Positions 1-52,824 of a stretch of 52,824 nucleotides of DNA are shown here, piece by piece (within the stretch, counting starts at the first letter, position 1; the number at the start of each line of letters is the position of its first letter). The stretch comes from Clostridia bacterium. Lineage in GTDB: Bacteria > Bacillota > Clostridia > Oscillospirales > CAG-272. Location of the stretch: NCBI GenBank assembly GCA_017482355.1, contig JAFUNJ010000009.1, forward strand, positions 229,229 to 282,052. The letters run 5' to 3'. The translations under genes and the position numbers were made by a program. The notes beneath the pieces are model-generated. The model was given only the letters and a program-made list of their open reading frames with translations, searched no databases and was not told the origin of the DNA.

Positions 1-1
1 A

Positions 2-604
2 GGTGAAGACGGAGCGACCCATCAGTGCCTTGAAGACCTTGGCACTATGCGTACCATTCCCGGTATGACGATCATCAACCCCTGTGACGACGTTGAGGCA
101 CGCGCGGCAGTTGAGGCGGCGATCAATTTCGACGGTCCCTGCTACCTCCGCTTCGGACGTTACGCTGTTCCGGTAATAAACGGCGAGGACTATAAGTTCG
201 AGATCGGTAAGGGCGTAACGCTCGCTGACGGTAAGGACGTTACCATTATAGCAACCGGTATCATGGTCGCTATGGCTCTTGAGGCAAAGGAAATCCTTAA
301 GCAAGAGGGAATTGATGCAAGAGTCATCAATATCCATACCATCAAGCCCCTCGATAACGAGCTTGTTGTGAAAGCAGCAAAGGAAACGGGCGCTATCGTT
401 ACCGCAGAGGAGCACAATATCATCGGCGGTCTCGGCTCTGCAGTTTGCGAGGCAGTATGCGAAGCTGCTCCCGTACCGGTAGTACGCGTAGGTGTAAACG
501 ATACCTTCGGTCGTTCGGGTAAGGTTCCGCCGCTGCTTGAAATGTACGGTCTTACCGCGCAGAACATCGCTGAGCAGGCAAAGAAAGCAGTTGCTCTTAA
601 ATAA
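2..604 (+). CDS. Transketolase, C-terminal subunit (5' partial)
   Basis: The frame is open from base 2, so the gene begins before the window; 200 C-terminal codons are present. The reading starts with GEDGATHQCLEDLGTMR, which matches the pyrimidine-domain core of split transketolases and DXS-like proteins (GEDGxTHQ). It continues through a typical transketolase C-terminal domain with GLGSAVCEAV and FGRSG motifs. In many Firmicutes transketolase is encoded as two half-size genes; the end at about the usual C-terminus with no extra domain fits the C-terminal half, though a full-length enzyme cannot be excluded. Role: thiamine-diphosphate-dependent two-carbon transfer in the non-oxidative pentose phosphate pathway. 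A terminator follows directly. Confidence 0.9.
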   Translation, partial: GEDGATHQCLEDLGTMRTIPGMTIINPCDDVEARAAVEAAINFDGPCYLRFGRYAVPVINGEDYKFEIGKGVTLADGKDVTIIATGIMVAMALEAKEILKQEGIDARVINIHTIKPLDNELVVKAAKETGAIVTAEEHNIIGGLGSAVCEAVCEAAPVPVVRVGVNDTFGRSGKVPPLLEMYGLTAQNIAEQAKKAVALK

Positions 605-611
605 TTCAGTT

Positions 612-641
612 AAAAAGGGAACCCGAAAGGGTTCCTTTTTT
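612..641 (+). terminator. Rho-independent terminator after transketolase
   Basis: GGGAACC and GGTTCCC-type arms (AAAAAGGGAACC / GGTTCCTTTTTT) close on a CGAAAG loop and end in a run of six T, eight bases after the transketolase stop. Confidence 0.9.
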
Positions 642-766
642 GCATGGTTGTGGGTTAGTTATTTGCGCGTGGGAAACGAGCACCCTACAAATATCCTGCT
701 GACCCATTATCATAATCAAAAGTAATCTGATTTACAAATTATTAACATAATATCTTAAATTCGTTC

Positions 767-795
767 TTGACAGACGGGAAGAATAGTGGTATATT
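767..795 (+). promoter_or_regulatory. SigA-type promoter of the hrcA operon
   Basis: TTGACA at 767-772, a 17-bp spacer and TATATT at 790-795. The expected start of transcription is just upstream of or within the CIRCE operator. Confidence 0.85.
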
Positions 796-805
796 ATAAC
801 TGTAA

Positions 806-832
806 TTAGCACTCAACCACCTCGAGTGCTAA
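806..832 (+). promoter_or_regulatory. CIRCE operator (HrcA binding site)
   Basis: Perfect TTAGCACTC, nine spacer bases, GAGTGCTAA. This is the canonical HrcA operator and lies at the transcription start of the hrcA operon, so autoregulation and heat induction of the whole operon are expected. Confidence 0.98.
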
Positions 833-867
833 AATGCCAAAGAATACGCAAAGGATGTGAAGAAAGG

Positions 868-1950
868 GTGCAAGGCGGCGGTTCCGAGCTTAACGAACGA
901 AAAAAGCTGATTTTGAAAGCAATAATCGAAGCTCACGTCAAGGAAGGCGAGCCGGTCGGATCGAAATATTTGACGCAAAATAAGCAGATCGCCCTTTCGT
1001 CTGCTACTATTCGAAACGAAATGGCAGAGCTTGAATCGCTCGGCTATCTCGAGCAGCCGTATACGTCGGCAGGACGTGTTCCGTCGGAGAGCGGATACAG
1101 ATTCTACGTAAATTCTCTTATGCAAAAGTACCGTATGTCGCAGAACGAGCTTGCGAGAATGAATGCACTTGCAAAGAGCCGTCTGGCCGAAATAGATCGG
1201 CTGCTCGAAAGCGCAACGCGGCTCGCGGCGGGACTTACGAATTATACCTCTATCGCGATCAAGCCGAAGCAAAGCACTGCGGTTATCACGAAGTTCAAGA
1301 CCGTTCTTCTCGATAAACACCTGTTTATGCTCGTTATGATTGACGGAATGGGTAATATAAAGACACGTCAGATCACCTCGGACGAGGAAATAAACGAGGA
1401 AACTCTTGCGCACCTCGAAAACGAGCTTAACGCGAGGATCGCAAACAAGCGCATCGACGAGATAACGGTTTCGCTCGTTATGGAGATCGAAAGAAGCTTC
1501 GGCGAGGGAGAGGGAATAATCTCCTCGGTCATCAAGACGGTCTGCGAAACGCTCGGCGAGCCGGAGGGCGGAGACCTTAAGATGGCAGGCGTAAACCACC
1601 TGCTCGAATATCCCGAATTCAGCGACGCAAGAGAGTTCAAGGAGCTTCTCGGCGTGCTTGAGGAAAAGCGCGATATTCTGAAGCTCGTTTCCGACAGCGA
1701 CCTCGACGAGGACGGTCCGCAGGTGCTTATCGGTTCCGAAAACGTGCTTGAAGAGATGAAAAACTCGACGATGGTGTTCCAAAAGATAAAGTCGAACGGA
1801 AAGGTCGTCGGCGCGATCGGAATCATAGGTCCGCGAAGAATGGATTATTCAAAGGTCATCTCGACCGTCGAATATATAGCGCAAAACATTTCCCTTATGC
1901 TGAACAGCTCGCTTTCACTTCCCGAGGCGTTCGGCGAGGACGAGAATTAG
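868..1950 (+). CDS. hrcA: Heat-inducible transcription repressor HrcA
   Basis: About 360 residues. The N-terminal winged helix contains the family signature NERKKLILKAII ... EPVGSKYL ... SSATIRNEMAELE, followed by GYLEQPYTSAGRVPSESGYRFYV, then the GAF-like core and C-terminal IGPRRMDYSKVIS. HrcA binds the CIRCE element just upstream and is tuned by GroEL. Start: the longest frame begins with a GTG at 826 that lies inside CIRCE, which is implausible; GTG 868 with AAGGA at 851-855 is chosen, but the true start is uncertain because no optimally spaced ribosome binding site is seen. It ends with TAG, a stop rarely used in this window. First gene of the hrcA-grpE-dnaK-dnaJ operon. Confidence 0.95.
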   Translation: MQGGGSELNERKKLILKAIIEAHVKEGEPVGSKYLTQNKQIALSSATIRNEMAELESLGYLEQPYTSAGRVPSESGYRFYVNSLMQKYRMSQNELARMNALAKSRLAEIDRLLESATRLAAGLTNYTSIAIKPKQSTAVITKFKTVLLDKHLFMLVMIDGMGNIKTRQITSDEEINEETLAHLENELNARIANKRIDEITVSLVMEIERSFGEGEGIISSVIKTVCETLGEPEGGDLKMAGVNHLLEYPEFSDAREFKELLGVLEEKRDILKLVSDSDLDEDGPQVLIGSENVLEEMKNSTMVFQKIKSNGKVVGAIGIIGPRRMDYSKVISTVEYIAQNISLMLNSSLSLPEAFGEDEN

Positions 1951-1967
1951 CGAAAGGATAGATCACC

Positions 1968-2510
1968 GTGGAAGAAAATCAGAACGAAATAAAAGAAGAA
2001 ACGGTCTCGGCTGAAAAAAACGAGGAAAAGCCGAAAGACAAAAAGGAAAGCAAAAAAGAGGTAAAAAAGCTGACGGAGGAAAACGAAAAGCTTAACGAAT
2101 CCTTAAGTGAGCTTACCGACCGATACACGAGAATGCTTGCAGAGTACGATAACTTCCGCAAGCGCGCACAGAAGGAAAGAGAAGGCGTTTACTTCGACGC
2201 GGTTTCCGACGTGCTAAACGCGATCCTGCCTATCAAGGACAGTCTTGAGATGGCGCTCAAATTTGCCGATGACAGTCAGCTGTCGCAGGGCGTTACGCTG
2301 ACGCTAAGTAAATTCGGCGAGATTTTAAACAAGCTTGGCGTTGAGGAGTTCGGGGTTGCAGGCGAAGAGTTTGACCCGAATCTTCATAACGGCGTTCTCC
2401 ACTGCGAGGACGACACCTTGGGAGAGCAAATTATTGCCGAAGTTCTCCAAAAAGGATATAAAAAAGGCGATAAAATCATAAGATACGCTATGGTAAAAGT
2501 AGCGAACTAA
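1968..2510 (+). CDS. grpE: Nucleotide exchange factor GrpE
   Basis: 180 residues from a GTG start preceded by GAAAGGAT at 1951. A Lys/Glu-rich, disordered and coiled-coil N-terminus (about residues 1-60) leads into the GrpE core (YDNFRKRAQKE, then the beta-wing region ending GYKKGDKIIRYAMVKVAN). It acts as a dimer that releases ADP from DnaK. It sits 17 bases after hrcA and 27 bases before dnaK, as in classical clostridial operons. Confidence 0.96.
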   Translation: MEENQNEIKEETVSAEKNEEKPKDKKESKKEVKKLTEENEKLNESLSELTDRYTRMLAEYDNFRKRAQKEREGVYFDAVSDVLNAILPIKDSLEMALKFADDSQLSQGVTLTLSKFGEILNKLGVEEFGVAGEEFDPNLHNGVLHCEDDTLGEQIIAEVLQKGYKKGDKIIRYAMVKVAN

Positions 2511-2537
2511 TAAGATAATTTTCAGGAGGAAATTAAT

Positions 2538-4388
2538 ATGGAAAAGATCATAGGCATTGACCTTGGTACAACAAATTCTTGCGTAGCAGTTTACGAGGGC
2601 GGTGAGCCCATCGTTATCCCGAATCCCGAAGGAGCGAGAACTACTCCTTCCGTTGTCGCAGTAACGAAGACAGGCGAAAGAGTAGTCGGACAGGTTGCAA
2701 AGCGTCAGTCCATCACTAACCCCGATAAGACCGTAGCTTCCATCAAGCGCCACATGGGTACCGATTATAAGGTATCTATCGACGGTAAGCAATACACCCC
2801 TCAGGAGATCTCCGCGATGGTTCTCCAGAAGCTCAAGGCGGACGCTGAGGCATACCTCGGAATGAAGGTAAACAAGGCGGTAATCACCGTTCCCGCATAC
2901 TTCTCCGACGCGCAGAGACAGGCAACCAAGGACGCAGGTAAGATCGCAGGACTTGAGGTCATGAGAATCATCAACGAGCCGACGGCTGCTGCTCTTGCTT
3001 ACGGCATGGATAAGGAAGAGGATCAGAGAATCATGGTATTCGACCTCGGCGGCGGTACGTTCGACGTTTCGATCCTCGAAATTTCCGACGGCGTGTTTGA
3101 GGTTCTCGCTACAAACGGCGATACCCGTCTCGGCGGTGACGACTTCGACCAGAGAATTATCGACTGGATGGCAGATAAGTTCCGCGCTGAAAACGGCGTA
3201 GACCTCCGTAACGATAAGACCGTTCTTCAGCGTCTTAAGGACGCGGCTGAAAAGGCGAAGATCGAGCTTTCCGGTATGGCAAGCTCGAATATAAACCTCC
3301 CCTTCATCACCGCAACCGCAGAAGGACCTCTCCACTTCGACGCAACTCTGACCAGAGCCGAGTTCGACCGCATCACATCTGACCTCGTTGAAAGATGTAT
3401 GGTTCCGACTCAGAAGGCACTTTCCGACGCAGGCATCAGCGTTTCGCAGATCGACAAGGTACTTCTCGTAGGCGGATCGACCCGTATTCCCGCAGTTCAG
3501 GAAGCAGTTAAGAAGTTCATCGGCAAGGAGCCCTTCAAGGGCATCAACCCTGACGAGTGCGTAGCAGTCGGCGCGGCTATTCAGGCAGGCGTCCTCGGCG
3601 GCGACGTTAAGGATCTTCTCCTTCTCGACGTTACTCCCCTTTCTCTCGGTATCGAGACCCTCGGCGGAGTTTGCACCAAGATAATCGACAGAAACACTAC
3701 CATTCCCGTAAAGAAGAGCCAGGTATTCTCGACTGCGGCTGACGGTCAGACCTCGGTTGAGATCCACATTCTTCAGGGTGAAAGAGAAATGGCTGCAGGC
3801 AATACGACCCTCGGACGTTTCCACCTCGACGGTATCCCCTCTGCTCCCAGAGGCGTTCCGCAGATCGAGGTCACCTTCGATATCGACGCTAACGGTATCG
3901 TAAACGTTTCGGCTCAGGATAAGGGAACCGGTAAGGAACAGCATATCACCATCACCTCTTCCTCCAACATGAGCAAGGAAGATATTGACCGCGCAGTCCG
4001 CGAGGCAGAGCAGTTTGCCGATGAGGACAGAAAGCTCAAGGAAGCCGTTGAGATAAAGAATAAGGCAGATTCGCTTATATTCCAAAGCGAAAAGACTCTT
4101 AATGAGATCGGCGACAAGCTCCCTGAAGCTGATAAGGAAGAAGTCAAGACCGCACTTGAAAAGCTCAAGGAGACCGTAAAGGGAACCGAGACAGATGCTA
4201 TCAAGGCAGACACCGAAGCGCTCGAGCAGGCGTTCTACCGTCTCTCCGAGAAGCTCTACAAGGCGCAGGGCGGAGATCCCAATGCACAGGGTGGCTTCGA
4301 TCCTAATGCCGCACAGGGCGGCGCTCAGCAGGGCGATAACGGTCAGGGCTACTATAACGCAGATTACGAAGACAAAACGGGCAACTAA
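2538..4388 (+). CDS. dnaK: Chaperone protein DnaK (Hsp70)
   Basis: 616 residues. The ATPase domain opens with [15 protein letters not shown], with the phosphate 2 motif [16 protein letters not shown] and the adenosine motif [14 protein letters not shown]. The substrate-binding domain includes the linker [16 protein letters not shown]. The C-terminal tail is Gly/Gln-rich with repeated DPNAQGG-like units, a variant tail for the family. An excellent AGGAGGA ribosome binding site lies at 2524. Codon use is strongly biased, as expected for an abundant protein. It works with DnaJ and GrpE encoded beside it. Confidence 0.98.
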
Positions 4389-4402
4389 TAAATAATAACC
4401 GA

Positions 4403-4431
4403 TAGCCGAGAGGAAAACACCCTCTCGGCTA
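4403..4431 (+). other. Intercistronic hairpin between dnaK and dnaJ
   Basis: Perfect 11-bp stem TAGCCGAGAGG / CCTCTCGGCTA with a seven-base AAAACAC loop. No T-run follows, so it is not a simple terminator. A role in mRNA processing or in setting the dnaK:dnaJ ratio is inferred. Confidence 0.7.
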
Positions 4432-4447
4432 TACGCGAGGAAGCAAA

Positions 4448-5578
4448 ATGGCAGATAAAAGAGACTATTATGAGGTGCTCGGCTTAAGTAAGAGTGCGTC
4501 GGACGATGAAATAAAAAAGGCGTACCGCAAGCTTGCGAAGAAGTATCACCCCGATATGAACCCCGGCGATAAGGCGGCTGAGGAAAGCTTCAAGGAAGTT
4601 AACGAAGCGTACGCAGTCCTTTCCGATCCCGATAAGAAGAGTAAGTACGATCAGTTCGGTCATTCCGCGTTCGATCCGTCAATGGGTGGAAGCGGATTTG
4701 GCGGAGCGGGCTTCGGCGGCTTTGATTTCGGAGATATATTCAGCTCGATGTTCGGCGGCGGATTTGGCGGTGGCGGCGGATCAAGCAGACGTAACGGTCC
4801 GATGCGCGGAGACGATCTTCAGTACCGTCTGACCTTGACCTTTGACGAAGCGTATTTCGGCTGTAAAAAGGACATTTCCTACGGACGCGTTGAGAAGTGC
4901 TCCGACTGCGGCGGAAGCGGTGCAAGCAAGGGTACAAGCCCCGAGACCTGCCCGAACTGCGGAGGCAGAGGTCAGGTGAACACTACGCAGAGAACTCCCT
5001 TCGGCGTTTTCCAGAGCACGACTACCTGCGATACCTGCCGCGGAACCGGTAAGATCATTAAGAACCCCTGTAAAAACTGTAACGGTAAGGGCTACGTAAA
5101 GATACAGAAGAAGCTCACCGTAAGTATACCGGCAGGAATTGATAACGGTGAAACTCTCCGTGTTACGGGTCAGGGTAACGACGGCCGTAACGGCGGAGGC
5201 GCAGGCGACCTTTACGTAACCGTAAACGTCCGTCCTCATCAGATATTCGAGCGCGAGGGCACGACGCTTTTCTGCGAGATTCCGATAACATTTGTCGAGG
5301 CGGCACTCGGCGCAGAGATCGACGTTCCGACGATGACGGGAAGCGTCAAATTCAACATACCCGAGGGAACTCAGACGGGAACCCGATTTACCGTCAAGGG
5401 CGAGGGCGTCGTTTCTCCCCGAAACGGCAAGAAGGGAGACCTTGTATTCGAAACGACGGTTGAGGTCCCGAAGAATCTGAGTGAAAAGCAAAAGGACGCG
5501 CTTCGCATGTTTGCTGAAGAGTGCGGACAGAAAAACTATCAGAAGAAGCAGTCCTTCTTCAAGAAATCCAAAAAATAA
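4448..5578 (+). CDS. dnaJ: Chaperone protein DnaJ (Hsp40)
   Basis: 376 residues, type I DnaJ. J domain at residues 1-70 with the HPD motif ([10 protein letters not shown]), which stimulates DnaK ATPase. Gly/Phe-rich linker at about 75-115. Four CxxCxGxG-type zinc-finger repeats follow ([32 protein letters not shown]), then the C-terminal substrate-binding barrels. Ribosome binding site GAGGAAG precedes ATG 4448. Confidence 0.98.
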
Positions 5579-5584
5579 GGCATG

Positions 5585-5610
5585 GCCGCAGACGTTTTTT
5601 CGCCTGCGGC
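5585..5610 (+). other. Hairpin between dnaJ and prmA
   Basis: GCCGCAGACG / CGCCTGCGGC pair over ten positions with one A-C mismatch around a six-T loop. There is no T-run after the stem; a short A-run at 5619-5627 follows. Possible attenuator or processing site. Confidence 0.5.
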
Positions 5611-5640
5611 AGTCTGCGTTAAAAAAATAGGAAATTTGAT

Positions 5641-6561
5641 ATGAATAATTGGACACAAATTAGAGTCGCGTGCGGAATCAAGGATCTTGACACCGTCTGC
5701 GCGGTAATGAGTATGATAGATAACGGACTCATGATCGAGGACGCGAACGAGGTCGATACCCTTGATCATTGCTACGGTGAGCTCATCGACGAGTCGCTGA
5801 TAAATGCCGACAGGACTGTCGGTGCGGTCAGTGTCTATATACCGGACGAGAGAAACCCAGCGGAGTGCGTTTCCTTCATCAAGGAGCATCTGACGGGAAT
5901 CGAATACGACCTCACTCTTTCGGGAATGAAGGAGGAGGATTGGGCGGACTCCTGGAAGCAGTACTATAAGCCCGTCAGGATCGGTAAGAAGCTTATCGTC
6001 GTTCCGAGCTGGGAGGAATACGAAAGCGATGAAAACGATATCGTTCTGCGTATGGATCCCGGAATGGCCTTCGGCACGGGAACTCACGAGACGACGCGCC
6101 TCTGCTCTCTGCTTATGGAGGAATACATAAAAGAGGGAGATCGTGTCCTTGACATCGGTACGGGAAGCGGAATACTCGCTATCGCGGCATCGAAGCTTGG
6201 CGCAGGTAAGGTCTACGCTTACGATATCGACCCCGTTGCGATCAAGGTCGCAGAGGAAAATTGCCTCTTTAACGGCTGTGAAAACATCGTATGCGGAATT
6301 GCAGATTTGCTTCGCGGTGTAAATACTGAGGAAAAATACGATTTTGTGTCCGCTAATATCGTAGCAGACATTCTCGTGCGTCTCGCCCCCGACGTTGCAG
6401 GCTATATGAAGGACGGCGGACTTATCGCCGTATCGGGAATAATAGATTCTCAGGAAGAAAGAGTAAAGGACGCGCTGATAAATGGCGGACTTACCTATAT
6501 AAAGACCGTAGAGGAAAACGACTGGAACGCAATGATGTTCGTAAAGGACGGTAAAAACTGA
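5641..6561 (+). CDS. prmA: Ribosomal protein L11 methyltransferase PrmA
   Basis: 306 residues. N-terminal L11-binding region with the DWADSWKQYYKP motif, then DPGMAFGTGTHETTRLC and the AdoMet motif I RVLDIGTGSGILAIAA, with ANIVADILVRLAP as motif IV. It trimethylates L11 using S-adenosylmethionine. Its place directly after dnaJ is conserved in many Firmicutes and supports the assignment. Confidence 0.96.
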   Translation: MNNWTQIRVACGIKDLDTVCAVMSMIDNGLMIEDANEVDTLDHCYGELIDESLINADRTVGAVSVYIPDERNPAECVSFIKEHLTGIEYDLTLSGMKEEDWADSWKQYYKPVRIGKKLIVVPSWEEYESDENDIVLRMDPGMAFGTGTHETTRLCSLLMEEYIKEGDRVLDIGTGSGILAIAASKLGAGKVYAYDIDPVAIKVAEENCLFNGCENIVCGIADLLRGVNTEEKYDFVSANIVADILVRLAPDVAGYMKDGGLIAVSGIIDSQEERVKDALINGGLTYIKTVEENDWNAMMFVKDGKN

Positions 6562-6562
6562 T

Positions 6563-7504
6563 ATGAATACACAGCATTTTAAGTACGCTCTGGAGGTCGA
6601 AAAGACCGGCTCTATCACTCAGGCGGCGGAAAACCTCTTTATGGGACAGCCAAACCTGTCAAAATCCATAAAGGAGCTTGAGGATACGCTCGGTATCGAG
6701 ATATTCAAGCGTACCTCGCGCGGCGTCGTTCCGACCGATAAGGGACAGGAATTTCTGCGTTACGCGAGAAACATCCTCTCGCAGATAGACGAGATGCAGT
6801 CTATCTGCCGTGATAAAGATCCCGATATGCAGAGCTTTAACGTCTGTGTGCCGCGCGGAAGCTACGCGTCGGTCGCGGCAAGAGAGTTCGTCGCTTCTCT
6901 TGACGACGGCAAGCCGATAGACGTAAACCTCGGCGAAACGACTTCGATCGACGGTGTTAACATGGTCTCGGACGGTATCTTCAATCTTGGTGTTATCCGC
7001 TATCAGACGCAGTATGAGCCGTATTTTGCCGATTTTTGCCGCGATAAGGGACTTAAATGCGAGACGGTCTGGGAATTTGAAAGTCTTGCACTCATGTCCG
7101 AAAAGCATCCTTTGGCGGAAAGAAGCAAGCTCTCACTTTCCGATTTTGCGCCATACGTCGAAATAACGCACGGCGACTGTAACGTACCCTATATAAACGT
7201 CGCGCAGACCGAAAATCTTTCCCTTAATCTTTCGAGCAAAAAGGTCGTAAACCTCTATAAGGGAACAAGCCCGTTTCTTATGCTTTCGACGATGACCTCA
7301 TCGTTCATGTGGGTGTCTCCAATGCCCGAAAGCATACTTGCTCGTTACGGTCTCGTTCAGAAGGAATGCGACGCTCCCGCGCACAAATATAAGGACGTTA
7401 TGATAACAAGAGAGGGAACAAAGCTCTCCGACCTCGACAGACGCTTTATCGACAAGCTCTATGAGTTCAAGAATATGGTCGCTTTCGGTAGATTATATAA
7501 TTAA
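6563..7504 (+). CDS. LysR-family transcriptional regulator
   Basis: 313 residues. N-terminal winged helix at about residues 1-60 (FKYALEVEKTGSITQAAENL ... QPNLSKSIKELEDTLG) followed by a periplasmic-binding-protein-like effector domain. It begins one base after the prmA stop, so it is translated from the same message, but its targets need not be heat-shock genes. The next transcription unit downstream, the malate/fumarate/Hdr-Frd run, is a plausible target; an imperfect inverted repeat lies 17 bp upstream of that promoter. The ligand cannot be predicted. Confidence 0.9.
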   Translation: MNTQHFKYALEVEKTGSITQAAENLFMGQPNLSKSIKELEDTLGIEIFKRTSRGVVPTDKGQEFLRYARNILSQIDEMQSICRDKDPDMQSFNVCVPRGSYASVAAREFVASLDDGKPIDVNLGETTSIDGVNMVSDGIFNLGVIRYQTQYEPYFADFCRDKGLKCETVWEFESLALMSEKHPLAERSKLSLSDFAPYVEITHGDCNVPYINVAQTENLSLNLSSKKVVNLYKGTSPFLMLSTMTSSFMWVSPMPESILARYGLVQKECDAPAHKYKDVMITREGTKLSDLDRRFIDKLYEFKNMVAFGRLYN

Positions 7505-7522
7505 TGGAATGTATTTTTGTGA

Positions 7523-7560
7523 AAAAAGCAGATACCTAACATTTTTGGTATCTGCTTTTT
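7523..7560 (+). terminator. Terminator ending the heat-shock/LysR unit
   Basis: A 14-bp perfect stem (AAAAAGCAGATACC / GGTATCTGCTTTTT) around a ten-base loop, with the T-run in the right arm. The stretch from here to 7720 is AT-rich and shows no gene or clear signal. Confidence 0.92.
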
Positions 7561-7724
7561 TATATTACAGTATTCCTAAAATGAATGATAAAAAACGGAA
7601 AAAAGGACGGATTTTTGCCTGATGAATCCAAAAATGCTTCAACCGTGCAGAGTTTTGATCACGAAATCAGCGAAAATACGTAAAATGAAGCCGAAATTGC
7701 AAGAAATTAATTCGATAAAAAAAT

Positions 7725-7739
7725 ATCGGTATTCCCGAT
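7725..7739. promoter_or_regulatory. Candidate operator upstream of the malate/fumarate operon
   Basis: ATCGG-TATTC-CCGAT inverted repeat, six bases upstream of the -35 box at 7746. The size fits a LysR-type T-N11-A half-site arrangement, but there is only one copy, so this is tentative. Confidence 0.3.
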
Positions 7740-7745
7740 TTGCTC

Positions 7746-7774
7746 TTGAATTAATATGTATAATTTGATATACT
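7746..7774 (+). promoter_or_regulatory. Promoter of the mdh-fum-hdr-flx-frd run
   Basis: TTGAAT at 7746-7751, 17-bp spacer, TATACT at 7769-7774. It is the only good promoter seen before the uninterrupted + strand gene run that extends to 20253. Confidence 0.65.
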
Positions 7775-7812
7775 TACTATGTAATATTGTTATTTGAAGG
7801 GAATTTATTTCT

Positions 7813-8757
7813 ATGGGAAGAAAAGTTACGATAATCGGTGCCGGATCGGTCGGTGCGACAATAGCATATACCCTGGCGGTAAGCGGTAACGCGTCAGAGG
7901 TCGTGCTTATTGACATCAACGAGCAAAAGGCATTCGGTGAAGCGATGGATATAAGACAGGGTGCGCCCTTTACGCCGCCTATCAATATCTACTCGGGCGA
8001 TTATCCCGACGCTAAAAATTCTGACATCGTCATAGTAACCTCGGGTATCGCGCGCCGTCCGGGACAGTCGCGTCTCGACCTCGCGCAGACGAACGTTGAC
8101 ATCATAAAGAGCATAATTCCCAAAATAACCTCGGTAGCGCCGAACGCGGTATACGTTATAGTCAGTAACCCTGTTGATATACTGACGTACGTTTTCTGCC
8201 GCTGCTCGGGACTTCCCGAAAAGCAGATAATCGGCTCGGGTGCGCTGCTTGACACCGCGCGTCTGCGTTCACGTATTGCGGAAACGTTTTCTATCAGTAT
8301 GCAGAACGTACACGCGAGCGTTTTCGGTGAGCACGGTGACTCGTCCTTCGTTCCGTGGTCGCTTGCAACGGTCTCGGGAACTCCTATTGATATGTACGCA
8401 CAGTCAAAGGGACTTGAGGTTGACGGCTCGGGCTTTAACCATGACGAGATCGAGGAGTACGTAAGAAAATCCGGCTCGACAATAATTACGGCAAAGGGCG
8501 CGACCTATTATGCGATCGCTCTTACCGTTAACCACATCTGCTCCTGCGTTTTCCGCGGAATAGATACCGCGCTTTCGGTTTCGACGATGATGAACGGCGA
8601 ATACGGAATAAATGACGTTTGTCTTTCGATCCTTTCCATCGTAGGACGCGGCGGCGTGAACGGAAAGCTTATTTCTCCGCTTACCGAGGAAGAGATAGCA
8701 AAGCTTCATTACAGCGCAGACAAGCTGAGAGAAGTAATAGATCAGCTCAGAATATAA
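7813..8757 (+). CDS. LDH/MDH-superfamily dehydrogenase, probably malate dehydrogenase
   Basis: 314 residues. Rossmann motif VTIIGAGSVGATIAYTLAV at residues 5-23, catalytic arginine loop SGIARRPGQSRLDL at 77-90, substrate Arg150 in LLDTAR and catalytic His174 in FGEHGDSS. The scaffold (GEHGDS, KGATYY) is of the L-lactate dehydrogenase type. However, the residue equivalent to Gln102 of Bacillus LDH, which sets substrate specificity, is Arg81, as in malate dehydrogenases; Arg at this position is known to switch LDH toward oxaloacetate. The next gene is fumarase, which supports oxaloacetate + NADH to malate. The Thr of KGATYY is LDH-like, so residual lactate activity is possible. ATG 7813 is preceded by GAAGG. 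Confidence 0.85.
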   Translation: MGRKVTIIGAGSVGATIAYTLAVSGNASEVVLIDINEQKAFGEAMDIRQGAPFTPPINIYSGDYPDAKNSDIVIVTSGIARRPGQSRLDLAQTNVDIIKSIIPKITSVAPNAVYVIVSNPVDILTYVFCRCSGLPEKQIIGSGALLDTARLRSRIAETFSISMQNVHASVFGEHGDSSFVPWSLATVSGTPIDMYAQSKGLEVDGSGFNHDEIEEYVRKSGSTIITAKGATYYAIALTVNHICSCVFRGIDTALSVSTMMNGEYGINDVCLSILSIVGRGGVNGKLISPLTEEEIAKLHYSADKLREVIDQLRI

Positions 8758-8769
8758 GAGGTGAATAAA

Positions 8770-10146
8770 ATGGAATACCGTATAGAACACGATTCAATGG
8801 GCGAGGTTAAAGTCCCCGCCGATAAATACTGGGGAGCTCAGACGCAGAGAAGCTCCGAAAACTTCCGTATCGGAGTAGGCAACGAGGTCATGCCCCGTGA
8901 GATAACTCACGCATTCGGAATACTTAAAAAGGCGGCGGCGATAGCAAACGCGTCGCTCAAGCCCGAGAAGATGACACCCGAAAAGCTTGACGCAATTAAG
9001 AAGGCGTGCGACGAGGTCATTTCGGGCGAGCTTAACGGTCATTTCCCCCTTGTCGTATGGCAGACGGGAAGCGGTACGCAGTCGAATATGAACGCGAACG
9101 AGGTCATCGCAAACCGCGGAAACGAGATCGCAGGTAAAAAGCTTCTTCACCCCAACGACGATATAAATATGTCGCAGTCGTCGAACGATACCTTCCCGAC
9201 CGCAATGCATATCTCGGCAGTCCTTGAAATCGAAAACAAGCTTCTGCCCTCACTCGATACGCTTATAAGTACCTTCGAGCGTCTTGAAAAGGAAAACGAG
9301 GACGCGGTCAAGTGCGGAAGAACTCATCTTCAGGATGCAACTCCTATCAAGTTCTCGCAGGAGATAAGCGGCTGGAGAAGCAGTCTTATCCGTGACAGAG
9401 AAATGATCGTTATGGCGCTCAAGCCCCTTTACGAGCTTGCGCTCGGCGGTACGGCTGTCGGAACGGGACTTAACGCTCCGAAGGGCTTTTCCGAGCAGGT
9501 CGCAAAGGCAGTAGCGGACATTACGGGCAAGCCGTTTGTAACGGCGCAGAATAAATTCCACGCGCTCACATCAAAGGACGAGCTCGTGTTTGCACACGGC
9601 GCACTTAAGGCGCTCGCATGCGATATGATGAAGATAGCGAACGACGTTCGTTGGCTCGCATCGGGTCCGCGTGACGGTCTCGGCGAGATATTCATTCCCG
9701 AAAACGAGCCGGGATCATCTATAATGCCCGGTAAGGTCAATCCCACGCAGTGCGAGGCGGTAACCATGGTGGCTGTGCAGGTAATGGGTAACGATGTGGC
9801 AGTCGGTATGGCGGCATCTCAGGGTAACTTCGAGCTGAACGTCTTTATGCCGGTCTGCATCTACAATTTCCTTCAGTCAGTAAGACTTCTTGCCGACAGT
9901 ATCCTTTCCTTCAATAATAACTGCGCGGTCGGCATCAAGGCAAACAAAGAGAAGATGGCGCATAACCTTCATAATTCTCTCATGCTCGTAACGGCGCTTA
10001 ACCCCTATATCGGCTACGAAAACGCCGCAAAGACCGCGAAAAAGGCGTATAAGGATAATATTTCGCTTAAGGAAGCGTGCGTTGAGCTTGGATTCCTTAC
10101 TCCCGAACGCTTCGACGAGGTTTTCCACCCCGAGAACATGGTTTAA
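8770..10146 (+). CDS. fumC: Class II fumarate hydratase
   Basis: 458 residues, normal class II length. Contains the family signature [13 protein letters not shown] at about residue 315, the [13 protein letters not shown] and [11 protein letters not shown] substrate motifs, and TGLNAPKGF. It interconverts malate and fumarate without an iron-sulfur cluster. ATG 8770 is chosen over GTG 8761 because AGAGGTGA at 8757-8764 is well spaced for it. It follows the dehydrogenase by 12 bases and precedes the hdrB-like gene by 25, placing fumarate production next to the putative fumarate reductase. Confidence 0.96.
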
Positions 10147-10171
10147 TGAAATCGCAAAGGAAATAATTTCT

Positions 10172-10954
10172 ATGACATACAGTTATTATCCCGGCTGTAC
10201 TCTTAAAACAAAAGCAAAGGAGCTTGACAGAACTGCGCGTCTGTGCGCGGAGAAGCTCGGCGCGAATCTGCGCGAGCTTGATAATTGGCAGTGTTGCGGC
10301 GGCGCGTATACTGCGTCGAGCGACGAGATTGCAACGAAGCTTTCCTCCGTTCGCGCACTTCTCGAAGCCGAGAGCAGAGAAGAGGATATTATCACGCTTT
10401 GCTCCGCTTGCCATAACGTGCTTAAAAGAGTACGAAACGACCTGACAAACGATGCGAATTTCGCATTCAAGGTCAATAATTACGTCAAGCCCGAAAAGCC
10501 GTTTGAGGGCAAAACGAGAGTTATACATTTTCTTGAATTTCTCCGCGATGAGGTTGGCTTTGACAACCTGCGCGAAAAGGTCGTAAATCCGTTTACCGGC
10601 AAGAAGATTGCGGCTTATTACGGATGCCTGCTCCTGCGTCCTTCGGGCGTTATGGATATGGACGATCCCGAAAATCCGAAGATCCTTGAGGACTTTATCC
10701 GCGCTATCGGCGGCGAGCCGGTAATGTATCCGTACAGAAACGAATGCTGCGGCGGATACGTGGCGCTCGAGGATAAGTCGGCAACGGTGAAGAAAAGCGA
10801 AAAGATCGTCGCGTCTGCAGACGGATTTGGCGCAGATATTATTATCACTGCATGTCCGCTTTGCTTATATAACCTCGAAAGCGCAAAGGGAAACAGCGAG
10901 GTAAAATATTTTACCGAGCTATTGGCTCACGCGCTTGGCATCAAGGAGGCGTGA
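10172..10954 (+). CDS. hdrB: HdrB-like subunit (two CCG domains)
   Basis: 260 residues with two complete cysteine-rich CCG modules: Cys9-X31-CysCys41/42-X34-Cys77-X2-Cys80, and Cys152-X39-CysCys192/193-X34-Cys228-X2-Cys231. In methanogen HdrB these ligate the noncubane [4Fe-4S] clusters that cleave heterodisulfide. All ligands are kept, so an active disulfide- or electron-accepting site is likely. ATG 10172 with AAAGGAAA at 10156 is chosen; longer frames overlap fumC. In bacteria lacking CoM/CoB the partner is unknown; the nearby FrdAB genes suggest fumarate as end acceptor. The stop overlaps the hdrC leader region. Confidence 0.9.
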   Translation: MTYSYYPGCTLKTKAKELDRTARLCAEKLGANLRELDNWQCCGGAYTASSDEIATKLSSVRALLEAESREEDIITLCSACHNVLKRVRNDLTNDANFAFKVNNYVKPEKPFEGKTRVIHFLEFLRDEVGFDNLREKVVNPFTGKKIAAYYGCLLLRPSGVMDMDDPENPKILEDFIRAIGGEPVMYPYRNECCGGYVALEDKSATVKKSEKIVASADGFGADIIITACPLCLYNLESAKGNSEVKYFTELLAHALGIKEA

Positions 10955-10956
10955 AA

Positions 10957-11334
10957 ATGGATCTCAAAGAACAGGTACTTATAATGAGCGGCGTTGACGT
11001 GCGCAAGTGTATGGCTTGCGGAAAATGCTCGGGCGCGTGTCCGTCGTATAATGAGATGGAATACCATCCTCATCAGTTCGTTTCGATGGTCAAAAAGGGA
11101 AATATCGAGCCGCTTATGAAGTCGGAATCGGTATATAAATGCCTGACCTGTTACGCGTGCATCGAAAGATGTCCACGCGGCGTTGAGCCGGCAAAGCTTA
11201 TCGAAGCGATAAGACTGCTTGCAGTCCGTCCGCAGGGAAGCAACCATATCAAAGCCGACGATATCCCGTCGCTCCTTGATCCCGAGCTTCCTCAGCAAGC
11301 AATCGTTACGGCATTCCGTAAATACAGTAAATAA
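10957..11334 (+). CDS. hdrC: HdrC-like iron-sulfur subunit
   Basis: 125 residues with two four-cysteine ferredoxin motifs (Cys18, 21, 24, 28 and Cys62, 65, 68, 72), the layout of HdrC, which carries electrons from HdrA to HdrB. ATG 10957 with AAGGAGG at 10943-10949 is preferred over GTG 10951. It is shorter than methanogen HdrC proteins, but this soluble short form is common in bacterial hdr clusters. Confidence 0.9.
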   Translation: MDLKEQVLIMSGVDVRKCMACGKCSGACPSYNEMEYHPHQFVSMVKKGNIEPLMKSESVYKCLTCYACIERCPRGVEPAKLIEAIRLLAVRPQGSNHIKADDIPSLLDPELPQQAIVTAFRKYSK

Positions 11335-11362
11335 TTAACCGCATTCACTCTATCAGCGGTAG

Positions 11363-11382
11363 GGGAGGGGCTTGCTCCTCCC
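11363..11382 (+). other. CUUG-tetraloop hairpin between hdrC and hdrA
   Basis: GGGAGGGG / CTCCTCCC form eight pairs including one G-T wobble around a CTTG tetraloop, in the 110-base hdrC-hdrA gap. No T-run follows, so processing or stability control is likelier than termination. Confidence 0.45.
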
Positions 11383-11444
11383 GCAAAAGCATTTGAAAAT
11401 TGGTGCTATTACCCCATAACAATTAGTCCGAAAGGAATAAGAAA

Positions 11445-13436
11445 ATGCAAAGAATTGGAGTTTTCGTCTGTCACTGCGGCACGAACATCGCCGCAACTGT
11501 CGATGTCAAAGCCGTAGCCGAGGCGCTTAAATACGAGCCGGGCGTCGTCGTTTCAACGGAGTATCAGTATATGTGCTCCGAGGCAGGACAGGAGCTTATC
11601 AAAAATGCGATAAAGGAAAACGCGCTCACGGGCGTAGTCGTCTGCTCTTGCTCGCCCCGTATGCACGAGGCGACGTTCAGAAAGACGGTCGCGGCGGCGG
11701 GACTTAACCCGTACATGCTCGAGATCGCAAACATAAGAGAGCAGGTATCGTGGATACATAAAAATATCGAGGAGGCGACCGAAAAGGCGATAATCCTCGG
11801 ACGTGCCGCAATTGCAAAGGTGCATCTGAACGCCCCTCTTACTGCAGGCGAAAGCCCAGTAGTCAAGCGCGCGCTCGTCATAGGCGGCGGAATTGCAGGA
11901 ATACAGACTGCCCTCGATATCGCAGAGGCGGGTTTTGAAGTTGACATCGTCGAAAAGAATCCGACGATCGGCGGAAAGATGACACAGCTCGATAAGACCT
12001 TCCCGACTCTCGACTGTGCCGCTTGTATCCTCACGCCTAAAATGGTCGACTGCGCACAGAACGATAAGATAAAAATATATTCATATTCCGAGGTAAGCGA
12101 GGTAAAGGGCTTCGTCGGAAACTTTGACGTAACTATCAAGCGCAAAGCGCGTTACGTTGACGAAAACAAGTGTACGGGATGCGGTCTTTGTACCGAAAAG
12201 TGTCCGCAGAAAAAGGTTCCGAACGAGTTTAACCTCGGTCTTGACAACCGCCGCGCGATCTATATTCCGTTCGCGCAGGCAGTTCCGAAGATCGCAACGA
12301 TCGACGCCGATTATTGCACTATGCTGAAAAGCGGCAAGTGCGGAGTCTGCTCGAAGGTCTGCACCGCAGGTGCTATCGACTATAAACAAGAGGACTCCTT
12401 TGTAAACGAAAAATACGGCGCTATCGTAGTTGCAACGGGCTTCAACCCGATCAAGCTCGATAAGTATGACGAGTTTGCGTACAGCCAGAGCGCCGACGTT
12501 ATAACCTCGCTCGAGCTTGAGCGTCTTATGAACGCGGCAGGCCCGAACGGCGGAACGCTTCTTCGCCCGTCCGATAAAAAGCATCCGCATAGGATCGCAT
12601 TTATACAGTGCGTCGGCTCGCGCTGTGACGACGGCAAGGGAAAGAGCTACTGCTCGAAGATCTGCTGTATGTATACGGCGAAGCACGCAATGCTGATAAG
12701 AGAAAAATACCCCGATACCGAGGTTTACGTATTCTATATTGATGTCCGTACCCCCGGAAAGAACTTCGACGAGTTCTACCGCCGCGCGGTCGAAGAATAC
12801 GGTGTTAACTATATAAAGGGAATGGTCGGAAAGGTGCTTCCCGAGCCGGACGGTACACTTACAGTCCGCGCGTCGGATCTGCTTAACGGTACTCAATTGA
12901 ATCTTTCCTGTGACCTCGTGGTTCTCGCCGCGGCTATCGAGCCCGATAAGAGCGCACGTCCCTTGGCGACCATGCTTACCGCAAGCATGGATACAAACGA
13001 CTTCTTCACCGAAGCACATCCGAAGCTTCGTCCCGTTGAAAGCCCCACGGCAGGAATCTTCCTCTCGGGCGCTTGTCAGGGACCGAAGGATATTCCCGAG
13101 ACCGTCTCGCAGGCATCTGCCTGCGCGGCAAAGGTTATCGGTCTGCTAGCGAAGAATACACTTAAAGGAAATCCCTGCGTAGCTCACAGCGACGAGCTGC
13201 TCTGTAACGGCTGTTCGTCGTGTGAAAAGGTATGTCCTTACGGCGCGATCAGCTATTCGGATAAGGAATTCCGTATAAACGGTAAAATGGTAACTCGCCG
13301 CGTAGCGAGTGTTAACCCTGCCGTATGTCAGGGCTGCGGTGCATGTACCGTTGCCTGCCCGTCGGGCGCTATGGACCTGAACGGCTTCAGCAATTCTCAG
13401 ATTATGGCGGAGGTAGACGCGATATGCAAATGGTGA
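11445..13436 (+). CDS. hdrA: HdrA-like flavin/iron-sulfur subunit
   Basis: 663 residues, full length for HdrA. N-terminal cysteine domain (Cys9, Cys11, Cys44, Cys67, Cys69). FAD-binding Rossmann motif ALVIGGGIAGIQTA at about 143-156, then NPTIGGKMTQLDKTF and the LDCAACILTPKM cluster motif. Ferredoxin motif CTGCGLCTEKCPQ lies in the insert, and two C-terminal [4Fe-4S] motifs (CNGCSSCEKVCP and CQGCGACTVACP) close the protein. HdrA is the flavin-based electron-bifurcating subunit, sending electrons to ferredoxin and to HdrBC. ATG 11445 follows CCGAAAGGAA. Its end overlaps the flxD start by 13 bases. Confidence 0.95.
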   Translation: MQRIGVFVCHCGTNIAATVDVKAVAEALKYEPGVVVSTEYQYMCSEAGQELIKNAIKENALTGVVVCSCSPRMHEATFRKTVAAAGLNPYMLEIANIREQVSWIHKNIEEATEKAIILGRAAIAKVHLNAPLTAGESPVVKRALVIGGGIAGIQTALDIAEAGFEVDIVEKNPTIGGKMTQLDKTFPTLDCAACILTPKMVDCAQNDKIKIYSYSEVSEVKGFVGNFDVTIKRKARYVDENKCTGCGLCTEKCPQKKVPNEFNLGLDNRRAIYIPFAQAVPKIATIDADYCTMLKSGKCGVCSKVCTAGAIDYKQEDSFVNEKYGAIVVATGFNPIKLDKYDEFAYSQSADVITSLELERLMNAAGPNGGTLLRPSDKKHPHRIAFIQCVGSRCDDGKGKSYCSKICCMYTAKHAMLIREKYPDTEVYVFYIDVRTPGKNFDEFYRRAVEEYGVNYIKGMVGKVLPEPDGTLTVRASDLLNGTQLNLSCDLVVLAAAIEPDKSARPLATMLTASMDTNDFFTEAHPKLRPVESPTAGIFLSGACQGPKDIPETVSQASACAAKVIGLLAKNTLKGNPCVAHSDELLCNGCSSCEKVCPYGAISYSDKEFRINGKMVTRRVASVNPAVCQGCGACTVACPSGAMDLNGFSNSQIMAEVDAICKW

Positions 13437-13864
13437 ATAACGAATTCAAGCCGAAAATAGTCGCTTTCTGCTGTAACTGGTGCTCTTACGCAGGAGCCGA
13501 TCTTGCAGGAACTAACCGTCTTCAGTATCCGGCGGAGGTCAAGATCATCCGCGTGCCCTGCTCATGCAGAGTAAACCCGATGTTCATTCTCCGCGCATTC
13601 CAAAGAGGCGCCGACGGAGTTATAATCTGCGGCTGCCACCCCGGCGACTGCCACTATACGACGGGTAACTACTACGCGAGAAGAAGAATGACTCTCCTTT
13701 TCTCAATGCTCGACTTCCTCGGCATCGAGAAGGAACGCACGCGTCTTGAATGGGTATCGGCGGCTGAAGGTCAGAAATTCGCTTCAACGATGAGCGATTT
13801 CGTCAAGACGGTGACTGAGCTTGGCAAAAACAAGCGCTTGGAGGATCTGAGATGCAAGAAATGA
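13424..13864 (+). CDS. flxD: FlxD/MvhD-like [2Fe-2S] subunit
   Basis: 146 residues. Conserved MvhD motifs FCCNWCSYAGADLAG near the N-terminus, then VPCSCRVNP and CGCHPGDCHY, providing five or more cysteines for a [2Fe-2S] centre. MvhD/FlxD passes electrons from the donor module to HdrA. ATG 13424 follows GCGGAGGT at 13408-13415 and is chosen because it keeps a short coupling overlap with hdrA and drops non-homologous residues upstream. Confidence 0.9.
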   Translation: MQMVNNEFKPKIVAFCCNWCSYAGADLAGTNRLQYPAEVKIIRVPCSCRVNPMFILRAFQRGADGVIICGCHPGDCHYTTGNYYARRRMTLLFSMLDFLGIEKERTRLEWVSAAEGQKFASTMSDFVKTVTELGKNKRLEDLRCKK

Positions 13865-14835
13865 TGAAAAAGAAAGCGATCGAGCTGCTCGGTAGCGGCG
13901 CTGTCGCTCGCGTTCTCGGCTGGAAAAAGGGCGAGTTTGATTATGATATCACCCCTGCCGTTTTTGAAAGCATCGAGGAGATAGAAAACGAATTTATTTA
14001 TAATTCTCTCTGCTCGCCGAACCTTTCGAAATATCTCGTAAAGGAAAGCCGTAAAGAGGGAAAGACGCTTATATTCCTTAAGCCCTGCGATTCTTACAGC
14101 TTGTCACAGCTTATCACAGAGCATAGAGTTGTGAGAGAAAACGTATACGCTATCGGTATCGAATGCTACGGCAAGACCGACGCCGATACGATCAAGGAAA
14201 AGGGAATCAAGGGAATTACGAAGATCACTGAAAATGACGGTGTGCTGAATATAGAAACTCTCTACGGAAACGAAAAAGTACCCGTATACGAGGTTCTTCG
14301 CGAAAGATGCGTAAACTGTAAGAGCAAAAAGCATCCCGTTTACGACGAGCTTATCGGCGAAGAGGGCCAAGCGGTCGACGACTGCGAGCGCTTTAGCGAG
14401 GTCGATAGGATCGAGAGAATGACGCCCGAGGAGAGATTTGCGTTCTTCCGCGGTGAGCTTTCGCGCTGTATAAGATGTAACGCCTGCCGTAACGTATGCC
14501 CCGCTTGTACCTGCGAGAAATGCGTGTTTGATAACGACGCATCGGGCATCGCGCAGAAGGCGGCGTCTGACTCCTTTGAGGAAAATATGTTCCACATCAT
14601 CCGCGCCTTCCACGTCGCAGGAAGATGTACAGACTGCGGCGAATGCTCTCGCGTTTGTCCGCAGAATATACCGCTTCACCTGCTCAACCGTAAGTTTATA
14701 AAGGATATTAACGAGCTTTACGGTAACTATCAGCCGGGTGAAAATATCGGCAACCGTTCGCCGCTTACCGATTACACGCAGAACGACGCCGAGCCGAATA
14801 TCGTCTATAAGAGAGGAGGAAAGGACAATGCTTAA
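13852..14835 (+). CDS. flxC: FlxC-like iron-sulfur protein
   Basis: 327 residues. Cysteine groups in order: CVNCKSKKHP near residue 145, CIRCNACRNVCPACTCEKC near 204, and CTDCGECSRVCPQN near 262, ending in a long C-terminal tail. The overall look is of FrhB/FdhB-type and hydrogenase-beta iron-sulfur proteins, matching the FlxC position in flxABCD-hdrABC clusters of anaerobes. ATG 13852 with GGAGGAT upstream overlaps flxD by 13 bases. It probably wires FlxA/B to FlxD. The FlxB/FlxC names follow gene order and could be swapped. Confidence 0.8.
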   Translation: MQEMMKKKAIELLGSGAVARVLGWKKGEFDYDITPAVFESIEEIENEFIYNSLCSPNLSKYLVKESRKEGKTLIFLKPCDSYSLSQLITEHRVVRENVYAIGIECYGKTDADTIKEKGIKGITKITENDGVLNIETLYGNEKVPVYEVLRERCVNCKSKKHPVYDELIGEEGQAVDDCERFSEVDRIERMTPEERFAFFRGELSRCIRCNACRNVCPACTCEKCVFDNDASGIAQKAASDSFEENMFHIIRAFHVAGRCTDCGECSRVCPQNIPLHLLNRKFIKDINELYGNYQPGENIGNRSPLTDYTQNDAEPNIVYKRGGKDNA

Positions 14836-15847
14836 AATAAAGCTTTCCGAGCTTCCTATCCTCTTTGAAGCACTTTCTGATAAAAATAAGCTTTATATAC
14901 CGGCTGATACGAAGGGCGGAGCGCGTTTCCTCCCTTATGAGAACGGAATGACGATGACGAAGGAGCTTAACACCGTCCGTTCCCCCAAGGACCTTTTCTT
15001 CCCTCAGACCGAAAATCTTATGGATTTTAAGGTTGAAGGAAAGAAGATCGAAGTCATCGACACCCGTGAGGAATGTGAGGATTTTGTGATCTTCGGCGTG
15101 CGCGCCTGCGACGTAAGAAGCTTCGAGGTTCTTGACAGAGTATTCCTCTCCGAGCCGATAGACACTTATTATAAAAACCGCCGCGAGCACGGCGTTATCG
15201 TCTCGCTCGCCTGCAACCGTCCCGAGGAGACCTGCTTCTGCTCGACCTTTGATATCGACTGTGCAAATCCCGAGGGCGACGTTGCGTCTTATATCTGCGG
15301 CGACGAGATGTATTTCGAGCCGCTTACCGAAAAGGGAAGCGAGCTGCTTCTGAATCTTTCGTGTTTAAGAGAGGGAAGTGAAGCGCCCGTTTACGAATGC
15401 AAGAGAAATGTTTACGAGATCAAGTCGAAGCTGCCCCTGTCTACCCTTTCTGCCGAGAAGTTCGGTAAGGATATGATGGAATATTTTAATTCCGATAAGT
15501 GGGATGAGCTTTCGGAAGCTTGTCTCGGATGCGGAACCTGCACATTCGTCTGCCCGACCTGTCAGTGCTACGATATCAAGGATTTCGACACAGGCAACGG
15601 CATCAAGAGATTCAGATGCTGGGATTCCTGCATGTATTCTGATTTTACAAAGATGGCACACGGAAATCCCCGTGTGAGCCAGAAGGAGCGCTTCCGTCAG
15701 CGCTTTATGCACAAGCTCGTGTATTATCCGATGAATAACGACGGACTGTTCAGCTGTGTCGGATGCGGCAGATGCTTATCAAAATGCCCGATCTCGATGA
15801 ACATAGTAAAGGTAATGAAAAAGCTCGGGGAGGGTAAAGATGAATAA
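14828..15847 (+). CDS. flxB: FlxB-like (AsrA/hydrogenase-beta family) 4Fe-4S protein
   Basis: 339 residues. The N-terminal part (FGVRACDVRSFEVLDRVF and ACNRPEETCFCSTF) and two ferredoxin motifs (CLGCGTCTFVCP near residue 237 and CVGCGRCLSKCP near 317) are typical of the anaerobic sulfite reductase A / sulfhydrogenase beta family. ATG 14828 has AGGAGGAAAGG just upstream and overlaps flxC by eight bases; the longer frame is rejected for lack of homology. It should carry electrons between the flavoprotein FlxA and FlxC/D. Confidence 0.85.
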   Translation: MLKIKLSELPILFEALSDKNKLYIPADTKGGARFLPYENGMTMTKELNTVRSPKDLFFPQTENLMDFKVEGKKIEVIDTREECEDFVIFGVRACDVRSFEVLDRVFLSEPIDTYYKNRREHGVIVSLACNRPEETCFCSTFDIDCANPEGDVASYICGDEMYFEPLTEKGSELLLNLSCLREGSEAPVYECKRNVYEIKSKLPLSTLSAEKFGKDMMEYFNSDKWDELSEACLGCGTCTFVCPTCQCYDIKDFDTGNGIKRFRCWDSCMYSDFTKMAHGNPRVSQKERFRQRFMHKLVYYPMNNDGLFSCVGCGRCLSKCPISMNIVKVMKKLGEGKDE

Positions 15848-16667
15848 CGAAACACTTATTCCCGTAATCGGCGTTGTGACCGATATCAGGATCGACACCC
15901 CCGACGTTAAGACCTTCCGCGTCGTGACTCCCGAGGGAAATAAGCCCTTTGAGCACATGCCCGGTCAGTGCGCGATGCTTTCGATTCCCGGTGTAGGTGA
16001 AGCGATGTTCTCGATAACCTCCTCCCCTACGAACACCGAGTATATGGAGTTCAGCATAAAGAAGTGCGGATGCTTAACCGATTGGCTTCACAAAATGGAG
16101 GTCGGTCAGTACGTGACCGTCCGCGGTCCGTACGGAAACTATTTCCCCGTCGAGACCGAGCTTAAGGGCAAAAACCTGCTCTTCATTGCAGGAGGTATCG
16201 GACTTGCGCCGCTTCGCTCGGTAATAAACTATTGCCGTGCAAACCGCGATAATTACGGCACTATCGACATCGTCTACGGCTCACGCTCAAAGGACGACCT
16301 CGTTGATTATTCCGAAATAATAAACGAGTGGATGACCGAGGCAGGCGTCAGCGTACACCTGACGATAGACCGCGAGCAGGAGGGCTGGGACGGACACGTC
16401 GGATTTGTACCGAATTACGTCAAGGAGCTTAACCCCGATATAAACAAAACCGTTCTCGTCTGCGGACCGCCTATAATGATAAAGTTCACGCTTAACGCTC
16501 TTAAGGAGCTTGGTTTTACCGAGGAGCAGGTCTATACGACGATGGAGCTTCGCATGAAATGCGGAGTCGGCAAGTGCGGAAGATGCAATATAGGAAGCAA
16601 ATACGTCTGCAAGGACGGTCCCGTTTTCCGTTACGATAAGCTCGGCGCGCTTCCCGACGAATACTGA
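15840..16667 (+). CDS. flxA: FlxA-like FAD/NAD(P)-binding reductase (AsrB family)
   Basis: 275 residues. Ferredoxin-NADP-reductase fold: FAD motif MFSITSSPT near residue 57, GPYGNYFP, NAD(P)-binding AGGIGLAPLRSVI near 119-131, and CGPPIMIKF. The C-terminal cysteines CGVGKCGRCNIGSKYVC bind a [2Fe-2S] cluster, as in AsrB and dihydroorotate dehydrogenase K subunits. This is the predicted NADH entry point of the complex. It overlaps flxB by eight bases and is followed 13 bases later by the frdB-like gene, so donor and acceptor modules are adjacent. Confidence 0.92.
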   Translation: MNNETLIPVIGVVTDIRIDTPDVKTFRVVTPEGNKPFEHMPGQCAMLSIPGVGEAMFSITSSPTNTEYMEFSIKKCGCLTDWLHKMEVGQYVTVRGPYGNYFPVETELKGKNLLFIAGGIGLAPLRSVINYCRANRDNYGTIDIVYGSRSKDDLVDYSEIINEWMTEAGVSVHLTIDREQEGWDGHVGFVPNYVKELNPDINKTVLVCGPPIMIKFTLNALKELGFTEEQVYTTMELRMKCGVGKCGRCNIGSKYVCKDGPVFRYDKLGALPDEY

Positions 16668-16680
16668 TGAGGTAACTACT

Positions 16681-17355
16681 ATGGAAAATATGGTAAACAT
16701 ATATCTTTACGGCAAAAAATACGAGGTGCCGTCAAATCTTACGATAATGAGCGCGATGGAGTACGCGGGCTATCAGCTCGTGCGCGGTGTCGGATGCCGT
16801 TGCGGCTTCTGCGGCGCATGCGCTACCATCTACCGCATAAAGGGAGACAGAGAGCTTAAGACCTGTCTTGCTTGCCAGACGAAGGTAGAGGACAATATGT
16901 ATATTGCAACCCTTCCTTTCTTCCCGCTCGTAAAGCAGCCCTACGATATCGAAAAGGTCAAGCCGACCGAGCAGATAATGATGCAGCTTTATCCCGAAAT
17001 TTACGCCTGCATCGGCTGTAACGCCTGCACGAAGGCGTGTACGCAGGGGCTTAACGTAATGCAGTACATCGCTTACGCACAGCGCGGTGAGTACGAAAAG
17101 TGCGCGGATGAATCCTTCGACTGCGTAATGTGCGGAGTTTGTTCGTCGCGTTGCCCCGCAGAAATTACCCACGGTCAGGTCGGACTTCTTTCACGCCGAC
17201 TTACAGGTAAGTATCTCTCCCCCGAAACACAGCATCTCCTTGAGAGAGTTGCCGAGATCGAAAACGGCGACTGCGAAGCGGCTCTTCAGGACATTATGAA
17301 GAAGACCGCTGAAGAGCTTAAAGAAATGTATAACAACCGCGATTTCGAGAAGTAA
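16681..17355 (+). CDS. frdB: Fumarate reductase iron-sulfur subunit-like protein
   Basis: 224 residues. N-terminal [2Fe-2S] domain with CRCGFCGACATI (Cys39, 44, 47) and CLAC (Cys62). The C-terminal domain has CIGCNACTKAC (Cys110, 113, 116, 120) and CVMCGVCSSRCP (Cys148, 151, 154, 158). In E. coli FrdB the second motif reads CTFVGYCSEVCP, where Val207 enforces a [3Fe-4S] centre beside the quinone; here that position is Cys151, so two [4Fe-4S] centres are predicted. No FrdC/FrdD or cytochrome b anchor is encoded nearby, so the enzyme should be soluble. ATG follows GATGAGGTAA. Confidence 0.88.
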   Translation: MENMVNIYLYGKKYEVPSNLTIMSAMEYAGYQLVRGVGCRCGFCGACATIYRIKGDRELKTCLACQTKVEDNMYIATLPFFPLVKQPYDIEKVKPTEQIMMQLYPEIYACIGCNACTKACTQGLNVMQYIAYAQRGEYEKCADESFDCVMCGVCSSRCPAEITHGQVGLLSRRLTGKYLSPETQHLLERVAEIENGDCEAALQDIMKKTAEELKEMYNNRDFEK

Positions 17356-17367
17356 GGAGGCGAGGAT

Positions 17368-18981
17368 ATGTACAGTAAAGAAATGCTTGAATCGATCAAG
17401 AAGGTCGAAGCTACACGTGAAGAACGTATTAAAGCCGTTCTTGCGGGAAATCATCCGCGCCGAATGACGGCAGAGGAAAAGGAGCAGGTGCTTCTTGAAA
17501 ACCACCCTGACCATATAAAGGAGCAGTTTAAAGAGCTTACTATCGGTCCTAACAAGGGCGAAAAGGTGCCGCTTGAGCTGGCAGATCTGCTTCAGGCGAA
17601 TCCGAGAATCAAGCCCTCGGAGATAGACCTGAGCAAAATTGATTACGACGTTGACGTGCTTATAATCGGCGGCGGCGGAGCGGGCTCTGCGGCTGCTATT
17701 ATGGCAAACGAAAACGGCGCTGACGTTATGATCGTAACCAAGCTTCGTCACGGCGACGCTAACACGATGATGGCGGAGGGCGGCATCCAGGCGGCAGATA
17801 AGCCGAACGACAGCCCTGCACAGCACTATCTTGACGTTATGGGTGGCGGACACTTCAAAAACGTTCCCGAGCTTGTCTATAAGCTGGTAAACGACGCGCC
17901 TATCTGTATCAAGTGGCTGAACGACCTCGGCGTTATGTTCGATAAAGAACCCGACGGCACTATGGTAACGACGCACGGCGGCGGTACCTCGCGTAAGCGT
18001 ATGCACGCCTGCAAGGACTATTCGGGCGCCGAGATAATGAGAGTTCTGCGCGACGAGGTGCAGAACAGAAAGATCCCCGTCGTTGACTTCACGTCTGCTA
18101 TCGAAATAATCAAGGATAAGGACGGCAAGGCCGCGGGCGCAGTCCTTATGAATATGGAAACTAACGAGATACTGATCGCACGTGCAAAGACCGTCGTTAT
18201 CGCAACGGGCGGCGCGGGAAGAATGCACTATCAGGGCTTCCCGACCTCGAACCACTACGGCGCGACGGCAGACGGACTCGTTCTTGCATACAGAGCAGGC
18301 GCTCCGCTTCTTTATGCGCACACCTTGCAGTATCATCCGACGGGTGCTGCATATCCCTCGCAGATATTCGGCGCACTTGTTACCGAAAAGGTACGTTCTA
18401 TCGGCGCACAGCTTGTCAACTGCGACGGCGAGCCCTTTATGTACTCGCTTGAGACCCGTGACGTTTGCGCTTCGGGAGTTATCCGTGAATGCAGAAAAGG
18501 CAAGGGTGTTGATACCTTTGACGGCGGCAAGGGCGTGTGGCTCGATTCGCCGATGATAGATATACTTCACGGAGAGGGAACCATCGAGAAGAGAATTCCC
18601 GCAATGATGCGTATGTACCTGAAATACGGCATTGATATGCGTAAGCAGCCGATACTTATCTACCCGACGCTTCACTATCAGAACGGCGGTATCAAGATAG
18701 GCGAAAATGGAATGTCCGACGTGCCTAACCTCTTTGTTGCGGGCGAAGCAGTAGGAGGAATCCACGGTGAAAACCGTCTTATGGGTAACTCGCTGCTTGA
18801 CATCATCGTCTTCGGACGTAACGCAGGCGTTAACGCCGCAAAGGAAGCAAAGAGCATGAATGCTCCCGAGGGACTTACGCTCGGTCACGTTGATTCGTTT
18901 ATAAAGGAAATGGCGGATGCGGGAATCGTCACCGATAAGGTGTCGCCGAAGCTTCTTCCAAACTACGCAAGAAAGGTGTAA
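17368..18981 (+). CDS. frdA: Fumarate reductase flavoprotein subunit-like protein
   Basis: 537 residues. FAD motif VLIIGGGGAGSAAAIMA near 97-113 and catalytic-site motifs of the fumarate reductase family: QYHPTG (His323), LETRDV (Arg364), PTLHYQNGGI (His436) and HGENRLMGNSL (Arg470), matching E. coli His232, Arg287, His355 and Arg390. So fumarate-succinate chemistry is likely. Two oddities: about 92 extra residues before the FAD motif, and Asn132 where E. coli FrdA has the His that binds FAD covalently, so FAD is probably noncovalent. The C-terminal helical domain is short. Strong ribosome binding site AGGAGGCGAGGAT. Last enzymatic gene of the operon. Confidence 0.9.
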   Translation: MYSKEMLESIKKVEATREERIKAVLAGNHPRRMTAEEKEQVLLENHPDHIKEQFKELTIGPNKGEKVPLELADLLQANPRIKPSEIDLSKIDYDVDVLIIGGGGAGSAAAIMANENGADVMIVTKLRHGDANTMMAEGGIQAADKPNDSPAQHYLDVMGGGHFKNVPELVYKLVNDAPICIKWLNDLGVMFDKEPDGTMVTTHGGGTSRKRMHACKDYSGAEIMRVLRDEVQNRKIPVVDFTSAIEIIKDKDGKAAGAVLMNMETNEILIARAKTVVIATGGAGRMHYQGFPTSNHYGATADGLVLAYRAGAPLLYAHTLQYHPTGAAYPSQIFGALVTEKVRSIGAQLVNCDGEPFMYSLETRDVCASGVIRECRKGKGVDTFDGGKGVWLDSPMIDILHGEGTIEKRIPAMMRMYLKYGIDMRKQPILIYPTLHYQNGGIKIGENGMSDVPNLFVAGEAVGGIHGENRLMGNSLLDIIVFGRNAGVNAAKEAKSMNAPEGLTLGHVDSFIKEMADAGIVTDKVSPKLLPNYARKV

Positions 18982-18990
18982 TATACGGCT

Positions 18991-20253
18991 ATGGAACTTT
19001 TTGGCGGTGTTATCACCATTTCTAATATATCGACTCTGCTTGTCGTCGTTTTTGCCGTACTTTTCCTCGGATATCTTCTCGGAAGAATTACGATAAAGGG
19101 AGTTTCACTCGGTGACGCAGGCGTATTCGTCGTCGCACTTATCGTCGGCGCGCTCTGCTTTACCGTCAACGAAGGAACGGGACTGAACTTTTTCGCATCA
19201 AAAGTACCTTACGATTTTTCGTCGGGGCTGTCGATCATCGAAAGTCTCGGACTTGTCCTTTTCGTAACGTCGGTCGGCTTCATAGCAGGTCCGAAGTTTT
19301 TCGGAAATCTGAAAAAGAATTTCAAATCCTACGTTCTTATCGGATTGGTAGTAATTGTGGCAGGTGCTCTTGCGGCTGTCGGATGTATATACATCGGAGA
19401 GGCAGTTGGCTACGGCTCGACAATCGAGGATCAGGACGGCTTTGTCGCAATGATAGTCGGACTTCTTTCCGGCTCGCTTACCTCGACTCCCGCATTCTCT
19501 GCGGCAAAGGCGACGGTTCACCCCGATTATGAATCCCTCGTTTCTGTAGGACACGGTATCGCTTATATATTCGGCGTTATCGGCGTCGTGCTGTTCGTAC
19601 AGCTCGTTCCGAAGATCGCAAAGGCGAATATGGAAGAGGAAAGAGCAAAGCTCGTAATTAAAAAAGAAGAAACGAAAAAACCGTTTGCGGGAAAGCTCTT
19701 TGAGTTTGACCACATGGGAATTGCCGTGTTTGCTCTTGCAGCGATCCTCGGAACGTTTATCGGTCAGATAAAGATACCGCTTTCAGGCAAGGGACTTGAC
19801 GGCACCTGCTTCTCGCTCACAACAACGGGCGGATGCCTGCTTGTCAGCTTGATCCTCGGACACTTTACCCGTATAGGTAAGATCAGCATTATGCCGAAGG
19901 AATCGACCCTTAAGCTCTTCCGTGAGCTTGGACTTGTGTTCTTCCTTGTCGGCGCAGGAATCCCCGGCGGCGCGGAATTTGTTGCAAACTTTGACCCGAT
20001 GTACTTCGTTTACGGAATCATCATGACGGTCATTCCGATGTTTGTCGGCTTCTTCTTCGCAAAGTATGTACTCAAGCTGTCGCTTCTCAACAACCTCGGC
20101 TCGATAACGGGCGGTATGACGAGCACACCTGCTCTCGGAACGCTAATTAACGTCTCGGGAACGGAGGACGTTGCGTCTGCTTACGCGGCAACCTATCCTA
20201 TCGCACTTGTCGCAGTCGTTCTCGTCTCGCAGTTCTTAATTATCCTGTTCTGA
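18991..20253 (+). CDS. AspT/YidE-family membrane transporter
   Basis: 420 residues, roughly ten hydrophobic segments. The two halves each carry the duplicated family motif: GLLSGSLTSTPAFSAA near residue 160 and GSITGGMTSTPALGTL near 370. The RCK/TrkA-C domains found between the halves in AspT and YidE are absent; only a charged loop (EEERAKLVIKKEETKKP) is present. The family includes the aspartate:alanine exchanger AspT and succinate-linked exchangers. Its place nine bases after frdA suggests C4-dicarboxylate export or aspartate:succinate exchange, which is inference. Weak ribosome binding site, so coupling to frdA translation is likely. Confidence 0.85.
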   Translation: MELFGGVITISNISTLLVVVFAVLFLGYLLGRITIKGVSLGDAGVFVVALIVGALCFTVNEGTGLNFFASKVPYDFSSGLSIIESLGLVLFVTSVGFIAGPKFFGNLKKNFKSYVLIGLVVIVAGALAAVGCIYIGEAVGYGSTIEDQDGFVAMIVGLLSGSLTSTPAFSAAKATVHPDYESLVSVGHGIAYIFGVIGVVLFVQLVPKIAKANMEEERAKLVIKKEETKKPFAGKLFEFDHMGIAVFALAAILGTFIGQIKIPLSGKGLDGTCFSLTTTGGCLLVSLILGHFTRIGKISIMPKESTLKLFRELGLVFFLVGAGIPGGAEFVANFDPMYFVYGIIMTVIPMFVGFFFAKYVLKLSLLNNLGSITGGMTSTPALGTLINVSGTEDVASAYAATYPIALVAVVLVSQFLIILF

Positions 20254-20274
20254 TCTCGGATAAAATATTAAGCG

Positions 20275-20298
20275 TTTTGTCAATATCCATTGACAAAA
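20275..20298. promoter_or_regulatory. Perfect 24-bp palindrome at the rex promoter (candidate Rex operator)
   Basis: TTTTGTCAAT-ATCC-ATTGACAAAA: ten-base arms with four central bases. It overlaps the -35 box (TTGACA 20290-20295). Clostridial Rex sites resemble TTGTTAA-N4-TTAACAA; here the arms share TTGT...ACAA but spacing is two bases longer, so Rex binding is plausible but not certain. Confidence 0.6.
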
Positions 20299-20318
20299 AA
20301 CAATTTATTGTATATAAT
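20290..20318 (+). promoter_or_regulatory. Consensus SigA promoter of rex
   Basis: TTGACA at 20290-20295, exactly 17 bp, TATAAT at 20313-20318. A perfect consensus promoter, so repression through the overlapping palindrome would be needed for control. Confidence 0.9.
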
Positions 20319-20320
20319 GT

Positions 20321-20354
20321 AAAATGCAAGAAACGAAAGCCAAACTTGCATTTT
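20321..20354. repeat. Second inverted repeat in the rex leader
   Basis: AAAATGCAAG / CTTGCATTTT, ten-base perfect arms 14 bases apart. The predicted transcription start near 20325 lies inside the left arm, so it may act as DNA (operator or roadblock) rather than as an RNA hairpin. The right arm ends just before the rex ribosome binding site. Confidence 0.6.
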
Positions 20355-20367
20355 GCGTGAGGAAGAT

Positions 20368-21000
20368 ATGAATTCTAATCAACCTGTCTCACGAAATACA
20401 CTTCAGCGTTTGCCCCGATATTTGAATTATCTCAAATCGCTCGATCCGTGCGGAAACGTGTCGTCAACCGAGATAGCAAAGGCACTTGGACTTAACGATG
20501 TTCAGGTTCGTAAGGATCTTTCATCGGTAAGCTCGGGCGGACGCCCGAAGGTCGGGTATAACGTATCGGCGCTTATGAGCGATTTGAAAGAATTCCTCGG
20601 CTATAATGCAACAAAGGGCGCAATTATCGTCGGCGCTGGAAATCTCGGAAGAGCACTTATGTCTTACCGCGGCTTCTCAGAATACGGACTTACGATCACT
20701 GCGGGATTCGACAGTAATCCGGCGCTCGTCGGTTGCCGTGTGGATGGGAAAGAGATCCTTTCGCTCGAGTCGCTTGGCAGCTATTGCCGCGAAAACGGAG
20801 TCGAAATCGGAGTAATAACGACTCCGGCTCGCTATGCTCAGGAGGTGAGCGATCTGCTCGTTTCCGCAGGGATAAAGGCAATATGGAACTTCGCGCCGGC
20901 GCATATATACGTCCCCGACGGAGTTCTCGTACAAAATGAAAACATGGCTTGCTCTCTTGCGCTTCTATCAAAGCATCTGAACGAGATGCTCGGCGAATAA
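20368..21000 (+). CDS. rex: Redox-sensing transcriptional repressor Rex
   Basis: 210 residues. N-terminal winged helix (RLPRYLNYL ... SSTEIAKALGLNDVQVRKDLS), then a Rossmann fold with IIVGAGNLGRALMSY near residue 86-100 and the swapped C-terminal helix. Rex senses the NADH/NAD+ ratio and represses fermentation genes. ATG 20368 with GAGGAAG is chosen over the upstream TTG. Its position between the Hdr-Flx-Frd genes and aspartate aminotransferase suggests NADH-responsive control of the reductive pathway. Confidence 0.95.
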   Translation: MNSNQPVSRNTLQRLPRYLNYLKSLDPCGNVSSTEIAKALGLNDVQVRKDLSSVSSGGRPKVGYNVSALMSDLKEFLGYNATKGAIIVGAGNLGRALMSYRGFSEYGLTITAGFDSNPALVGCRVDGKEILSLESLGSYCRENGVEIGVITTPARYAQEVSDLLVSAGIKAIWNFAPAHIYVPDGVLVQNENMACSLALLSKHLNEMLGE

Positions 21001-21011
21001 GGAGAAATTTT

Positions 21012-22295
21012 ATGCAGTACTCGAATATGACGAAGGAAGAGCTTGAAACGCTTCTTTCACAGCTCGAAGCAGATTACCGTGCCTTCAAGGCGAAGGAGCT
21101 TTCGCTCAATATGGCGAGAGGCAAGCCGTCGGTAGATCAGCTTGACCTTTCGATGGGAATGATGGACATTCTTTCTTCCGAAAGCGACCTCACCTGCGAA
21201 GACGGAACGGACTGCCGTAACTACGGAGTCCTCGACGGACTTCCCGAGGCAAAACAGCTTCTCGGTGATATGATGGAGGTTCCTGCCGATAATATAATCA
21301 TATACGGAAACTCGTCGCTGAACGTAATGTACGACACCGTCTCGCGTTCGATGACGCACGGCGTACTTGGCTCAACACCTTGGTGCGAGCTCGATAAGGT
21401 CAAATTCCTTTGCCCCGTTCCCGGCTACGACAGACACTTCGCGATCACGCAGTATTTCGGTATCGAAATGATAACCGTTCCGATGACGAAGGACGGTCCC
21501 AATATGGATATGGTCGAAAAGCTCGTATCCGAGGATGATTCGATAAAAGGCATCTGGTGCGTTCCGAAGTATTCGAATCCGCAGGGATATTCTTATTCCG
21601 ATGAAACTGTACGTAGATTTGCGCACCTGAAGCCGAAGGCAAAGGACTTCCGAATCTATTGGGATAACGCATATACGATACATCACCTTTATGACAACGA
21701 TCAGGACTACCTGCTCGAGATCCTCGACGAATGCCGTAAGGCGGGCAATCCCGATATGGTGTATAAGTTCGCGTCGACGTCGAAGATATCTTTCCCGGGC
21801 TCGGGAATTGCCGCTATCGCCGCTTCTCATAACAACCTCGACGACATACGCCGACAGCTCGGCATACAGACGATAGGGCACGACAAGGTGAATCAGCTTC
21901 GTCACGTCCGTTTCTTCAAGAATATCGAGGGAATGAACGAGCATATGCGTCGCCACGCAGACATTCTCCGCCCGAAGTTCGAAAAGGTGCTTGAAATACT
22001 TGAAAAAGAGCTTGGCGGACTTGGTATCGGCGAGTGGACGAAGCCGAAGGGCGGATATTTCATCTCCTTCGATTCGCTTCCCGGATGCGCAAAGGCGATC
22101 GTCGCGCGAGCTAAAAAGGCAGGCGTAATAATGACGGGCGCAGGCGCGACCTATCCTTACGGAATAGATCCCGAGGACTCTAACATCCGCATCGCACCCT
22201 CCTATCCGTCGATTTCCGACCTTGAAACCGCAACGAAGCTTTTCGCTCTCTGCGTCAAGATCGAAAGCGCGAATAAGATACTATCGAAAAAATAA
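21012..22295 (+). CDS. Aspartate aminotransferase, MocR-like type (class Ic)
   Basis: 427 residues. N-terminal KELSLNMARGKPS and DCRNYGVLDGLPEAK, PLP-binding YGNSSLNVMYDT, WCVPKYSNPQGYSYSDE, WDNAYTIHH, and the Schiff-base lysine in FASTSKISFPGSG. This set matches the PF12897-type aspartate aminotransferases of Corynebacterium and clostridia rather than AspC or YbdL. It interconverts aspartate and oxaloacetate, the substrate of the dehydrogenase at 7813, with 2-oxoglutarate/glutamate. ATG 21012 with GGAG, 11 bases after rex; same operon. Confidence 0.9.
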   Translation: MQYSNMTKEELETLLSQLEADYRAFKAKELSLNMARGKPSVDQLDLSMGMMDILSSESDLTCEDGTDCRNYGVLDGLPEAKQLLGDMMEVPADNIIIYGNSSLNVMYDTVSRSMTHGVLGSTPWCELDKVKFLCPVPGYDRHFAITQYFGIEMITVPMTKDGPNMDMVEKLVSEDDSIKGIWCVPKYSNPQGYSYSDETVRRFAHLKPKAKDFRIYWDNAYTIHHLYDNDQDYLLEILDECRKAGNPDMVYKFASTSKISFPGSGIAAIAASHNNLDDIRRQLGIQTIGHDKVNQLRHVRFFKNIEGMNEHMRRHADILRPKFEKVLEILEKELGGLGIGEWTKPKGGYFISFDSLPGCAKAIVARAKKAGVIMTGAGATYPYGIDPEDSNIRIAPSYPSISDLETATKLFALCVKIESANKILSKK

Positions 22296-22301
22296 AAAAC
22301 A

Positions 22302-22338
22302 GCACCTCAAAGGAAATTACTTTGAGGTGCATTTTTTT
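22302..22338 (+). terminator. Terminator after the aspartate aminotransferase gene
   Basis: Perfect 11-bp stem GCACCTCAAAG / CTTTGAGGTGC, seven-base loop, followed by A and seven T. Confidence 0.93.
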
Positions 22339-22362
22339 GTCAACAAAAGTTTACAGATCATA

Positions 22363-22391
22363 TTGATTTTTTTGTTATAGTTTGATATAAT
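22363..22391 (+). promoter_or_regulatory. Promoter of nagA
   Basis: TTGATT at 22363-22368, 17-bp spacer, TATAAT at 22386-22391. Confidence 0.75.
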
Positions 22392-22455
22392 TAACATAAT
22401 GGGGCGGAATTTGAGAAATTCGGGTTCTGAACCGTTCTTTGAAAGGAGTTACATA

Positions 22456-23592
22456 ATGAAATACATTGTAAACGGACGTATAGTTATGCCCGACAGAGTC
22501 ATTGACGGCAAGGCGCTTGCCTATGACGAAATAATCTCTGGCGTTGTCAAGACCGAGGATATTCCCGAAGGCGCCGAGGTGATCGACGCAAAGGGAAATT
22601 ACGTATGCCCGGGACTTGTTGATATTCATATTCACGGCTATCTTAACGAAGACACCTCGGACGGCAAGCCCGAGGGAATCAAGAAGATGGCATACGGCGT
22701 TGCTGAAAACGGCGTAACATCCTTCCTCCCGACGACGATGACCGTTTCGGAAGAAGAAATAGTAGCTGCGCTCAACGCAGTCAGATCTCTTAAAGAGGAA
22801 TCTAAGACCTGGGGCGGTGCCGAAATTCTCGGCGTTCACGCAGAGGGGCCGTTCATCAATCCCTCGAAAAAGGGTGCGCAGAAGGAAGAGAACATTCAGA
22901 AGCCGAACGCAAAGTTCCTTATCGACAATCAGGATATTATCCGTATAGTAACTATCGCTCCCGAAATGGACGAAGGACATAAGGCAATTAAGCAAGTTGC
23001 GGCTAATACCGATATCCTTATCTCAATGGGACATACGGGCGCGGGCTTTGAAGAAGCAGTTTCGGCAGTTAACGACGGCGTCGGACATACGACACACCTC
23101 TTTAACGCCATGACAGCTCTTGCCCACCGCGATCCCGGCGTTGTCGGCGCGGCGCTCGCAACCGACGTTACGGTCGAGCTTATCTGCGATACCTTCCATA
23201 TACATCCAGGCGTATTCTCGATAATCGCGGCTCAGAAGCCAGGTAAGCTCTGCCTTATCACCGACTGTACGAGAGCAGGCGGCATGCCTGACGGCGAGTA
23301 CGACCTCGGCGGTCAGCCGATCTACCTTAAGGGAATTGAATGCCGTCTTGCTGACGGAACTATTGCCGGCTCGGTTCTGAAGCTCAACGTCGCAGTCCGT
23401 AACGTTCTTGAAAACACTACGCTCTCCGTTCCCGAGGTAGTTGCGGCGGCAAGTTATAACCCGGCACGCGCTATCAAGGCAAAGGGCAAGGGCGCGCTCA
23501 AGAGCGGATATGATGCAGACATTATCATCGCTGATGAAAAATTCAATATAAAGAGAACTATAAAGAGAGGTAATACAATCTATGAAGCTTAA
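22456..23592 (+). CDS. nagA: N-acetylglucosamine-6-phosphate deacetylase
   Basis: 378 residues. Amidohydrolase metal and substrate motifs in order: PGLVDIHIHGY, GVHAEGPFINP, SMGHTGAGFEEA, THLFNAMTALAHR, and the catalytic Asp in LITDCTRAGGMPDG. It removes acetate from GlcNAc-6-P for amino-sugar use and cell-wall recycling. ATG 22456 with GAAAGGAG at 22441. It overlaps the following kinase-like gene by 11 bases. Confidence 0.95.
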   Translation: MKYIVNGRIVMPDRVIDGKALAYDEIISGVVKTEDIPEGAEVIDAKGNYVCPGLVDIHIHGYLNEDTSDGKPEGIKKMAYGVAENGVTSFLPTTMTVSEEEIVAALNAVRSLKEESKTWGGAEILGVHAEGPFINPSKKGAQKEENIQKPNAKFLIDNQDIIRIVTIAPEMDEGHKAIKQVAANTDILISMGHTGAGFEEAVSAVNDGVGHTTHLFNAMTALAHRDPGVVGAALATDVTVELICDTFHIHPGVFSIIAAQKPGKLCLITDCTRAGGMPDGEYDLGGQPIYLKGIECRLADGTIAGSVLKLNVAVRNVLENTTLSVPEVVAAASYNPARAIKAKGKGALKSGYDADIIIADEKFNIKRTIKRGNTIYEA

Positions 23593-24967
23593 GACTATTG
23601 CACCCCTTGACCTCGGCTACATGCCGATGGCGCTCGTACTCAAGGATTTTGAAGAGAGAGCAAAAAACGAGGGCGGAAAGAAGATCGTAATAGGAATCGA
23701 AAGAAACAAGGGTTATCTTTCCACCTATGAAATGACCGTGTTCGCAGATGGTACAGGTCATGACGAGGAGAACTTCGACGTAGTTGAGCGTGTCGTAAAG
23801 TCGCTCCTTTGGGTACGCGGTGGATATAAGGTAATTATCGCAGGTTCCGACGTGATCGGAAACAAGATCAAGGCGGCTTACGACTTCGGCGGTCTGCGCG
23901 AGTTTGACCGCGGATTTATGGCAAGAGTTTACGAGCGTCCGTTTGAAGTCGAGGTGGTTGCTCTTGAAAACGCTCCCAAGGAGAATGAGGCGGCAGAGCC
24001 CGTCGGTCGTCACCTTGCAGGATGCCGTATCGGCTTTGACGCTGGCGGAAGCGACCGTAAGGTCAGCGCCGTTATCGACGGTGAGCCCGTTTATTCTGAG
24101 GAGGTCGTTTGGTTCCCGAAGACCAATTCCGATCCTAAGTACCACTACGAGGGAATCCTCGACGCAATGAAGACCGCGGCGTCTCATATGCCCCGCGTTG
24201 ACGGCATCGGCGTTTCCTCCGCAGGCGTTTATATCGACAATAAGATCATGATCGCATCTCTCTTCCTCAAGGTGTCCGACGAGGATTTCGAGAAGCACGT
24301 TAAGAATATGTACCTCGACTGTGCCGCTGAGCTCGGACGCGAGCTCGGCTACGAGATTCCCGTTGAGGTCGCAAACGACGGTGACGTTACGGCTCTAGCC
24401 GGCGCTATGTCGCTTGACGATAACGGAATCCTCGGTATCGCAATGGGTACATCTGAAGCAGGCGGATACGTTGATATGGCAGGTAACATTACCGGCTGGC
24501 TCAACGAGCTTGCATTCGTTCCCGTTGACTTCAATAAGGACGCTATGGTCGACGAGTGGTCGGGCGACTACGGATGCGGCGTTAAGTATTTCTCGCAGGA
24601 CAGCGTTATTAAGCTCGCGCCTGCCGCAGGTATCGAGCTCGATCCTAACCTCAGCCCCGCTGAAAAGCTCAAGGTCGTTCAGGGACTTATGCTCGAAGGC
24701 CACGAGGGCGCCCGTAAGATATACGAGACTATCGGCGTATACTTCGGCTACGCAGTTGCATACTACGCAATGTTCTACGATATTAAGCACGTTCTTCTCC
24801 TCGGACGCGTTTCTTCCGGTAAGGGTGGAGACATCGTCCTCGAGTATGCTAAGAAGGCACTCGCAAACGAGTTCCCCGAGCTTGCAGAGAAGATCAGCAT
24901 CGCGCTTCCCGATGAAAAGAGCCGCCGCGTAGGTCAGTCCGTCGCAGCAGCAAGCTTGCCTAACTGA
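23582..24967 (+). CDS. ROK-like sugar kinase homologue with extra N-terminal domain
   Basis: 461 residues. From about residue 148 it has an actin-like ATPase fold of the ROK type: GFDAGGSDRKVSAV near 151-164, GIGVSSAGVYIDN, VANDGDVTALAGAM and GIAMGTSEAGGYVD. The usual DxGGT becomes DAGGSD. The classical ROK zinc motif (CxCGxxGC) is not seen; a single GCGVKYF occurs instead. The first 145 residues form an extra domain that itself starts with IVIGIERNKGYLSTYEMTV, faintly like another kinase beta-hairpin. The overlap with nagA suggests amino-sugar phosphorylation, for example GlcNAc or ManNAc, but the substrate is unproven. Confidence 0.75.
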   Translation: MKLKTIAPLDLGYMPMALVLKDFEERAKNEGGKKIVIGIERNKGYLSTYEMTVFADGTGHDEENFDVVERVVKSLLWVRGGYKVIIAGSDVIGNKIKAAYDFGGLREFDRGFMARVYERPFEVEVVALENAPKENEAAEPVGRHLAGCRIGFDAGGSDRKVSAVIDGEPVYSEEVVWFPKTNSDPKYHYEGILDAMKTAASHMPRVDGIGVSSAGVYIDNKIMIASLFLKVSDEDFEKHVKNMYLDCAAELGRELGYEIPVEVANDGDVTALAGAMSLDDNGILGIAMGTSEAGGYVDMAGNITGWLNELAFVPVDFNKDAMVDEWSGDYGCGVKYFSQDSVIKLAPAAGIELDPNLSPAEKLKVVQGLMLEGHEGARKIYETIGVYFGYAVAYYAMFYDIKHVLLLGRVSSGKGGDIVLEYAKKALANEFPELAEKISIALPDEKSRRVGQSVAAASLPN

Positions 24968-24981
24968 TAAAAACTTAAAAC

Positions 24982-25010
24982 AAAACCGACAGAGAACTCT
25001 GTCGGTTTTT
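24982..25010. terminator. Bidirectional terminator
   Basis: AAAACCGACAGAG / CTCTGTCGGTTTTT stem with a minimal loop, A-run on the left and T-run on the right, between the convergent kinase-like and immA genes. It should stop both. Confidence 0.9.
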
Positions 25011-25572
25011 ATTTTGTGTTCGGCGCAAACAATCTTTTAAGTAGCTCAAGACCTTCTTCCGACGGTCGGTAACTCGGATTCATCACCAAATTCAACCGCC
25101 TTCTTCTGCACGCGGTGATCGACGCTGCAAAATAATTCGTCATCGCGTCGGGCGTTATCGGATCGCCATCGCGCTGATCGAGATAGCGAATGACTGCCTC
25201 GGGCATAAGAAGCTCGGCGGCAAATGCGTCTGCCTCGCGCTCGTTGATTTTTGAAATCTCGCCGTGACCGAGAAACACGTGTCCAAGCTCGTGCGCGATC
25301 GTCCAATTCCGCCTGCCTGCGTTCGTTATCTTGTCATCATAGAGAATAAGATTCATTCCTCCCGAGAGCTTGAGCGTGATACCCTCGGTGCTCGTCGGAA
25401 GGGAAGCACCTGTTTTCTTTTCGTAGGAAGAAAACGTGTCGATGACCGCCGCGCCGCAGGTCGTTATCTTTCGCAGATCGAGAAACGAAAGGGCATATTC
25501 GCCGCTTATGCGTTGCGAAAGAAGAAGCGACAGCGCCTTTTCTTCAATCAGTTTCTTTCTTGCTTCTGTCAT
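25009..25572 (-). CDS. immA: ImmA/IrrE-family metallopeptidase
   Basis: 187 residues. Zinc protease motif WTIAHELGHVFLGH near residue 90-103 and the third ligand region EREADAFAAELLMP near 111-124. In ICEBs1 and related elements ImmA cleaves the ImmR repressor to induce excision genes; IrrE plays a similar role after DNA damage in Deinococcus. The start overlaps the upstream XRE gene by about 29 bases and lacks a strong ribosome binding site, so translation is probably coupled. No element genes accompany it here. Confidence 0.92.
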   Translation of the reverse strand: MTEARKKLIEEKALSLLLSQRISGEYALSFLDLRKITTCGAAVIDTFSSYEKKTGASLPTSTEGITLKLSGGMNLILYDDKITNAGRRNWTIAHELGHVFLGHGEISKINEREADAFAAELLMPEAVIRYLDQRDGDPITPDAMTNYFAASITACRRRRLNLVMNPSYRPSEEGLELLKRLFAPNTK

Positions 25573-25891
25573 TACTGCGCAGATAAATGTTCAAATTTGA
25601 CTTAAAGCTGTTGACGAGCGCATCGTGATCCTCGACCGAAATATCACGCGCGGCGCGGAGAAGCACGAGAAGCTCCTTTTCAATATCAGTCTCCTCGTCC
25701 TCGCGTCCCGTAAGATATTCAAGCGAAACGCCGAAATAGTCGGCAACGCGAAGCATATTCTCTAAGCTTGGATCGCGCACACCCGATTTCCACTCATAAA
25801 CGATGGATTTCGGCACGCCGATCTTCTTCGCGAGCGTAACGGCATTGATGCCTCTGCTTTTGAGTAATTCGTTAAACCGTTCAGTAAACAT
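25544..25891 (-). CDS. XRE-family repressor (ImmR-like)
   Basis: 115 residues. Helix-turn-helix at about residues 3-60 (RFNELLKSRGINAVTLAKKI ... IVYEWKSGVRDPSLENML ... GVSLEYLTG) plus a C-terminal acidic/helical tail. The start at 25891 has GGAGAGG two bases upstream; the longer frame is rejected because it would run through operator site 1. It is paired with immA, so it is the probable cleavage target, and it is likely autoregulated through the AATTTC-C-GAAATT palindromes upstream. Confidence 0.92.
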   Translation of the reverse strand: MFTERFNELLKSRGINAVTLAKKIGVPKSIVYEWKSGVRDPSLENMLRVADYFGVSLEYLTGREDEETDIEKELLVLLRAARDISVEDHDALVNSFKSNLNIYLRSNDRSKKETD

Positions 25892-25904
25892 AACCTCTCC
25901 AAAT

Positions 25905-25917
25905 AATTTCCGAAATT
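25905..25917. promoter_or_regulatory. Operator site 1 (XRE leader)
   Basis: AATTTC-C-GAAATT, a perfect 13-bp palindrome in the leader of the XRE gene, 14 bases before its start codon. Confidence 0.65.
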
Positions 25918-25929
25918 TCAGAAAAGCAC

Positions 25930-25958
25930 TTGACAAATCCGAAATTTAGGAATATAAT
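25930..25958 (+). promoter_or_regulatory. Consensus promoter for the sigma-like gene, with operator site 2 in the spacer
   Basis: TTGACA 25930-25935, 17 bp, TATAAT 25953-25958. The spacer contains AATCCGAAATTT at 25936-25947, a one-sided copy of the AATTTC-N-GAAATT operator. Confidence 0.85.
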
Positions 25959-25974
25959 AGTCTTACACAATTCA

Positions 25975-26003
25975 ATTATAAACTAATTTCGGAAATTTGT
26001 CAA
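25975..26003 (-). promoter_or_regulatory. Consensus promoter for the XRE-immA operon, with operator site 3 in the spacer
   Basis: On the minus strand TTGACA (26003-25998), 17 bp, TATAAT (25980-25975). The spacer holds a second perfect palindrome, AATTTC-G-GAAATT at 25985-25997. Confidence 0.85.
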
Positions 26004-26039
26004 CTACTTTTCCGAAAAACATAAATTCGGGAGGTAACT

Positions 26040-26504
26040 ATGAGTAATAAGAACGCTGTGGACTTTTTAAAGCAGTATGATACGCTTCAAAAATCATGCA
26101 AAATTATAGACGAACAAATGTTCGAAATCATGCCGCTCTTGCGCGAGTTGAAAAGGGAAGAGAACGCGGAATCAGATATGCAGAACGAAAACGTATCGCG
26201 CAGATTTAATAAATATCTTGACGGTTTGACAGATGAATACAGGGAGCTTTCTATGAGAAAACGGCTTCTTAACTATCGGATAAAAATGATTGAAAACGTC
26301 GTTTTCGCATTACCGAAAAACGAGCGAAAGGTGATCGAGCGCTTTTTCCTGAGTACCGATAAGCACTACGCCGCCGAGGATCTTATGGAGGAGCTTGAAT
26401 TTGAGAAAACGCACATATATCGCATCAGAACGCGTGCGCTTGAAATGATCTCCGAGATCATAGAAAATATTCCGCTATGCGAAGAATCGTACGAGGAGAC
26501 ATGA
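26040..26504 (+). CDS. Sigma-region-4-like regulator (phage ArpU/RinA-type)
   Basis: 154 residues. Helical N-terminus with a coiled-coil look (QYDTLQKSCKIIDEQMFEI ... YRELSMRKRLLNYRIKMIE), then a sigma-70 region 4-like helix-turn-helix (LPKNERKVIERFF ... YAAEDLMEELEFEKTHIYRIRTRALEMI). Such proteins are late-gene activators in phages and mobile elements. It is divergent from the XRE/ImmA pair under a shared operator region, so it is the probable repressed output of that switch. Degenerate copies of the operator reach its GGGAGG ribosome binding site. Its 3' end overlaps the convergent spmB by 30 bases. Confidence 0.75.
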   Translation: MSNKNAVDFLKQYDTLQKSCKIIDEQMFEIMPLLRELKREENAESDMQNENVSRRFNKYLDGLTDEYRELSMRKRLLNYRIKMIENVVFALPKNERKVIERFFLSTDKHYAAEDLMEELEFEKTHIYRIRTRALEMISEIIENIPLCEESYEET

Positions 26505-26990
26505 AAGGAGAATGCCGAGTATCATAACGGCAATTGCACACGGCAGCGTATAACGCGACTTTGTCGCGCCCGCGCCCGACATATACAGAGCGGTGACGTA
26601 AAACACCGTGTCGGACGAGCCGCTTATGACCGATGCGCAGATACCAATAAAGCTGTCGGGGCCGTGCTTTTCAAAAACGTCGGTGAGCAGCGCGGTCGCT
26701 CCGCTTCCCGATAGCGGACGAACGATAAGAAGCGGCGCGAGCTCGCTCGGAACACCGACCTTGTTGAGGACGGGTGAAAGGAGCTTCGCGAGCAACTCAG
26801 CGGCACCGCTTGCCGAAAACATCGACACCGCAGTCAGGAGCAAAACAAGCGTCGGAATGAGCGAAAAAGCGCCGTTTAAACCCTCTTTAGCGCCCGAAAT
26901 GAAGCTGTTTTGGGTGTCATTTTTTGAAAAAATACAAAAAAGCGAAAACAGCGAGAGAATGATCGGAAGAATGAGGGCAGAAGCGTTCAT
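26475..26990 (-). CDS. spmB: Spore maturation protein B
   Basis: 171 residues, multi-spanning, with the nucleoside-recognition (Gate) domain features GAKEGLNGAFSLIPTLVLLLTA, RPLSGSGATALLTDVF and VISGSSDTVFYVTALYMS. With SpmA it is needed for core dehydration of spores in Bacillus. It overlaps spmA by four bases (ATGA) and is therefore translationally coupled. Confidence 0.93.
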   Translation of the reverse strand: MNASALILPIILSLFSLFCIFSKNDTQNSFISGAKEGLNGAFSLIPTLVLLLTAVSMFSASGAAELLAKLLSPVLNKVGVPSELAPLLIVRPLSGSGATALLTDVFEKHGPDSFIGICASVISGSSDTVFYVTALYMSGAGATKSRYTLPCAIAVMILGILLSCLLVRFFA

Positions 26991-27559
26991 CGCTTGCCGC
27001 CCCCCAAAATTCTAGATAGAACTATGCTGATAACGCATAGCGTGAAGGAGCAAACAATTACGAGCGACACGACCGACGTTGGGTCACTGCTACCCGATGC
27101 GGCGCGAAGCGCGACGACGGTTGTCGGGAAAAGGCAGGGCGGAGCGCAGCCGATGAGGGTAAAGGTGATAAGGTCACTCCCCGCGCTTCCGTCCGACTTA
27201 CAACCGAGCTTTTTCGTTGCGTTCAGCGCTAGCGGCGTCGCGGCGTTTCCAATTCCGAGAATGTTCGCCGCAAGAGAGGTCGATATTTCGTTCACGCCCT
27301 CGCCGCTTTTCGCGGTTTTGGGAAAAACAAGACGTAATATAGGCGAAAGCAGGCGCGAAAACGCGTTAAGGATTCCGCCGTTTTCAGCAACCTTCATTAT
27401 TCCGCACCATAGGCACATCATCGGAAGCAGCGAAAACGCAACTGTAACTGCTCGCGTTCCGCCCGAGATCGCCGCCTCGGTAAGTGCATTTGCGTTTCCG
27501 GTAAACAGTGCGCAAACGACCGATATGATAATTATTACACCCGAAATCTTTATTGCCAT
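26987..27559 (-). CDS. spmA: Spore maturation protein A
   Basis: 190 residues. Gate domain with EAAISGGTRAVTVAFSLLPMMCLWCGIMKVAE, SLAANILGIGNAATPLALNA and TLIGCAPPCLFPTTVVALR. AGGAG ribosome binding site. It marks the genome as coming from a spore-forming or recently spore-forming lineage. Divergent from the AbrB-like gene. Confidence 0.94.
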   Translation of the reverse strand: MAIKISGVIIIISVVCALFTGNANALTEAAISGGTRAVTVAFSLLPMMCLWCGIMKVAENGGILNAFSRLLSPILRLVFPKTAKSGEGVNEISTSLAANILGIGNAATPLALNATKKLGCKSDGSAGSDLITFTLIGCAPPCLFPTTVVALRAASGSSDPTSVVSLVIVCSFTLCVISIVLSRILGGGKR

Positions 27560-27571
27560 TGCTCGCTCCTA

Positions 27572-27600
27572 TTGACAATTTTGAGAGAATATGGTAGAAT
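27572..27600 (+). promoter_or_regulatory. Promoter of the AbrB-like gene
   Basis: TTGACA 27572-27577, 17 bp, TAGAAT 27595-27600. A small hairpin CCGTCG-AAGTG-CGACGG at 27615-27631 lies in the leader directly before the GGAGGA ribosome binding site. Confidence 0.85.
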
Positions 27601-27644
27601 AAGGAAAAATAACGCCGTCGAAGTGCGACGGAGGAGGACGAAAA

Positions 27645-27890
27645 ATGAAATCAACGGGAATCGTAAGACCGATAGACGAGCTTGGAAGAATAGTACTTCC
27701 GAAGGAGCTTCGCAGAAGCATGGAGCTTGAAAATAAGGGCGCCTCTGTCGAAATATTCGTAGACGACGACAAGATCGTCCTCAAAAAGTATAATCCGTCC
27801 TGCGTCTTCTGCGGAAACGCGTCCGATGTCGTTTACCTCAAGGGTAAGCTCGTTTGCCGCGCCTGCATTAAGGACCTCTCCTCGCTTTAA
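27645..27890 (+). CDS. AbrB/SpoVT-family transition-state regulator
   Basis: 81 residues. SpoVT-AbrB swapped-hairpin DNA-binding domain (GIVRPIDELGRIVLPKELRRSM ... VEIFVDDDKIVLKKY) followed by a short C-terminal Cys4 element (CVFCG ... CRAC), probably a zinc knuckle, common in clostridial AbrB paralogues. Ribosome binding site GGAGGAGGACG. Probably controls stationary-phase or sporulation genes; targets unknown. Confidence 0.93.
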   Translation: MKSTGIVRPIDELGRIVLPKELRRSMELENKGASVEIFVDDDKIVLKKYNPSCVFCGNASDVVYLKGKLVCRACIKDLSSL

Positions 27891-27917
27891 TTGTATTTGA
27901 TAAACCGAATAAATATG

Positions 27918-27947
27918 AAAAGAGCAACGGTAAACCGTTGCTCTTTT
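27918..27947. terminator. Bidirectional terminator
   Basis: AAAAGAGCAACGG / CCGTTGCTCTTTT 13-bp stem with a TAAA loop, between the convergent AbrB-like gene and the lipoprotein operon. Confidence 0.92.
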
Positions 27948-27956
27948 GTGTTACAG

Positions 27957-28541
27957 TTATTTTGTGTACGTCTTGTTTTTGCAGATTATCGTGGTAATTT
28001 TATTCTCGCCATACGGGGTTGAGAAAATTTCATCGAAATCATCATCGTCCGCTTCCAAATTTGGAAGATTTAATGTGGTTATAAACGCTATGCATTCCTC
28101 AAAATTGTTACGCACGTCATAAGAATCCCATTCCGCAGGAATAGTGAGCGTCTTTAGGTTTTTGCAGTATTTAAAACAATCTTCGCCCAAAGTACAGTGA
28201 TTACCATCATTTTTAGCAACCGGATATCCATAGAGATTTTCCGAGAAAACAATTTCTTCGACTACGATGTTTCCTGCAAAAAGAGAAGGAGTTATTTGAG
28301 TAACGACCTTATTACCGATAACAGATGGCATAACTATTTTTTTATCGTTTCCAAGGTATTTTGTAAGTATTATGCCGCGTTCTCCTTCCTCATATTCCCA
28401 TTCTAGAGTTTCTGATGTGTTGGGAGCGGGTCCGGTTTCGGGCATTTCATTGCAGTTGCAAATACATTCGGTTTGTCCGCAACCGACGAAACTAATGGTC
28501 AAGCAAATCAAAGCAAGAAGTAAAGCGATTATTTTTTTCAT
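27957..28541 (-). CDS. BspA-like leucine-rich lipoprotein, short paralogue (copy 1)
   Basis: 194 residues. Signal peptide MKKIIALLLALICLTISFVGC with a lipobox ending at Cys21, a short CICNCNEMP linker, then a Treponema BspA-type leucine-rich segment (GIILTKYLGNDKKIVMPSVI ... VEEIVFSENLYG ... CKNLKTLTIPAEW). It ends KNKTYTK, a degenerate version of the TVNGTTYSYNHK end of the next two copies. GAGGAG precedes ATG 28541; the longer frame start is rejected. Last gene of the minus-strand operon. A surface-anchored adhesin or binding protein is likely; the ligand is unknown. Confidence 0.8.
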   Translation of the reverse strand: MKKIIALLLALICLTISFVGCGQTECICNCNEMPETGPAPNTSETLEWEYEEGERGIILTKYLGNDKKIVMPSVIGNKVVTQITPSLFAGNIVVEEIVFSENLYGYPVAKNDGNHCTLGEDCFKYCKNLKTLTIPAEWDSYDVRNNFEECIAFITTLNLPNLEADDDDFDEIFSTPYGENKITTIICKNKTYTK

Positions 28542-28555
28542 AGTAGTTCTCCTCA

Positions 28556-29716
28556 TTATTTATGATTATAGGAATACGTCGTGCCGTTGACGGTTATGGA
28601 ATCTACACGACCGAACGCGGTCGTGACTGCTAGATTAGGATCGGTTTTGATTTCGGTGCATTCGTAATTATTTGCGTAGAATTCACGGCCGCAAAAATAA
28701 TCATCATAGCTATCATAAAGCTCCGAAATATAGTAGAAGCTACATGAAACATAACTGCTAATACCGCTCGAGATTTCATAAACGAACTCGTATTTGCATA
28801 TATAAGTGTCACTCTCACCATCATTACCCAAATCAATAATTCCGTATTTTTCATTAGTAATCTTGTGATCCTTATTTATAATCATTGCCGCTGAACTATT
28901 GGCATAAGCTAGTACGAGAGAATGAATTTCTGATTTGTCTGTAACGAACGAAAGTGTATTGTCTCCAAGCTCGGATTCGAACGGAATGTCCAAAAGCCAG
29001 CCATTGTCGAGTGTATCTCTTTCGGTTACTTCGTCTTCCCCGCCGTATACTTTTGATTGATTAAAATAATACACGGTTTTGTTTTTTATATTGTTAATCA
29101 GCGCTTCGGGCAATACTATATTGTATTCGCCTTTGTAGCGATTACTTTCGCTGAAATCAATTGTCTTGATTTCGGTTGCGGAGTTACAAATGAACGTATT
29201 TACGTTCGGTGCATCACTGTGAATCTTTTGTAACACATAAACAGAGACGGTTTTGAGCGACGGAAAAATCATGGTATTCAAATTTGAAGGCAGATATTCC
29301 GCTTTTACATATTTTTCATCTATTTCGGTATAACCGGAGCAGGTCAATATTTTGAGACTGTCACATCCCTTGAAGCAGTCAAGATAAAGTCCGGTCATAT
29401 AGTCGGATAGGACTATTTCCTCAACGACTACGTTTCCGCCAAAGACATCGCTTTTAAGATCGACGACCTTTTTGTTATCAACAATAGACGGAATAACGAC
29501 CTTCTTTGCACTACCAAGGTACTTGGTTACGGTAAGCCCGTTTTCACCGGACTCAAATTCAAAATCTTCGATTGGCGAAGTAGCAGGAGTCTGTACGCCG
29601 CTGTTATTTGAATTTTCGGAGTTAGCGGACTTTCCTTTATTCGCGGAATCTTCGCAACCTGCAAAAGTTATAGACAGGCAAATTAAAGTAAGAAATAAAG
29701 CGATAATTCTTTTCAT
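28556..29716 (-). CDS. BspA-like leucine-rich lipoprotein (copy 2)
   Basis: 386 residues. Signal peptide with lipobox SITFAGC (Cys21), a Ser/Asn-rich linker, and the shared segment (GLTVTKYLGSAKKVVIPSIV ... GGNVVVEEIVLSDY ... CFKGCDSLKIL). A beta-rich C-terminal half follows and ends with DSITVNGTTYSYNHK. Both ends are nearly identical to copy 3, also at the DNA level, so the genes arose by tandem duplication. Function unknown beyond surface attachment. Confidence 0.8.
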   Translation of the reverse strand: MKRIIALFLTLICLSITFAGCEDSANKGKSANSENSNNSGVQTPATSPIEDFEFESGENGLTVTKYLGSAKKVVIPSIVDNKKVVDLKSDVFGGNVVVEEIVLSDYMTGLYLDCFKGCDSLKILTCSGYTEIDEKYVKAEYLPSNLNTMIFPSLKTVSVYVLQKIHSDAPNVNTFICNSATEIKTIDFSESNRYKGEYNIVLPEALINNIKNKTVYYFNQSKVYGGEDEVTERDTLDNGWLLDIPFESELGDNTLSFVTDKSEIHSLVLAYANSSAAMIINKDHKITNEKYGIIDLGNDGESDTYICKYEFVYEISSGISSYVSCSFYYISELYDSYDDYFCGREFYANNYECTEIKTDPNLAVTTAFGRVDSITVNGTTYSYNHK

Positions 29717-29730
29717 AGCAGTTCTCTTTA

Positions 29731-30771
29731 TTATTTATGATTATAGGAATACGTCTTTCCATTTACGGTTATTTTGCTTATGCCACCAAAAAATCCAAGC
29801 ACGGCATCATTTTTTTTATTTGAAGTTTTGTTAAGAGTGATTAAGAACGCGTCCCCAAAATCGTCATCGTCGTAGTCATTAATTATCCAACCTGCATAGA
29901 ATTTCTCACTGTTTATTGTTACTTCTGCAATAAATCCTTTGTAAAATGTATGGTTGTAGCCAAACAAGGTTTGTTGGAAGTAGTTAACTGTACCAACAGA
30001 ACCTGAATCATTAAGCATTGATTCGTAAATCTCTAATGTGTCTGATTGCGGTTTTTCATCAATTCTTTGAATGAATTCAATTGTACCTCCATATCCGACA
30101 TTCGCATACTCCGCAAATACTTCCTCTCCGGGGAAGCTGTTGGTAGACCATTTTGAATATGTTCTTGTTTCACCGTCTTTATCCGTTACGTTGTAATCGT
30201 AGAGGTAGGCTTTCTTTCCGGAGATTTCTTTTAGCAGTTTTTCTGAAATTATAAATGAGGTATTATTTGTTTCAAGAGCACCTTTAATTTCAGTTGCGTT
30301 GCTGATATCAATCGTTTTTAGAGCACCGCCGAAAAGATAATCAAGCTGTTGAAGCTGTGCTGTTTTTAGCCCGAGCAGTCTAATAGTTTTTATTGAGGGA
30401 TGATCGTTTCCTTTAAATGTAGTTATTGATCCTTGATACACAACTTCATTTAAGTTATCGCATCCTTTAAAAATTGACGTATTGACCGTATCTATATACT
30501 CAGGTATAACGATCTTGTTGACAATGACGTTTCCAACAAATGCAGATTCGGAAATGTCGGTTACTTTTTTGCTCTCTACGACAGAGGGTATAACAACGGT
30601 TTTACGGGTTCCCTTATATGCCGTTATTTCAATTCCGCTGCCGTTAGTTTCAAATTCAAATTCTTCGATTGGCGTAGGCTTTTCGTTGTTCGTTTTTGAA
30701 TTGTTTCCGCAACCGACAAAAGTAACGGTTAAGCAAATCAGGGCAAGAAGTAAGGCAATAATTTTTTTCAT
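29731..30771 (-). CDS. BspA-like leucine-rich lipoprotein (copy 3)
   Basis: 346 residues. Signal peptide nearly the same as copy 1 (MKKIIALLLALICLTVTFVGC), then GIEITAYKGTRKTVVIPSVV, SAFVGNVIVNKIVIPEYI and IFKGCDNLNEVVY of BspA-type leucine-rich repeats. The C-terminal half has diverged from copy 2 but ends SKITVNGKTYSYNHK. AAAAGGAG ribosome binding site. Cotranscribed with its neighbours on the minus strand. Confidence 0.8.
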   Translation of the reverse strand: MKKIIALLLALICLTVTFVGCGNNSKTNNEKPTPIEEFEFETNGSGIEITAYKGTRKTVVIPSVVESKKVTDISESAFVGNVIVNKIVIPEYIDTVNTSIFKGCDNLNEVVYQGSITTFKGNDHPSIKTIRLLGLKTAQLQQLDYLFGGALKTIDISNATEIKGALETNNTSFIISEKLLKEISGKKAYLYDYNVTDKDGETRTYSKWSTNSFPGEEVFAEYANVGYGGTIEFIQRIDEKPQSDTLEIYESMLNDSGSVGTVNYFQQTLFGYNHTFYKGFIAEVTINSEKFYAGWIINDYDDDDFGDAFLITLNKTSNKKNDAVLGFFGGISKITVNGKTYSYNHK

Positions 30772-30812
30772 GATATTTCTCCTTTTATTTATTTACGGGC
30801 TTTTACTCGAAA

Positions 30813-33518
30813 TCAACCGTAGTAAAAATATTTGTCGGGTGTTTCGTACGTATAGGTGTATACAACTTTACCATTATATTTGCATCTCACGACACCGTTT
30901 GAAAGTCCGGTTTCGACATACGCTCCGACGTCGTATTCATTTATTTGATTGCCAGCGTAATCATAAATATATACTACGTTATCGCTCTCAATGAGCGCAT
31001 ACTTTCCATCATACGAAATGTTGGGGAGGTAATTATCAAAGGAGACCTTTATGGGCTCAAATATATAACCGTTAGCATTCTCAAATCCAAGATAAGTAGT
31101 TCCTTCTGAATTTTCAATCAGCTTTGGAACGATACCGTTTGGATATTTATAGTCATAATACAACTGGTTCTTTTCTGACGAAAGAGCTGACAAAGTGTCC
31201 CTGCTATAAAGAACGTTATCTACCCAAAAGTACTTTCCGCGCAGAATATAAGTTTCACCGTTTTCAAAAATTGAATGCGATCCGTCGGTTTTTAAAAAGT
31301 TAGTAACGGTTCCGTTCGGAGTCAGAGAGTAATAGTACGTATCATAAACATATACGGTTTTCCACAACGTTTTTCCGCTATCAAAATCAAAGTTTTCGAT
31401 AGACAAGTCAACATCTAATAGATTTACGGAACCGGACACTTTATTTAGTTTAGCATCGTAAAATGAGACAATATTCCACGCGGTTTTAAATGAATAAATG
31501 CCGTCATTAGAATAGAATATTTCATTTTTGATTTCATATTCCGATGCGCAGAACGAAGTTTTGAGAATCGGATGATCTGATGAGGGGGGAACGACCCATT
31601 GACCGTTAGCACCGAGAATTCCTATTTTGTAAGTCACGCCGTTGTATGATTCGTCCATGGAATATGCGAGTATGTATCCGTCTTCAAATCCCGGAACATC
31701 ATATTCATACCATAATGCCGATTTGTCTCTATCCGGTATAACAAACTTTACGTTTAAGGATTCTTCGGAAGCAACGACGGTTCCCTTGCTATCTACTATT
31801 GCATAGGTTGATCCGCTTACCAAGGTGTATCCGGAGCTATTTGTTTTAGCATAAGGTGTGTAGCCATCAAGCTTTCCTAATATTCTTCCGTCGGTATCGC
31901 TCAGTACGAATTTGTCTTTGTCCCGAACCCAAGCGTATCCGTTTGTCAGACCAGAAATATATTTTGCTTCTCTGATGACGGAGTCGCTTACATACTCAAA
32001 CTTGAGCTCATCGAAATTAAGCTCAATATCTGCTTCTTTTATCTTTACGCCGTGGCAATCGACCAGCAGAAGCTTTGAAATGAATTCGTCACATTCTGCA
32101 ATTGCGTCATTTACTGAAGATTTGCTTTCCAATTTTTTGCCAAAGTACAAGAAGCATTCAAGTGTGCGTTTTTTTGCCAACGCAGACAGCAACATTGCGT
32201 TTACATTCTTTTGTTGAGTTACGCTGTCGGCTGCTGATGCTCCATTTTTAATCATAGAGTCTGCAGTTGATGAAATGTCATAATAAACAATAATTTTGCT
32301 CTTTTCGGATGTCTCTTTGTATTTGTACGGAAATAATATTTTTCCTACAACCGAGATAACCGAGATACTTGATCCAACAGTTTTGTCAATGAGCGTTTCA
32401 GCCAGTTCTTCTCCAACTGCATCAATATAGTTTTTGGCAATACTTTGGTATGGAGCTTTAATGTCGGATAAAGCTTCTTTGGCGCCTGAATATACTACGC
32501 TATTTTTGTTCGCATGCTGTACAAGCGCATTTAGAGCATCCTGATATCCTTTAAGTGAGTTCATATTAGCTCTGAATGACGTGATAGATTTGGCTATAGG
32601 CGCCACAATCATTACTCCGGTTGAGAGCGCTCTGAATGCACGAATAGAATCAAAAACATTGTACACGCTGTTTTGTACAGAGCTGTCAAGGGCATATTCT
32701 GCCATAAATATTCCAACTTGATTCTCAAATTCAGGATCCGCCAAATCAATCCCGCAATCGTCTAACCATTTATCTATTGAGGCGATATTTCCAATGATAC
32801 CAAATGTTTTTTCTGCTATTTCTCCACCAATATAATCGGGATTTGCCATTTCAGTAAACGCGTTCACATATTCATCTTGGTTAAAATACTCCGGACTATT
32901 ATTATGAACAGCTGCTTTAAATGCGTTACAAATAGATTCGCCAAAATTCCACACGTTGTTTAGCGCGTGGGTGCCGGCTAACAGCCAAAACGAGCTCTCC
33001 CCATCTTTTAAATAGTCGTCAAGACAGCCTGACGGTAAGCCAATATGATCTTTTGTTAATTCATAATAGGTGGTCATCATTGGGGAAAATGTGAGAGAAT
33101 TATTTTCGCATTCAAGGGGACAATCCAGCCACGATAAAACCGAGGAAAGATGAAAATAATATGTCCCATTGTATTCTACTGCACCGCCATAAGTTCCGGT
33201 TGTTTTCTGATCCGGCAAATATACTTTGTCGCTATTGTAGAAGAAAAGGACAATCTTATGTCCAAGAAAAAACCACGCATAATCTCCCGAAGAATGCGCT
33301 TCTGTGTAGTTATATCGAGTTACGTACTCGAGATCGGATGCGCTAATGTACAATTCATCTCCATGTCTGACAAACTGGAGTATTTTAGTTGTTTCCTTGT
33401 CTTTGATGACACGGACAGGCACATAAACAGTACTTACCGTGTTCTCTGCGGCGAATGTTGAAAAACAGTTCAATACATAAAATAAGACCAACAGTATTGA
33501 TATGATTTTTTTACTCAT
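30813..33518 (-). CDS. Large secreted protein with N-terminal stalk-like domain and C-terminal propeller-like repeats
   Basis: 901 residues, not recognised as a whole. Signal peptide at 1-24 (KKIISILLVLFYVLNCFSTFA). Residues 30-130 resemble copper-amine-oxidase N-terminal or stalk domains (YVPVRVI ... GDELYISASDLEYVT). The middle part (about 150-500) is mainly helical. The last about 350 residues are repeats of the type GYAWVRDKDKFVLSDTDGRI, YTLVSGSTYAIVDSKG, YKIGILGANGQWV and YALIESDNVVYIYDYAG, as in WG/KWG beta-propellers. ATG 33518 overlaps the upstream gene by eight bases and is preferred to GTG 33530. It probably acts outside the membrane with its operon partners. Confidence 0.65.
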   Translation of the reverse strand: MSKKIISILLVLFYVLNCFSTFAAENTVSTVYVPVRVIKDKETTKILQFVRHGDELYISASDLEYVTRYNYTEAHSSGDYAWFFLGHKIVLFFYNSDKVYLPDQKTTGTYGGAVEYNGTYYFHLSSVLSWLDCPLECENNSLTFSPMMTTYYELTKDHIGLPSGCLDDYLKDGESSFWLLAGTHALNNVWNFGESICNAFKAAVHNNSPEYFNQDEYVNAFTEMANPDYIGGEIAEKTFGIIGNIASIDKWLDDCGIDLADPEFENQVGIFMAEYALDSSVQNSVYNVFDSIRAFRALSTGVMIVAPIAKSITSFRANMNSLKGYQDALNALVQHANKNSVVYSGAKEALSDIKAPYQSIAKNYIDAVGEELAETLIDKTVGSSISVISVVGKILFPYKYKETSEKSKIIVYYDISSTADSMIKNGASAADSVTQQKNVNAMLLSALAKKRTLECFLYFGKKLESKSSVNDAIAECDEFISKLLLVDCHGVKIKEADIELNFDELKFEYVSDSVIREAKYISGLTNGYAWVRDKDKFVLSDTDGRILGKLDGYTPYAKTNSSGYTLVSGSTYAIVDSKGTVVASEESLNVKFVIPDRDKSALWYEYDVPGFEDGYILAYSMDESYNGVTYKIGILGANGQWVVPPSSDHPILKTSFCASEYEIKNEIFYSNDGIYSFKTAWNIVSFYDAKLNKVSGSVNLLDVDLSIENFDFDSGKTLWKTVYVYDTYYYSLTPNGTVTNFLKTDGSHSIFENGETYILRGKYFWVDNVLYSRDTLSALSSEKNQLYYDYKYPNGIVPKLIENSEGTTYLGFENANGYIFEPIKVSFDNYLPNISYDGKYALIESDNVVYIYDYAGNQINEYDVGAYVETGLSNGVVRCKYNGKVVYTYTYETPDKYFYYG

Positions 33519-34053
33519 AAAGTTCACCACCCATCTTGGTAATTACTTCTTGTGCGTAGGTCAAGTATCCGCCTAAATAAGAATCATATACTTCGTAGGG
33601 GATTTCGTCTAAGATCCACGAGTCGCCGGCGTCTAAGGTAAATGTCAATTCTACCAACTTTTCTGTCTTTTTCGCTGCGTCCACGGCACTTTTTACCTTT
33701 TGAGCGTATACTTCCTGAGTTATCGTTTGATCACCTAATGAATTGAGTAGTTCCGATAGAGCTCCGCCAATATCAATGCTTTGTATCTGACAATTAGCAG
33801 TTGCAGTATTGCCATGAACAGATATTGAAAGAACAGAAATTTTTGCTGAGGTTTTCAATTTGTTTAGTTCGTAACTGCTGGCATCAGAATTAATAAAAGC
33901 GCTCTTCATTTGGTCGTCGATAAGTTGTTGAGCAACTGTTACGGATAGTTTCTTTTCATCGTGGCCTTTCGGTACCAACGCTATCACCAAGACGACTGTT
34001 AGAACAATTACAATGGCTGCAATGGTTGATATTATTAATTTTCGATTCTTCAT
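33511..34053 (-). CDS. Membrane-anchored extracytoplasmic protein of unknown function
   Basis: 180 residues. A short basic N-terminus (MKNRK), one membrane helix at about 6-27, then a soluble domain with repeated alpha/beta pattern (SVTVAQQLIDDQMKSAF ... AKISVLSISVHGNTATANC ... VELTFTLDAGDSWILDEIP). The layout resembles small NTF2-like or DUF4878-type lipoprotein-related domains, but I cannot name it. It overlaps the 901-residue protein gene, so the two products probably work together. Confidence 0.6.
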   Translation of the reverse strand: MKNRKLIISTIAAIVIVLTVVLVIALVPKGHDEKKLSVTVAQQLIDDQMKSAFINSDASSYELNKLKTSAKISVLSISVHGNTATANCQIQSIDIGGALSELLNSLGDQTITQEVYAQKVKSAVDAAKKTEKLVELTFTLDAGDSWILDEIPYEVYDSYLGGYLTYAQEVITKMGGELYE

Positions 34054-34077
34054 TTTCCGTGTTCCTTTAAGTCACAA

Positions 34078-34096
34078 AGCCGAGGTTAACTCGGCT
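34078..34096 (-). terminator. Weak terminator-like hairpin
   Basis: AGCCGAG-GTTAA-CTCGGCT between the zinc-ribbon gene and the next minus-strand gene. Read on the minus strand it is followed only by TTTGTG, so it is at best an attenuator. Confidence 0.4.
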
Positions 34097-34108
34097 CTGC
34101 AAGTGTAT

Positions 34109-34663
34109 TTAGTTAAAGCACCTATTTTTAAGATCGGCAAGCTCGGCTTTCATTTTAGCAAGCTTTCCTCTCCAGGAAAATCCAATGCACACGAAAACTA
34201 TGGCACATATTGCAGTGATAATTATCATACCTCCAAAAAGGAATCCTACGGGGCTATTCTGACTGTTGATAAACCAGACAACACTGATAATTGCTGCGAT
34301 TGCGGCAACTATAAAGAACAAAAGAGGTTGATTTTTGTACTTAATGATCTCCTCTTCAAGACTCTGGATATTACGGAATTTCGTTCCGCAGTCACCGCAG
34401 ATCCAAAAGGTCTGGTGATTGTTTGATACGTGCGTGCTGGAGAATCTGCCGCCGTGTGAATGAGTGCTTACTGCGCCTGTAATGCTCGACTCGGTTGTTA
34501 CGGTGAGATTATGCGACTTGCAGTTAGGGCAATGGAGCTTGCTTCCGTTAATCGGAGCAGAAGGAGCTTGCTGGGGGGCGTCGGTGCCGATTTTTGTACC
34601 GCACGACGCACAGAATGAGGCGCCATCAGGGAGATTTGTGTTACAGTTGGGGCAAATTGACAT
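34109..34663 (-). CDS. Zinc-ribbon membrane protein
   Basis: 184 residues. N-terminal zinc ribbon CPNCNTNLPDGASFCASCG (residues 4-22), a Pro/Ala linker, then a second four-cysteine unit (CPNCKSHN ... CGDCGTKFRN) with an inserted Ser/His-rich loop. Two membrane helices at about 115-160 and a basic C-terminus follow. Such proteins are widespread and of unknown function. GAGAGGAC precedes ATG 34663. Its promoter carries an operator-like repeat also found next to the divergent XRE gene. Confidence 0.7.
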   Translation of the reverse strand: MSICPNCNTNLPDGASFCASCGTKIGTDAPQQAPSAPINGSKLHCPNCKSHNLTVTTESSITGAVSTHSHGGRFSSTHVSNNHQTFWICGDCGTKFRNIQSLEEEIIKYKNQPLLFFIVAAIAAIISVVWFINSQNSPVGFLFGGMIIITAICAIVFVCIGFSWRGKLAKMKAELADLKNRCFN

Positions 34664-34722
34664 TTTGGTGTCCTCTCTTTCAAAAATTACTCTCAATTCG
34701 ACAAAAACCGAGGGTTTATGTC

Positions 34723-34751
34723 ATTATACCCTAAAAGTTTTAGTTTGTCAA
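34723..34751 (-). promoter_or_regulatory. Consensus promoter of the zinc-ribbon gene with an internal operator candidate
   Basis: Minus strand TTGACA (34751-34746), 17 bp, TATAAT (34728-34723). The spacer contains ACCCTAAAAGTTT at 34728-34740. Confidence 0.8.
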
Positions 34752-34763
34752 CCCTGAAAGTTT
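34728..34763. repeat. Direct repeats ACCCTRAAAGTTT (candidate XRE operators)
   Basis: ACCCTAAAAGTTT at 34728-34740 and ACCCTGAAAGTTT at 34751-34763, 23 bp apart (about two helical turns). An inverted copy, AACTTTTAGGGT, lies at 34866-34877 inside the XRE gene. Confidence 0.6.
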
Positions 34764-34822
34764 ATTTTCAAATACAACTTTATGGGGTAAACTGTAAACA
34801 GTACATTGAAAAGGATGTTTTT

Positions 34823-35140
34823 ATGGATTGGGAGAACGTAGGAAAAAGAATACGTAAGCAGAGAGAACTTTTAGGGTATACGAGAGAGGCGCTTGCGGAG
34901 AAGCTTGAAATCACGCCGAAGTTCTGCTCTGACATTGAGCTTGGGCTTAAGGGAATGTCCGTGCCTACGCTTTGCCGAATTTCCGATGTGCTCGGGCTTT
35001 CGACCGATTATATTCTATACGGAACAGTTGAAGCGGACAGTCTCGCGCAAATAATTGAAACGGTCAGGCGATGCCCCGAAGAAAAGCTTCCTTATCTTGA
35101 AAATATTGTTCGCACTTTCGTGCGTTCTTGCGAAAAATAA
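34823..35140 (+). CDS. XRE-family transcriptional regulator
   Basis: 105 residues. Helix-turn-helix at about 5-65 (VGKRIRKQRELLGYTREALAEKL ... FCSDIELGLKGMSVPTLCRIS ... STDYILYG). A short C-terminal helical segment has cysteines (RRCPEEKLPYLENIVRTFVRSCEK). ATG 34823 with AAGGA; the longer frame crosses the candidate operators and is rejected. It is divergent from the zinc-ribbon/secreted-protein operon, the likely target. Confidence 0.88.
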   Translation: MDWENVGKRIRKQRELLGYTREALAEKLEITPKFCSDIELGLKGMSVPTLCRISDVLGLSTDYILYGTVEADSLAQIIETVRRCPEEKLPYLENIVRTFVRSCEK

Positions 35141-35166
35141 AAGCTCTCCTCTCGGAGAGCTTTTTT
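35139..35166. terminator. Bidirectional terminator
   Basis: AGCTCTCC-TCTC-GGAGAGCT stem flanked by A-run and six T, between the convergent XRE gene and capA remnant. Confidence 0.9.
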
Positions 35167-36353
35167 CACGGATATGAAGTTGATGCTTTATTAAACAGAT
35201 CCCAAAATTCATCAACAGTATTACTGCAGAATTTTACGTCCTTTTTGAGCAGCTCGGGTGTCAGATCGGATAGCAGCATTGCCTCAAAGACTTTGACGCC
35301 GCTTACTCTTTCGACGTGAACGGTTGTCGGTATAAGGGCGGCGTCTTCAACGCGCGTTACGCCGTTTTCCTTAACTATCGTAAGGGAAGCCATGCCGCCG
35401 ACGTTGCCTTTCATCGTTGACTGGTTTGAAATGAAGTTTCCGAGTGAATAATAACAAAGAGCAGCATTGCCGTTATCTGCCTTGACGGTCATCATTGGCT
35501 GAACTACGTGAGGATGATGCCCGATTATTATATCCGCGCCGCACTCGGCAAAGAATTTTGCCCAGCTTGTCTGCCCGTAGCTTGGAACGTGCTGATATTC
35601 CGTTCCCCAATGGGGTATTACTATCGTAATATCTGCATTCTTTTCCGCCCAGCCGAGCATCTGGCGGAAATAGTTTTTATCGCTCATGTCATTCATTCGC
35701 CACCACACCTTGTTCGGACGGTTTGTGAGTGCGGTACAGTTGAGCATTGCGATCCTGATTCCGTTTTTCTCGATGACTCTCACCTGATAGTAGCTCTTCA
35801 TCTCGGCATGAATACCGAGCGCGGTAACTGAGGGGTGCTTTGAGAAGAAATCGAGAGTGTCAATGATCGGCTGCTCGCCGTTGTCCCACGTGTGATTGGT
35901 CGCGAGTGTGAAAACGTCAAAGCCGGCATTTATTGCCGCTTCACCGACCGCGGGGGGTGTAGCAAATCTTGGGTATCCCGCATACTTGCTCGAGTCGTAG
36001 GTGAAGGTACTTTCCTGATTTATTATCGCAATATCGGAAGCGCTTACGGTGTCCTTAATGCGGCGATAAAAGCTATGATAACCGTGCTATTTTCCGGATG
36101 TTATAAGGGGATTGTGTATAAGATTATCGCCGACTGCGATAAGTGTGACTGTACTTTTCGTTATTGGCGGTTCTGTCGTGCTCTCTTCTGTCGTCGTTTC
36201 CTCGGTTGTGCTTTCGGATTCCGTTGTATCAGGTGCAGTCGTTTCTGTTTGAGTCGTATTTTCCGGCTTGTCCGATCCGCCGCCTCCGCATGAGGAGAAT
36301 AACGCAGAAAAAATTATTAAAAATGCGAGTATCAGTGATGCTGTTTTCTTCAT
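35166..36353 (-). pseudogene. CapA-family lipoprotein gene interrupted by an in-frame amber codon
   Basis: Lipoprotein signal with lipobox at Cys22 (ALFSSC), a Thr/Glu-rich linker (about 25-65), and the start of a CapA/PgsA-type metallophosphatase fold (VTLIAVGDNLIHNPLITSGK). TAG at 36089-36087 is codon 90. The same frame then continues with HGYHSFYRRIKDTVSASDIA, INQESTFTYDSSKYAGYPRF, TLATNHTWDNG, VIPHWGTEY, GHHPHVVQPM and YSLGNFISNQS, ending at 35166, so all CapA motifs lie downstream of the stop. Gln is common at that place in the family, so a CAG-to-TAG change is the simplest cause. Reinitiation at an internal start, readthrough, or a sequencing error are alternatives. Role of intact relatives: poly-gamma-glutamate or capsule-related hydrolase. 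Confidence 0.8.
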
Positions 36354-36444
36354 TACAGTGCCTCCTTTTGTAGGAGAATTATATCACGGCGCGGATCAAT
36401 TGTCAACGCTTCAGGCGGCAAATGTAATTTCGTCATTTTGCGTA

Positions 36445-36473
36445 TTGACCGACGGGCGACTTTGTGATAATAT
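36445..36473 (+). promoter_or_regulatory. Promoter of the HD-domain gene
   Basis: TTGACC 36445-36450, 17 bp, TAATAT 36468-36473, 30 bases before ATG 36503. Confidence 0.65.
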
Positions 36474-36502
36474 TTATACAGATAATAAGTTGTGGAGTTA
36501 AA

Positions 36503-37159
36503 ATGAAAATAACGATAGAACAGATAAAAAATAACCCCTCGATAAAAAGCTATATTGAAAAGGCGGACGAGTCGCTTATTGCTCTCGGCTTTACCGAGCA
36601 TAGCTTTCCGCACGTTACGAGGGTCGCGGCGTACGCGAAGAAGATACTTCTGACCCTCGGCTACAGCGAGCGCGAGGCGGAGCTTGCCGAAATAGCAGGA
36701 TATATTCACGACATTGGCAACATAATAAACAGAATTGACCACGCGCAGAGCGGAGCAGTCATGGCGTTCCGTATTCTCGATAAAATGGATGCCGATCCCG
36801 ACGACGTAGCGACGATAATAACCGCAATAGGAAATCACGACGAGGGAACTGCGTTTCCCGTAAATGCCGTTGCCGCGGCACTTATCCTTGCAGATAAGAC
36901 CGACGTTCGCGCAAGCCGCGTCCGCAATACAGACGTTGCGAGCTTCGATATTCACGATAGAGTTAATTACGCAGTCAAGCGCTCGGAGCTTGTTATAACG
37001 GAGGGCGAGATAACGCTTGACCTTGATATTGATATTACAATATCGCCCGTCATGGATTATTTCGAAATATTCTTAAACCGTATGCTCCTTTGCAGAAAGG
37101 CGGCGGAAAAGCTGAATTGCCGTTTTGCGCTTAATATGAACGGACAGAAAATGATTTGA
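36503..37159 (+). CDS. HD-domain phosphohydrolase
   Basis: 218 residues. HD metal motif: His37 in FPHVTRVAAYA, His69-Asp70 in AGYIHDIGN, and later GNHDEGT and ILADKTDVRASR. It belongs to the small clostridial HD hydrolases related to HDIG/YmdB-partner proteins; substrate unknown (nucleotide or signalling nucleotide). ATG 36503 with TGGAG. It ends one base before the VanY-type gene. Confidence 0.85.
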   Translation: MKITIEQIKNNPSIKSYIEKADESLIALGFTEHSFPHVTRVAAYAKKILLTLGYSEREAELAEIAGYIHDIGNIINRIDHAQSGAVMAFRILDKMDADPDDVATIITAIGNHDEGTAFPVNAVAAALILADKTDVRASRVRNTDVASFDIHDRVNYAVKRSELVITEGEITLDLDIDITISPVMDYFEIFLNRMLLCRKAAEKLNCRFALNMNGQKMI

Positions 37160-37160
37160 T

Positions 37161-38279
37161 ATGAGAACGTTTGCATTAATTTTATCAATTATAACGCTTC
37201 TTTCGCTTTTTGCGTGCACAAAAAAGAATGATAACTCGCGTGTAACAACGTCGGAAACTACAGCGCCCGACACGACTGCACCCGATACTACCGTACCCGA
37301 GCAGACGACCGAAGCGGTAACGACTGACCCTAACGCTCCGATATACGAGGACGGCGGATTTACTTATAAGATAGACGTAAAGAACTATTTGCAGTATATA
37401 TGTCCGTCGGATCCTACCGAATATCTCGTTATCGCAAACCGAAAGCATCCGCTTGGATCAAATTACGTACCGAAGAATCTTGTGAATATTTCGTCAACGA
37501 ATTCACGTCAGCTTGTATATACGGCAAAAATGGCGCTTGAGGCGATGTGTCTCGAAATGCAAGCGCTGAAGGTGTACGATACGAATGCACAGAGCGCATA
37601 CAGATCCTATTCTTATCAGAAAAACCTGTATTATAACAAGTACATGGAAAGGGAGAGGGAAAAGTATCCGCACCTTTCTGACGCCGAGCTTATGATAATC
37701 GTTGATACCTATTCGGCTCGCCCCGGTACGTCCGATCACCAGACGGGATTGACACTTGATTTCAGCCCGATAAACAGCAGCTTCGTAAATACGAAGGCGT
37801 TTACGTATCTGACGAAAAACGCACACAAATTCGGATTCATCCTCCGTTATCCGAAGGGCAAGGAAAATATTACAGGTTATAAGTATGAGCCGTGGCATTG
37901 GCGCTTTGTAGGTCGCGACGTTGCGACGTATATTTACGAGCACGGAATAACTCTTGAGGAATATATGGCGGAGGTGAACGATACTGCTATTGAGACCTTC
38001 CCCGAGGTCGAGATGCCGTCTCTGACACCGCCCGAAACGACCAAGAAGGAAACGACTTCCGCTGAAACCACGCCGGAGGAAACCACACCGATCGAAACGA
38101 CAGCAGGCGAAACCACCTCTGAAACAACGCCACCCGAGGAAACTACTCCCGAAGAAACAACGACCGAAGAAATAACCACGACTGAGGCGGTCACGACGAC
38201 TGAGGAGGTCACTACCGCCGAAGCAACGACGGAAGCTGAAACAACGAGTCCCCCGTCAACGTCGGAGATAGAAAAATAA
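37161..38279 (+). CDS. VanY-type D-alanyl-D-alanine carboxypeptidase lipoprotein (peptidase M15)
   Basis: 372 residues. Lipobox LFAC at Cys19, a Thr/Pro-rich linker at 25-60, M15B catalytic domain at about 95-275 with SAYRSYSYQ, zinc motif TSDHQTGLTLDF and EPWHWRF. A C-terminal Thr/Glu-rich tail of about 80 residues made of repeats like ETTPEETT follows. It trims the terminal D-Ala of peptidoglycan stem peptides outside the membrane. The tail may be a wall spacer; it has no sortase motif. No van resistance genes are nearby, so a housekeeping wall role is likelier than vancomycin resistance. Confidence 0.92.
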   Translation: MRTFALILSIITLLSLFACTKKNDNSRVTTSETTAPDTTAPDTTVPEQTTEAVTTDPNAPIYEDGGFTYKIDVKNYLQYICPSDPTEYLVIANRKHPLGSNYVPKNLVNISSTNSRQLVYTAKMALEAMCLEMQALKVYDTNAQSAYRSYSYQKNLYYNKYMEREREKYPHLSDAELMIIVDTYSARPGTSDHQTGLTLDFSPINSSFVNTKAFTYLTKNAHKFGFILRYPKGKENITGYKYEPWHWRFVGRDVATYIYEHGITLEEYMAEVNDTAIETFPEVEMPSLTPPETTKKETTSAETTPEETTPIETTAGETTSETTPPEETTPEETTTEEITTTEAVTTTEEVTTAEATTEAETTSPPSTSEIEK

Positions 38280-38286
38280 CAAAAAA

Positions 38287-38315
38287 CAGGGCATCACCGA
38301 ATCGGTGATGCCCTG
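38287..38315 (-). terminator. Terminator of gapA
   Basis: CAGGGCATCACCG / CGGTGATGCCCTG 13-bp stem. Read on the minus strand it is followed by TTTTTT, so it serves gapA; it can also hinder readthrough from the M15 gene. Confidence 0.9.
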
Positions 38316-38334
38316 AATATTTATTATGCTTTGA

Positions 38335-39363
38335 TTAGATCTCAGCGAAATACTTGATGGTGCGAACCATCTGAGAGGTGTAGGAGTTCTCGTTGTCGTA
38401 CCAAGAAACAACCTGTACCTGGTAGGTATCGTCGTCGATCTTTGCAACCATAGTCTGGGTAGCATCGAAGAGAGAGCCGTAACGCATACCGATAACGTCG
38501 GAGGATACGATCTGGTCTTCGTTGTAACCGAAGGACTCGTTAGCAGCTGCCTTCATAGCAGCGTTGATGCCCTCCTTGGTGATGTCCTGACCCTTAACAA
38601 CTGCAACGAGGATCGTGGTAGAACCGGTGCAGGTAGGAACTCTCTGAGCAGAGCCGATGAGCTTGCCGTTGAGCTCGGGGATAACGAGACCGATTGCCTT
38701 TGCAGCGCCGGTAGAGTTAGGAACGATGTTCTGTGCGCCTGCACGAGCACGTCTGAGGTCGCCCTTTCTGTGGGGACCGTCAAGGATCATCTGGTCGCCG
38801 GTGTAAGCGTGAACTGTGGTCATGATACCGCTCTGGATAGGAGCGTAATCATTGAGTGCCTTAGCCATAGGAGCGAGGCAGTTGGTGGTGCAGGATGCTG
38901 CGGAGATGATCTGGTCATCAGCAGCAAGAGTATCGTTGTTTACGTTGAAAACGATGGTCTTGAGATCGTTTCCTGCGGGAGCAGAGATAACGACCTTCTT
39001 TGCACCTGCATTGATATGAGCCATGGACTTGTCCTTGGAGCAGTAGAAGCCGGTGCACTCGAGAACTACGTCAACGCCGAGCTTACCCCAAGGGCAGTTG
39101 TTAGCGTCCTTTTCAGCGTAGATCATGATCTCCTTACCGTCAACGATAATGGAGTTCTCGGTGGACTCTACGGTGTGCTTGCCCTCACCGATAGTTCCGC
39201 AGTATGCGCCCTGAGCGGTATCATACTTGAGAAGGTGAGCGAGCATTGCGGGAGCGGTAAGGTCGTTGATAGCGACAACCTCATAGCCCTCTGCGCCGAA
39301 CATCTGGCGGAAAGCCAGACGGCCGATACGGCCGAATCCGTTAATAGCAACTTTTACAGACAT
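38335..39363 (-). CDS. gapA: Glyceraldehyde-3-phosphate dehydrogenase, type I
   Basis: 342 residues. NAD motif [16 protein letters not shown] at 5-20, active-site [15 protein letters not shown], substrate motifs [25 protein letters not shown], and [14 protein letters not shown] at the C-terminus. The residue after the second beta strand is AINDLT (Asp), indicating NAD preference. Ribosome binding site AAAGGAG. Strong codon bias fits high expression. Monocistronic. Central glycolysis: G3P + NAD + Pi to 1,3-bisphosphoglycerate. Confidence 0.97.
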
Positions 39364-39413
39364 GGTGAATTCTCCTTTATATAAATAAAAATATTTTTTC
39401 TTACCAAATCAGT

Positions 39414-39442
39414 ATTTTACTATAAAAAGTAAAATATTACAA
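39414..39442 (-). promoter_or_regulatory. Promoter of gapA
   Basis: Minus strand TTGTAA (39442-39437), 17 bp, TAAAAT (39419-39414), about 50 bases before the gapA start in an AT-rich leader. Confidence 0.6.
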
Positions 39443-39485
39443 GAGTATGAATCTTTTATTTTCAAAATTGTTACAATCTTTGTAT

Positions 39486-40850
39486 TTATTCGCTATCTCC
39501 AAACGCTTCTTGCTTATTCTTTTCGTGCTCTTTTTCGGTTTTTGCGAAGAGGTTGTAGCCGTCTTTTTTAGCAACGAAGTAGAAGTAATCGGTTTTCTCG
39601 GGGTAGAATGCGTAGTTTATAGCGAGGAAGGTCGGGTTGGATATCGGTCCGGGAGGAAGACCCTTATACAAACGGGTGTTGTAGGGGTCATCCATATTCA
39701 GAATATCCTGTGTCAGCTTATCGGGCGGATTGTCCTGAAGGATATAATAGAAGGTCGCGTCAGAGCCGAGGAATCCTCCCGTTTCTCTGCCGGGATATTT
39801 CAGTCGGTTATTGAAAACGGAGGATATCGTTCCGTACTCAACGTCGTGATATGCTTCCATCTGAATAAGAGACGCGAGGTTTACTATCTCATCGAAGGTC
39901 TTTCCTCGGGAATTACATAGATTGTTGATCTTCTCAATATAGTCGTCACCGGGCGCGGTACAATTCTTAAACGTCTGCTTCATCTTGACGTCGAAGTTTT
40001 TGAGCATCTTGTTTATGATAGTGACGGCGCTTGCGTTGCTGTAATAATAGTAGGTGTCGGGGTAGAGGTAGCCCTCAAGGCGGTATTTTCTTTGCGGGCT
40101 GATATTCTCGTCGAGCTGCTCTATGAACCAATAATCGAACTCGTGGTTTTCAATTACGTCGTAAAGCTCTTCTTTTGACGACAGGTGATATTTGTCAACA
40201 AGCGTATCGACGATCTCCTTGACCGTGTAACCCTCGGGGATAGTTACGATAACAGTTTCTGCCTTTGTGTTATTCTTTTTCGCAAAGACACGTATCAGCT
40301 GATCGTAGTTCATCGAGGGGGTGACAGTATACTCACCTGCAACGAGCGCAGGATTCTTACCGCGGATATCTGCGTAAAAATCAAATGCCCATGCAAATTC
40401 AATTACTCCGTTCTCTTCAAGAACCTCGCCGAGCTCCTTTATGGTAGCTCCCTCGCCTATCGAGACGGTTATTTCATCGTCTCCCTTGACGAAAGCGAAG
40501 ATATCGTTTCCGACGACGATAATGAAATAGGAAAGGAAGCCCGATACGACGAGGATCGAAACGATATAGATTACGGCTTTTACTAAGCTCGATACGGCAG
40601 TAGAACCGCCGCCGATGCGATCGTCGTCATCGTCATCATCGTTACGTCTGCTTGCTGCCGAAAGCTTCGATGCAAAGGACGGACGGCTTGACGATGGATA
40701 ATGCGGTTCCTTTTTTCTTGCGGGGTGCGAGGCACTCGTACCTTGACTTGCGGGCTTCTGAGTCGGCGTTCTGCGCGCAACCGGAGCTTTACGCTGTGTG
40801 CTTCCGCTTGCGGGACGGCGTTTGCCCGTGCTGTTTTGCTGTGTGTTCAT
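39486..40850 (-). CDS. mltG: Endolytic transglycosylase MltG
   Basis: 454 residues. Long basic, Pro/Ser-rich cytoplasmic N-terminus (1-65) with an Asp run, one membrane helix at about 90-110, LysM-like part (ITVSIGEGATIKELGEVLEENGVI), YRLEGYLYPDTYYY, VNLASLIQMEAYHDVEYGTISSVFNNRL and LPPGPISNPTFLAINYAFYP. It cuts nascent glycan strands to end peptidoglycan synthesis. In the usual ASIVEKE motif the first Glu is Gln here while the second is kept; whether this affects activity is unclear. Confidence 0.93.
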   Translation of the reverse strand: MNTQQNSTGKRRPASGSTQRKAPVARRTPTQKPASQGTSASHPARKKEPHYPSSSRPSFASKLSAASRRNDDDDDDDRIGGGSTAVSSLVKAVIYIVSILVVSGFLSYFIIVVGNDIFAFVKGDDEITVSIGEGATIKELGEVLEENGVIEFAWAFDFYADIRGKNPALVAGEYTVTPSMNYDQLIRVFAKKNNTKAETVIVTIPEGYTVKEIVDTLVDKYHLSSKEELYDVIENHEFDYWFIEQLDENISPQRKYRLEGYLYPDTYYYYSNASAVTIINKMLKNFDVKMKQTFKNCTAPGDDYIEKINNLCNSRGKTFDEIVNLASLIQMEAYHDVEYGTISSVFNNRLKYPGRETGGFLGSDATFYYILQDNPPDKLTQDILNMDDPYNTRLYKGLPPGPISNPTFLAINYAFYPEKTDYFYFVAKKDGYNLFAKTEKEHEKNKQEAFGDSE

Positions 40851-40875
40851 ATATGGTTTACCTCATTGTTTGCTG

Positions 40876-41874
40876 TCACAGATCGGTAAGAACTGCGACT
40901 GCGAATATGATTATACAAACGATAAGAGACGGCGAGAAGAACGCCTCGATCGTAAGATTGGTTTTTTCGCTGACTACCTTTTTAGGCGCTTTTCCTTCCT
41001 CGGCGGCTTCCGTTGCCGCAATATCGGGAGTTGTTCCGTCGTCGGACTTTTTGAGCAAGTAGGACGGAGACGGCGCGCCGCTCTTTCCCATCTGACGCAG
41101 GGTGTGTTCGAATTCGCTGAACATTATCACGGTAAGAACAAGGAAAAGCAGAGCGAAGGTGAAAACGCTTATTATCTTGTTCGACGGATCGGATAACGTT
41201 CTGATAATATATTTTTCACCGAAAACGGTGTAAATATTAAATACAAGATGCGCGATAAGCGCCGACAGCGACGAGCCCGTCACATAAGTCAGCATACAAA
41301 GAATGATTGCGCTGAAAAATCTTATTGGGAAGCTTTCAAGTGTAAAGAAGAGCATCGAGGAGAGGAGCGAGGTGATGATCGTTGCATTGATCGCACCGTA
41401 TCCGCCTTCGTTATACTCGGTGAGCAATATCGTGCGGAATACGAATTCGTCGGTAAGTGCGGGGATTATTGCAAATGCCGCCGCGGCGAAGAGAAAGTTA
41501 TACTCGGTCTTTCCGCTTATATAGCTCTCGAATCCCGAGACAGTGAAGCTGTCCATGCCGAAAAGATATATCTGAGCAAATCTTATCAGCATCGAGCCGA
41601 AAACGAGAACGAGCGAAGCGGTTATAATACTGCCGAATCTGTTCGGAGGAATAAGCCGAACGTTTAAGCGCGACGCGTAACCGACGCCCTTTAGACGGCA
41701 GAAGAGTATTGCGGGAATGATGAATATGAGAAGCTGAACTATTATGACCGAAAGATATTCGTTTCCGCCGGCGCCCGTCAGCTTTTCTTTTAAAAAGTCT
41801 GTGCCAAGAACGAGAATGTAAAGAATCGACACAAAAAGCGGAGCGGAGAATGAGGGCTTCATCTTCATTTTCAT
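40876..41874 (-). CDS. CPBP-family intramembrane protein (degenerate motifs)
   Basis: 332 residues, about eight membrane segments. The family EExxxR motif appears as DEFVFR, and the third motif as AHLVFN. The middle FxxxH motif is FFTLE without the His, so protease activity is doubtful. A cytoplasmic loop with Pro/Ser/Lys (KSGAPSPSYLLKKSDDG) precedes a last helix. It starts with an ATGA overlap after the cyclo-ligase gene, so the two are co-translated. Confidence 0.75.
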   Translation of the reverse strand: MKMKMKPSFSAPLFVSILYILVLGTDFLKEKLTGAGGNEYLSVIIVQLLIFIIPAILFCRLKGVGYASRLNVRLIPPNRFGSIITASLVLVFGSMLIRFAQIYLFGMDSFTVSGFESYISGKTEYNFLFAAAAFAIIPALTDEFVFRTILLTEYNEGGYGAINATIITSLLSSMLFFTLESFPIRFFSAIILCMLTYVTGSSLSALIAHLVFNIYTVFGEKYIIRTLSDPSNKIISVFTFALLFLVLTVIMFSEFEHTLRQMGKSGAPSPSYLLKKSDDGTTPDIAATEAAEEGKAPKKVVSEKTNLTIEAFFSPSLIVCIIIFAVAVLTDL

Positions 41875-42452
41875 GACGGTGAAAACGCCCCCTTTTCGGT
41901 CACGATAAGGGAAACGTGCTTATCGAAGCGTCCGCGCGGGACCGAGGGACGGAGCAGCTTGTGGAACGTGACCCCTACGGCAGTGCCGCCGAACGAATTA
42001 AGGTATCTGTCGTAGTAACCTTTTCCGTAGCCGACGCGGTATCCCTGACGGTCAAAGCAGACACCGGGGATTATTATAAGATCGTTTTTGCCCTTGGACG
42101 GAGTATAGAGTGGAAGCTCGGAGGACGGCTCTTGGATACCGTAGCTGCCTTTCTTGAGCTCACTCAGATCGGTTACAAAATGATACGTCATAGTTGAGCT
42201 CTCGGTATCGCAAAGCGGGAAGGCAACCTTCTTTCCTGCCTTTATCGCCGCCTCGGCAAGAGGCAGAACGTTCAGCTCGCCCTTTATAGGATAATATAGA
42301 AGCACAGCTTCGGCAAAGCGAAATGATGCAAGCGAAAGGAGCTTCATAATGACGGCGTCTTCCGCTTCTTTTCTTTCATCGCCTGATATTTCACCGCGAA
42401 GCGCCAAAAGCTCTTCACGAAGCTGCTTTTTTTCTTCCTTAAGAGTTATCAC
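41871..42452 (-). CDS. 5-formyltetrahydrofolate cyclo-ligase
   Basis: 193 residues. ATP and substrate motifs VLLYYPIKGELNVLPL, DLIIIPGVCFDRQGYRVGYGKGYYDRYL and VGVTFHKLL. It converts 5-formyl-THF to 5,10-methenyl-THF. Start: GTG 42452 with AAAGGAGG eight bases upstream; the longer frame is unrelated and overlaps the palindromic repeat. Confidence 0.93.
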   Translation of the reverse strand: MITLKEEKKQLREELLALRGEISGDERKEAEDAVIMKLLSLASFRFAEAVLLYYPIKGELNVLPLAEAAIKAGKKVAFPLCDTESSTMTYHFVTDLSELKKGSYGIQEPSSELPLYTPSKGKNDLIIIPGVCFDRQGYRVGYGKGYYDRYLNSFGGTAVGVTFHKLLRPSVPRGRFDKHVSLIVTEKGAFSPS

Positions 42453-42513
42453 ATCGCCGTCCTCCTTTCGTGGATTTTTTGTGAATTTGCGAATTGTACT
42501 ATAACACCTGTGT

Positions 42514-42604
42514 GTCATCTTGAGCGAAGTCCGCCGAGATTCCGCCATCGTTGTACTCGGCGCCGCTTCGCGGTTCGGTTCCGCTGCGCTTCACTCAGAA
42601 TGAC
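42514..42604. repeat. Intergenic inverted-repeat element (MITE/REP-like)
   Basis: GTCATCTTGAGCGAAG at 42514-42529 matches the reverse complement of CTTCACTCAGAATGAC at 42589-42604 at 13 of 16 positions. Inside it, GTCCGCCG is complementary to CGGCGGAC at 42606-42613. No coding potential. The ends look like the short intergenic repeats seen many times in some clostridial genomes. Confidence 0.6.
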
Positions 42605-42634
42605 GCGGCGGACGCAGTCGAAACCCCACAGGGG

Positions 42635-42653
42635 CGAACGGCAAAGCCGTTCG
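42635..42653. other. Hairpin downstream of the repeat element
   Basis: CGAACGGC-AAA-GCCGTTCG, eight perfect pairs, between the DJ-1 gene end and the repeat. No T-run on either strand. Confidence 0.5.
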
Positions 42654-42670
42654 GATCTCGCAGGTGATCT

Positions 42671-43210
42671 TTACGCAATTATCGACTTGAGTATCTCCTC
42701 TGCCTTTTCCTTTCCGTAAAGGATCGAAACGAGCTCGGAAGAAAAGGCAAGAGCCGCGCCCATGCCTGCGGCGGTGATGATATTGCCGTCGCGGACGCAG
42801 TTTTTATCGGAAATTTCAGCGCCGACAAGCTTGCCTTCAAATCCGGGATAGCAGATAGCTTTTTTGCCCTTGAGAAGTCCGAGCTCGCCGAGAATGTACG
42901 GCGCGGCGCAGATGGCACCTATCGGGATTTCCTTGTCATAGCAAGTGCACACAAGGTCGCATACCTTCTTGCAAGCGCGGAGATTAGACGCACCGGGCAT
43001 GCCGCCGGGCAGAATTACCATATCGGGCAAAATATCGCTTATATCCGAGAGGGTAATGTCGGCGATAACGGTAACGCCGTTAGACGCCTTGACCGCCTTG
43101 TCGGAGGTAATGCTGACGGTCTTTATGTCAGCACCTGCGCGGCGGAGCATATCGACGGGAGTCATCGCCTCAACAAGCTCGAACCCGTCAGCCAAAAATT
43201 CGTATATCAT
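42671..43210 (-). CDS. DJ-1/YajL-family protein
   Basis: 179 residues. Glu14 in FELVEAMTPVD and the nucleophile Cys101 in PIGAICAAPYILGELGLL, followed by GKKAICYPGFE. The clade is that of YajL/ThiJ-like chaperone or deglycase proteins; true activity cannot be told from sequence. It follows the thymidylate kinase gene by seven bases. Confidence 0.9.
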   Translation of the reverse strand: MIYEFLADGFELVEAMTPVDMLRRAGADIKTVSITSDKAVKASNGVTVIADITLSDISDILPDMVILPGGMPGASNLRACKKVCDLVCTCYDKEIPIGAICAAPYILGELGLLKGKKAICYPGFEGKLVGAEISDKNCVRDGNIITAAGMGAALAFSSELVSILYGKEKAEEILKSIIA

Positions 43211-43217
43211 ATTTACC

Positions 43218-43877
43218 TCAATAACCGAGCGACGAGAGCACTTGCTCGGAAATTTCCTCTATAGTGAGAGGATCCTCGCCCTCGTAACAGCAGATCCTTG
43301 TCCAGTTCAGACGGTCAGACGCGTAAAGCGCCGCCTCGTAGCTCTTGTAGAGAAAGCTGCCGTCGTTTTCGTGAATATCGGTTGCGCGTCCCGTTTTTTC
43401 GGAACGGCTCTTTATAAGCTTGTAGGAAATGTCGGGGTGCATCTCAAGATATATGACTGCATCGGGAACGGGAATCCCGAGCTTGTAGAACTCATAGTCC
43501 CAAAGCCAGGAAAGAAAACCGTTCCACTGCTCCTTCGGCAGCTTTGAAAGCTGATGAACAGCGTTCGCGGTCGTGTATCTGTTTGCGATAACGACGGTGT
43601 CGGGATCGTCAATGTCCTTTTTCCAATCGGTGCGGTAGGAAAGGTATCTGTCGGCGGCGAAGAAGCTAGACGCGGCGTAGGCGTTCGTGTCCTCGGGACG
43701 CGAGCCAAGCTCGCCGTTAAGATATTTCTTTACGAAAAGCGAGCTGTCGTTTTCATAGCAGGGGAAGGAGATATATCTGACCTTAACGCCCATATCCTCA
43801 AGATGCTTTTTGAGGATCAAGCTCTGTGTTTCCTTGCCCGAGCCGTCGAGCCCGTCAATAACTATAAATCTTCCCAT
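43218..43877 (-). CDS. tmk: Thymidylate kinase family protein
   Basis: 219 residues. P-loop VIDGLDGSGKETQS at residues 6-19, DRY-type motif FFAADRYLSY, NRYTTANAVHQ, and a lid region SRSEKTGRATDIHEND. It phosphorylates dTMP to dTDP. The substrate loop (NRYTTANAVHQ) is slightly unlike standard Tmk (DRYxxSxxAYQ), placing it in a divergent clade common in clostridia. Confidence 0.88.
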   Translation of the reverse strand: MGRFIVIDGLDGSGKETQSLILKKHLEDMGVKVRYISFPCYENDSSLFVKKYLNGELGSRPEDTNAYAASSFFAADRYLSYRTDWKKDIDDPDTVVIANRYTTANAVHQLSKLPKEQWNGFLSWLWDYEFYKLGIPVPDAVIYLEMHPDISYKLIKSRSEKTGRATDIHENDGSFLYKSYEAALYASDRLNWTRICCYEGEDPLTIEEISEQVLSSLGY

Positions 43878-43878
43878 A

Positions 43879-44328
43879 TCAGTTCTTCTTGAAGCGCTCT
43901 ATAAGAGCCGCAAGCGCAAGATGATAGCTGAACGAGCCGAAGCCGGCAATGCTTCCGATGCAAACGGGAGCGATGACCGACGTATGGCGGAACTCCTCGC
44001 GTGCATGGACGTTTGACATGTGAACCTCAACAGTCGGAACCTTTACCGCCGCGATAGCATCGCGGATAGCATAGGAATAGTGAGTGAACGCGCCCGCGTT
44101 GAGAATGATACCGTCGAAGGTATCAAGGGCGCTGTGAATATAGTCGATGATGTCGCCCTCGTGGTTCGACTGGAAAAATACAGTCTCGATCCCGAGCGAC
44201 GATGCCGCCTCGGAAAGAGCAGAATTGATTTCGTCAAGGGTCGCGCTACCGTAATGAGTCGGCTCGCGCATACCGGTAAGATTAAGATTCGGGCCGTTAA
44301 GCACGAGGATCTTGTAGGAGAAGCTCAT
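43879..44328 (-). CDS. aroQ: 3-dehydroquinate dehydratase, type II
   Basis: 149 residues. [20 protein letters not shown] with catalytic Tyr26, [29 protein letters not shown], and [18 protein letters not shown] with catalytic His103. Step three of the shikimate pathway. Ribosome binding site GGAAG. It ends one base before tmk; first gene of the aroQ-tmk-DJ-1 unit. Confidence 0.96.
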
Positions 44329-44367
44329 AATAATACTTCCTTTATTACATATAATTACTCAAAATAC

Positions 44368-44396
44368 ATTATACACCAAAGCCATATAAAAGTCAA
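44368..44396 (-). promoter_or_regulatory. Promoter of aroQ
   Basis: Minus strand TTGACT (44396-44391), 17 bp, TATAAT (44373-44368). Confidence 0.8.
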
Positions 44397-44430
44397 TAGA
44401 GAGGGAATGAATCAAAAATGTCCAAATTAT

Positions 44431-44460
44431 AAAAAATTCCCCGCGGAAATCCGCGGGGAA
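44431..44460 (-). terminator. Terminator of the lipoprotein/CHAT-like operon
   Basis: TTCCCCGCGG-AAAT-CCGCGGGGAA, ten perfect pairs, followed on the minus strand by a run of six T. Confidence 0.92.
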
Positions 44461-44466
44461 GGGTGG

Positions 44467-45369
44467 TTAGTTGGCAAGCTTGGTTGTCGAACCTTTTACC
44501 AGTAGGTTTATTAGAGTTGATGGTCTATAGTAGGTTCCGTCACCTAAGTCGATTCTTTCAAACTCTGCAGCGACTGAGTAGAAGAACCCATATCCGCCAT
44601 CTTTGAGCTTTGTTATGAAAAATCCTTCTACTTCATAGCCCTCGTAGTTACCAACATCCTTATATATGCTTTTGAGCTTGTTTTCGATAGCATCAATTAC
44701 TTTTTCTTCGTCGTATACAACGTTCACGACATTTTTCAAGGAATTAAGCATACTTGAAGTAAACGATATTATATTACCGCTTGTGTCAACTGTAACCGTG
44801 AGATATTCCGAAGTTTGCAGTTGTCCGATCATTCTATCGTACGTGAATTTATACCGATTTAATTCGGCAGTGAAATCGGCAGTTACTTTATAATTGCTCA
44901 CGTCGATATGTTTGCCCGCAAACTCATCTGCTATTTTTCTGCATTCTGCCTCGCCATGCGTGTTATATTGAGGATAGGGGTTTTTAGTGTGTCTGAACGA
45001 TGTTAATTCGCCGGTATCGGCGTTAATGGTAAACTTGATATCATCCACACTATATTCATGACTAATATAGGAGGCGCCATAAGCTACATAAGAGTCTTGA
45101 TAATCTCCTATATATTTTGTGCCGTTGAATTTTACCGTATATTTTTCGGGAGCCGAGGGGTCGACGTGATCAAGCACTTTTTCCGATGACCATAACGGAT
45201 ATTCTTGCGCATGATTTCCCGAGTCGGAATTGGAATAAACTTCAAGCACAGTTAAATTGCTGAATTCTACGATTGTCTTTTGGTCTGGTGGAGTTTTAAC
45301 ACAGCTGCAGATCAATGTTGCAAGCAGTGAAATGACCATAAAACATGAGATTAATTTGATGATTTTCAT
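44467..45369 (-). CDS. Lipoprotein of unknown function (PepSY/YcdB-like segments)
   Basis: 300 residues. Signal peptide MKIIKLISCFMVISLLATLICSC with lipobox LICSC. The mature part has IKFTINADTGELTSF and LTVTVDTSGNIISF strands, each followed by helices (EAECRKIADEFAGKH, VIDAIENKLKSIYKD), the pattern of PepSY/YcdB-type domains that often inhibit or accompany secreted proteases. It lies right after the CHAT-like protease gene, so it may be that enzyme's partner or inhibitor; this is inference. Confidence 0.65.
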   Translation of the reverse strand: MKIIKLISCFMVISLLATLICSCVKTPPDQKTIVEFSNLTVLEVYSNSDSGNHAQEYPLWSSEKVLDHVDPSAPEKYTVKFNGTKYIGDYQDSYVAYGASYISHEYSVDDIKFTINADTGELTSFRHTKNPYPQYNTHGEAECRKIADEFAGKHIDVSNYKVTADFTAELNRYKFTYDRMIGQLQTSEYLTVTVDTSGNIISFTSSMLNSLKNVVNVVYDEEKVIDAIENKLKSIYKDVGNYEGYEVEGFFITKLKDGGYGFFYSVAAEFERIDLGDGTYYRPSTLINLLVKGSTTKLAN

Positions 45370-45387
45370 ACATAACTCCTTTCTATA

Positions 45388-47519
45388 TCAGCCAAGCGTT
45401 ACGTTACCGTCACCGCAGATTACTCTTGATTTTAGCCCCGTGCCGTTATAGTTACCACTATCATCTAACGCTTTACAGGCAGCCAAGACCGTACATCCGC
45501 CCTCCATTTGAGCAAAAAACTCTTTTACCCATTGATATGCCATGGTGCTATTAACTTCGTCTTCAAATCCAATAGCTACAGTTGCTCCTTGCTGCACAGC
45601 TTTATGTGGCAGATTGGGACCGTCTTCTCCGTTGAATCCAGTTTTGCAGCCAATAAATAAAACCAGCTTCATGTTGTCGATTCTAAAAGATAAATCACTA
45701 TTTTTGAAAATCAAATAGGCTGCAGGCGCACCGGAAATTTGTATGGATGTACCGCTAATAACACCGCCATATTCTTCCACAACTCCACCGTGGCTTATGC
45801 TGACAAATACATTGTTCTCGGGTGTAGTCAAATAATTACGAATGTCATCAACAGTAAATGCACCCGTATGAATTTCGCTTGTATATCCCATATTATCCAA
45901 GTGAGTTTTTACCGTAGGAAGAGGGGCACTATTGTCAACGTCTAAAGCCGCAACGCCAATTAGCTGAGCGTAGGGGTTTATGACTAATGTGAATTCGGCG
46001 GATAAACCGGTTACCTTATGGGTTGCAACTATGTTCGCTGAATAATTTTCGTCGGAATCAGATGCAATGAATGCCGCTGTTGATAAGTCCATAGTTGCAT
46101 TATTGGTATTATATCCGGAATATGTAAAATCCGTGGGTGAACTCCACAAATAATTGATGGAGCTGGGCTTGGGTGTGACTGCTTTTGTTTCTTCTGCAAA
46201 CATTGTCAGCGGTTTGAACTTAAAGCTACTTAGCATCTCTCTAAATGTGTGATGCCTTGTGTTCCCATATTCTTCCGTGCTTGCCAATCTCCAAACATAT
46301 TTGTCATACGTTAAACCTTTGAGCACCAAAAACGACGACAGAGGTGACGTTGTTACGGCACTGGTATATATCAAATAGTTTTGGGAAGCAACGTTGCGGA
46401 TCAAGAGTCCCCCTTCGTTAGCCATAGTAATTGTCCACAAATACTCATTCGATAGAGAGACCAAATTGCCGTATACAACGTCCGCGGAACTATCTGCATA
46501 AAGATACTTCTGCATATTTTCGAGCGACTGAATTGTATATTTGTTATCACCGACAGGCGTTATTTTCCATCGAATCGTATTTTCAAGATTGGCTATCAAT
46601 CCCGAAGCTCCGTCGACATCTGATGCTGTGTAGTGCAAATACTTTCCGGATGATTTGTGATTTATATAATACGTTCCGCCTGCTATTGTCATACCGCCGC
46701 TCGTTAGCGCGACGTTTTCGCTATTGCGGATTCTCCATATCTGATAACTGTCGGAAGTATACGTTGAAACGAATATGTTTCCGTCCGATGTCGTTGAGAT
46801 TCCTCCTGACGTGCCGTTCGCGTCGCCGTATGCTGTCAGTGCAAGCGACATATCGGTTCTTGGTACTATCTTAAAGCTTTCTTCACCCAGTCCGATAATA
46901 AACCAATGCTGTGCAAGCGGGTCTGTTGCGTTATATATTTGAAGATTGCTTCCGTTGCTTACGTAGCCGTTGATCTTATACAGATCAAGAACTCTACCTG
47001 TGCCGTTCGAGCTGCACATTGCACGAAGGAAATATCCTCCCGTTGACGAAACGTATTCGAGCTTGAATTTTTGATTTGTTGCCCCATCGGCATAGTCGGT
47101 TTGATAAACGTTTACGTCGTTAGCGTCCGTGCCGTTATGCACGGTGATTCTGCAAAGGATGCAGAAAACTTGCTGTTATTATTTGTAAATCGGGAAGTTG
47201 CCGTATTCAAAGAGAGACGGTTATCAACCTCTTCCCACGCGCCGTTATCGTTTTTGTAGTGTACTGCTTCCGCGTAGGACACTGCCGCAAAGCTACCGTC
47301 CGAGAGTAGGTAGTGCTTCTCAAATTCGCCGCGTCTCGATGTTTCTTCGGCAGATACGAAAATGTCGCTGTCGGATTCGGCGATTTGGACTGAGGTGTCG
47401 GTCGCTTCTCCAATGCCAACCGCATATATCGAAAACGGGGCGGCGAGCATTGAGAGCGCTAATAACAGTGTGAATAGCTTGGTTAATATTGAGCGCTTTG
47501 CTGGGGTAATGTTTTTCAT
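45388..47519 (-). pseudogene. Secreted RICIN-CHAT-like protease gene, frameshifted
   Basis: Two frames cover one gene. Frame A (47519-47112) gives a signal peptide (RSILTKLFTLLLALSMLAAPFSIYA) and a region typical of secreted clostridial proteins (YAEAVHYKNDNGAWEEVDNRL), then stops. Frame B (GTG 47142 to 45388, 584 codons) gives six QxW-like repeats (AQHWF, YQIWRI, IRWKI, YLWTI, YVWRL) of RICIN-type beta-trefoils, and a C-terminal caspase/CHAT-like domain with His451 in SISHGG and Cys499 in FIGCKTG. A -1 shift near 47145 is needed to join them. No slippery heptamer is seen. Likely a recent frameshift or a deletion joining two parts; alternatively a sequencing error. Without frame A the protease lacks a signal peptide. 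Confidence 0.7.
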
Positions 47520-47572
47520 GCTAATTTCTCCGTTAATGTGTTTTGTTTTGAAAAATACAAAAGCTCACAATG

Positions 47573-47658
47573 CGTCTCGGGCTGCCGAACGCTTGTGAAC
47601 TCACGGAGAATTTATTAAAATGAATCAGCGTGAAGCAAAGCACGGGCAGACCGAGACG
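47573..47658 (-). ncRNA. Structured leader RNA candidate upstream of the CHAT-like gene
   Basis: Arms CGTCTCGG-g-CTGCC (47573-47586) and GGCAG-a-CCGAGACG (47645-47658) pair over 13 of 14 positions and enclose 58 bases with further short complementarities (CACAA/TTGTG). It lies in a leader of about 180 bases between a consensus promoter and the start codon. I do not recognise a known riboswitch consensus. The rest of the gap (47660-47912) holds only promoters and AT-rich sequence. Confidence 0.45.
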
Positions 47659-47709
47659 ATGTTCTGTTCACCTATCATCGCGATCTCCCCCCTTCTTTAC
47701 TATATCCAT

Positions 47710-47738
47710 ATTATACCACTCCCATTATTATTTGTCAA
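47710..47738 (-). promoter_or_regulatory. Consensus promoter of the RICIN/CHAT-like gene
   Basis: Minus strand TTGACA (47738-47733), 17 bp, TATAAT (47715-47710). Confidence 0.88.
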
Positions 47739-47913
47739 CAAATATTAGCAAAAATAGGGGGAAATATTTTTATAAAATATACATATTTGGGGGCAGATGA
47801 AGACGTAATTTCGGAACCGAAAATGTATATTATTTGTAAATAAACCCGCGCCCCCTTTTCAAGAAGCAATGATTATGGTAAAATAAGGATAGAAAAGCAT
47901 TCGGGAGGACAAA

Positions 47914-48960
47914 ATGAAAAAGAAGCTGCTTGTAATTTTGATTTGCATACTTACCGTATTTTGCTTTTCCTGCTCGAGCGTCGGCTGGAAAGGACTTTAC
48001 GAGGAGGATCTGAGCGAATATCTGACTCTTGCCGACTACACGAAATTTACCTATAAAAAGCCGAACATCGAGGTTACTCAAGCCGAGGTCGACGCGCGGA
48101 TAAGTACGCTCCTTGAAGCCGCGACTACCATGGAAGAGGTCGATAAAAAGCTTGCCTCGGGAATGACGGTGTGCTTTGACCGCTTCTGTTTCATAAACGG
48201 ACAGGCGAAGCCAGAGCTTTCATTTGAGGGCGGCGTTTATTCCCTCGACGGAACGCAGTACGAAAACGAGGCGGTGAACCTGCTTCTCCCAAAGCTTGTC
48301 GGAATGAAAAAGGGCGATACCGCAACCCTCGAAATAACCCTATCCGATAATACGAAAGCGACGTACAAAGTAACAGTTCTCGCGGTTTACGAAAAGAATG
48401 TCATGACGCTTACCGACGCGGTCGCGTCGAAACTCGTTCCGGGCTGTAACACCGTTTCTGAGCTTAAGACCGAAATTCAGCGCCGAATGACTGCCGAAAA
48501 GGAGAGGGAAGCGGAAAAGAATCTCATTTCCGATCTTCGCAAGCAGCTTATTGACAAATCGACGCTTAAGCGAACTCCATACAGCTTGTACCGCGACTAC
48601 TACGAGGACAGGATGTATCTTTACGAAAAGCTTGCAAAGACGGCTTCAATGACACTTGAGGAATATCTCGAAAAGTGTACCGATATGACCTACGAGGAGC
48701 TCGAGGAAGCCGTGGGCGAAGCCGCGTCTGACGACGTAAAGGAAACGCTCGTGCTTTATTCGGTCGTGAAGAAAGAAAATATTTCTTCAACGAAGGAGGA
48801 AATATCTAAGTTTGCCGAGAAGATGGCGAGCGAATCGGAAGGTATTTTTGAGAGCGGGGAGGAGTATCTTTCCTACTACGGGGAGAACGCCGTCAAAGAC
48901 GAATATCTCTGGTCGAAGGTCATGGAGATCGTGCTTTCGGAAGCAAAATCGGTTGAGTAA
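47914..48960 (+). CDS. Trigger-factor-like chaperone lipoprotein
   Basis: 348 residues. Lipobox FCFSC at about Cys20, EDLSEYLTLADYTKFTYKKP and an N-terminal helical arm, an FKBP-like middle (GMTVCFDRFCFINGQ ... LVGMKKGDTATLEITL), and the helical trigger-factor C-terminal chaperone region (ELKTEIQRRMTAEKEREAEKNL ... SMTLEEYLEKCTDMTYEEL). So it is an extracytoplasmic relative of trigger factor, probably helping fold exported proteins. GGGAGGA precedes the ATG. Confidence 0.8.
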   Translation: MKKKLLVILICILTVFCFSCSSVGWKGLYEEDLSEYLTLADYTKFTYKKPNIEVTQAEVDARISTLLEAATTMEEVDKKLASGMTVCFDRFCFINGQAKPELSFEGGVYSLDGTQYENEAVNLLLPKLVGMKKGDTATLEITLSDNTKATYKVTVLAVYEKNVMTLTDAVASKLVPGCNTVSELKTEIQRRMTAEKEREAEKNLISDLRKQLIDKSTLKRTPYSLYRDYYEDRMYLYEKLAKTASMTLEEYLEKCTDMTYEELEEAVGEAASDDVKETLVLYSVVKKENISSTKEEISKFAEKMASESEGIFESGEEYLSYYGENAVKDEYLWSKVMEIVLSEAKSVE

Positions 48961-48989
48961 ATCCTACATTATATTATAAGGGGATTTTT

Positions 48990-49649
48990 ATGAGTAAGAA
49001 AAAGGTGCTGACCGTTGTCGGTAAGGCGGTGAAGATAATAGCAATAATCGCCGTCTGCATAGGTATACTTGTCGGCGGCGCGTTTGCGGTGACGAACGGA
49101 ATCGTCGTCGTGACCGGCAATAGCAGAATCGTGTCGGCGGAGAGGGCGGCGAAGCTTGAAGATGTCGACTGCATTCTCGTTCTCGGATGCCGAGTTTATT
49201 CAAACGAGCCGAGCGTGATGCTCCGCGACAGAGTCATGCAGGGCATTGAGCTTTATAAGCTCGGCGCGTCGGAGACGGTGTTTATGACAGGCGACAGCCG
49301 TGACCGCTATTACGATGAAACGGGAGTGATGTCGCGTCTCGCTGTGGAAAACGGAGTGCCTGAAGAAAACATAGTCACGGACCGTTACGGTCTTAGCACC
49401 TACGACAGCATTTTCCGCGCCGCAAAGGTTTACGGATATAAGAAGATAATCATCGTGACGCAGGAGTATCACCTCACTCGAGCGCTCTATATCGCAAAGC
49501 AGTTCGGTATCGAGGCATACGGCGTCGCGTCCGACGCGCGCGATTACGAAGGACAGTTCAACCGCGACGTGCGCGAGATCGCCGCGAGAAGTAAGGACTT
49601 CTTATATTGTATATTAAAGCCCGAGCCGGAATACGGACGGGAGAAATAA
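48990..49649 (+). CDS. SanA/YdcF-family membrane protein (DUF218)
   Basis: 219 residues. One N-terminal membrane helix (about 12-38), then the DUF218 fold: DCILVLGCRVYSNEPSVMLRDRV, VFMTGDSRDRYYDE, NIVTDRYGLSTYDSIFRAAKVYG and IIVTQEYHLTRALYIA. E. coli SanA affects envelope permeability and vancomycin resistance at high temperature. AAGGGG ribosome binding site. Possibly cotranscribed with the trigger-factor-like gene. Confidence 0.9.
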   Translation: MSKKKVLTVVGKAVKIIAIIAVCIGILVGGAFAVTNGIVVVTGNSRIVSAERAAKLEDVDCILVLGCRVYSNEPSVMLRDRVMQGIELYKLGASETVFMTGDSRDRYYDETGVMSRLAVENGVPEENIVTDRYGLSTYDSIFRAAKVYGYKKIIIVTQEYHLTRALYIAKQFGIEAYGVASDARDYEGQFNRDVREIAARSKDFLYCILKPEPEYGREK

Positions 49650-49666
49650 AAAAACGGGAATTTCGC

Positions 49667-49733
49667 TTCGCGAATATGCCCTCGCCCTACGCCTGACAAG
49701 CGAGCTTGTCGATCTACGGGCGGGGTATGCGAA
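49667..49733. repeat. Intergenic palindromic element
   Basis: Outer arms TTCGC / GCGAA with GCCC-rich inner complementarity (CTCGCCCTACG against CTACGGGCGGGG) and a perfect central hairpin GACAAGC-CGA-GCTTGTC at 49694-49710. No coding potential; cruciform or REP-like element after the SanA-like gene. Confidence 0.5.
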
Positions 49734-49779
49734 CTCGGCGCGCCGCATTTTGCGCGACGCGCATGTGTCGATCGGATTA

Positions 49780-49839
49780 TTGGGAGTGCCAAAGAAAAAG
49801 GTCTGCTCGAAAGCAGACCTTTTTCTTTGGCACTCCCAA
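49780..49839. terminator. Perfect 28-bp-arm palindrome, bidirectional terminator fused to a tRNA 3' end
   Basis: Arms 49780-49807 and 49812-49839 are perfectly complementary around CGAA. The inner part (AAAAAGGTCTGCT / AGCAGACCTTTTT) is a classic terminator in both directions. The outer part repeats the tRNA acceptor end TTGGGAGTGCCA in both orientations. Confidence 0.9.
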
Positions 49840-49871
49840 CGGGAATCGAACCCATAACTAACCCTTAGGAG
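49828..49871 (-). tRNA. 3' fragment of a tRNA-Arg(CCT)-like gene (probable attachment-site remnant)
   Basis: On the minus strand: anticodon loop CTCCTAA (49871-49865), 3' anticodon stem GGGTT, T-arm ATGGG-TTCGATT-CCCGT, acceptor TGGGAGT, then G and CCA at 49830-49828. The 5' half is missing: the bases before the loop (GGTAT) do not pair with GGGTT, and no ACTCCCA/GCTCCCA acceptor strand is found within 150 bases. Breakage exactly at the anticodon loop is the usual core of tyrosine-recombinase att sites. Confidence 0.6.
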
Positions 49872-49967
49872 ATACCGATGGAAACGAAAACGGTGTCCCC
49901 GGTAATACCTAAAAATCCTTTGCTGTCAGGGGATTTTTAAGGATAAAGTGTTATTCTGTATTACGCC

Positions 49968-50085
49968 GTTACCGCTAATATTATGTTATTTTAAGTCGTC
50001 CGATTAGCAAGCAATTAGCAAAAGCTATAATTTTAGGGTGGTGATAATAGGCGTGTATTATGTTATGGTGTTATCGCTAATATTA
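49968..50085. repeat. Direct repeats beside the tRNA remnant
   Basis: GTTAYCGCTAATATTA occurs at 49968-49983 and 50070-50085, and ATTAGCAA occurs twice at 50003-50010 and 50014-50021. They lie on the island side of the tRNA fragment. No gene is seen in 49872-50118. They could be integrase arm-type sites; inference. Confidence 0.45.
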
Positions 50086-50118
50086 AGCTGTACTTGCTTT
50101 GGAAATTTATATTGTCTT

Positions 50119-50790
50119 TCACTCAACCTTATATTGCATACACGGTCTGCCACCGGTTTCGTAATTCATTTCACCGACTACTCTACCCGATTCAGAAATA
50201 TAATTCATATATCTGCGCACGGTTACGCCCGTAAGATTTACCTTTTCGGCAATTTCGTCACCGGTAAACCAACGGTTCGTATTAGCTTTCAAATACTCCA
50301 TAATCAGTTCAAGCGTTTTTTCCTGAATCCCTTTCGGATAAAGATCATCGCTTTTCTTTCGAGCGTTATCGATAATATGGTCAACGTTTTTTTGGTTTAA
50401 CGTTTCGATATCCTTAAGCGCATTATTCTGTGCGATATATTTTTCAAGTGCCATCTGAAAGCGGTCAAAGGTAAAGGGCTTTACAAGATAATCCACAATA
50501 CCAAGGTGTAAAGCTTCTTCCAAGGACTCACGCTCATTTGCCGCCGTTACCATAATGGCATCCACGGTGATTTGTTTGTTACGGATTTGTCGGAGCGTTT
50601 CAAAGCCGTCCATTTTGGGCATAAACACATCCAAAATCAAGAGATCTACCGTGTTGTTTTCAAGGAAATCAAGAGCACTCAGACCGTCATTACATTTACC
50701 GACAATTTCAAAGTTCTTGTTTCTCTTTATGTATTGTTCGTTTATCATTGCGACCATCGGGTCGTCTTCTACGATCAAAACCTTATACAT
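50119..50790 (-). CDS. CitB/DcuR-family response regulator
   Basis: 223 residues. Receiver domain with acidic pocket VEDD (9-10), phospho-acceptor Asp54 in LLILDVFMPKMDG and YLVKPF. The C-terminal helix-turn-helix (RWFTGDEIAEKVNLTGVTVRRYMNYI) ends in GGRPCMQYKV, typical of CitB/DcuR/DpiA. ATG 50790 with AAGGAG seven bases upstream is preferred over ATG 50796. It overlaps the kinase gene end by eight bases. It should activate uptake or metabolism genes for C4-dicarboxylates or citrate. Confidence 0.93.
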   Translation of the reverse strand: MYKVLIVEDDPMVAMINEQYIKRNKNFEIVGKCNDGLSALDFLENNTVDLLILDVFMPKMDGFETLRQIRNKQITVDAIMVTAANERESLEEALHLGIVDYLVKPFTFDRFQMALEKYIAQNNALKDIETLNQKNVDHIIDNARKKSDDLYPKGIQEKTLELIMEYLKANTNRWFTGDEIAEKVNLTGVTVRRYMNYISESGRVVGEMNYETGGRPCMQYKVE

Positions 50791-52408
50791 TGCCATTCTC
50801 CTTCACAAAACTTACCGAGAAAGAGCTTCCTGCGCCTTCCTGCGACTCTACCGTGATTTTTCCGCCGAAGTTTTCTACCATTGATTTTACTTGATGAAGT
50901 CCGGTACCTCTGCTTTCGCCCTTGGTGGAAAATCCGTTTTCAAAGATGAGTTCCATGTCCTCATTTTTAATACCGCTACCTGTATCGTCAACGGTGACCA
51001 GTACGGCTCCGGGTTTTGAGTAGATACCAAACATCAGCTCTTTATGTTCCTTGTAGTCGGCACTTTCGTTCATTGCATCAAAGGCATTATCAAGAAGGTT
51101 GCCGATAACGGTTATTAGCATTTCAGAGGGCAGATTCATATCTGATGCGGAATAATAACAACCTTCACGCAATACAAAATTCACGTTGAGTTCGGATGCT
51201 CTTGCGATTTTTCCGATGAGAAGTGCCGCAACTGCAGGTTCGCTGACAGCATTCATAACCTTGCTGATATTTTCACGCTGAACCATAGTGATGTTTTGGA
51301 TGTATGAGCTTGCATCATCATACATCTCCATTTGTATCAAACCAAGAATAACGTGCAGCTTATTAGTGAAATCGTGATTGTTTGCTCTCATAGAATCAAC
51401 AAGATACCGTGTTCCTGAAAGTTCTTCCATTAGTTTTGTATATTCGGCTCGGTTGTGAAGAATAGCAACCGTTCCCACAGTCATTCCGTCTTCTTTAATC
51501 GGTACACAGTCAAGAATAATGTCTGCCTTTGCAAGATTGATATTCCTTTCCTTGTCGCCGCTTTTTATGTTACGGGAAAGAACATCATCACCAATAATAT
51601 CCACACTTTGTCCAACAATGTTAATCAGCGGACGATCGAAAAGCATACGGATTGCGGATTCATTGGCAAACTGTATGACTCCGTTTGTATCGAAAGCAAT
51701 GATACCTTCCGCCAAGGTTTCAAGGATATTGTCACGCATTTTATACATCGCCGTAAACACATCCGGCTCATATCCCATAAGGCTCTTTTTGATTTTACCC
51801 GAAAGATTTCCCGCAATGATCAGTTCAATTAAAATTGCAACCACGGTAATAAGGAGAAAGATACATAACATCTGCGCTGTTTCAGTCTTGATGTTTTTCA
51901 TCAGCATGATCGCCATAACCACGCCGACATATTCTCCGTCCTCATTATACACCGCAGCATAAGCACGGCGCTGATTTCCTGATGGGCCGCTTTCGTTCAC
52001 AGCGTAGTAGCCGTCCGTATTGCTTTTAAAGTCGGGCATATTTCCGTCGTACTTCGTTCCGATCAAAGCATGGTTGGAATGATACATACGAATACCGTCA
52101 TTGTTTACAACAGAGATAACGTCAATATCATCAAGAGTGTCTTTCAATGCATCCAGATATTCAATGATAACACTCTCTTCTTCGCTGCTCTTACCCGTCA
52201 TCATCGGAGAATTAGCAATTGCTTCAGCTACGTTCTGCAGATTTTGGTCACGCTTCTCCGTTTCAAAATGAATATTGATAAGCGTTCCTGCAACACCTAA
52301 AATCAGCGCCAATGAAATAATCAAAATAAGCTGTGTGCGAAAGAACAATTTTTGAATACCGTTGAGCGATATTCTTGGTTTATCTGCCGCTTCTTTTCCT
52401 GCTTTCAT
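50783..52408 (-). CDS. CitA/DcuS-family sensor histidine kinase
   Basis: 541 residues. Membrane helix at about 25-48, extracytoplasmic PDC/sCache sensor (about 50-175, with DIDVISVVNNDGIRMYHSN), second helix near 180-205, PAS domain (ILETLAEGIIAFDTNGVIQFAN), then a Spo0B-type phosphotransfer helix RANNHDFTNKLHVILGLIQM and HATPase domain (NLLDNAFDAM, DDTGSGI, STKGESRGTGLHQV). Known relatives sense citrate, malate, fumarate or succinate. That would suit the fumarate pathway earlier in the window, although the ligand is not shown by sequence. Confidence 0.93.
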   Translation of the reverse strand: MKAGKEAADKPRISLNGIQKLFFRTQLILIISLALILGVAGTLINIHFETEKRDQNLQNVAEAIANSPMMTGKSSEEESVIIEYLDALKDTLDDIDVISVVNNDGIRMYHSNHALIGTKYDGNMPDFKSNTDGYYAVNESGPSGNQRRAYAAVYNEDGEYVGVVMAIMLMKNIKTETAQMLCIFLLITVVAILIELIIAGNLSGKIKKSLMGYEPDVFTAMYKMRDNILETLAEGIIAFDTNGVIQFANESAIRMLFDRPLINIVGQSVDIIGDDVLSRNIKSGDKERNINLAKADIILDCVPIKEDGMTVGTVAILHNRAEYTKLMEELSGTRYLVDSMRANNHDFTNKLHVILGLIQMEMYDDASSYIQNITMVQRENISKVMNAVSEPAVAALLIGKIARASELNVNFVLREGCYYSASDMNLPSEMLITVIGNLLDNAFDAMNESADYKEHKELMFGIYSKPGAVLVTVDDTGSGIKNEDMELIFENGFSTKGESRGTGLHQVKSMVENFGGKITVESQEGAGSSFSVSFVKENGNV

Positions 52409-52447
52409 ACCTTTACCATCCCTGATATCAATCCCTGAGTTTGAATT

Positions 52448-52476
52448 ATTATATCATAATTGAACGGATTTTTCAA
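52448..52476 (-). promoter_or_regulatory. Promoter of the sensor kinase operon
   Basis: Minus strand TTGAAA (52476-52471), 17 bp, TATAAT (52453-52448). Confidence 0.8.
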
Positions 52477-52485
52477 TTTTCAAAC

Positions 52486-52507
52486 CTTTCAAAAGAACTT
52501 TTGAAAG
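52486..52507. promoter_or_regulatory. Palindrome between the kinase and SemiSWEET-like genes
   Basis: CTTTCAAAAG-AA-CTTTTGAAAG, perfect ten-base arms, ten bases upstream of the kinase -35 box and about 50 bases upstream of the divergent promoter. Candidate response-regulator or repressor site. Confidence 0.55.
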
Positions 52508-52556
52508 TAAAAAAAGTGAGTGAAAACGACTGTTTATGTTTCTATTTTTCGAAAAA

Positions 52557-52585
52557 TTGTCTTTTGTATGGGGCGGTGCTATCAT
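52557..52585 (+). promoter_or_regulatory. Promoter of the SemiSWEET-like gene
   Basis: TTGTCT 52557-52562, 17 bp, TATCAT 52580-52585. Confidence 0.55.
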
Positions 52586-52621
52586 ACTTGCGAAGTCCAA
52601 ACAACGCAAAGGAGAAAGATT

Positions 52622-52824
52622 ATGGGATCAATTTTAGAAACGGTTATGCTTGTGTGCTTCGGCTTTTCTTGGCCGTTGAACGTTATTAAGGCATACAGAG
52701 CAAAAACCGCAAAAGGAACAAGTCTGCTGTTTATTTTACTTATCATCACCGGTTACATAGCAGGCATTTCCGCAAAGCTTATTTCGGGGCAGATCAATTA
52801 TGTGCTGATTGCTTACATTTTGAA
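52622..52824 (+). CDS. SemiSWEET/PQ-loop family transporter (3' partial)
   Basis: 67 codons before the window ends. Sequence opens MGSILETVMLVCFGFSWPLN, then VIKAYRAKTAKGTSLLF and a second membrane helix, matching the first part of a three-helix PQ-loop/SemiSWEET repeat. AAAGGAG precedes ATG 52622. Small-solute (often sugar) transport is likely. Divergent from the DcuS/DcuR-like pair. Confidence 0.75.
   Translation, partial: MGSILETVMLVCFGFSWPLNVIKAYRAKTAKGTSLLFILLIITGYIAGISAKLISGQINYVLIAYIL

Follow-up and report, generated by a model that had tools for sequence, protein, structure and literature searches.

Among the closest described systems is the 'succinate operon' of Pseudoclostridium thermosuccinogenes, for which the accessible part of PMC7282089 (citing the 2019 preprint 10.20944/preprints201912.0288) gives a fumarase (RS03365), Flx-Hdr (RS03360-30), a fumarate reductase (RS03325-20) and a hypothetical protein as potential succinate transporter (RS03315). 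In tubeworm symbionts, a tfrAB-korABCD-flxABCD-hdrABC cluster is reported and direct electron delivery is proposed, according to excerpts of PMC6315080 and PMC11636981. The FlxABCD-HdrABC complex of Desulfovibrio (Hdr/flox) has a disulfide such as DsrC as its proposed acceptor in the portions of PMC4215793 and PMC5296606 at hand, and the thiol:fumarate reductase of methanogens, TfrAB, carries an HdrB-like half within the single chain of TfrB. Both the gene arrangement and the idea are already in print, as the available text of PMC7282089 and PMC6315080 indicates, and our literature search found no biochemical proof of such an enzyme.

The window, by which we mean the whole 52,824-nucleotide stretch of DNA that was analyzed, contains a nine-gene run on the + strand (hdrB-hdrC-hdrA-flxD-flxC-flxB-flxA-frdB-frdA) with mdh and fumC upstream. 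It has fumarase, Flx-Hdr, fumarate reductase and putative transporter in the same order as P. thermosuccinogenes, a likeness of gene order alone as far as the partial source goes, and differs in an extra mdh at the front. The features are as follows.

7813..8757, + strand: mdh, LDH/MDH-family dehydrogenase, probably malate dehydrogenase (Ldh_1_N/C)
8770..10146, + strand: fumC, class II fumarate hydratase (TIGR00979, 723.7 bits; cut-off 664.75)
10172..10954, + strand: hdrB, two CCG domains (PF02754)
10951..11334, + strand: hdrC, two 4Fe-4S motifs (profile matches, eight cysteines)
11335..11444, + strand: gap between hdrC and hdrA, with a hairpin (fold -30 kcal/mol, z -2.1)
11445..13436, + strand: hdrA, FAD and ferredoxin domains (HdrA2 model; 5odc_A)
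13424..13864, + strand: flxD, MvhD/FlpD family (PF02662, 190 bits)
13852..14835, + strand: flxC, 4Fe-4S protein (4Fe-4S models; named from its place in the Flx order)
14828..15847, + strand: flxB, sulfhydrogenase-beta/AsrA-like 4Fe-4S protein (PF17179; other models below cut-offs)
15840..16667, + strand: flxA, FAD/NAD-binding subunit, likely NADH-oxidising (NAD_binding_1, DHODB_Fe-S_bind)
16681..17355, + strand: frdB-like, one 2Fe-2S and two 4Fe-4S motifs (Pfam, motif cysteines)
17368..18981, + strand: frdA-like, N-terminal extension of ~92 aa and FAD_binding_2 (Pfam, residues)
18991..20253, + strand: AspT/YidE/YbjL-type permease, candidate succinate exporter (PF06826, TIGR01625)

By their coordinates, neighbouring genes overlap at hdrB/hdrC, hdrA/flxD, flxD/flxC, flxC/flxB and flxB/flxA, and spacers of 13 bp and 12 bp precede frdB and frdA. 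The earlier note's description of one tight run with coupling overlaps holds for all nine genes and these five overlaps, but not between hdrC and hdrA, which lie 110 bp apart in this genome; a hairpin as stable as the one in this gap arose in 4/200 shuffles. The range that it gave, 8770..20253, covers the nine genes, but frdA stops at 18981 and the range takes in a membrane transporter, because 18991-20253 is an Asp-Al_Ex/YidE-YbjL permease. The absence of an Sdh/Frd-type membrane anchor from this range stands. Control by Rex was rejected: allowing up to 3 mismatches to the consensus, the whole window has 7 sites against 8.5 expected, with none between 7300 and 21100.

The same note had called the upstream genes malate dehydrogenase-like and fumarase. 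FumC exceeds its TIGR00979 cut-off, whereas the dehydrogenase exceeds the cut-offs of NCBIfam models for L-LDH (344 against 339 and 323 against 303.6 bits) and yet has an Arg aligned with a Gln of 1ldn, which we take to be the residue that makes that enzyme lactate-specific; a malate dehydrogenase is the likely assignment. By tblastn, 51/53 loci have mdh, fumC or both in the 3.2 kb that precede hdrB, and a relative of the permease lies within 1.5 kb downstream in 53/73 loci with enough contig (both among the best 80 of 569 relatives). The permease itself matches PF06826 with 181 bits against a cut-off of 27 and also TIGR01625, and probably exports succinate.

The order hdrB-hdrC-hdrA-flxDCBA-frdBA is kept wherever the contig allows it to be seen (hdrB 53/53, hdrA 54/54, flxA 66/66, frdB 69/69; best 80 of 569 relatives, with no fusions among block genes, scored by a shared ORF end, in these 80 loci). 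As hdrB stands upstream in all of the relatives with enough upstream sequence, the arrangement is not due to chance. Most of the genomes compared are MAGs. Named strains that carry the block are Schaedlerella arabinosiphila DSM 106076 (L106) and Ilyobacter polytropus DSM 2926. In the latter, pILYOP01 (ILYOP_RS13115-13070) bears all nine genes, ordered as in the window, at 43-68% identity (FrdA 68%, HdrA 64%); it differs from the window in having aspartate ammonia-lyase, another fumarate-forming enzyme, in the place of fumC, and aminotransferase and TRAP transporter genes downstream. The adjacency of frdAB to hdrABC-flxABCD is therefore conserved, and is not limited to this genome. On the FrdA tree, from which L130 and L149 dropped out, linkage of frdBA to Flx-Hdr requires 3 changes, with 3 gene orders. 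At one locus (L173, in G419) ORF picking hid genes. No viral contigs bearing hdrA were found. The tubeworm symbiont cluster, in which Flx-Hdr is interspersed with a putative fumarate reductase, resembles the window by gene description in the available sources, and differs in its setting of rTCA carbon fixation with OGOR.

All seven subunits of Flx-Hdr (FlxABCD-HdrABC) are present in the one cluster, the same gene set as in Desulfovibrio. HdrA matches 5odc_A (E 1e-212), and its residues 3-661 score 802 bits with the HdrA2 model, below the 1100-bit cut-off; the rest of that model is matched by FlxD, encoded as a separate gene. From the observed genes, residues and conserved linkage, we infer a complex and consider it fairly probable that the block encodes a cytoplasmic, NADH-driven fumarate reductase that reduces ferredoxin by electron bifurcation. 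FlxA would oxidise NADH, and HdrA would receive the electrons at its FAD by way of FlxB, FlxC and FlxD. HdrA would then split each pair, one electron going to ferredoxin and the other by way of HdrC, HdrB and FrdB to the FAD of FrdA, the site at which succinate would be formed from fumarate. Mdh and FumC would supply fumarate, and the permease would be the probable exit for succinate. The net reaction would be 2 NADH + Fd(ox) + fumarate -> 2 NAD+ + Fd(red) + succinate. With ferredoxin at -420 to -500 mV, we calculated a free energy of about -33 to -49 kJ/mol for this reaction. The E0' values of NADH and fumarate used in the calculation come from the consulted section of PMC5861303.

An FrdA relative of Pseudoroseomonas cervicalis, together with a Fer2/4Fe-4S protein, adjoins a NuoF-like protein, and one of Cupriavidus metallidurans has both DctA and a NuoF-like protein next to it. 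Simple coupling to NADH therefore seems possible in this family. The block could be an NADH:fumarate reductase in which Flx-Hdr is a mere relay and ferredoxin takes no part. We regard this as improbable, given that HdrA is full-length and keeps its cluster cysteines and K413 in 55/55 sequences, and mere relaying of electrons could do without HdrA. K413 aligns with K409 of 5odc_A, a position whose functional role we assume. RnfC, for which we searched, exceeded its cut-off in 0/4 genomes of the window's genus, which makes the use of ferredoxin less certain. By eye, the window genome has an RnfC-like gene followed by one RnfD-like gene. Bifurcation of the HdrA type is reversible in principle, so the complex could also run in confurcation, oxidising succinate and reduced ferredoxin to make NADH. 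We consider this highly improbable: the order mdh-fumC-...-frdBA-permease and the GTP-PEPCK found in 6/6 genomes fit a reductive branch to succinate, and the accessible part of PMC7282089 discusses the P. thermosuccinogenes operon as succinate-forming.

Neither FrdB nor FrdA reaches any NCBIfam cut-off; both are so labelled from their gene context, their catalytic residues and a distant similarity. The best model for FrdA is TfrA (336 bits against a cut-off of 718), and Succ_DH_flav_C is absent from its Pfam matches. Residues matching H242, T254, E255, R286, H354 and R399 of E. coli SdhA, which we presume to be catalytic, are invariant in 41 sequences, as is Asn132 at the position of the covalent-FAD His, and the FAD of FrdA is probably non-covalent. 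L-aspartate oxidase was rejected (270.7 bits against the nadB cut-off of 452.75). So was an enzyme of the quinol:fumarate reductase/succinate dehydrogenase type, given the missing His and 0 matches to Sdh_cyt (PF01127) or MenA (TIGR00751) in 6/6 genomes, a search limited to these two models. Elsewhere in the window genome, a 433-aa frame encodes a second FrdA relative that may be NadB.

FrdBA is also found paired with HdrCB alone, with HdrC-like membrane proteins or with a NuoF-like protein, and these several partners point to a plug-in module. We tentatively propose, at somewhat less than even confidence, that in these anaerobes FrdBA serves as a soluble end module for fumarate reduction, docking straight onto the HdrBC of a bifurcating Flx-Hdr, and that the non-cubane clusters of HdrB wire or gate electrons to FrdB and do not reduce a disulfide; in other bacteria FrdBA would plug into HdrCB alone, membrane HdrC-cytochrome subunits or NuoF-like NADH modules. 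The electron route probably runs from HdrBC to FrdB.

HdrB retains all ten cluster cysteines, with both CCG cluster motifs kept in 55/55 sequences (as are the eight cysteines of HdrC), and therefore may still reduce a disulfide. Flx-HdrABC could accordingly bifurcate from NADH to ferredoxin and a disulfide, the dithiol being reoxidised at HdrBC with electrons passing through FrdBA to fumarate and no direct wire, as in the methanogen thiol:fumarate reductase. On the 488-position TfrB model (cut-off 385 bits), FrdB covers 18-148, HdrC 131-218 and HdrB 414-486, at 36.7, 31.4 and 31.8 bits; these stretches differ and overlap slightly, and the three are separate proteins here, accompanied by HdrA and Flx. 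In three other genomes (G102, G356, G309), hdrC-hdrB-frdB-frdA coexists with an hdrCB-hdrA-flx set that stands apart and includes a further HdrB, which fits a diffusible thiol carrier as well. But each of the 6/6 genomes searched has one full-length HdrA (the copies counted being those of HdrA); one HdrB would have to serve both half-reactions. None of them has a match to DsrC, the acceptor proposed for Desulfovibrio. We know of no thiol carrier, and judge this alternative unlikely.

Trees of HdrB bear on direct docking. The 24 HdrBs included from linked frd operons fall on one side, which has 31 rows (support 97/97; 91/89 in a second tree), and those of eight Flx-Hdr sets on the other. In 7 of these eight genomes frdBA has a neighbouring HdrCB, HdrC-like or cytochrome gene of its own, and the locus of the eighth is cut off. 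The exception is L134 (G337), with two HdrBs upstream of frdBA; in the 97/97 tree the nearer of them (oriented 4361) groups with the opposite side. Rows were chosen (11/55 of the window clade and 4/10 Kor-type loci), with no FrdBA-free genome as control, and two long branches, which belong to additional Flx-Hdr sets in G309 and G332, were left out (L177_B from both trees, L196_B from the 97/97 tree). HdrB had no match by the criterion used in the second Flx sets of G187, G267, G242 and G405, of which the G187 and G242 regions are cut by contig ends. As the HdrA tree splits likewise, the signal may be operon-wide. Pairwise identities correlate weakly between FrdB and HdrB (0.40; FrdB and FrdA, 0.84), and in L033, L034 and L036-L043 frdBA is 87-93% identical while HdrB is 56-65% identical, so the frdBA pair seems to have been exchanged between operons.

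As Ilyobacter polytropus and Schaedlerella arabinosiphila carry the block, the proposal can be tested directly in these strains. If true, it would mean that gut Clostridia and some Spirochaetes, Synergistes and Fusobacteria reduce fumarate by bifurcation and without a quinone. Bacteria without quinones or cytochromes would then conserve the energy of fumarate reduction as reduced ferredoxin in the cytoplasm, and the accounting of ATP and hydrogen would change, both for rumen and hindgut bacteria that form succinate and in the biotechnology of succinate.

The genome carrying the window measures 1.69 Mb and is 77.5% complete. The operon region is laid out as follows.

Features of the operon region (coordinates, strand, feature)
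7813-8757, +, mdh-like gene
8770-10146, +, fumC
10172-10954, +, hdrB
10951-11334, +, hdrC
11445-13436, +, hdrA
13424-13864, +, flxD
13852-14835, +, flxC
14828-15847, +, flxB
15840-16667, +, flxA
16681-17355, +, frdB
17368-18981, +, frdA
18991-20253, +, Asp-Al_Ex/YidE permease
20353-21000, +, Rex, with its own perfect sigma-70-like promoter

Every gene that the earlier note had placed in this run is present, but its range ended too late, taking in the permease (18991-20253). The strand that carries mdh also has a LysR-type regulator (6563-7504) just ahead of it. The hdrC-hdrA gap (11335-11444) holds a hairpin; the median gap across 54 relatives is 15 bp. Before rex, a perfect TTGACA-17-TATAAT promoter (20277-20318) overlaps the inverted repeat TTGTCAA-N6-TTGACAA. 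About 30 kb from the operon, 50122-52408 (-) encodes a DcuS/MalK-like sensor kinase and a DcuR-like response regulator, named after their top NCBIfam models although the scores stay under the cut-offs; they are a possible C4-dicarboxylate sensor.

The genome survey proposed in the earlier note found that adjacency of frdBA (frdB and frdA) to Hdr-Flx genes is kept beyond this genome. In a first sample of 59 genomes, the window's own included, full-length orthologues (at least 64% identity) occurred in 20 others, with flxA, frdB and frdA together in 20/20. A scan of named genomes gave at least 569 relatives, and no locus without Hdr-Flx genes was seen among the best 80, a set skewed to close relatives, where the contig was long enough. 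Among these 80 are metagenome-assembled genomes (MAGs) labelled Spirochaetales/Treponema, Synergistaceae and Lachnospiraceae, as well as a single named strain, Schaedlerella arabinosiphila; of the named genomes listed, those closest to the window are MAGs that go by 'Clostridia bacterium' or 'Oscillospiraceae bacterium', and many of them come from ruminant gut. We conclude that the operon is real, widely conserved and of an already published type. PMC7282089 describes a 'succinate operon' and assumes, citing a 2019 preprint, that fumarate reductase is tied to ferredoxin reduction, and PMC6315080 and PMC11636981 propose that Hdr-Flx passes electrons directly to a putative thiol:fumarate reductase (further related papers: PMC5296606, PMC4215793, PMC5861303, PMC11225162, PMC6776011, PMC8578096). 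A purified or assayed Flx-Hdr-Frd complex was not found in the literature searched, which left out most subscription papers and that preprint, and the phrase 'bifurcating fumarate reductase' was absent from all 15 papers that one of the searches listed.

The window HdrA resembles 5odc_A, an HdrA whose structure is known (E 1e-212), and its cluster cysteines and K413, the ten CCG cysteines of HdrB and the eight cysteines of HdrC are each conserved in 55/55 sequences. FrdB has an N-terminal 2Fe-2S domain and two CxxCxxCxxxC motifs; FrdA has an N-terminal extension of ~92 residues and a FAD_binding_2 domain, with Succ_DH_flav_C not among its Pfam matches. At FrdA positions matching the active site of E. 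coli SdhA, 41 sequences show no variation; Asn132 replaces the covalent-FAD His. Because both FrdA and FrdB fall below every NCBIfam cut-off, we only infer that FrdBA is a fumarate reductase. The neighbours help this assignment: fumC and/or mdh adjoin the operon in 51/53 loci (the others being L083, with a class I fumarase pair, and L077, with none of these), an aspartate ammonia-lyase does so in Ilyobacter, and DctA adjoins the FrdA relative in Cupriavidus.

In a wider sample of 398 genomes of the phylum, FrdA was found at E <= 1e-80 in 39, the window's own included, and 39 loci were read from the other 38. The full Flx-Hdr set occurs at 5/39 (L129 and L141-L144, the latter permuted to frdBA-hdrBCA-flxDCBA), and hdrC-hdrB-frdB-frdA at four (L140, L150, L151, L156). 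At 11 loci a further HdrA-like protein, flxD and a FlxC-like gene lie upstream of frdBA; hdrCB is seen in nine of these (L152 and L158 end too early), and KorAB-like genes, named by eye, adjoin ten (L160 has one partner only). Other loci have a 4Fe-4S/cytochrome b561 fusion (3/39: L122, recognised by Pfam, and L123 and L124, recognised by similarity), a short HdrC-like protein whose tail is hydrophobic as judged by eye (2/39: L127, L137) or a NapC-like cytochrome only (L125). None of these donor genes is directly beside frdA at 12/39 loci, among which L130 and L138 have <3 kb upstream and L126 has no frdB match; L146 is cut off. Given these differing neighbours, frdBA is a module whose donors are of several kinds. 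In a 61-row FrdA tree (quick method), starred branches impose three changes in Flx-Hdr linkage, with gain and loss not distinguishable. FlxA was searched in 23 of the 38 genomes (leaving out 5 linked and 10 Kor-type); 19 have a relative of at least 52% identity, the best in G128 and G352 reaches only 39%, and G125 and G434 have no match at 1e-30. At one related locus (L132:6500-9718, -), a 1073-aa protein with two HdrA-like halves sits between hdrA and flxD and adjoins frdBA and KorAB-like genes, with similar matches in related loci. FrdA relatives (43-46%) also lie beside a NuoF-like protein in Cupriavidus (L201:6914-11301) and Pseudoroseomonas (L202:6204-9807); in aerobes they may represent a soluble C4-dicarboxylate enzyme linked to NADH.

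Sequence comparison suggests that one HdrB type mostly goes with frdBA. In a tree of 41 HdrB rows, an archaeal one among them, the bacteria sampled all carry FrdBA, and those that are related do not count as independent. The 24 included HdrBs of linked frd operons fall on one side (support 97/97; 91/89 in a version without the archaeal row). Six unlinked Flx-Hdr HdrBs join them (G425, G292, G405, G148, G068, G267); five of these genomes have frdBA with no other donor gene directly adjoining (only 2 kb upstream read in G292); in G148 this holds for one copy, and the other adjoins an HdrC-like protein. On the opposite side are Flx-Hdr HdrBs of G097, G436, G137 and G091, where frdBA has an HdrC-like or cytochrome partner, of G332, where the contig carrying frdBA is cut off, and of G102, G356 and G309, which have their own HdrCB beside frdBA. 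A thiol carrier linking Flx-Hdr to HdrCB-frdBA fits these last three genomes, as the two sets are separate there. The association of HdrB type with frdBA was also predicted in advance for G068, G187, G267 and G242, and the two readable cases, G068 and G267, agreed. The exception is L134 (G337), with two HdrBs upstream of frdBA: one groups with the linked side, but the nearer one lies opposite. Against an HdrB-specific signal, the HdrA tree splits likewise. The strongest HdrB-specific point in the sequences is that four HdrCB-frdBA sets without HdrA adjoining group with the window-type HdrB; their HdrB is apart from the same genome's Flx-Hdr HdrB in each of the three genomes where the latter was read (all but G419).

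Pairwise identities correlate at 0.84 for FrdA-FrdB but only 0.40 for FrdB-HdrB, and at L033, L034 and L036-L043 frdBA is 87-93% identical to that of the window beside HdrB of 56-65% identity. These values indicate that frdBA travels as a pair, and it looks to have passed from one operon to another without hdrB, hdrC, flxC and flxB. What is new here is the wider spread with named strains, the three separate Flx-Hdr linkages of frdBA, its modular donors and an HdrB type that mostly accompanies it.

Six genomes were searched for physiology: the window's own, which is incomplete, three of its genus and two of its family (these five 94-98% complete). Matches to Sdh_cyt, MenA or DsrC were absent from 6/6, and one full-length HdrA was present in each. 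GTP-PEPCK occurs in 6/6 and ATP-PEPCK in 0/6, and PEP to oxaloacetate, malate, fumarate, succinate and export is a coherent predicted branch; PMC7282089 describes the same route with GTP-PEPCK in P. thermosuccinogenes. RnfC scores above cut-off in two genomes, none in the window's genus. In the window's genome, an RnfC-like gene precedes one that is RnfD-like by eye (L118:5914-8227); the 14 kb read there showed no further recognisable Rnf gene. Fe_hyd_lg_C hydrogenase proteins are encoded in all six genomes, so ferredoxin electrons may end as H2.
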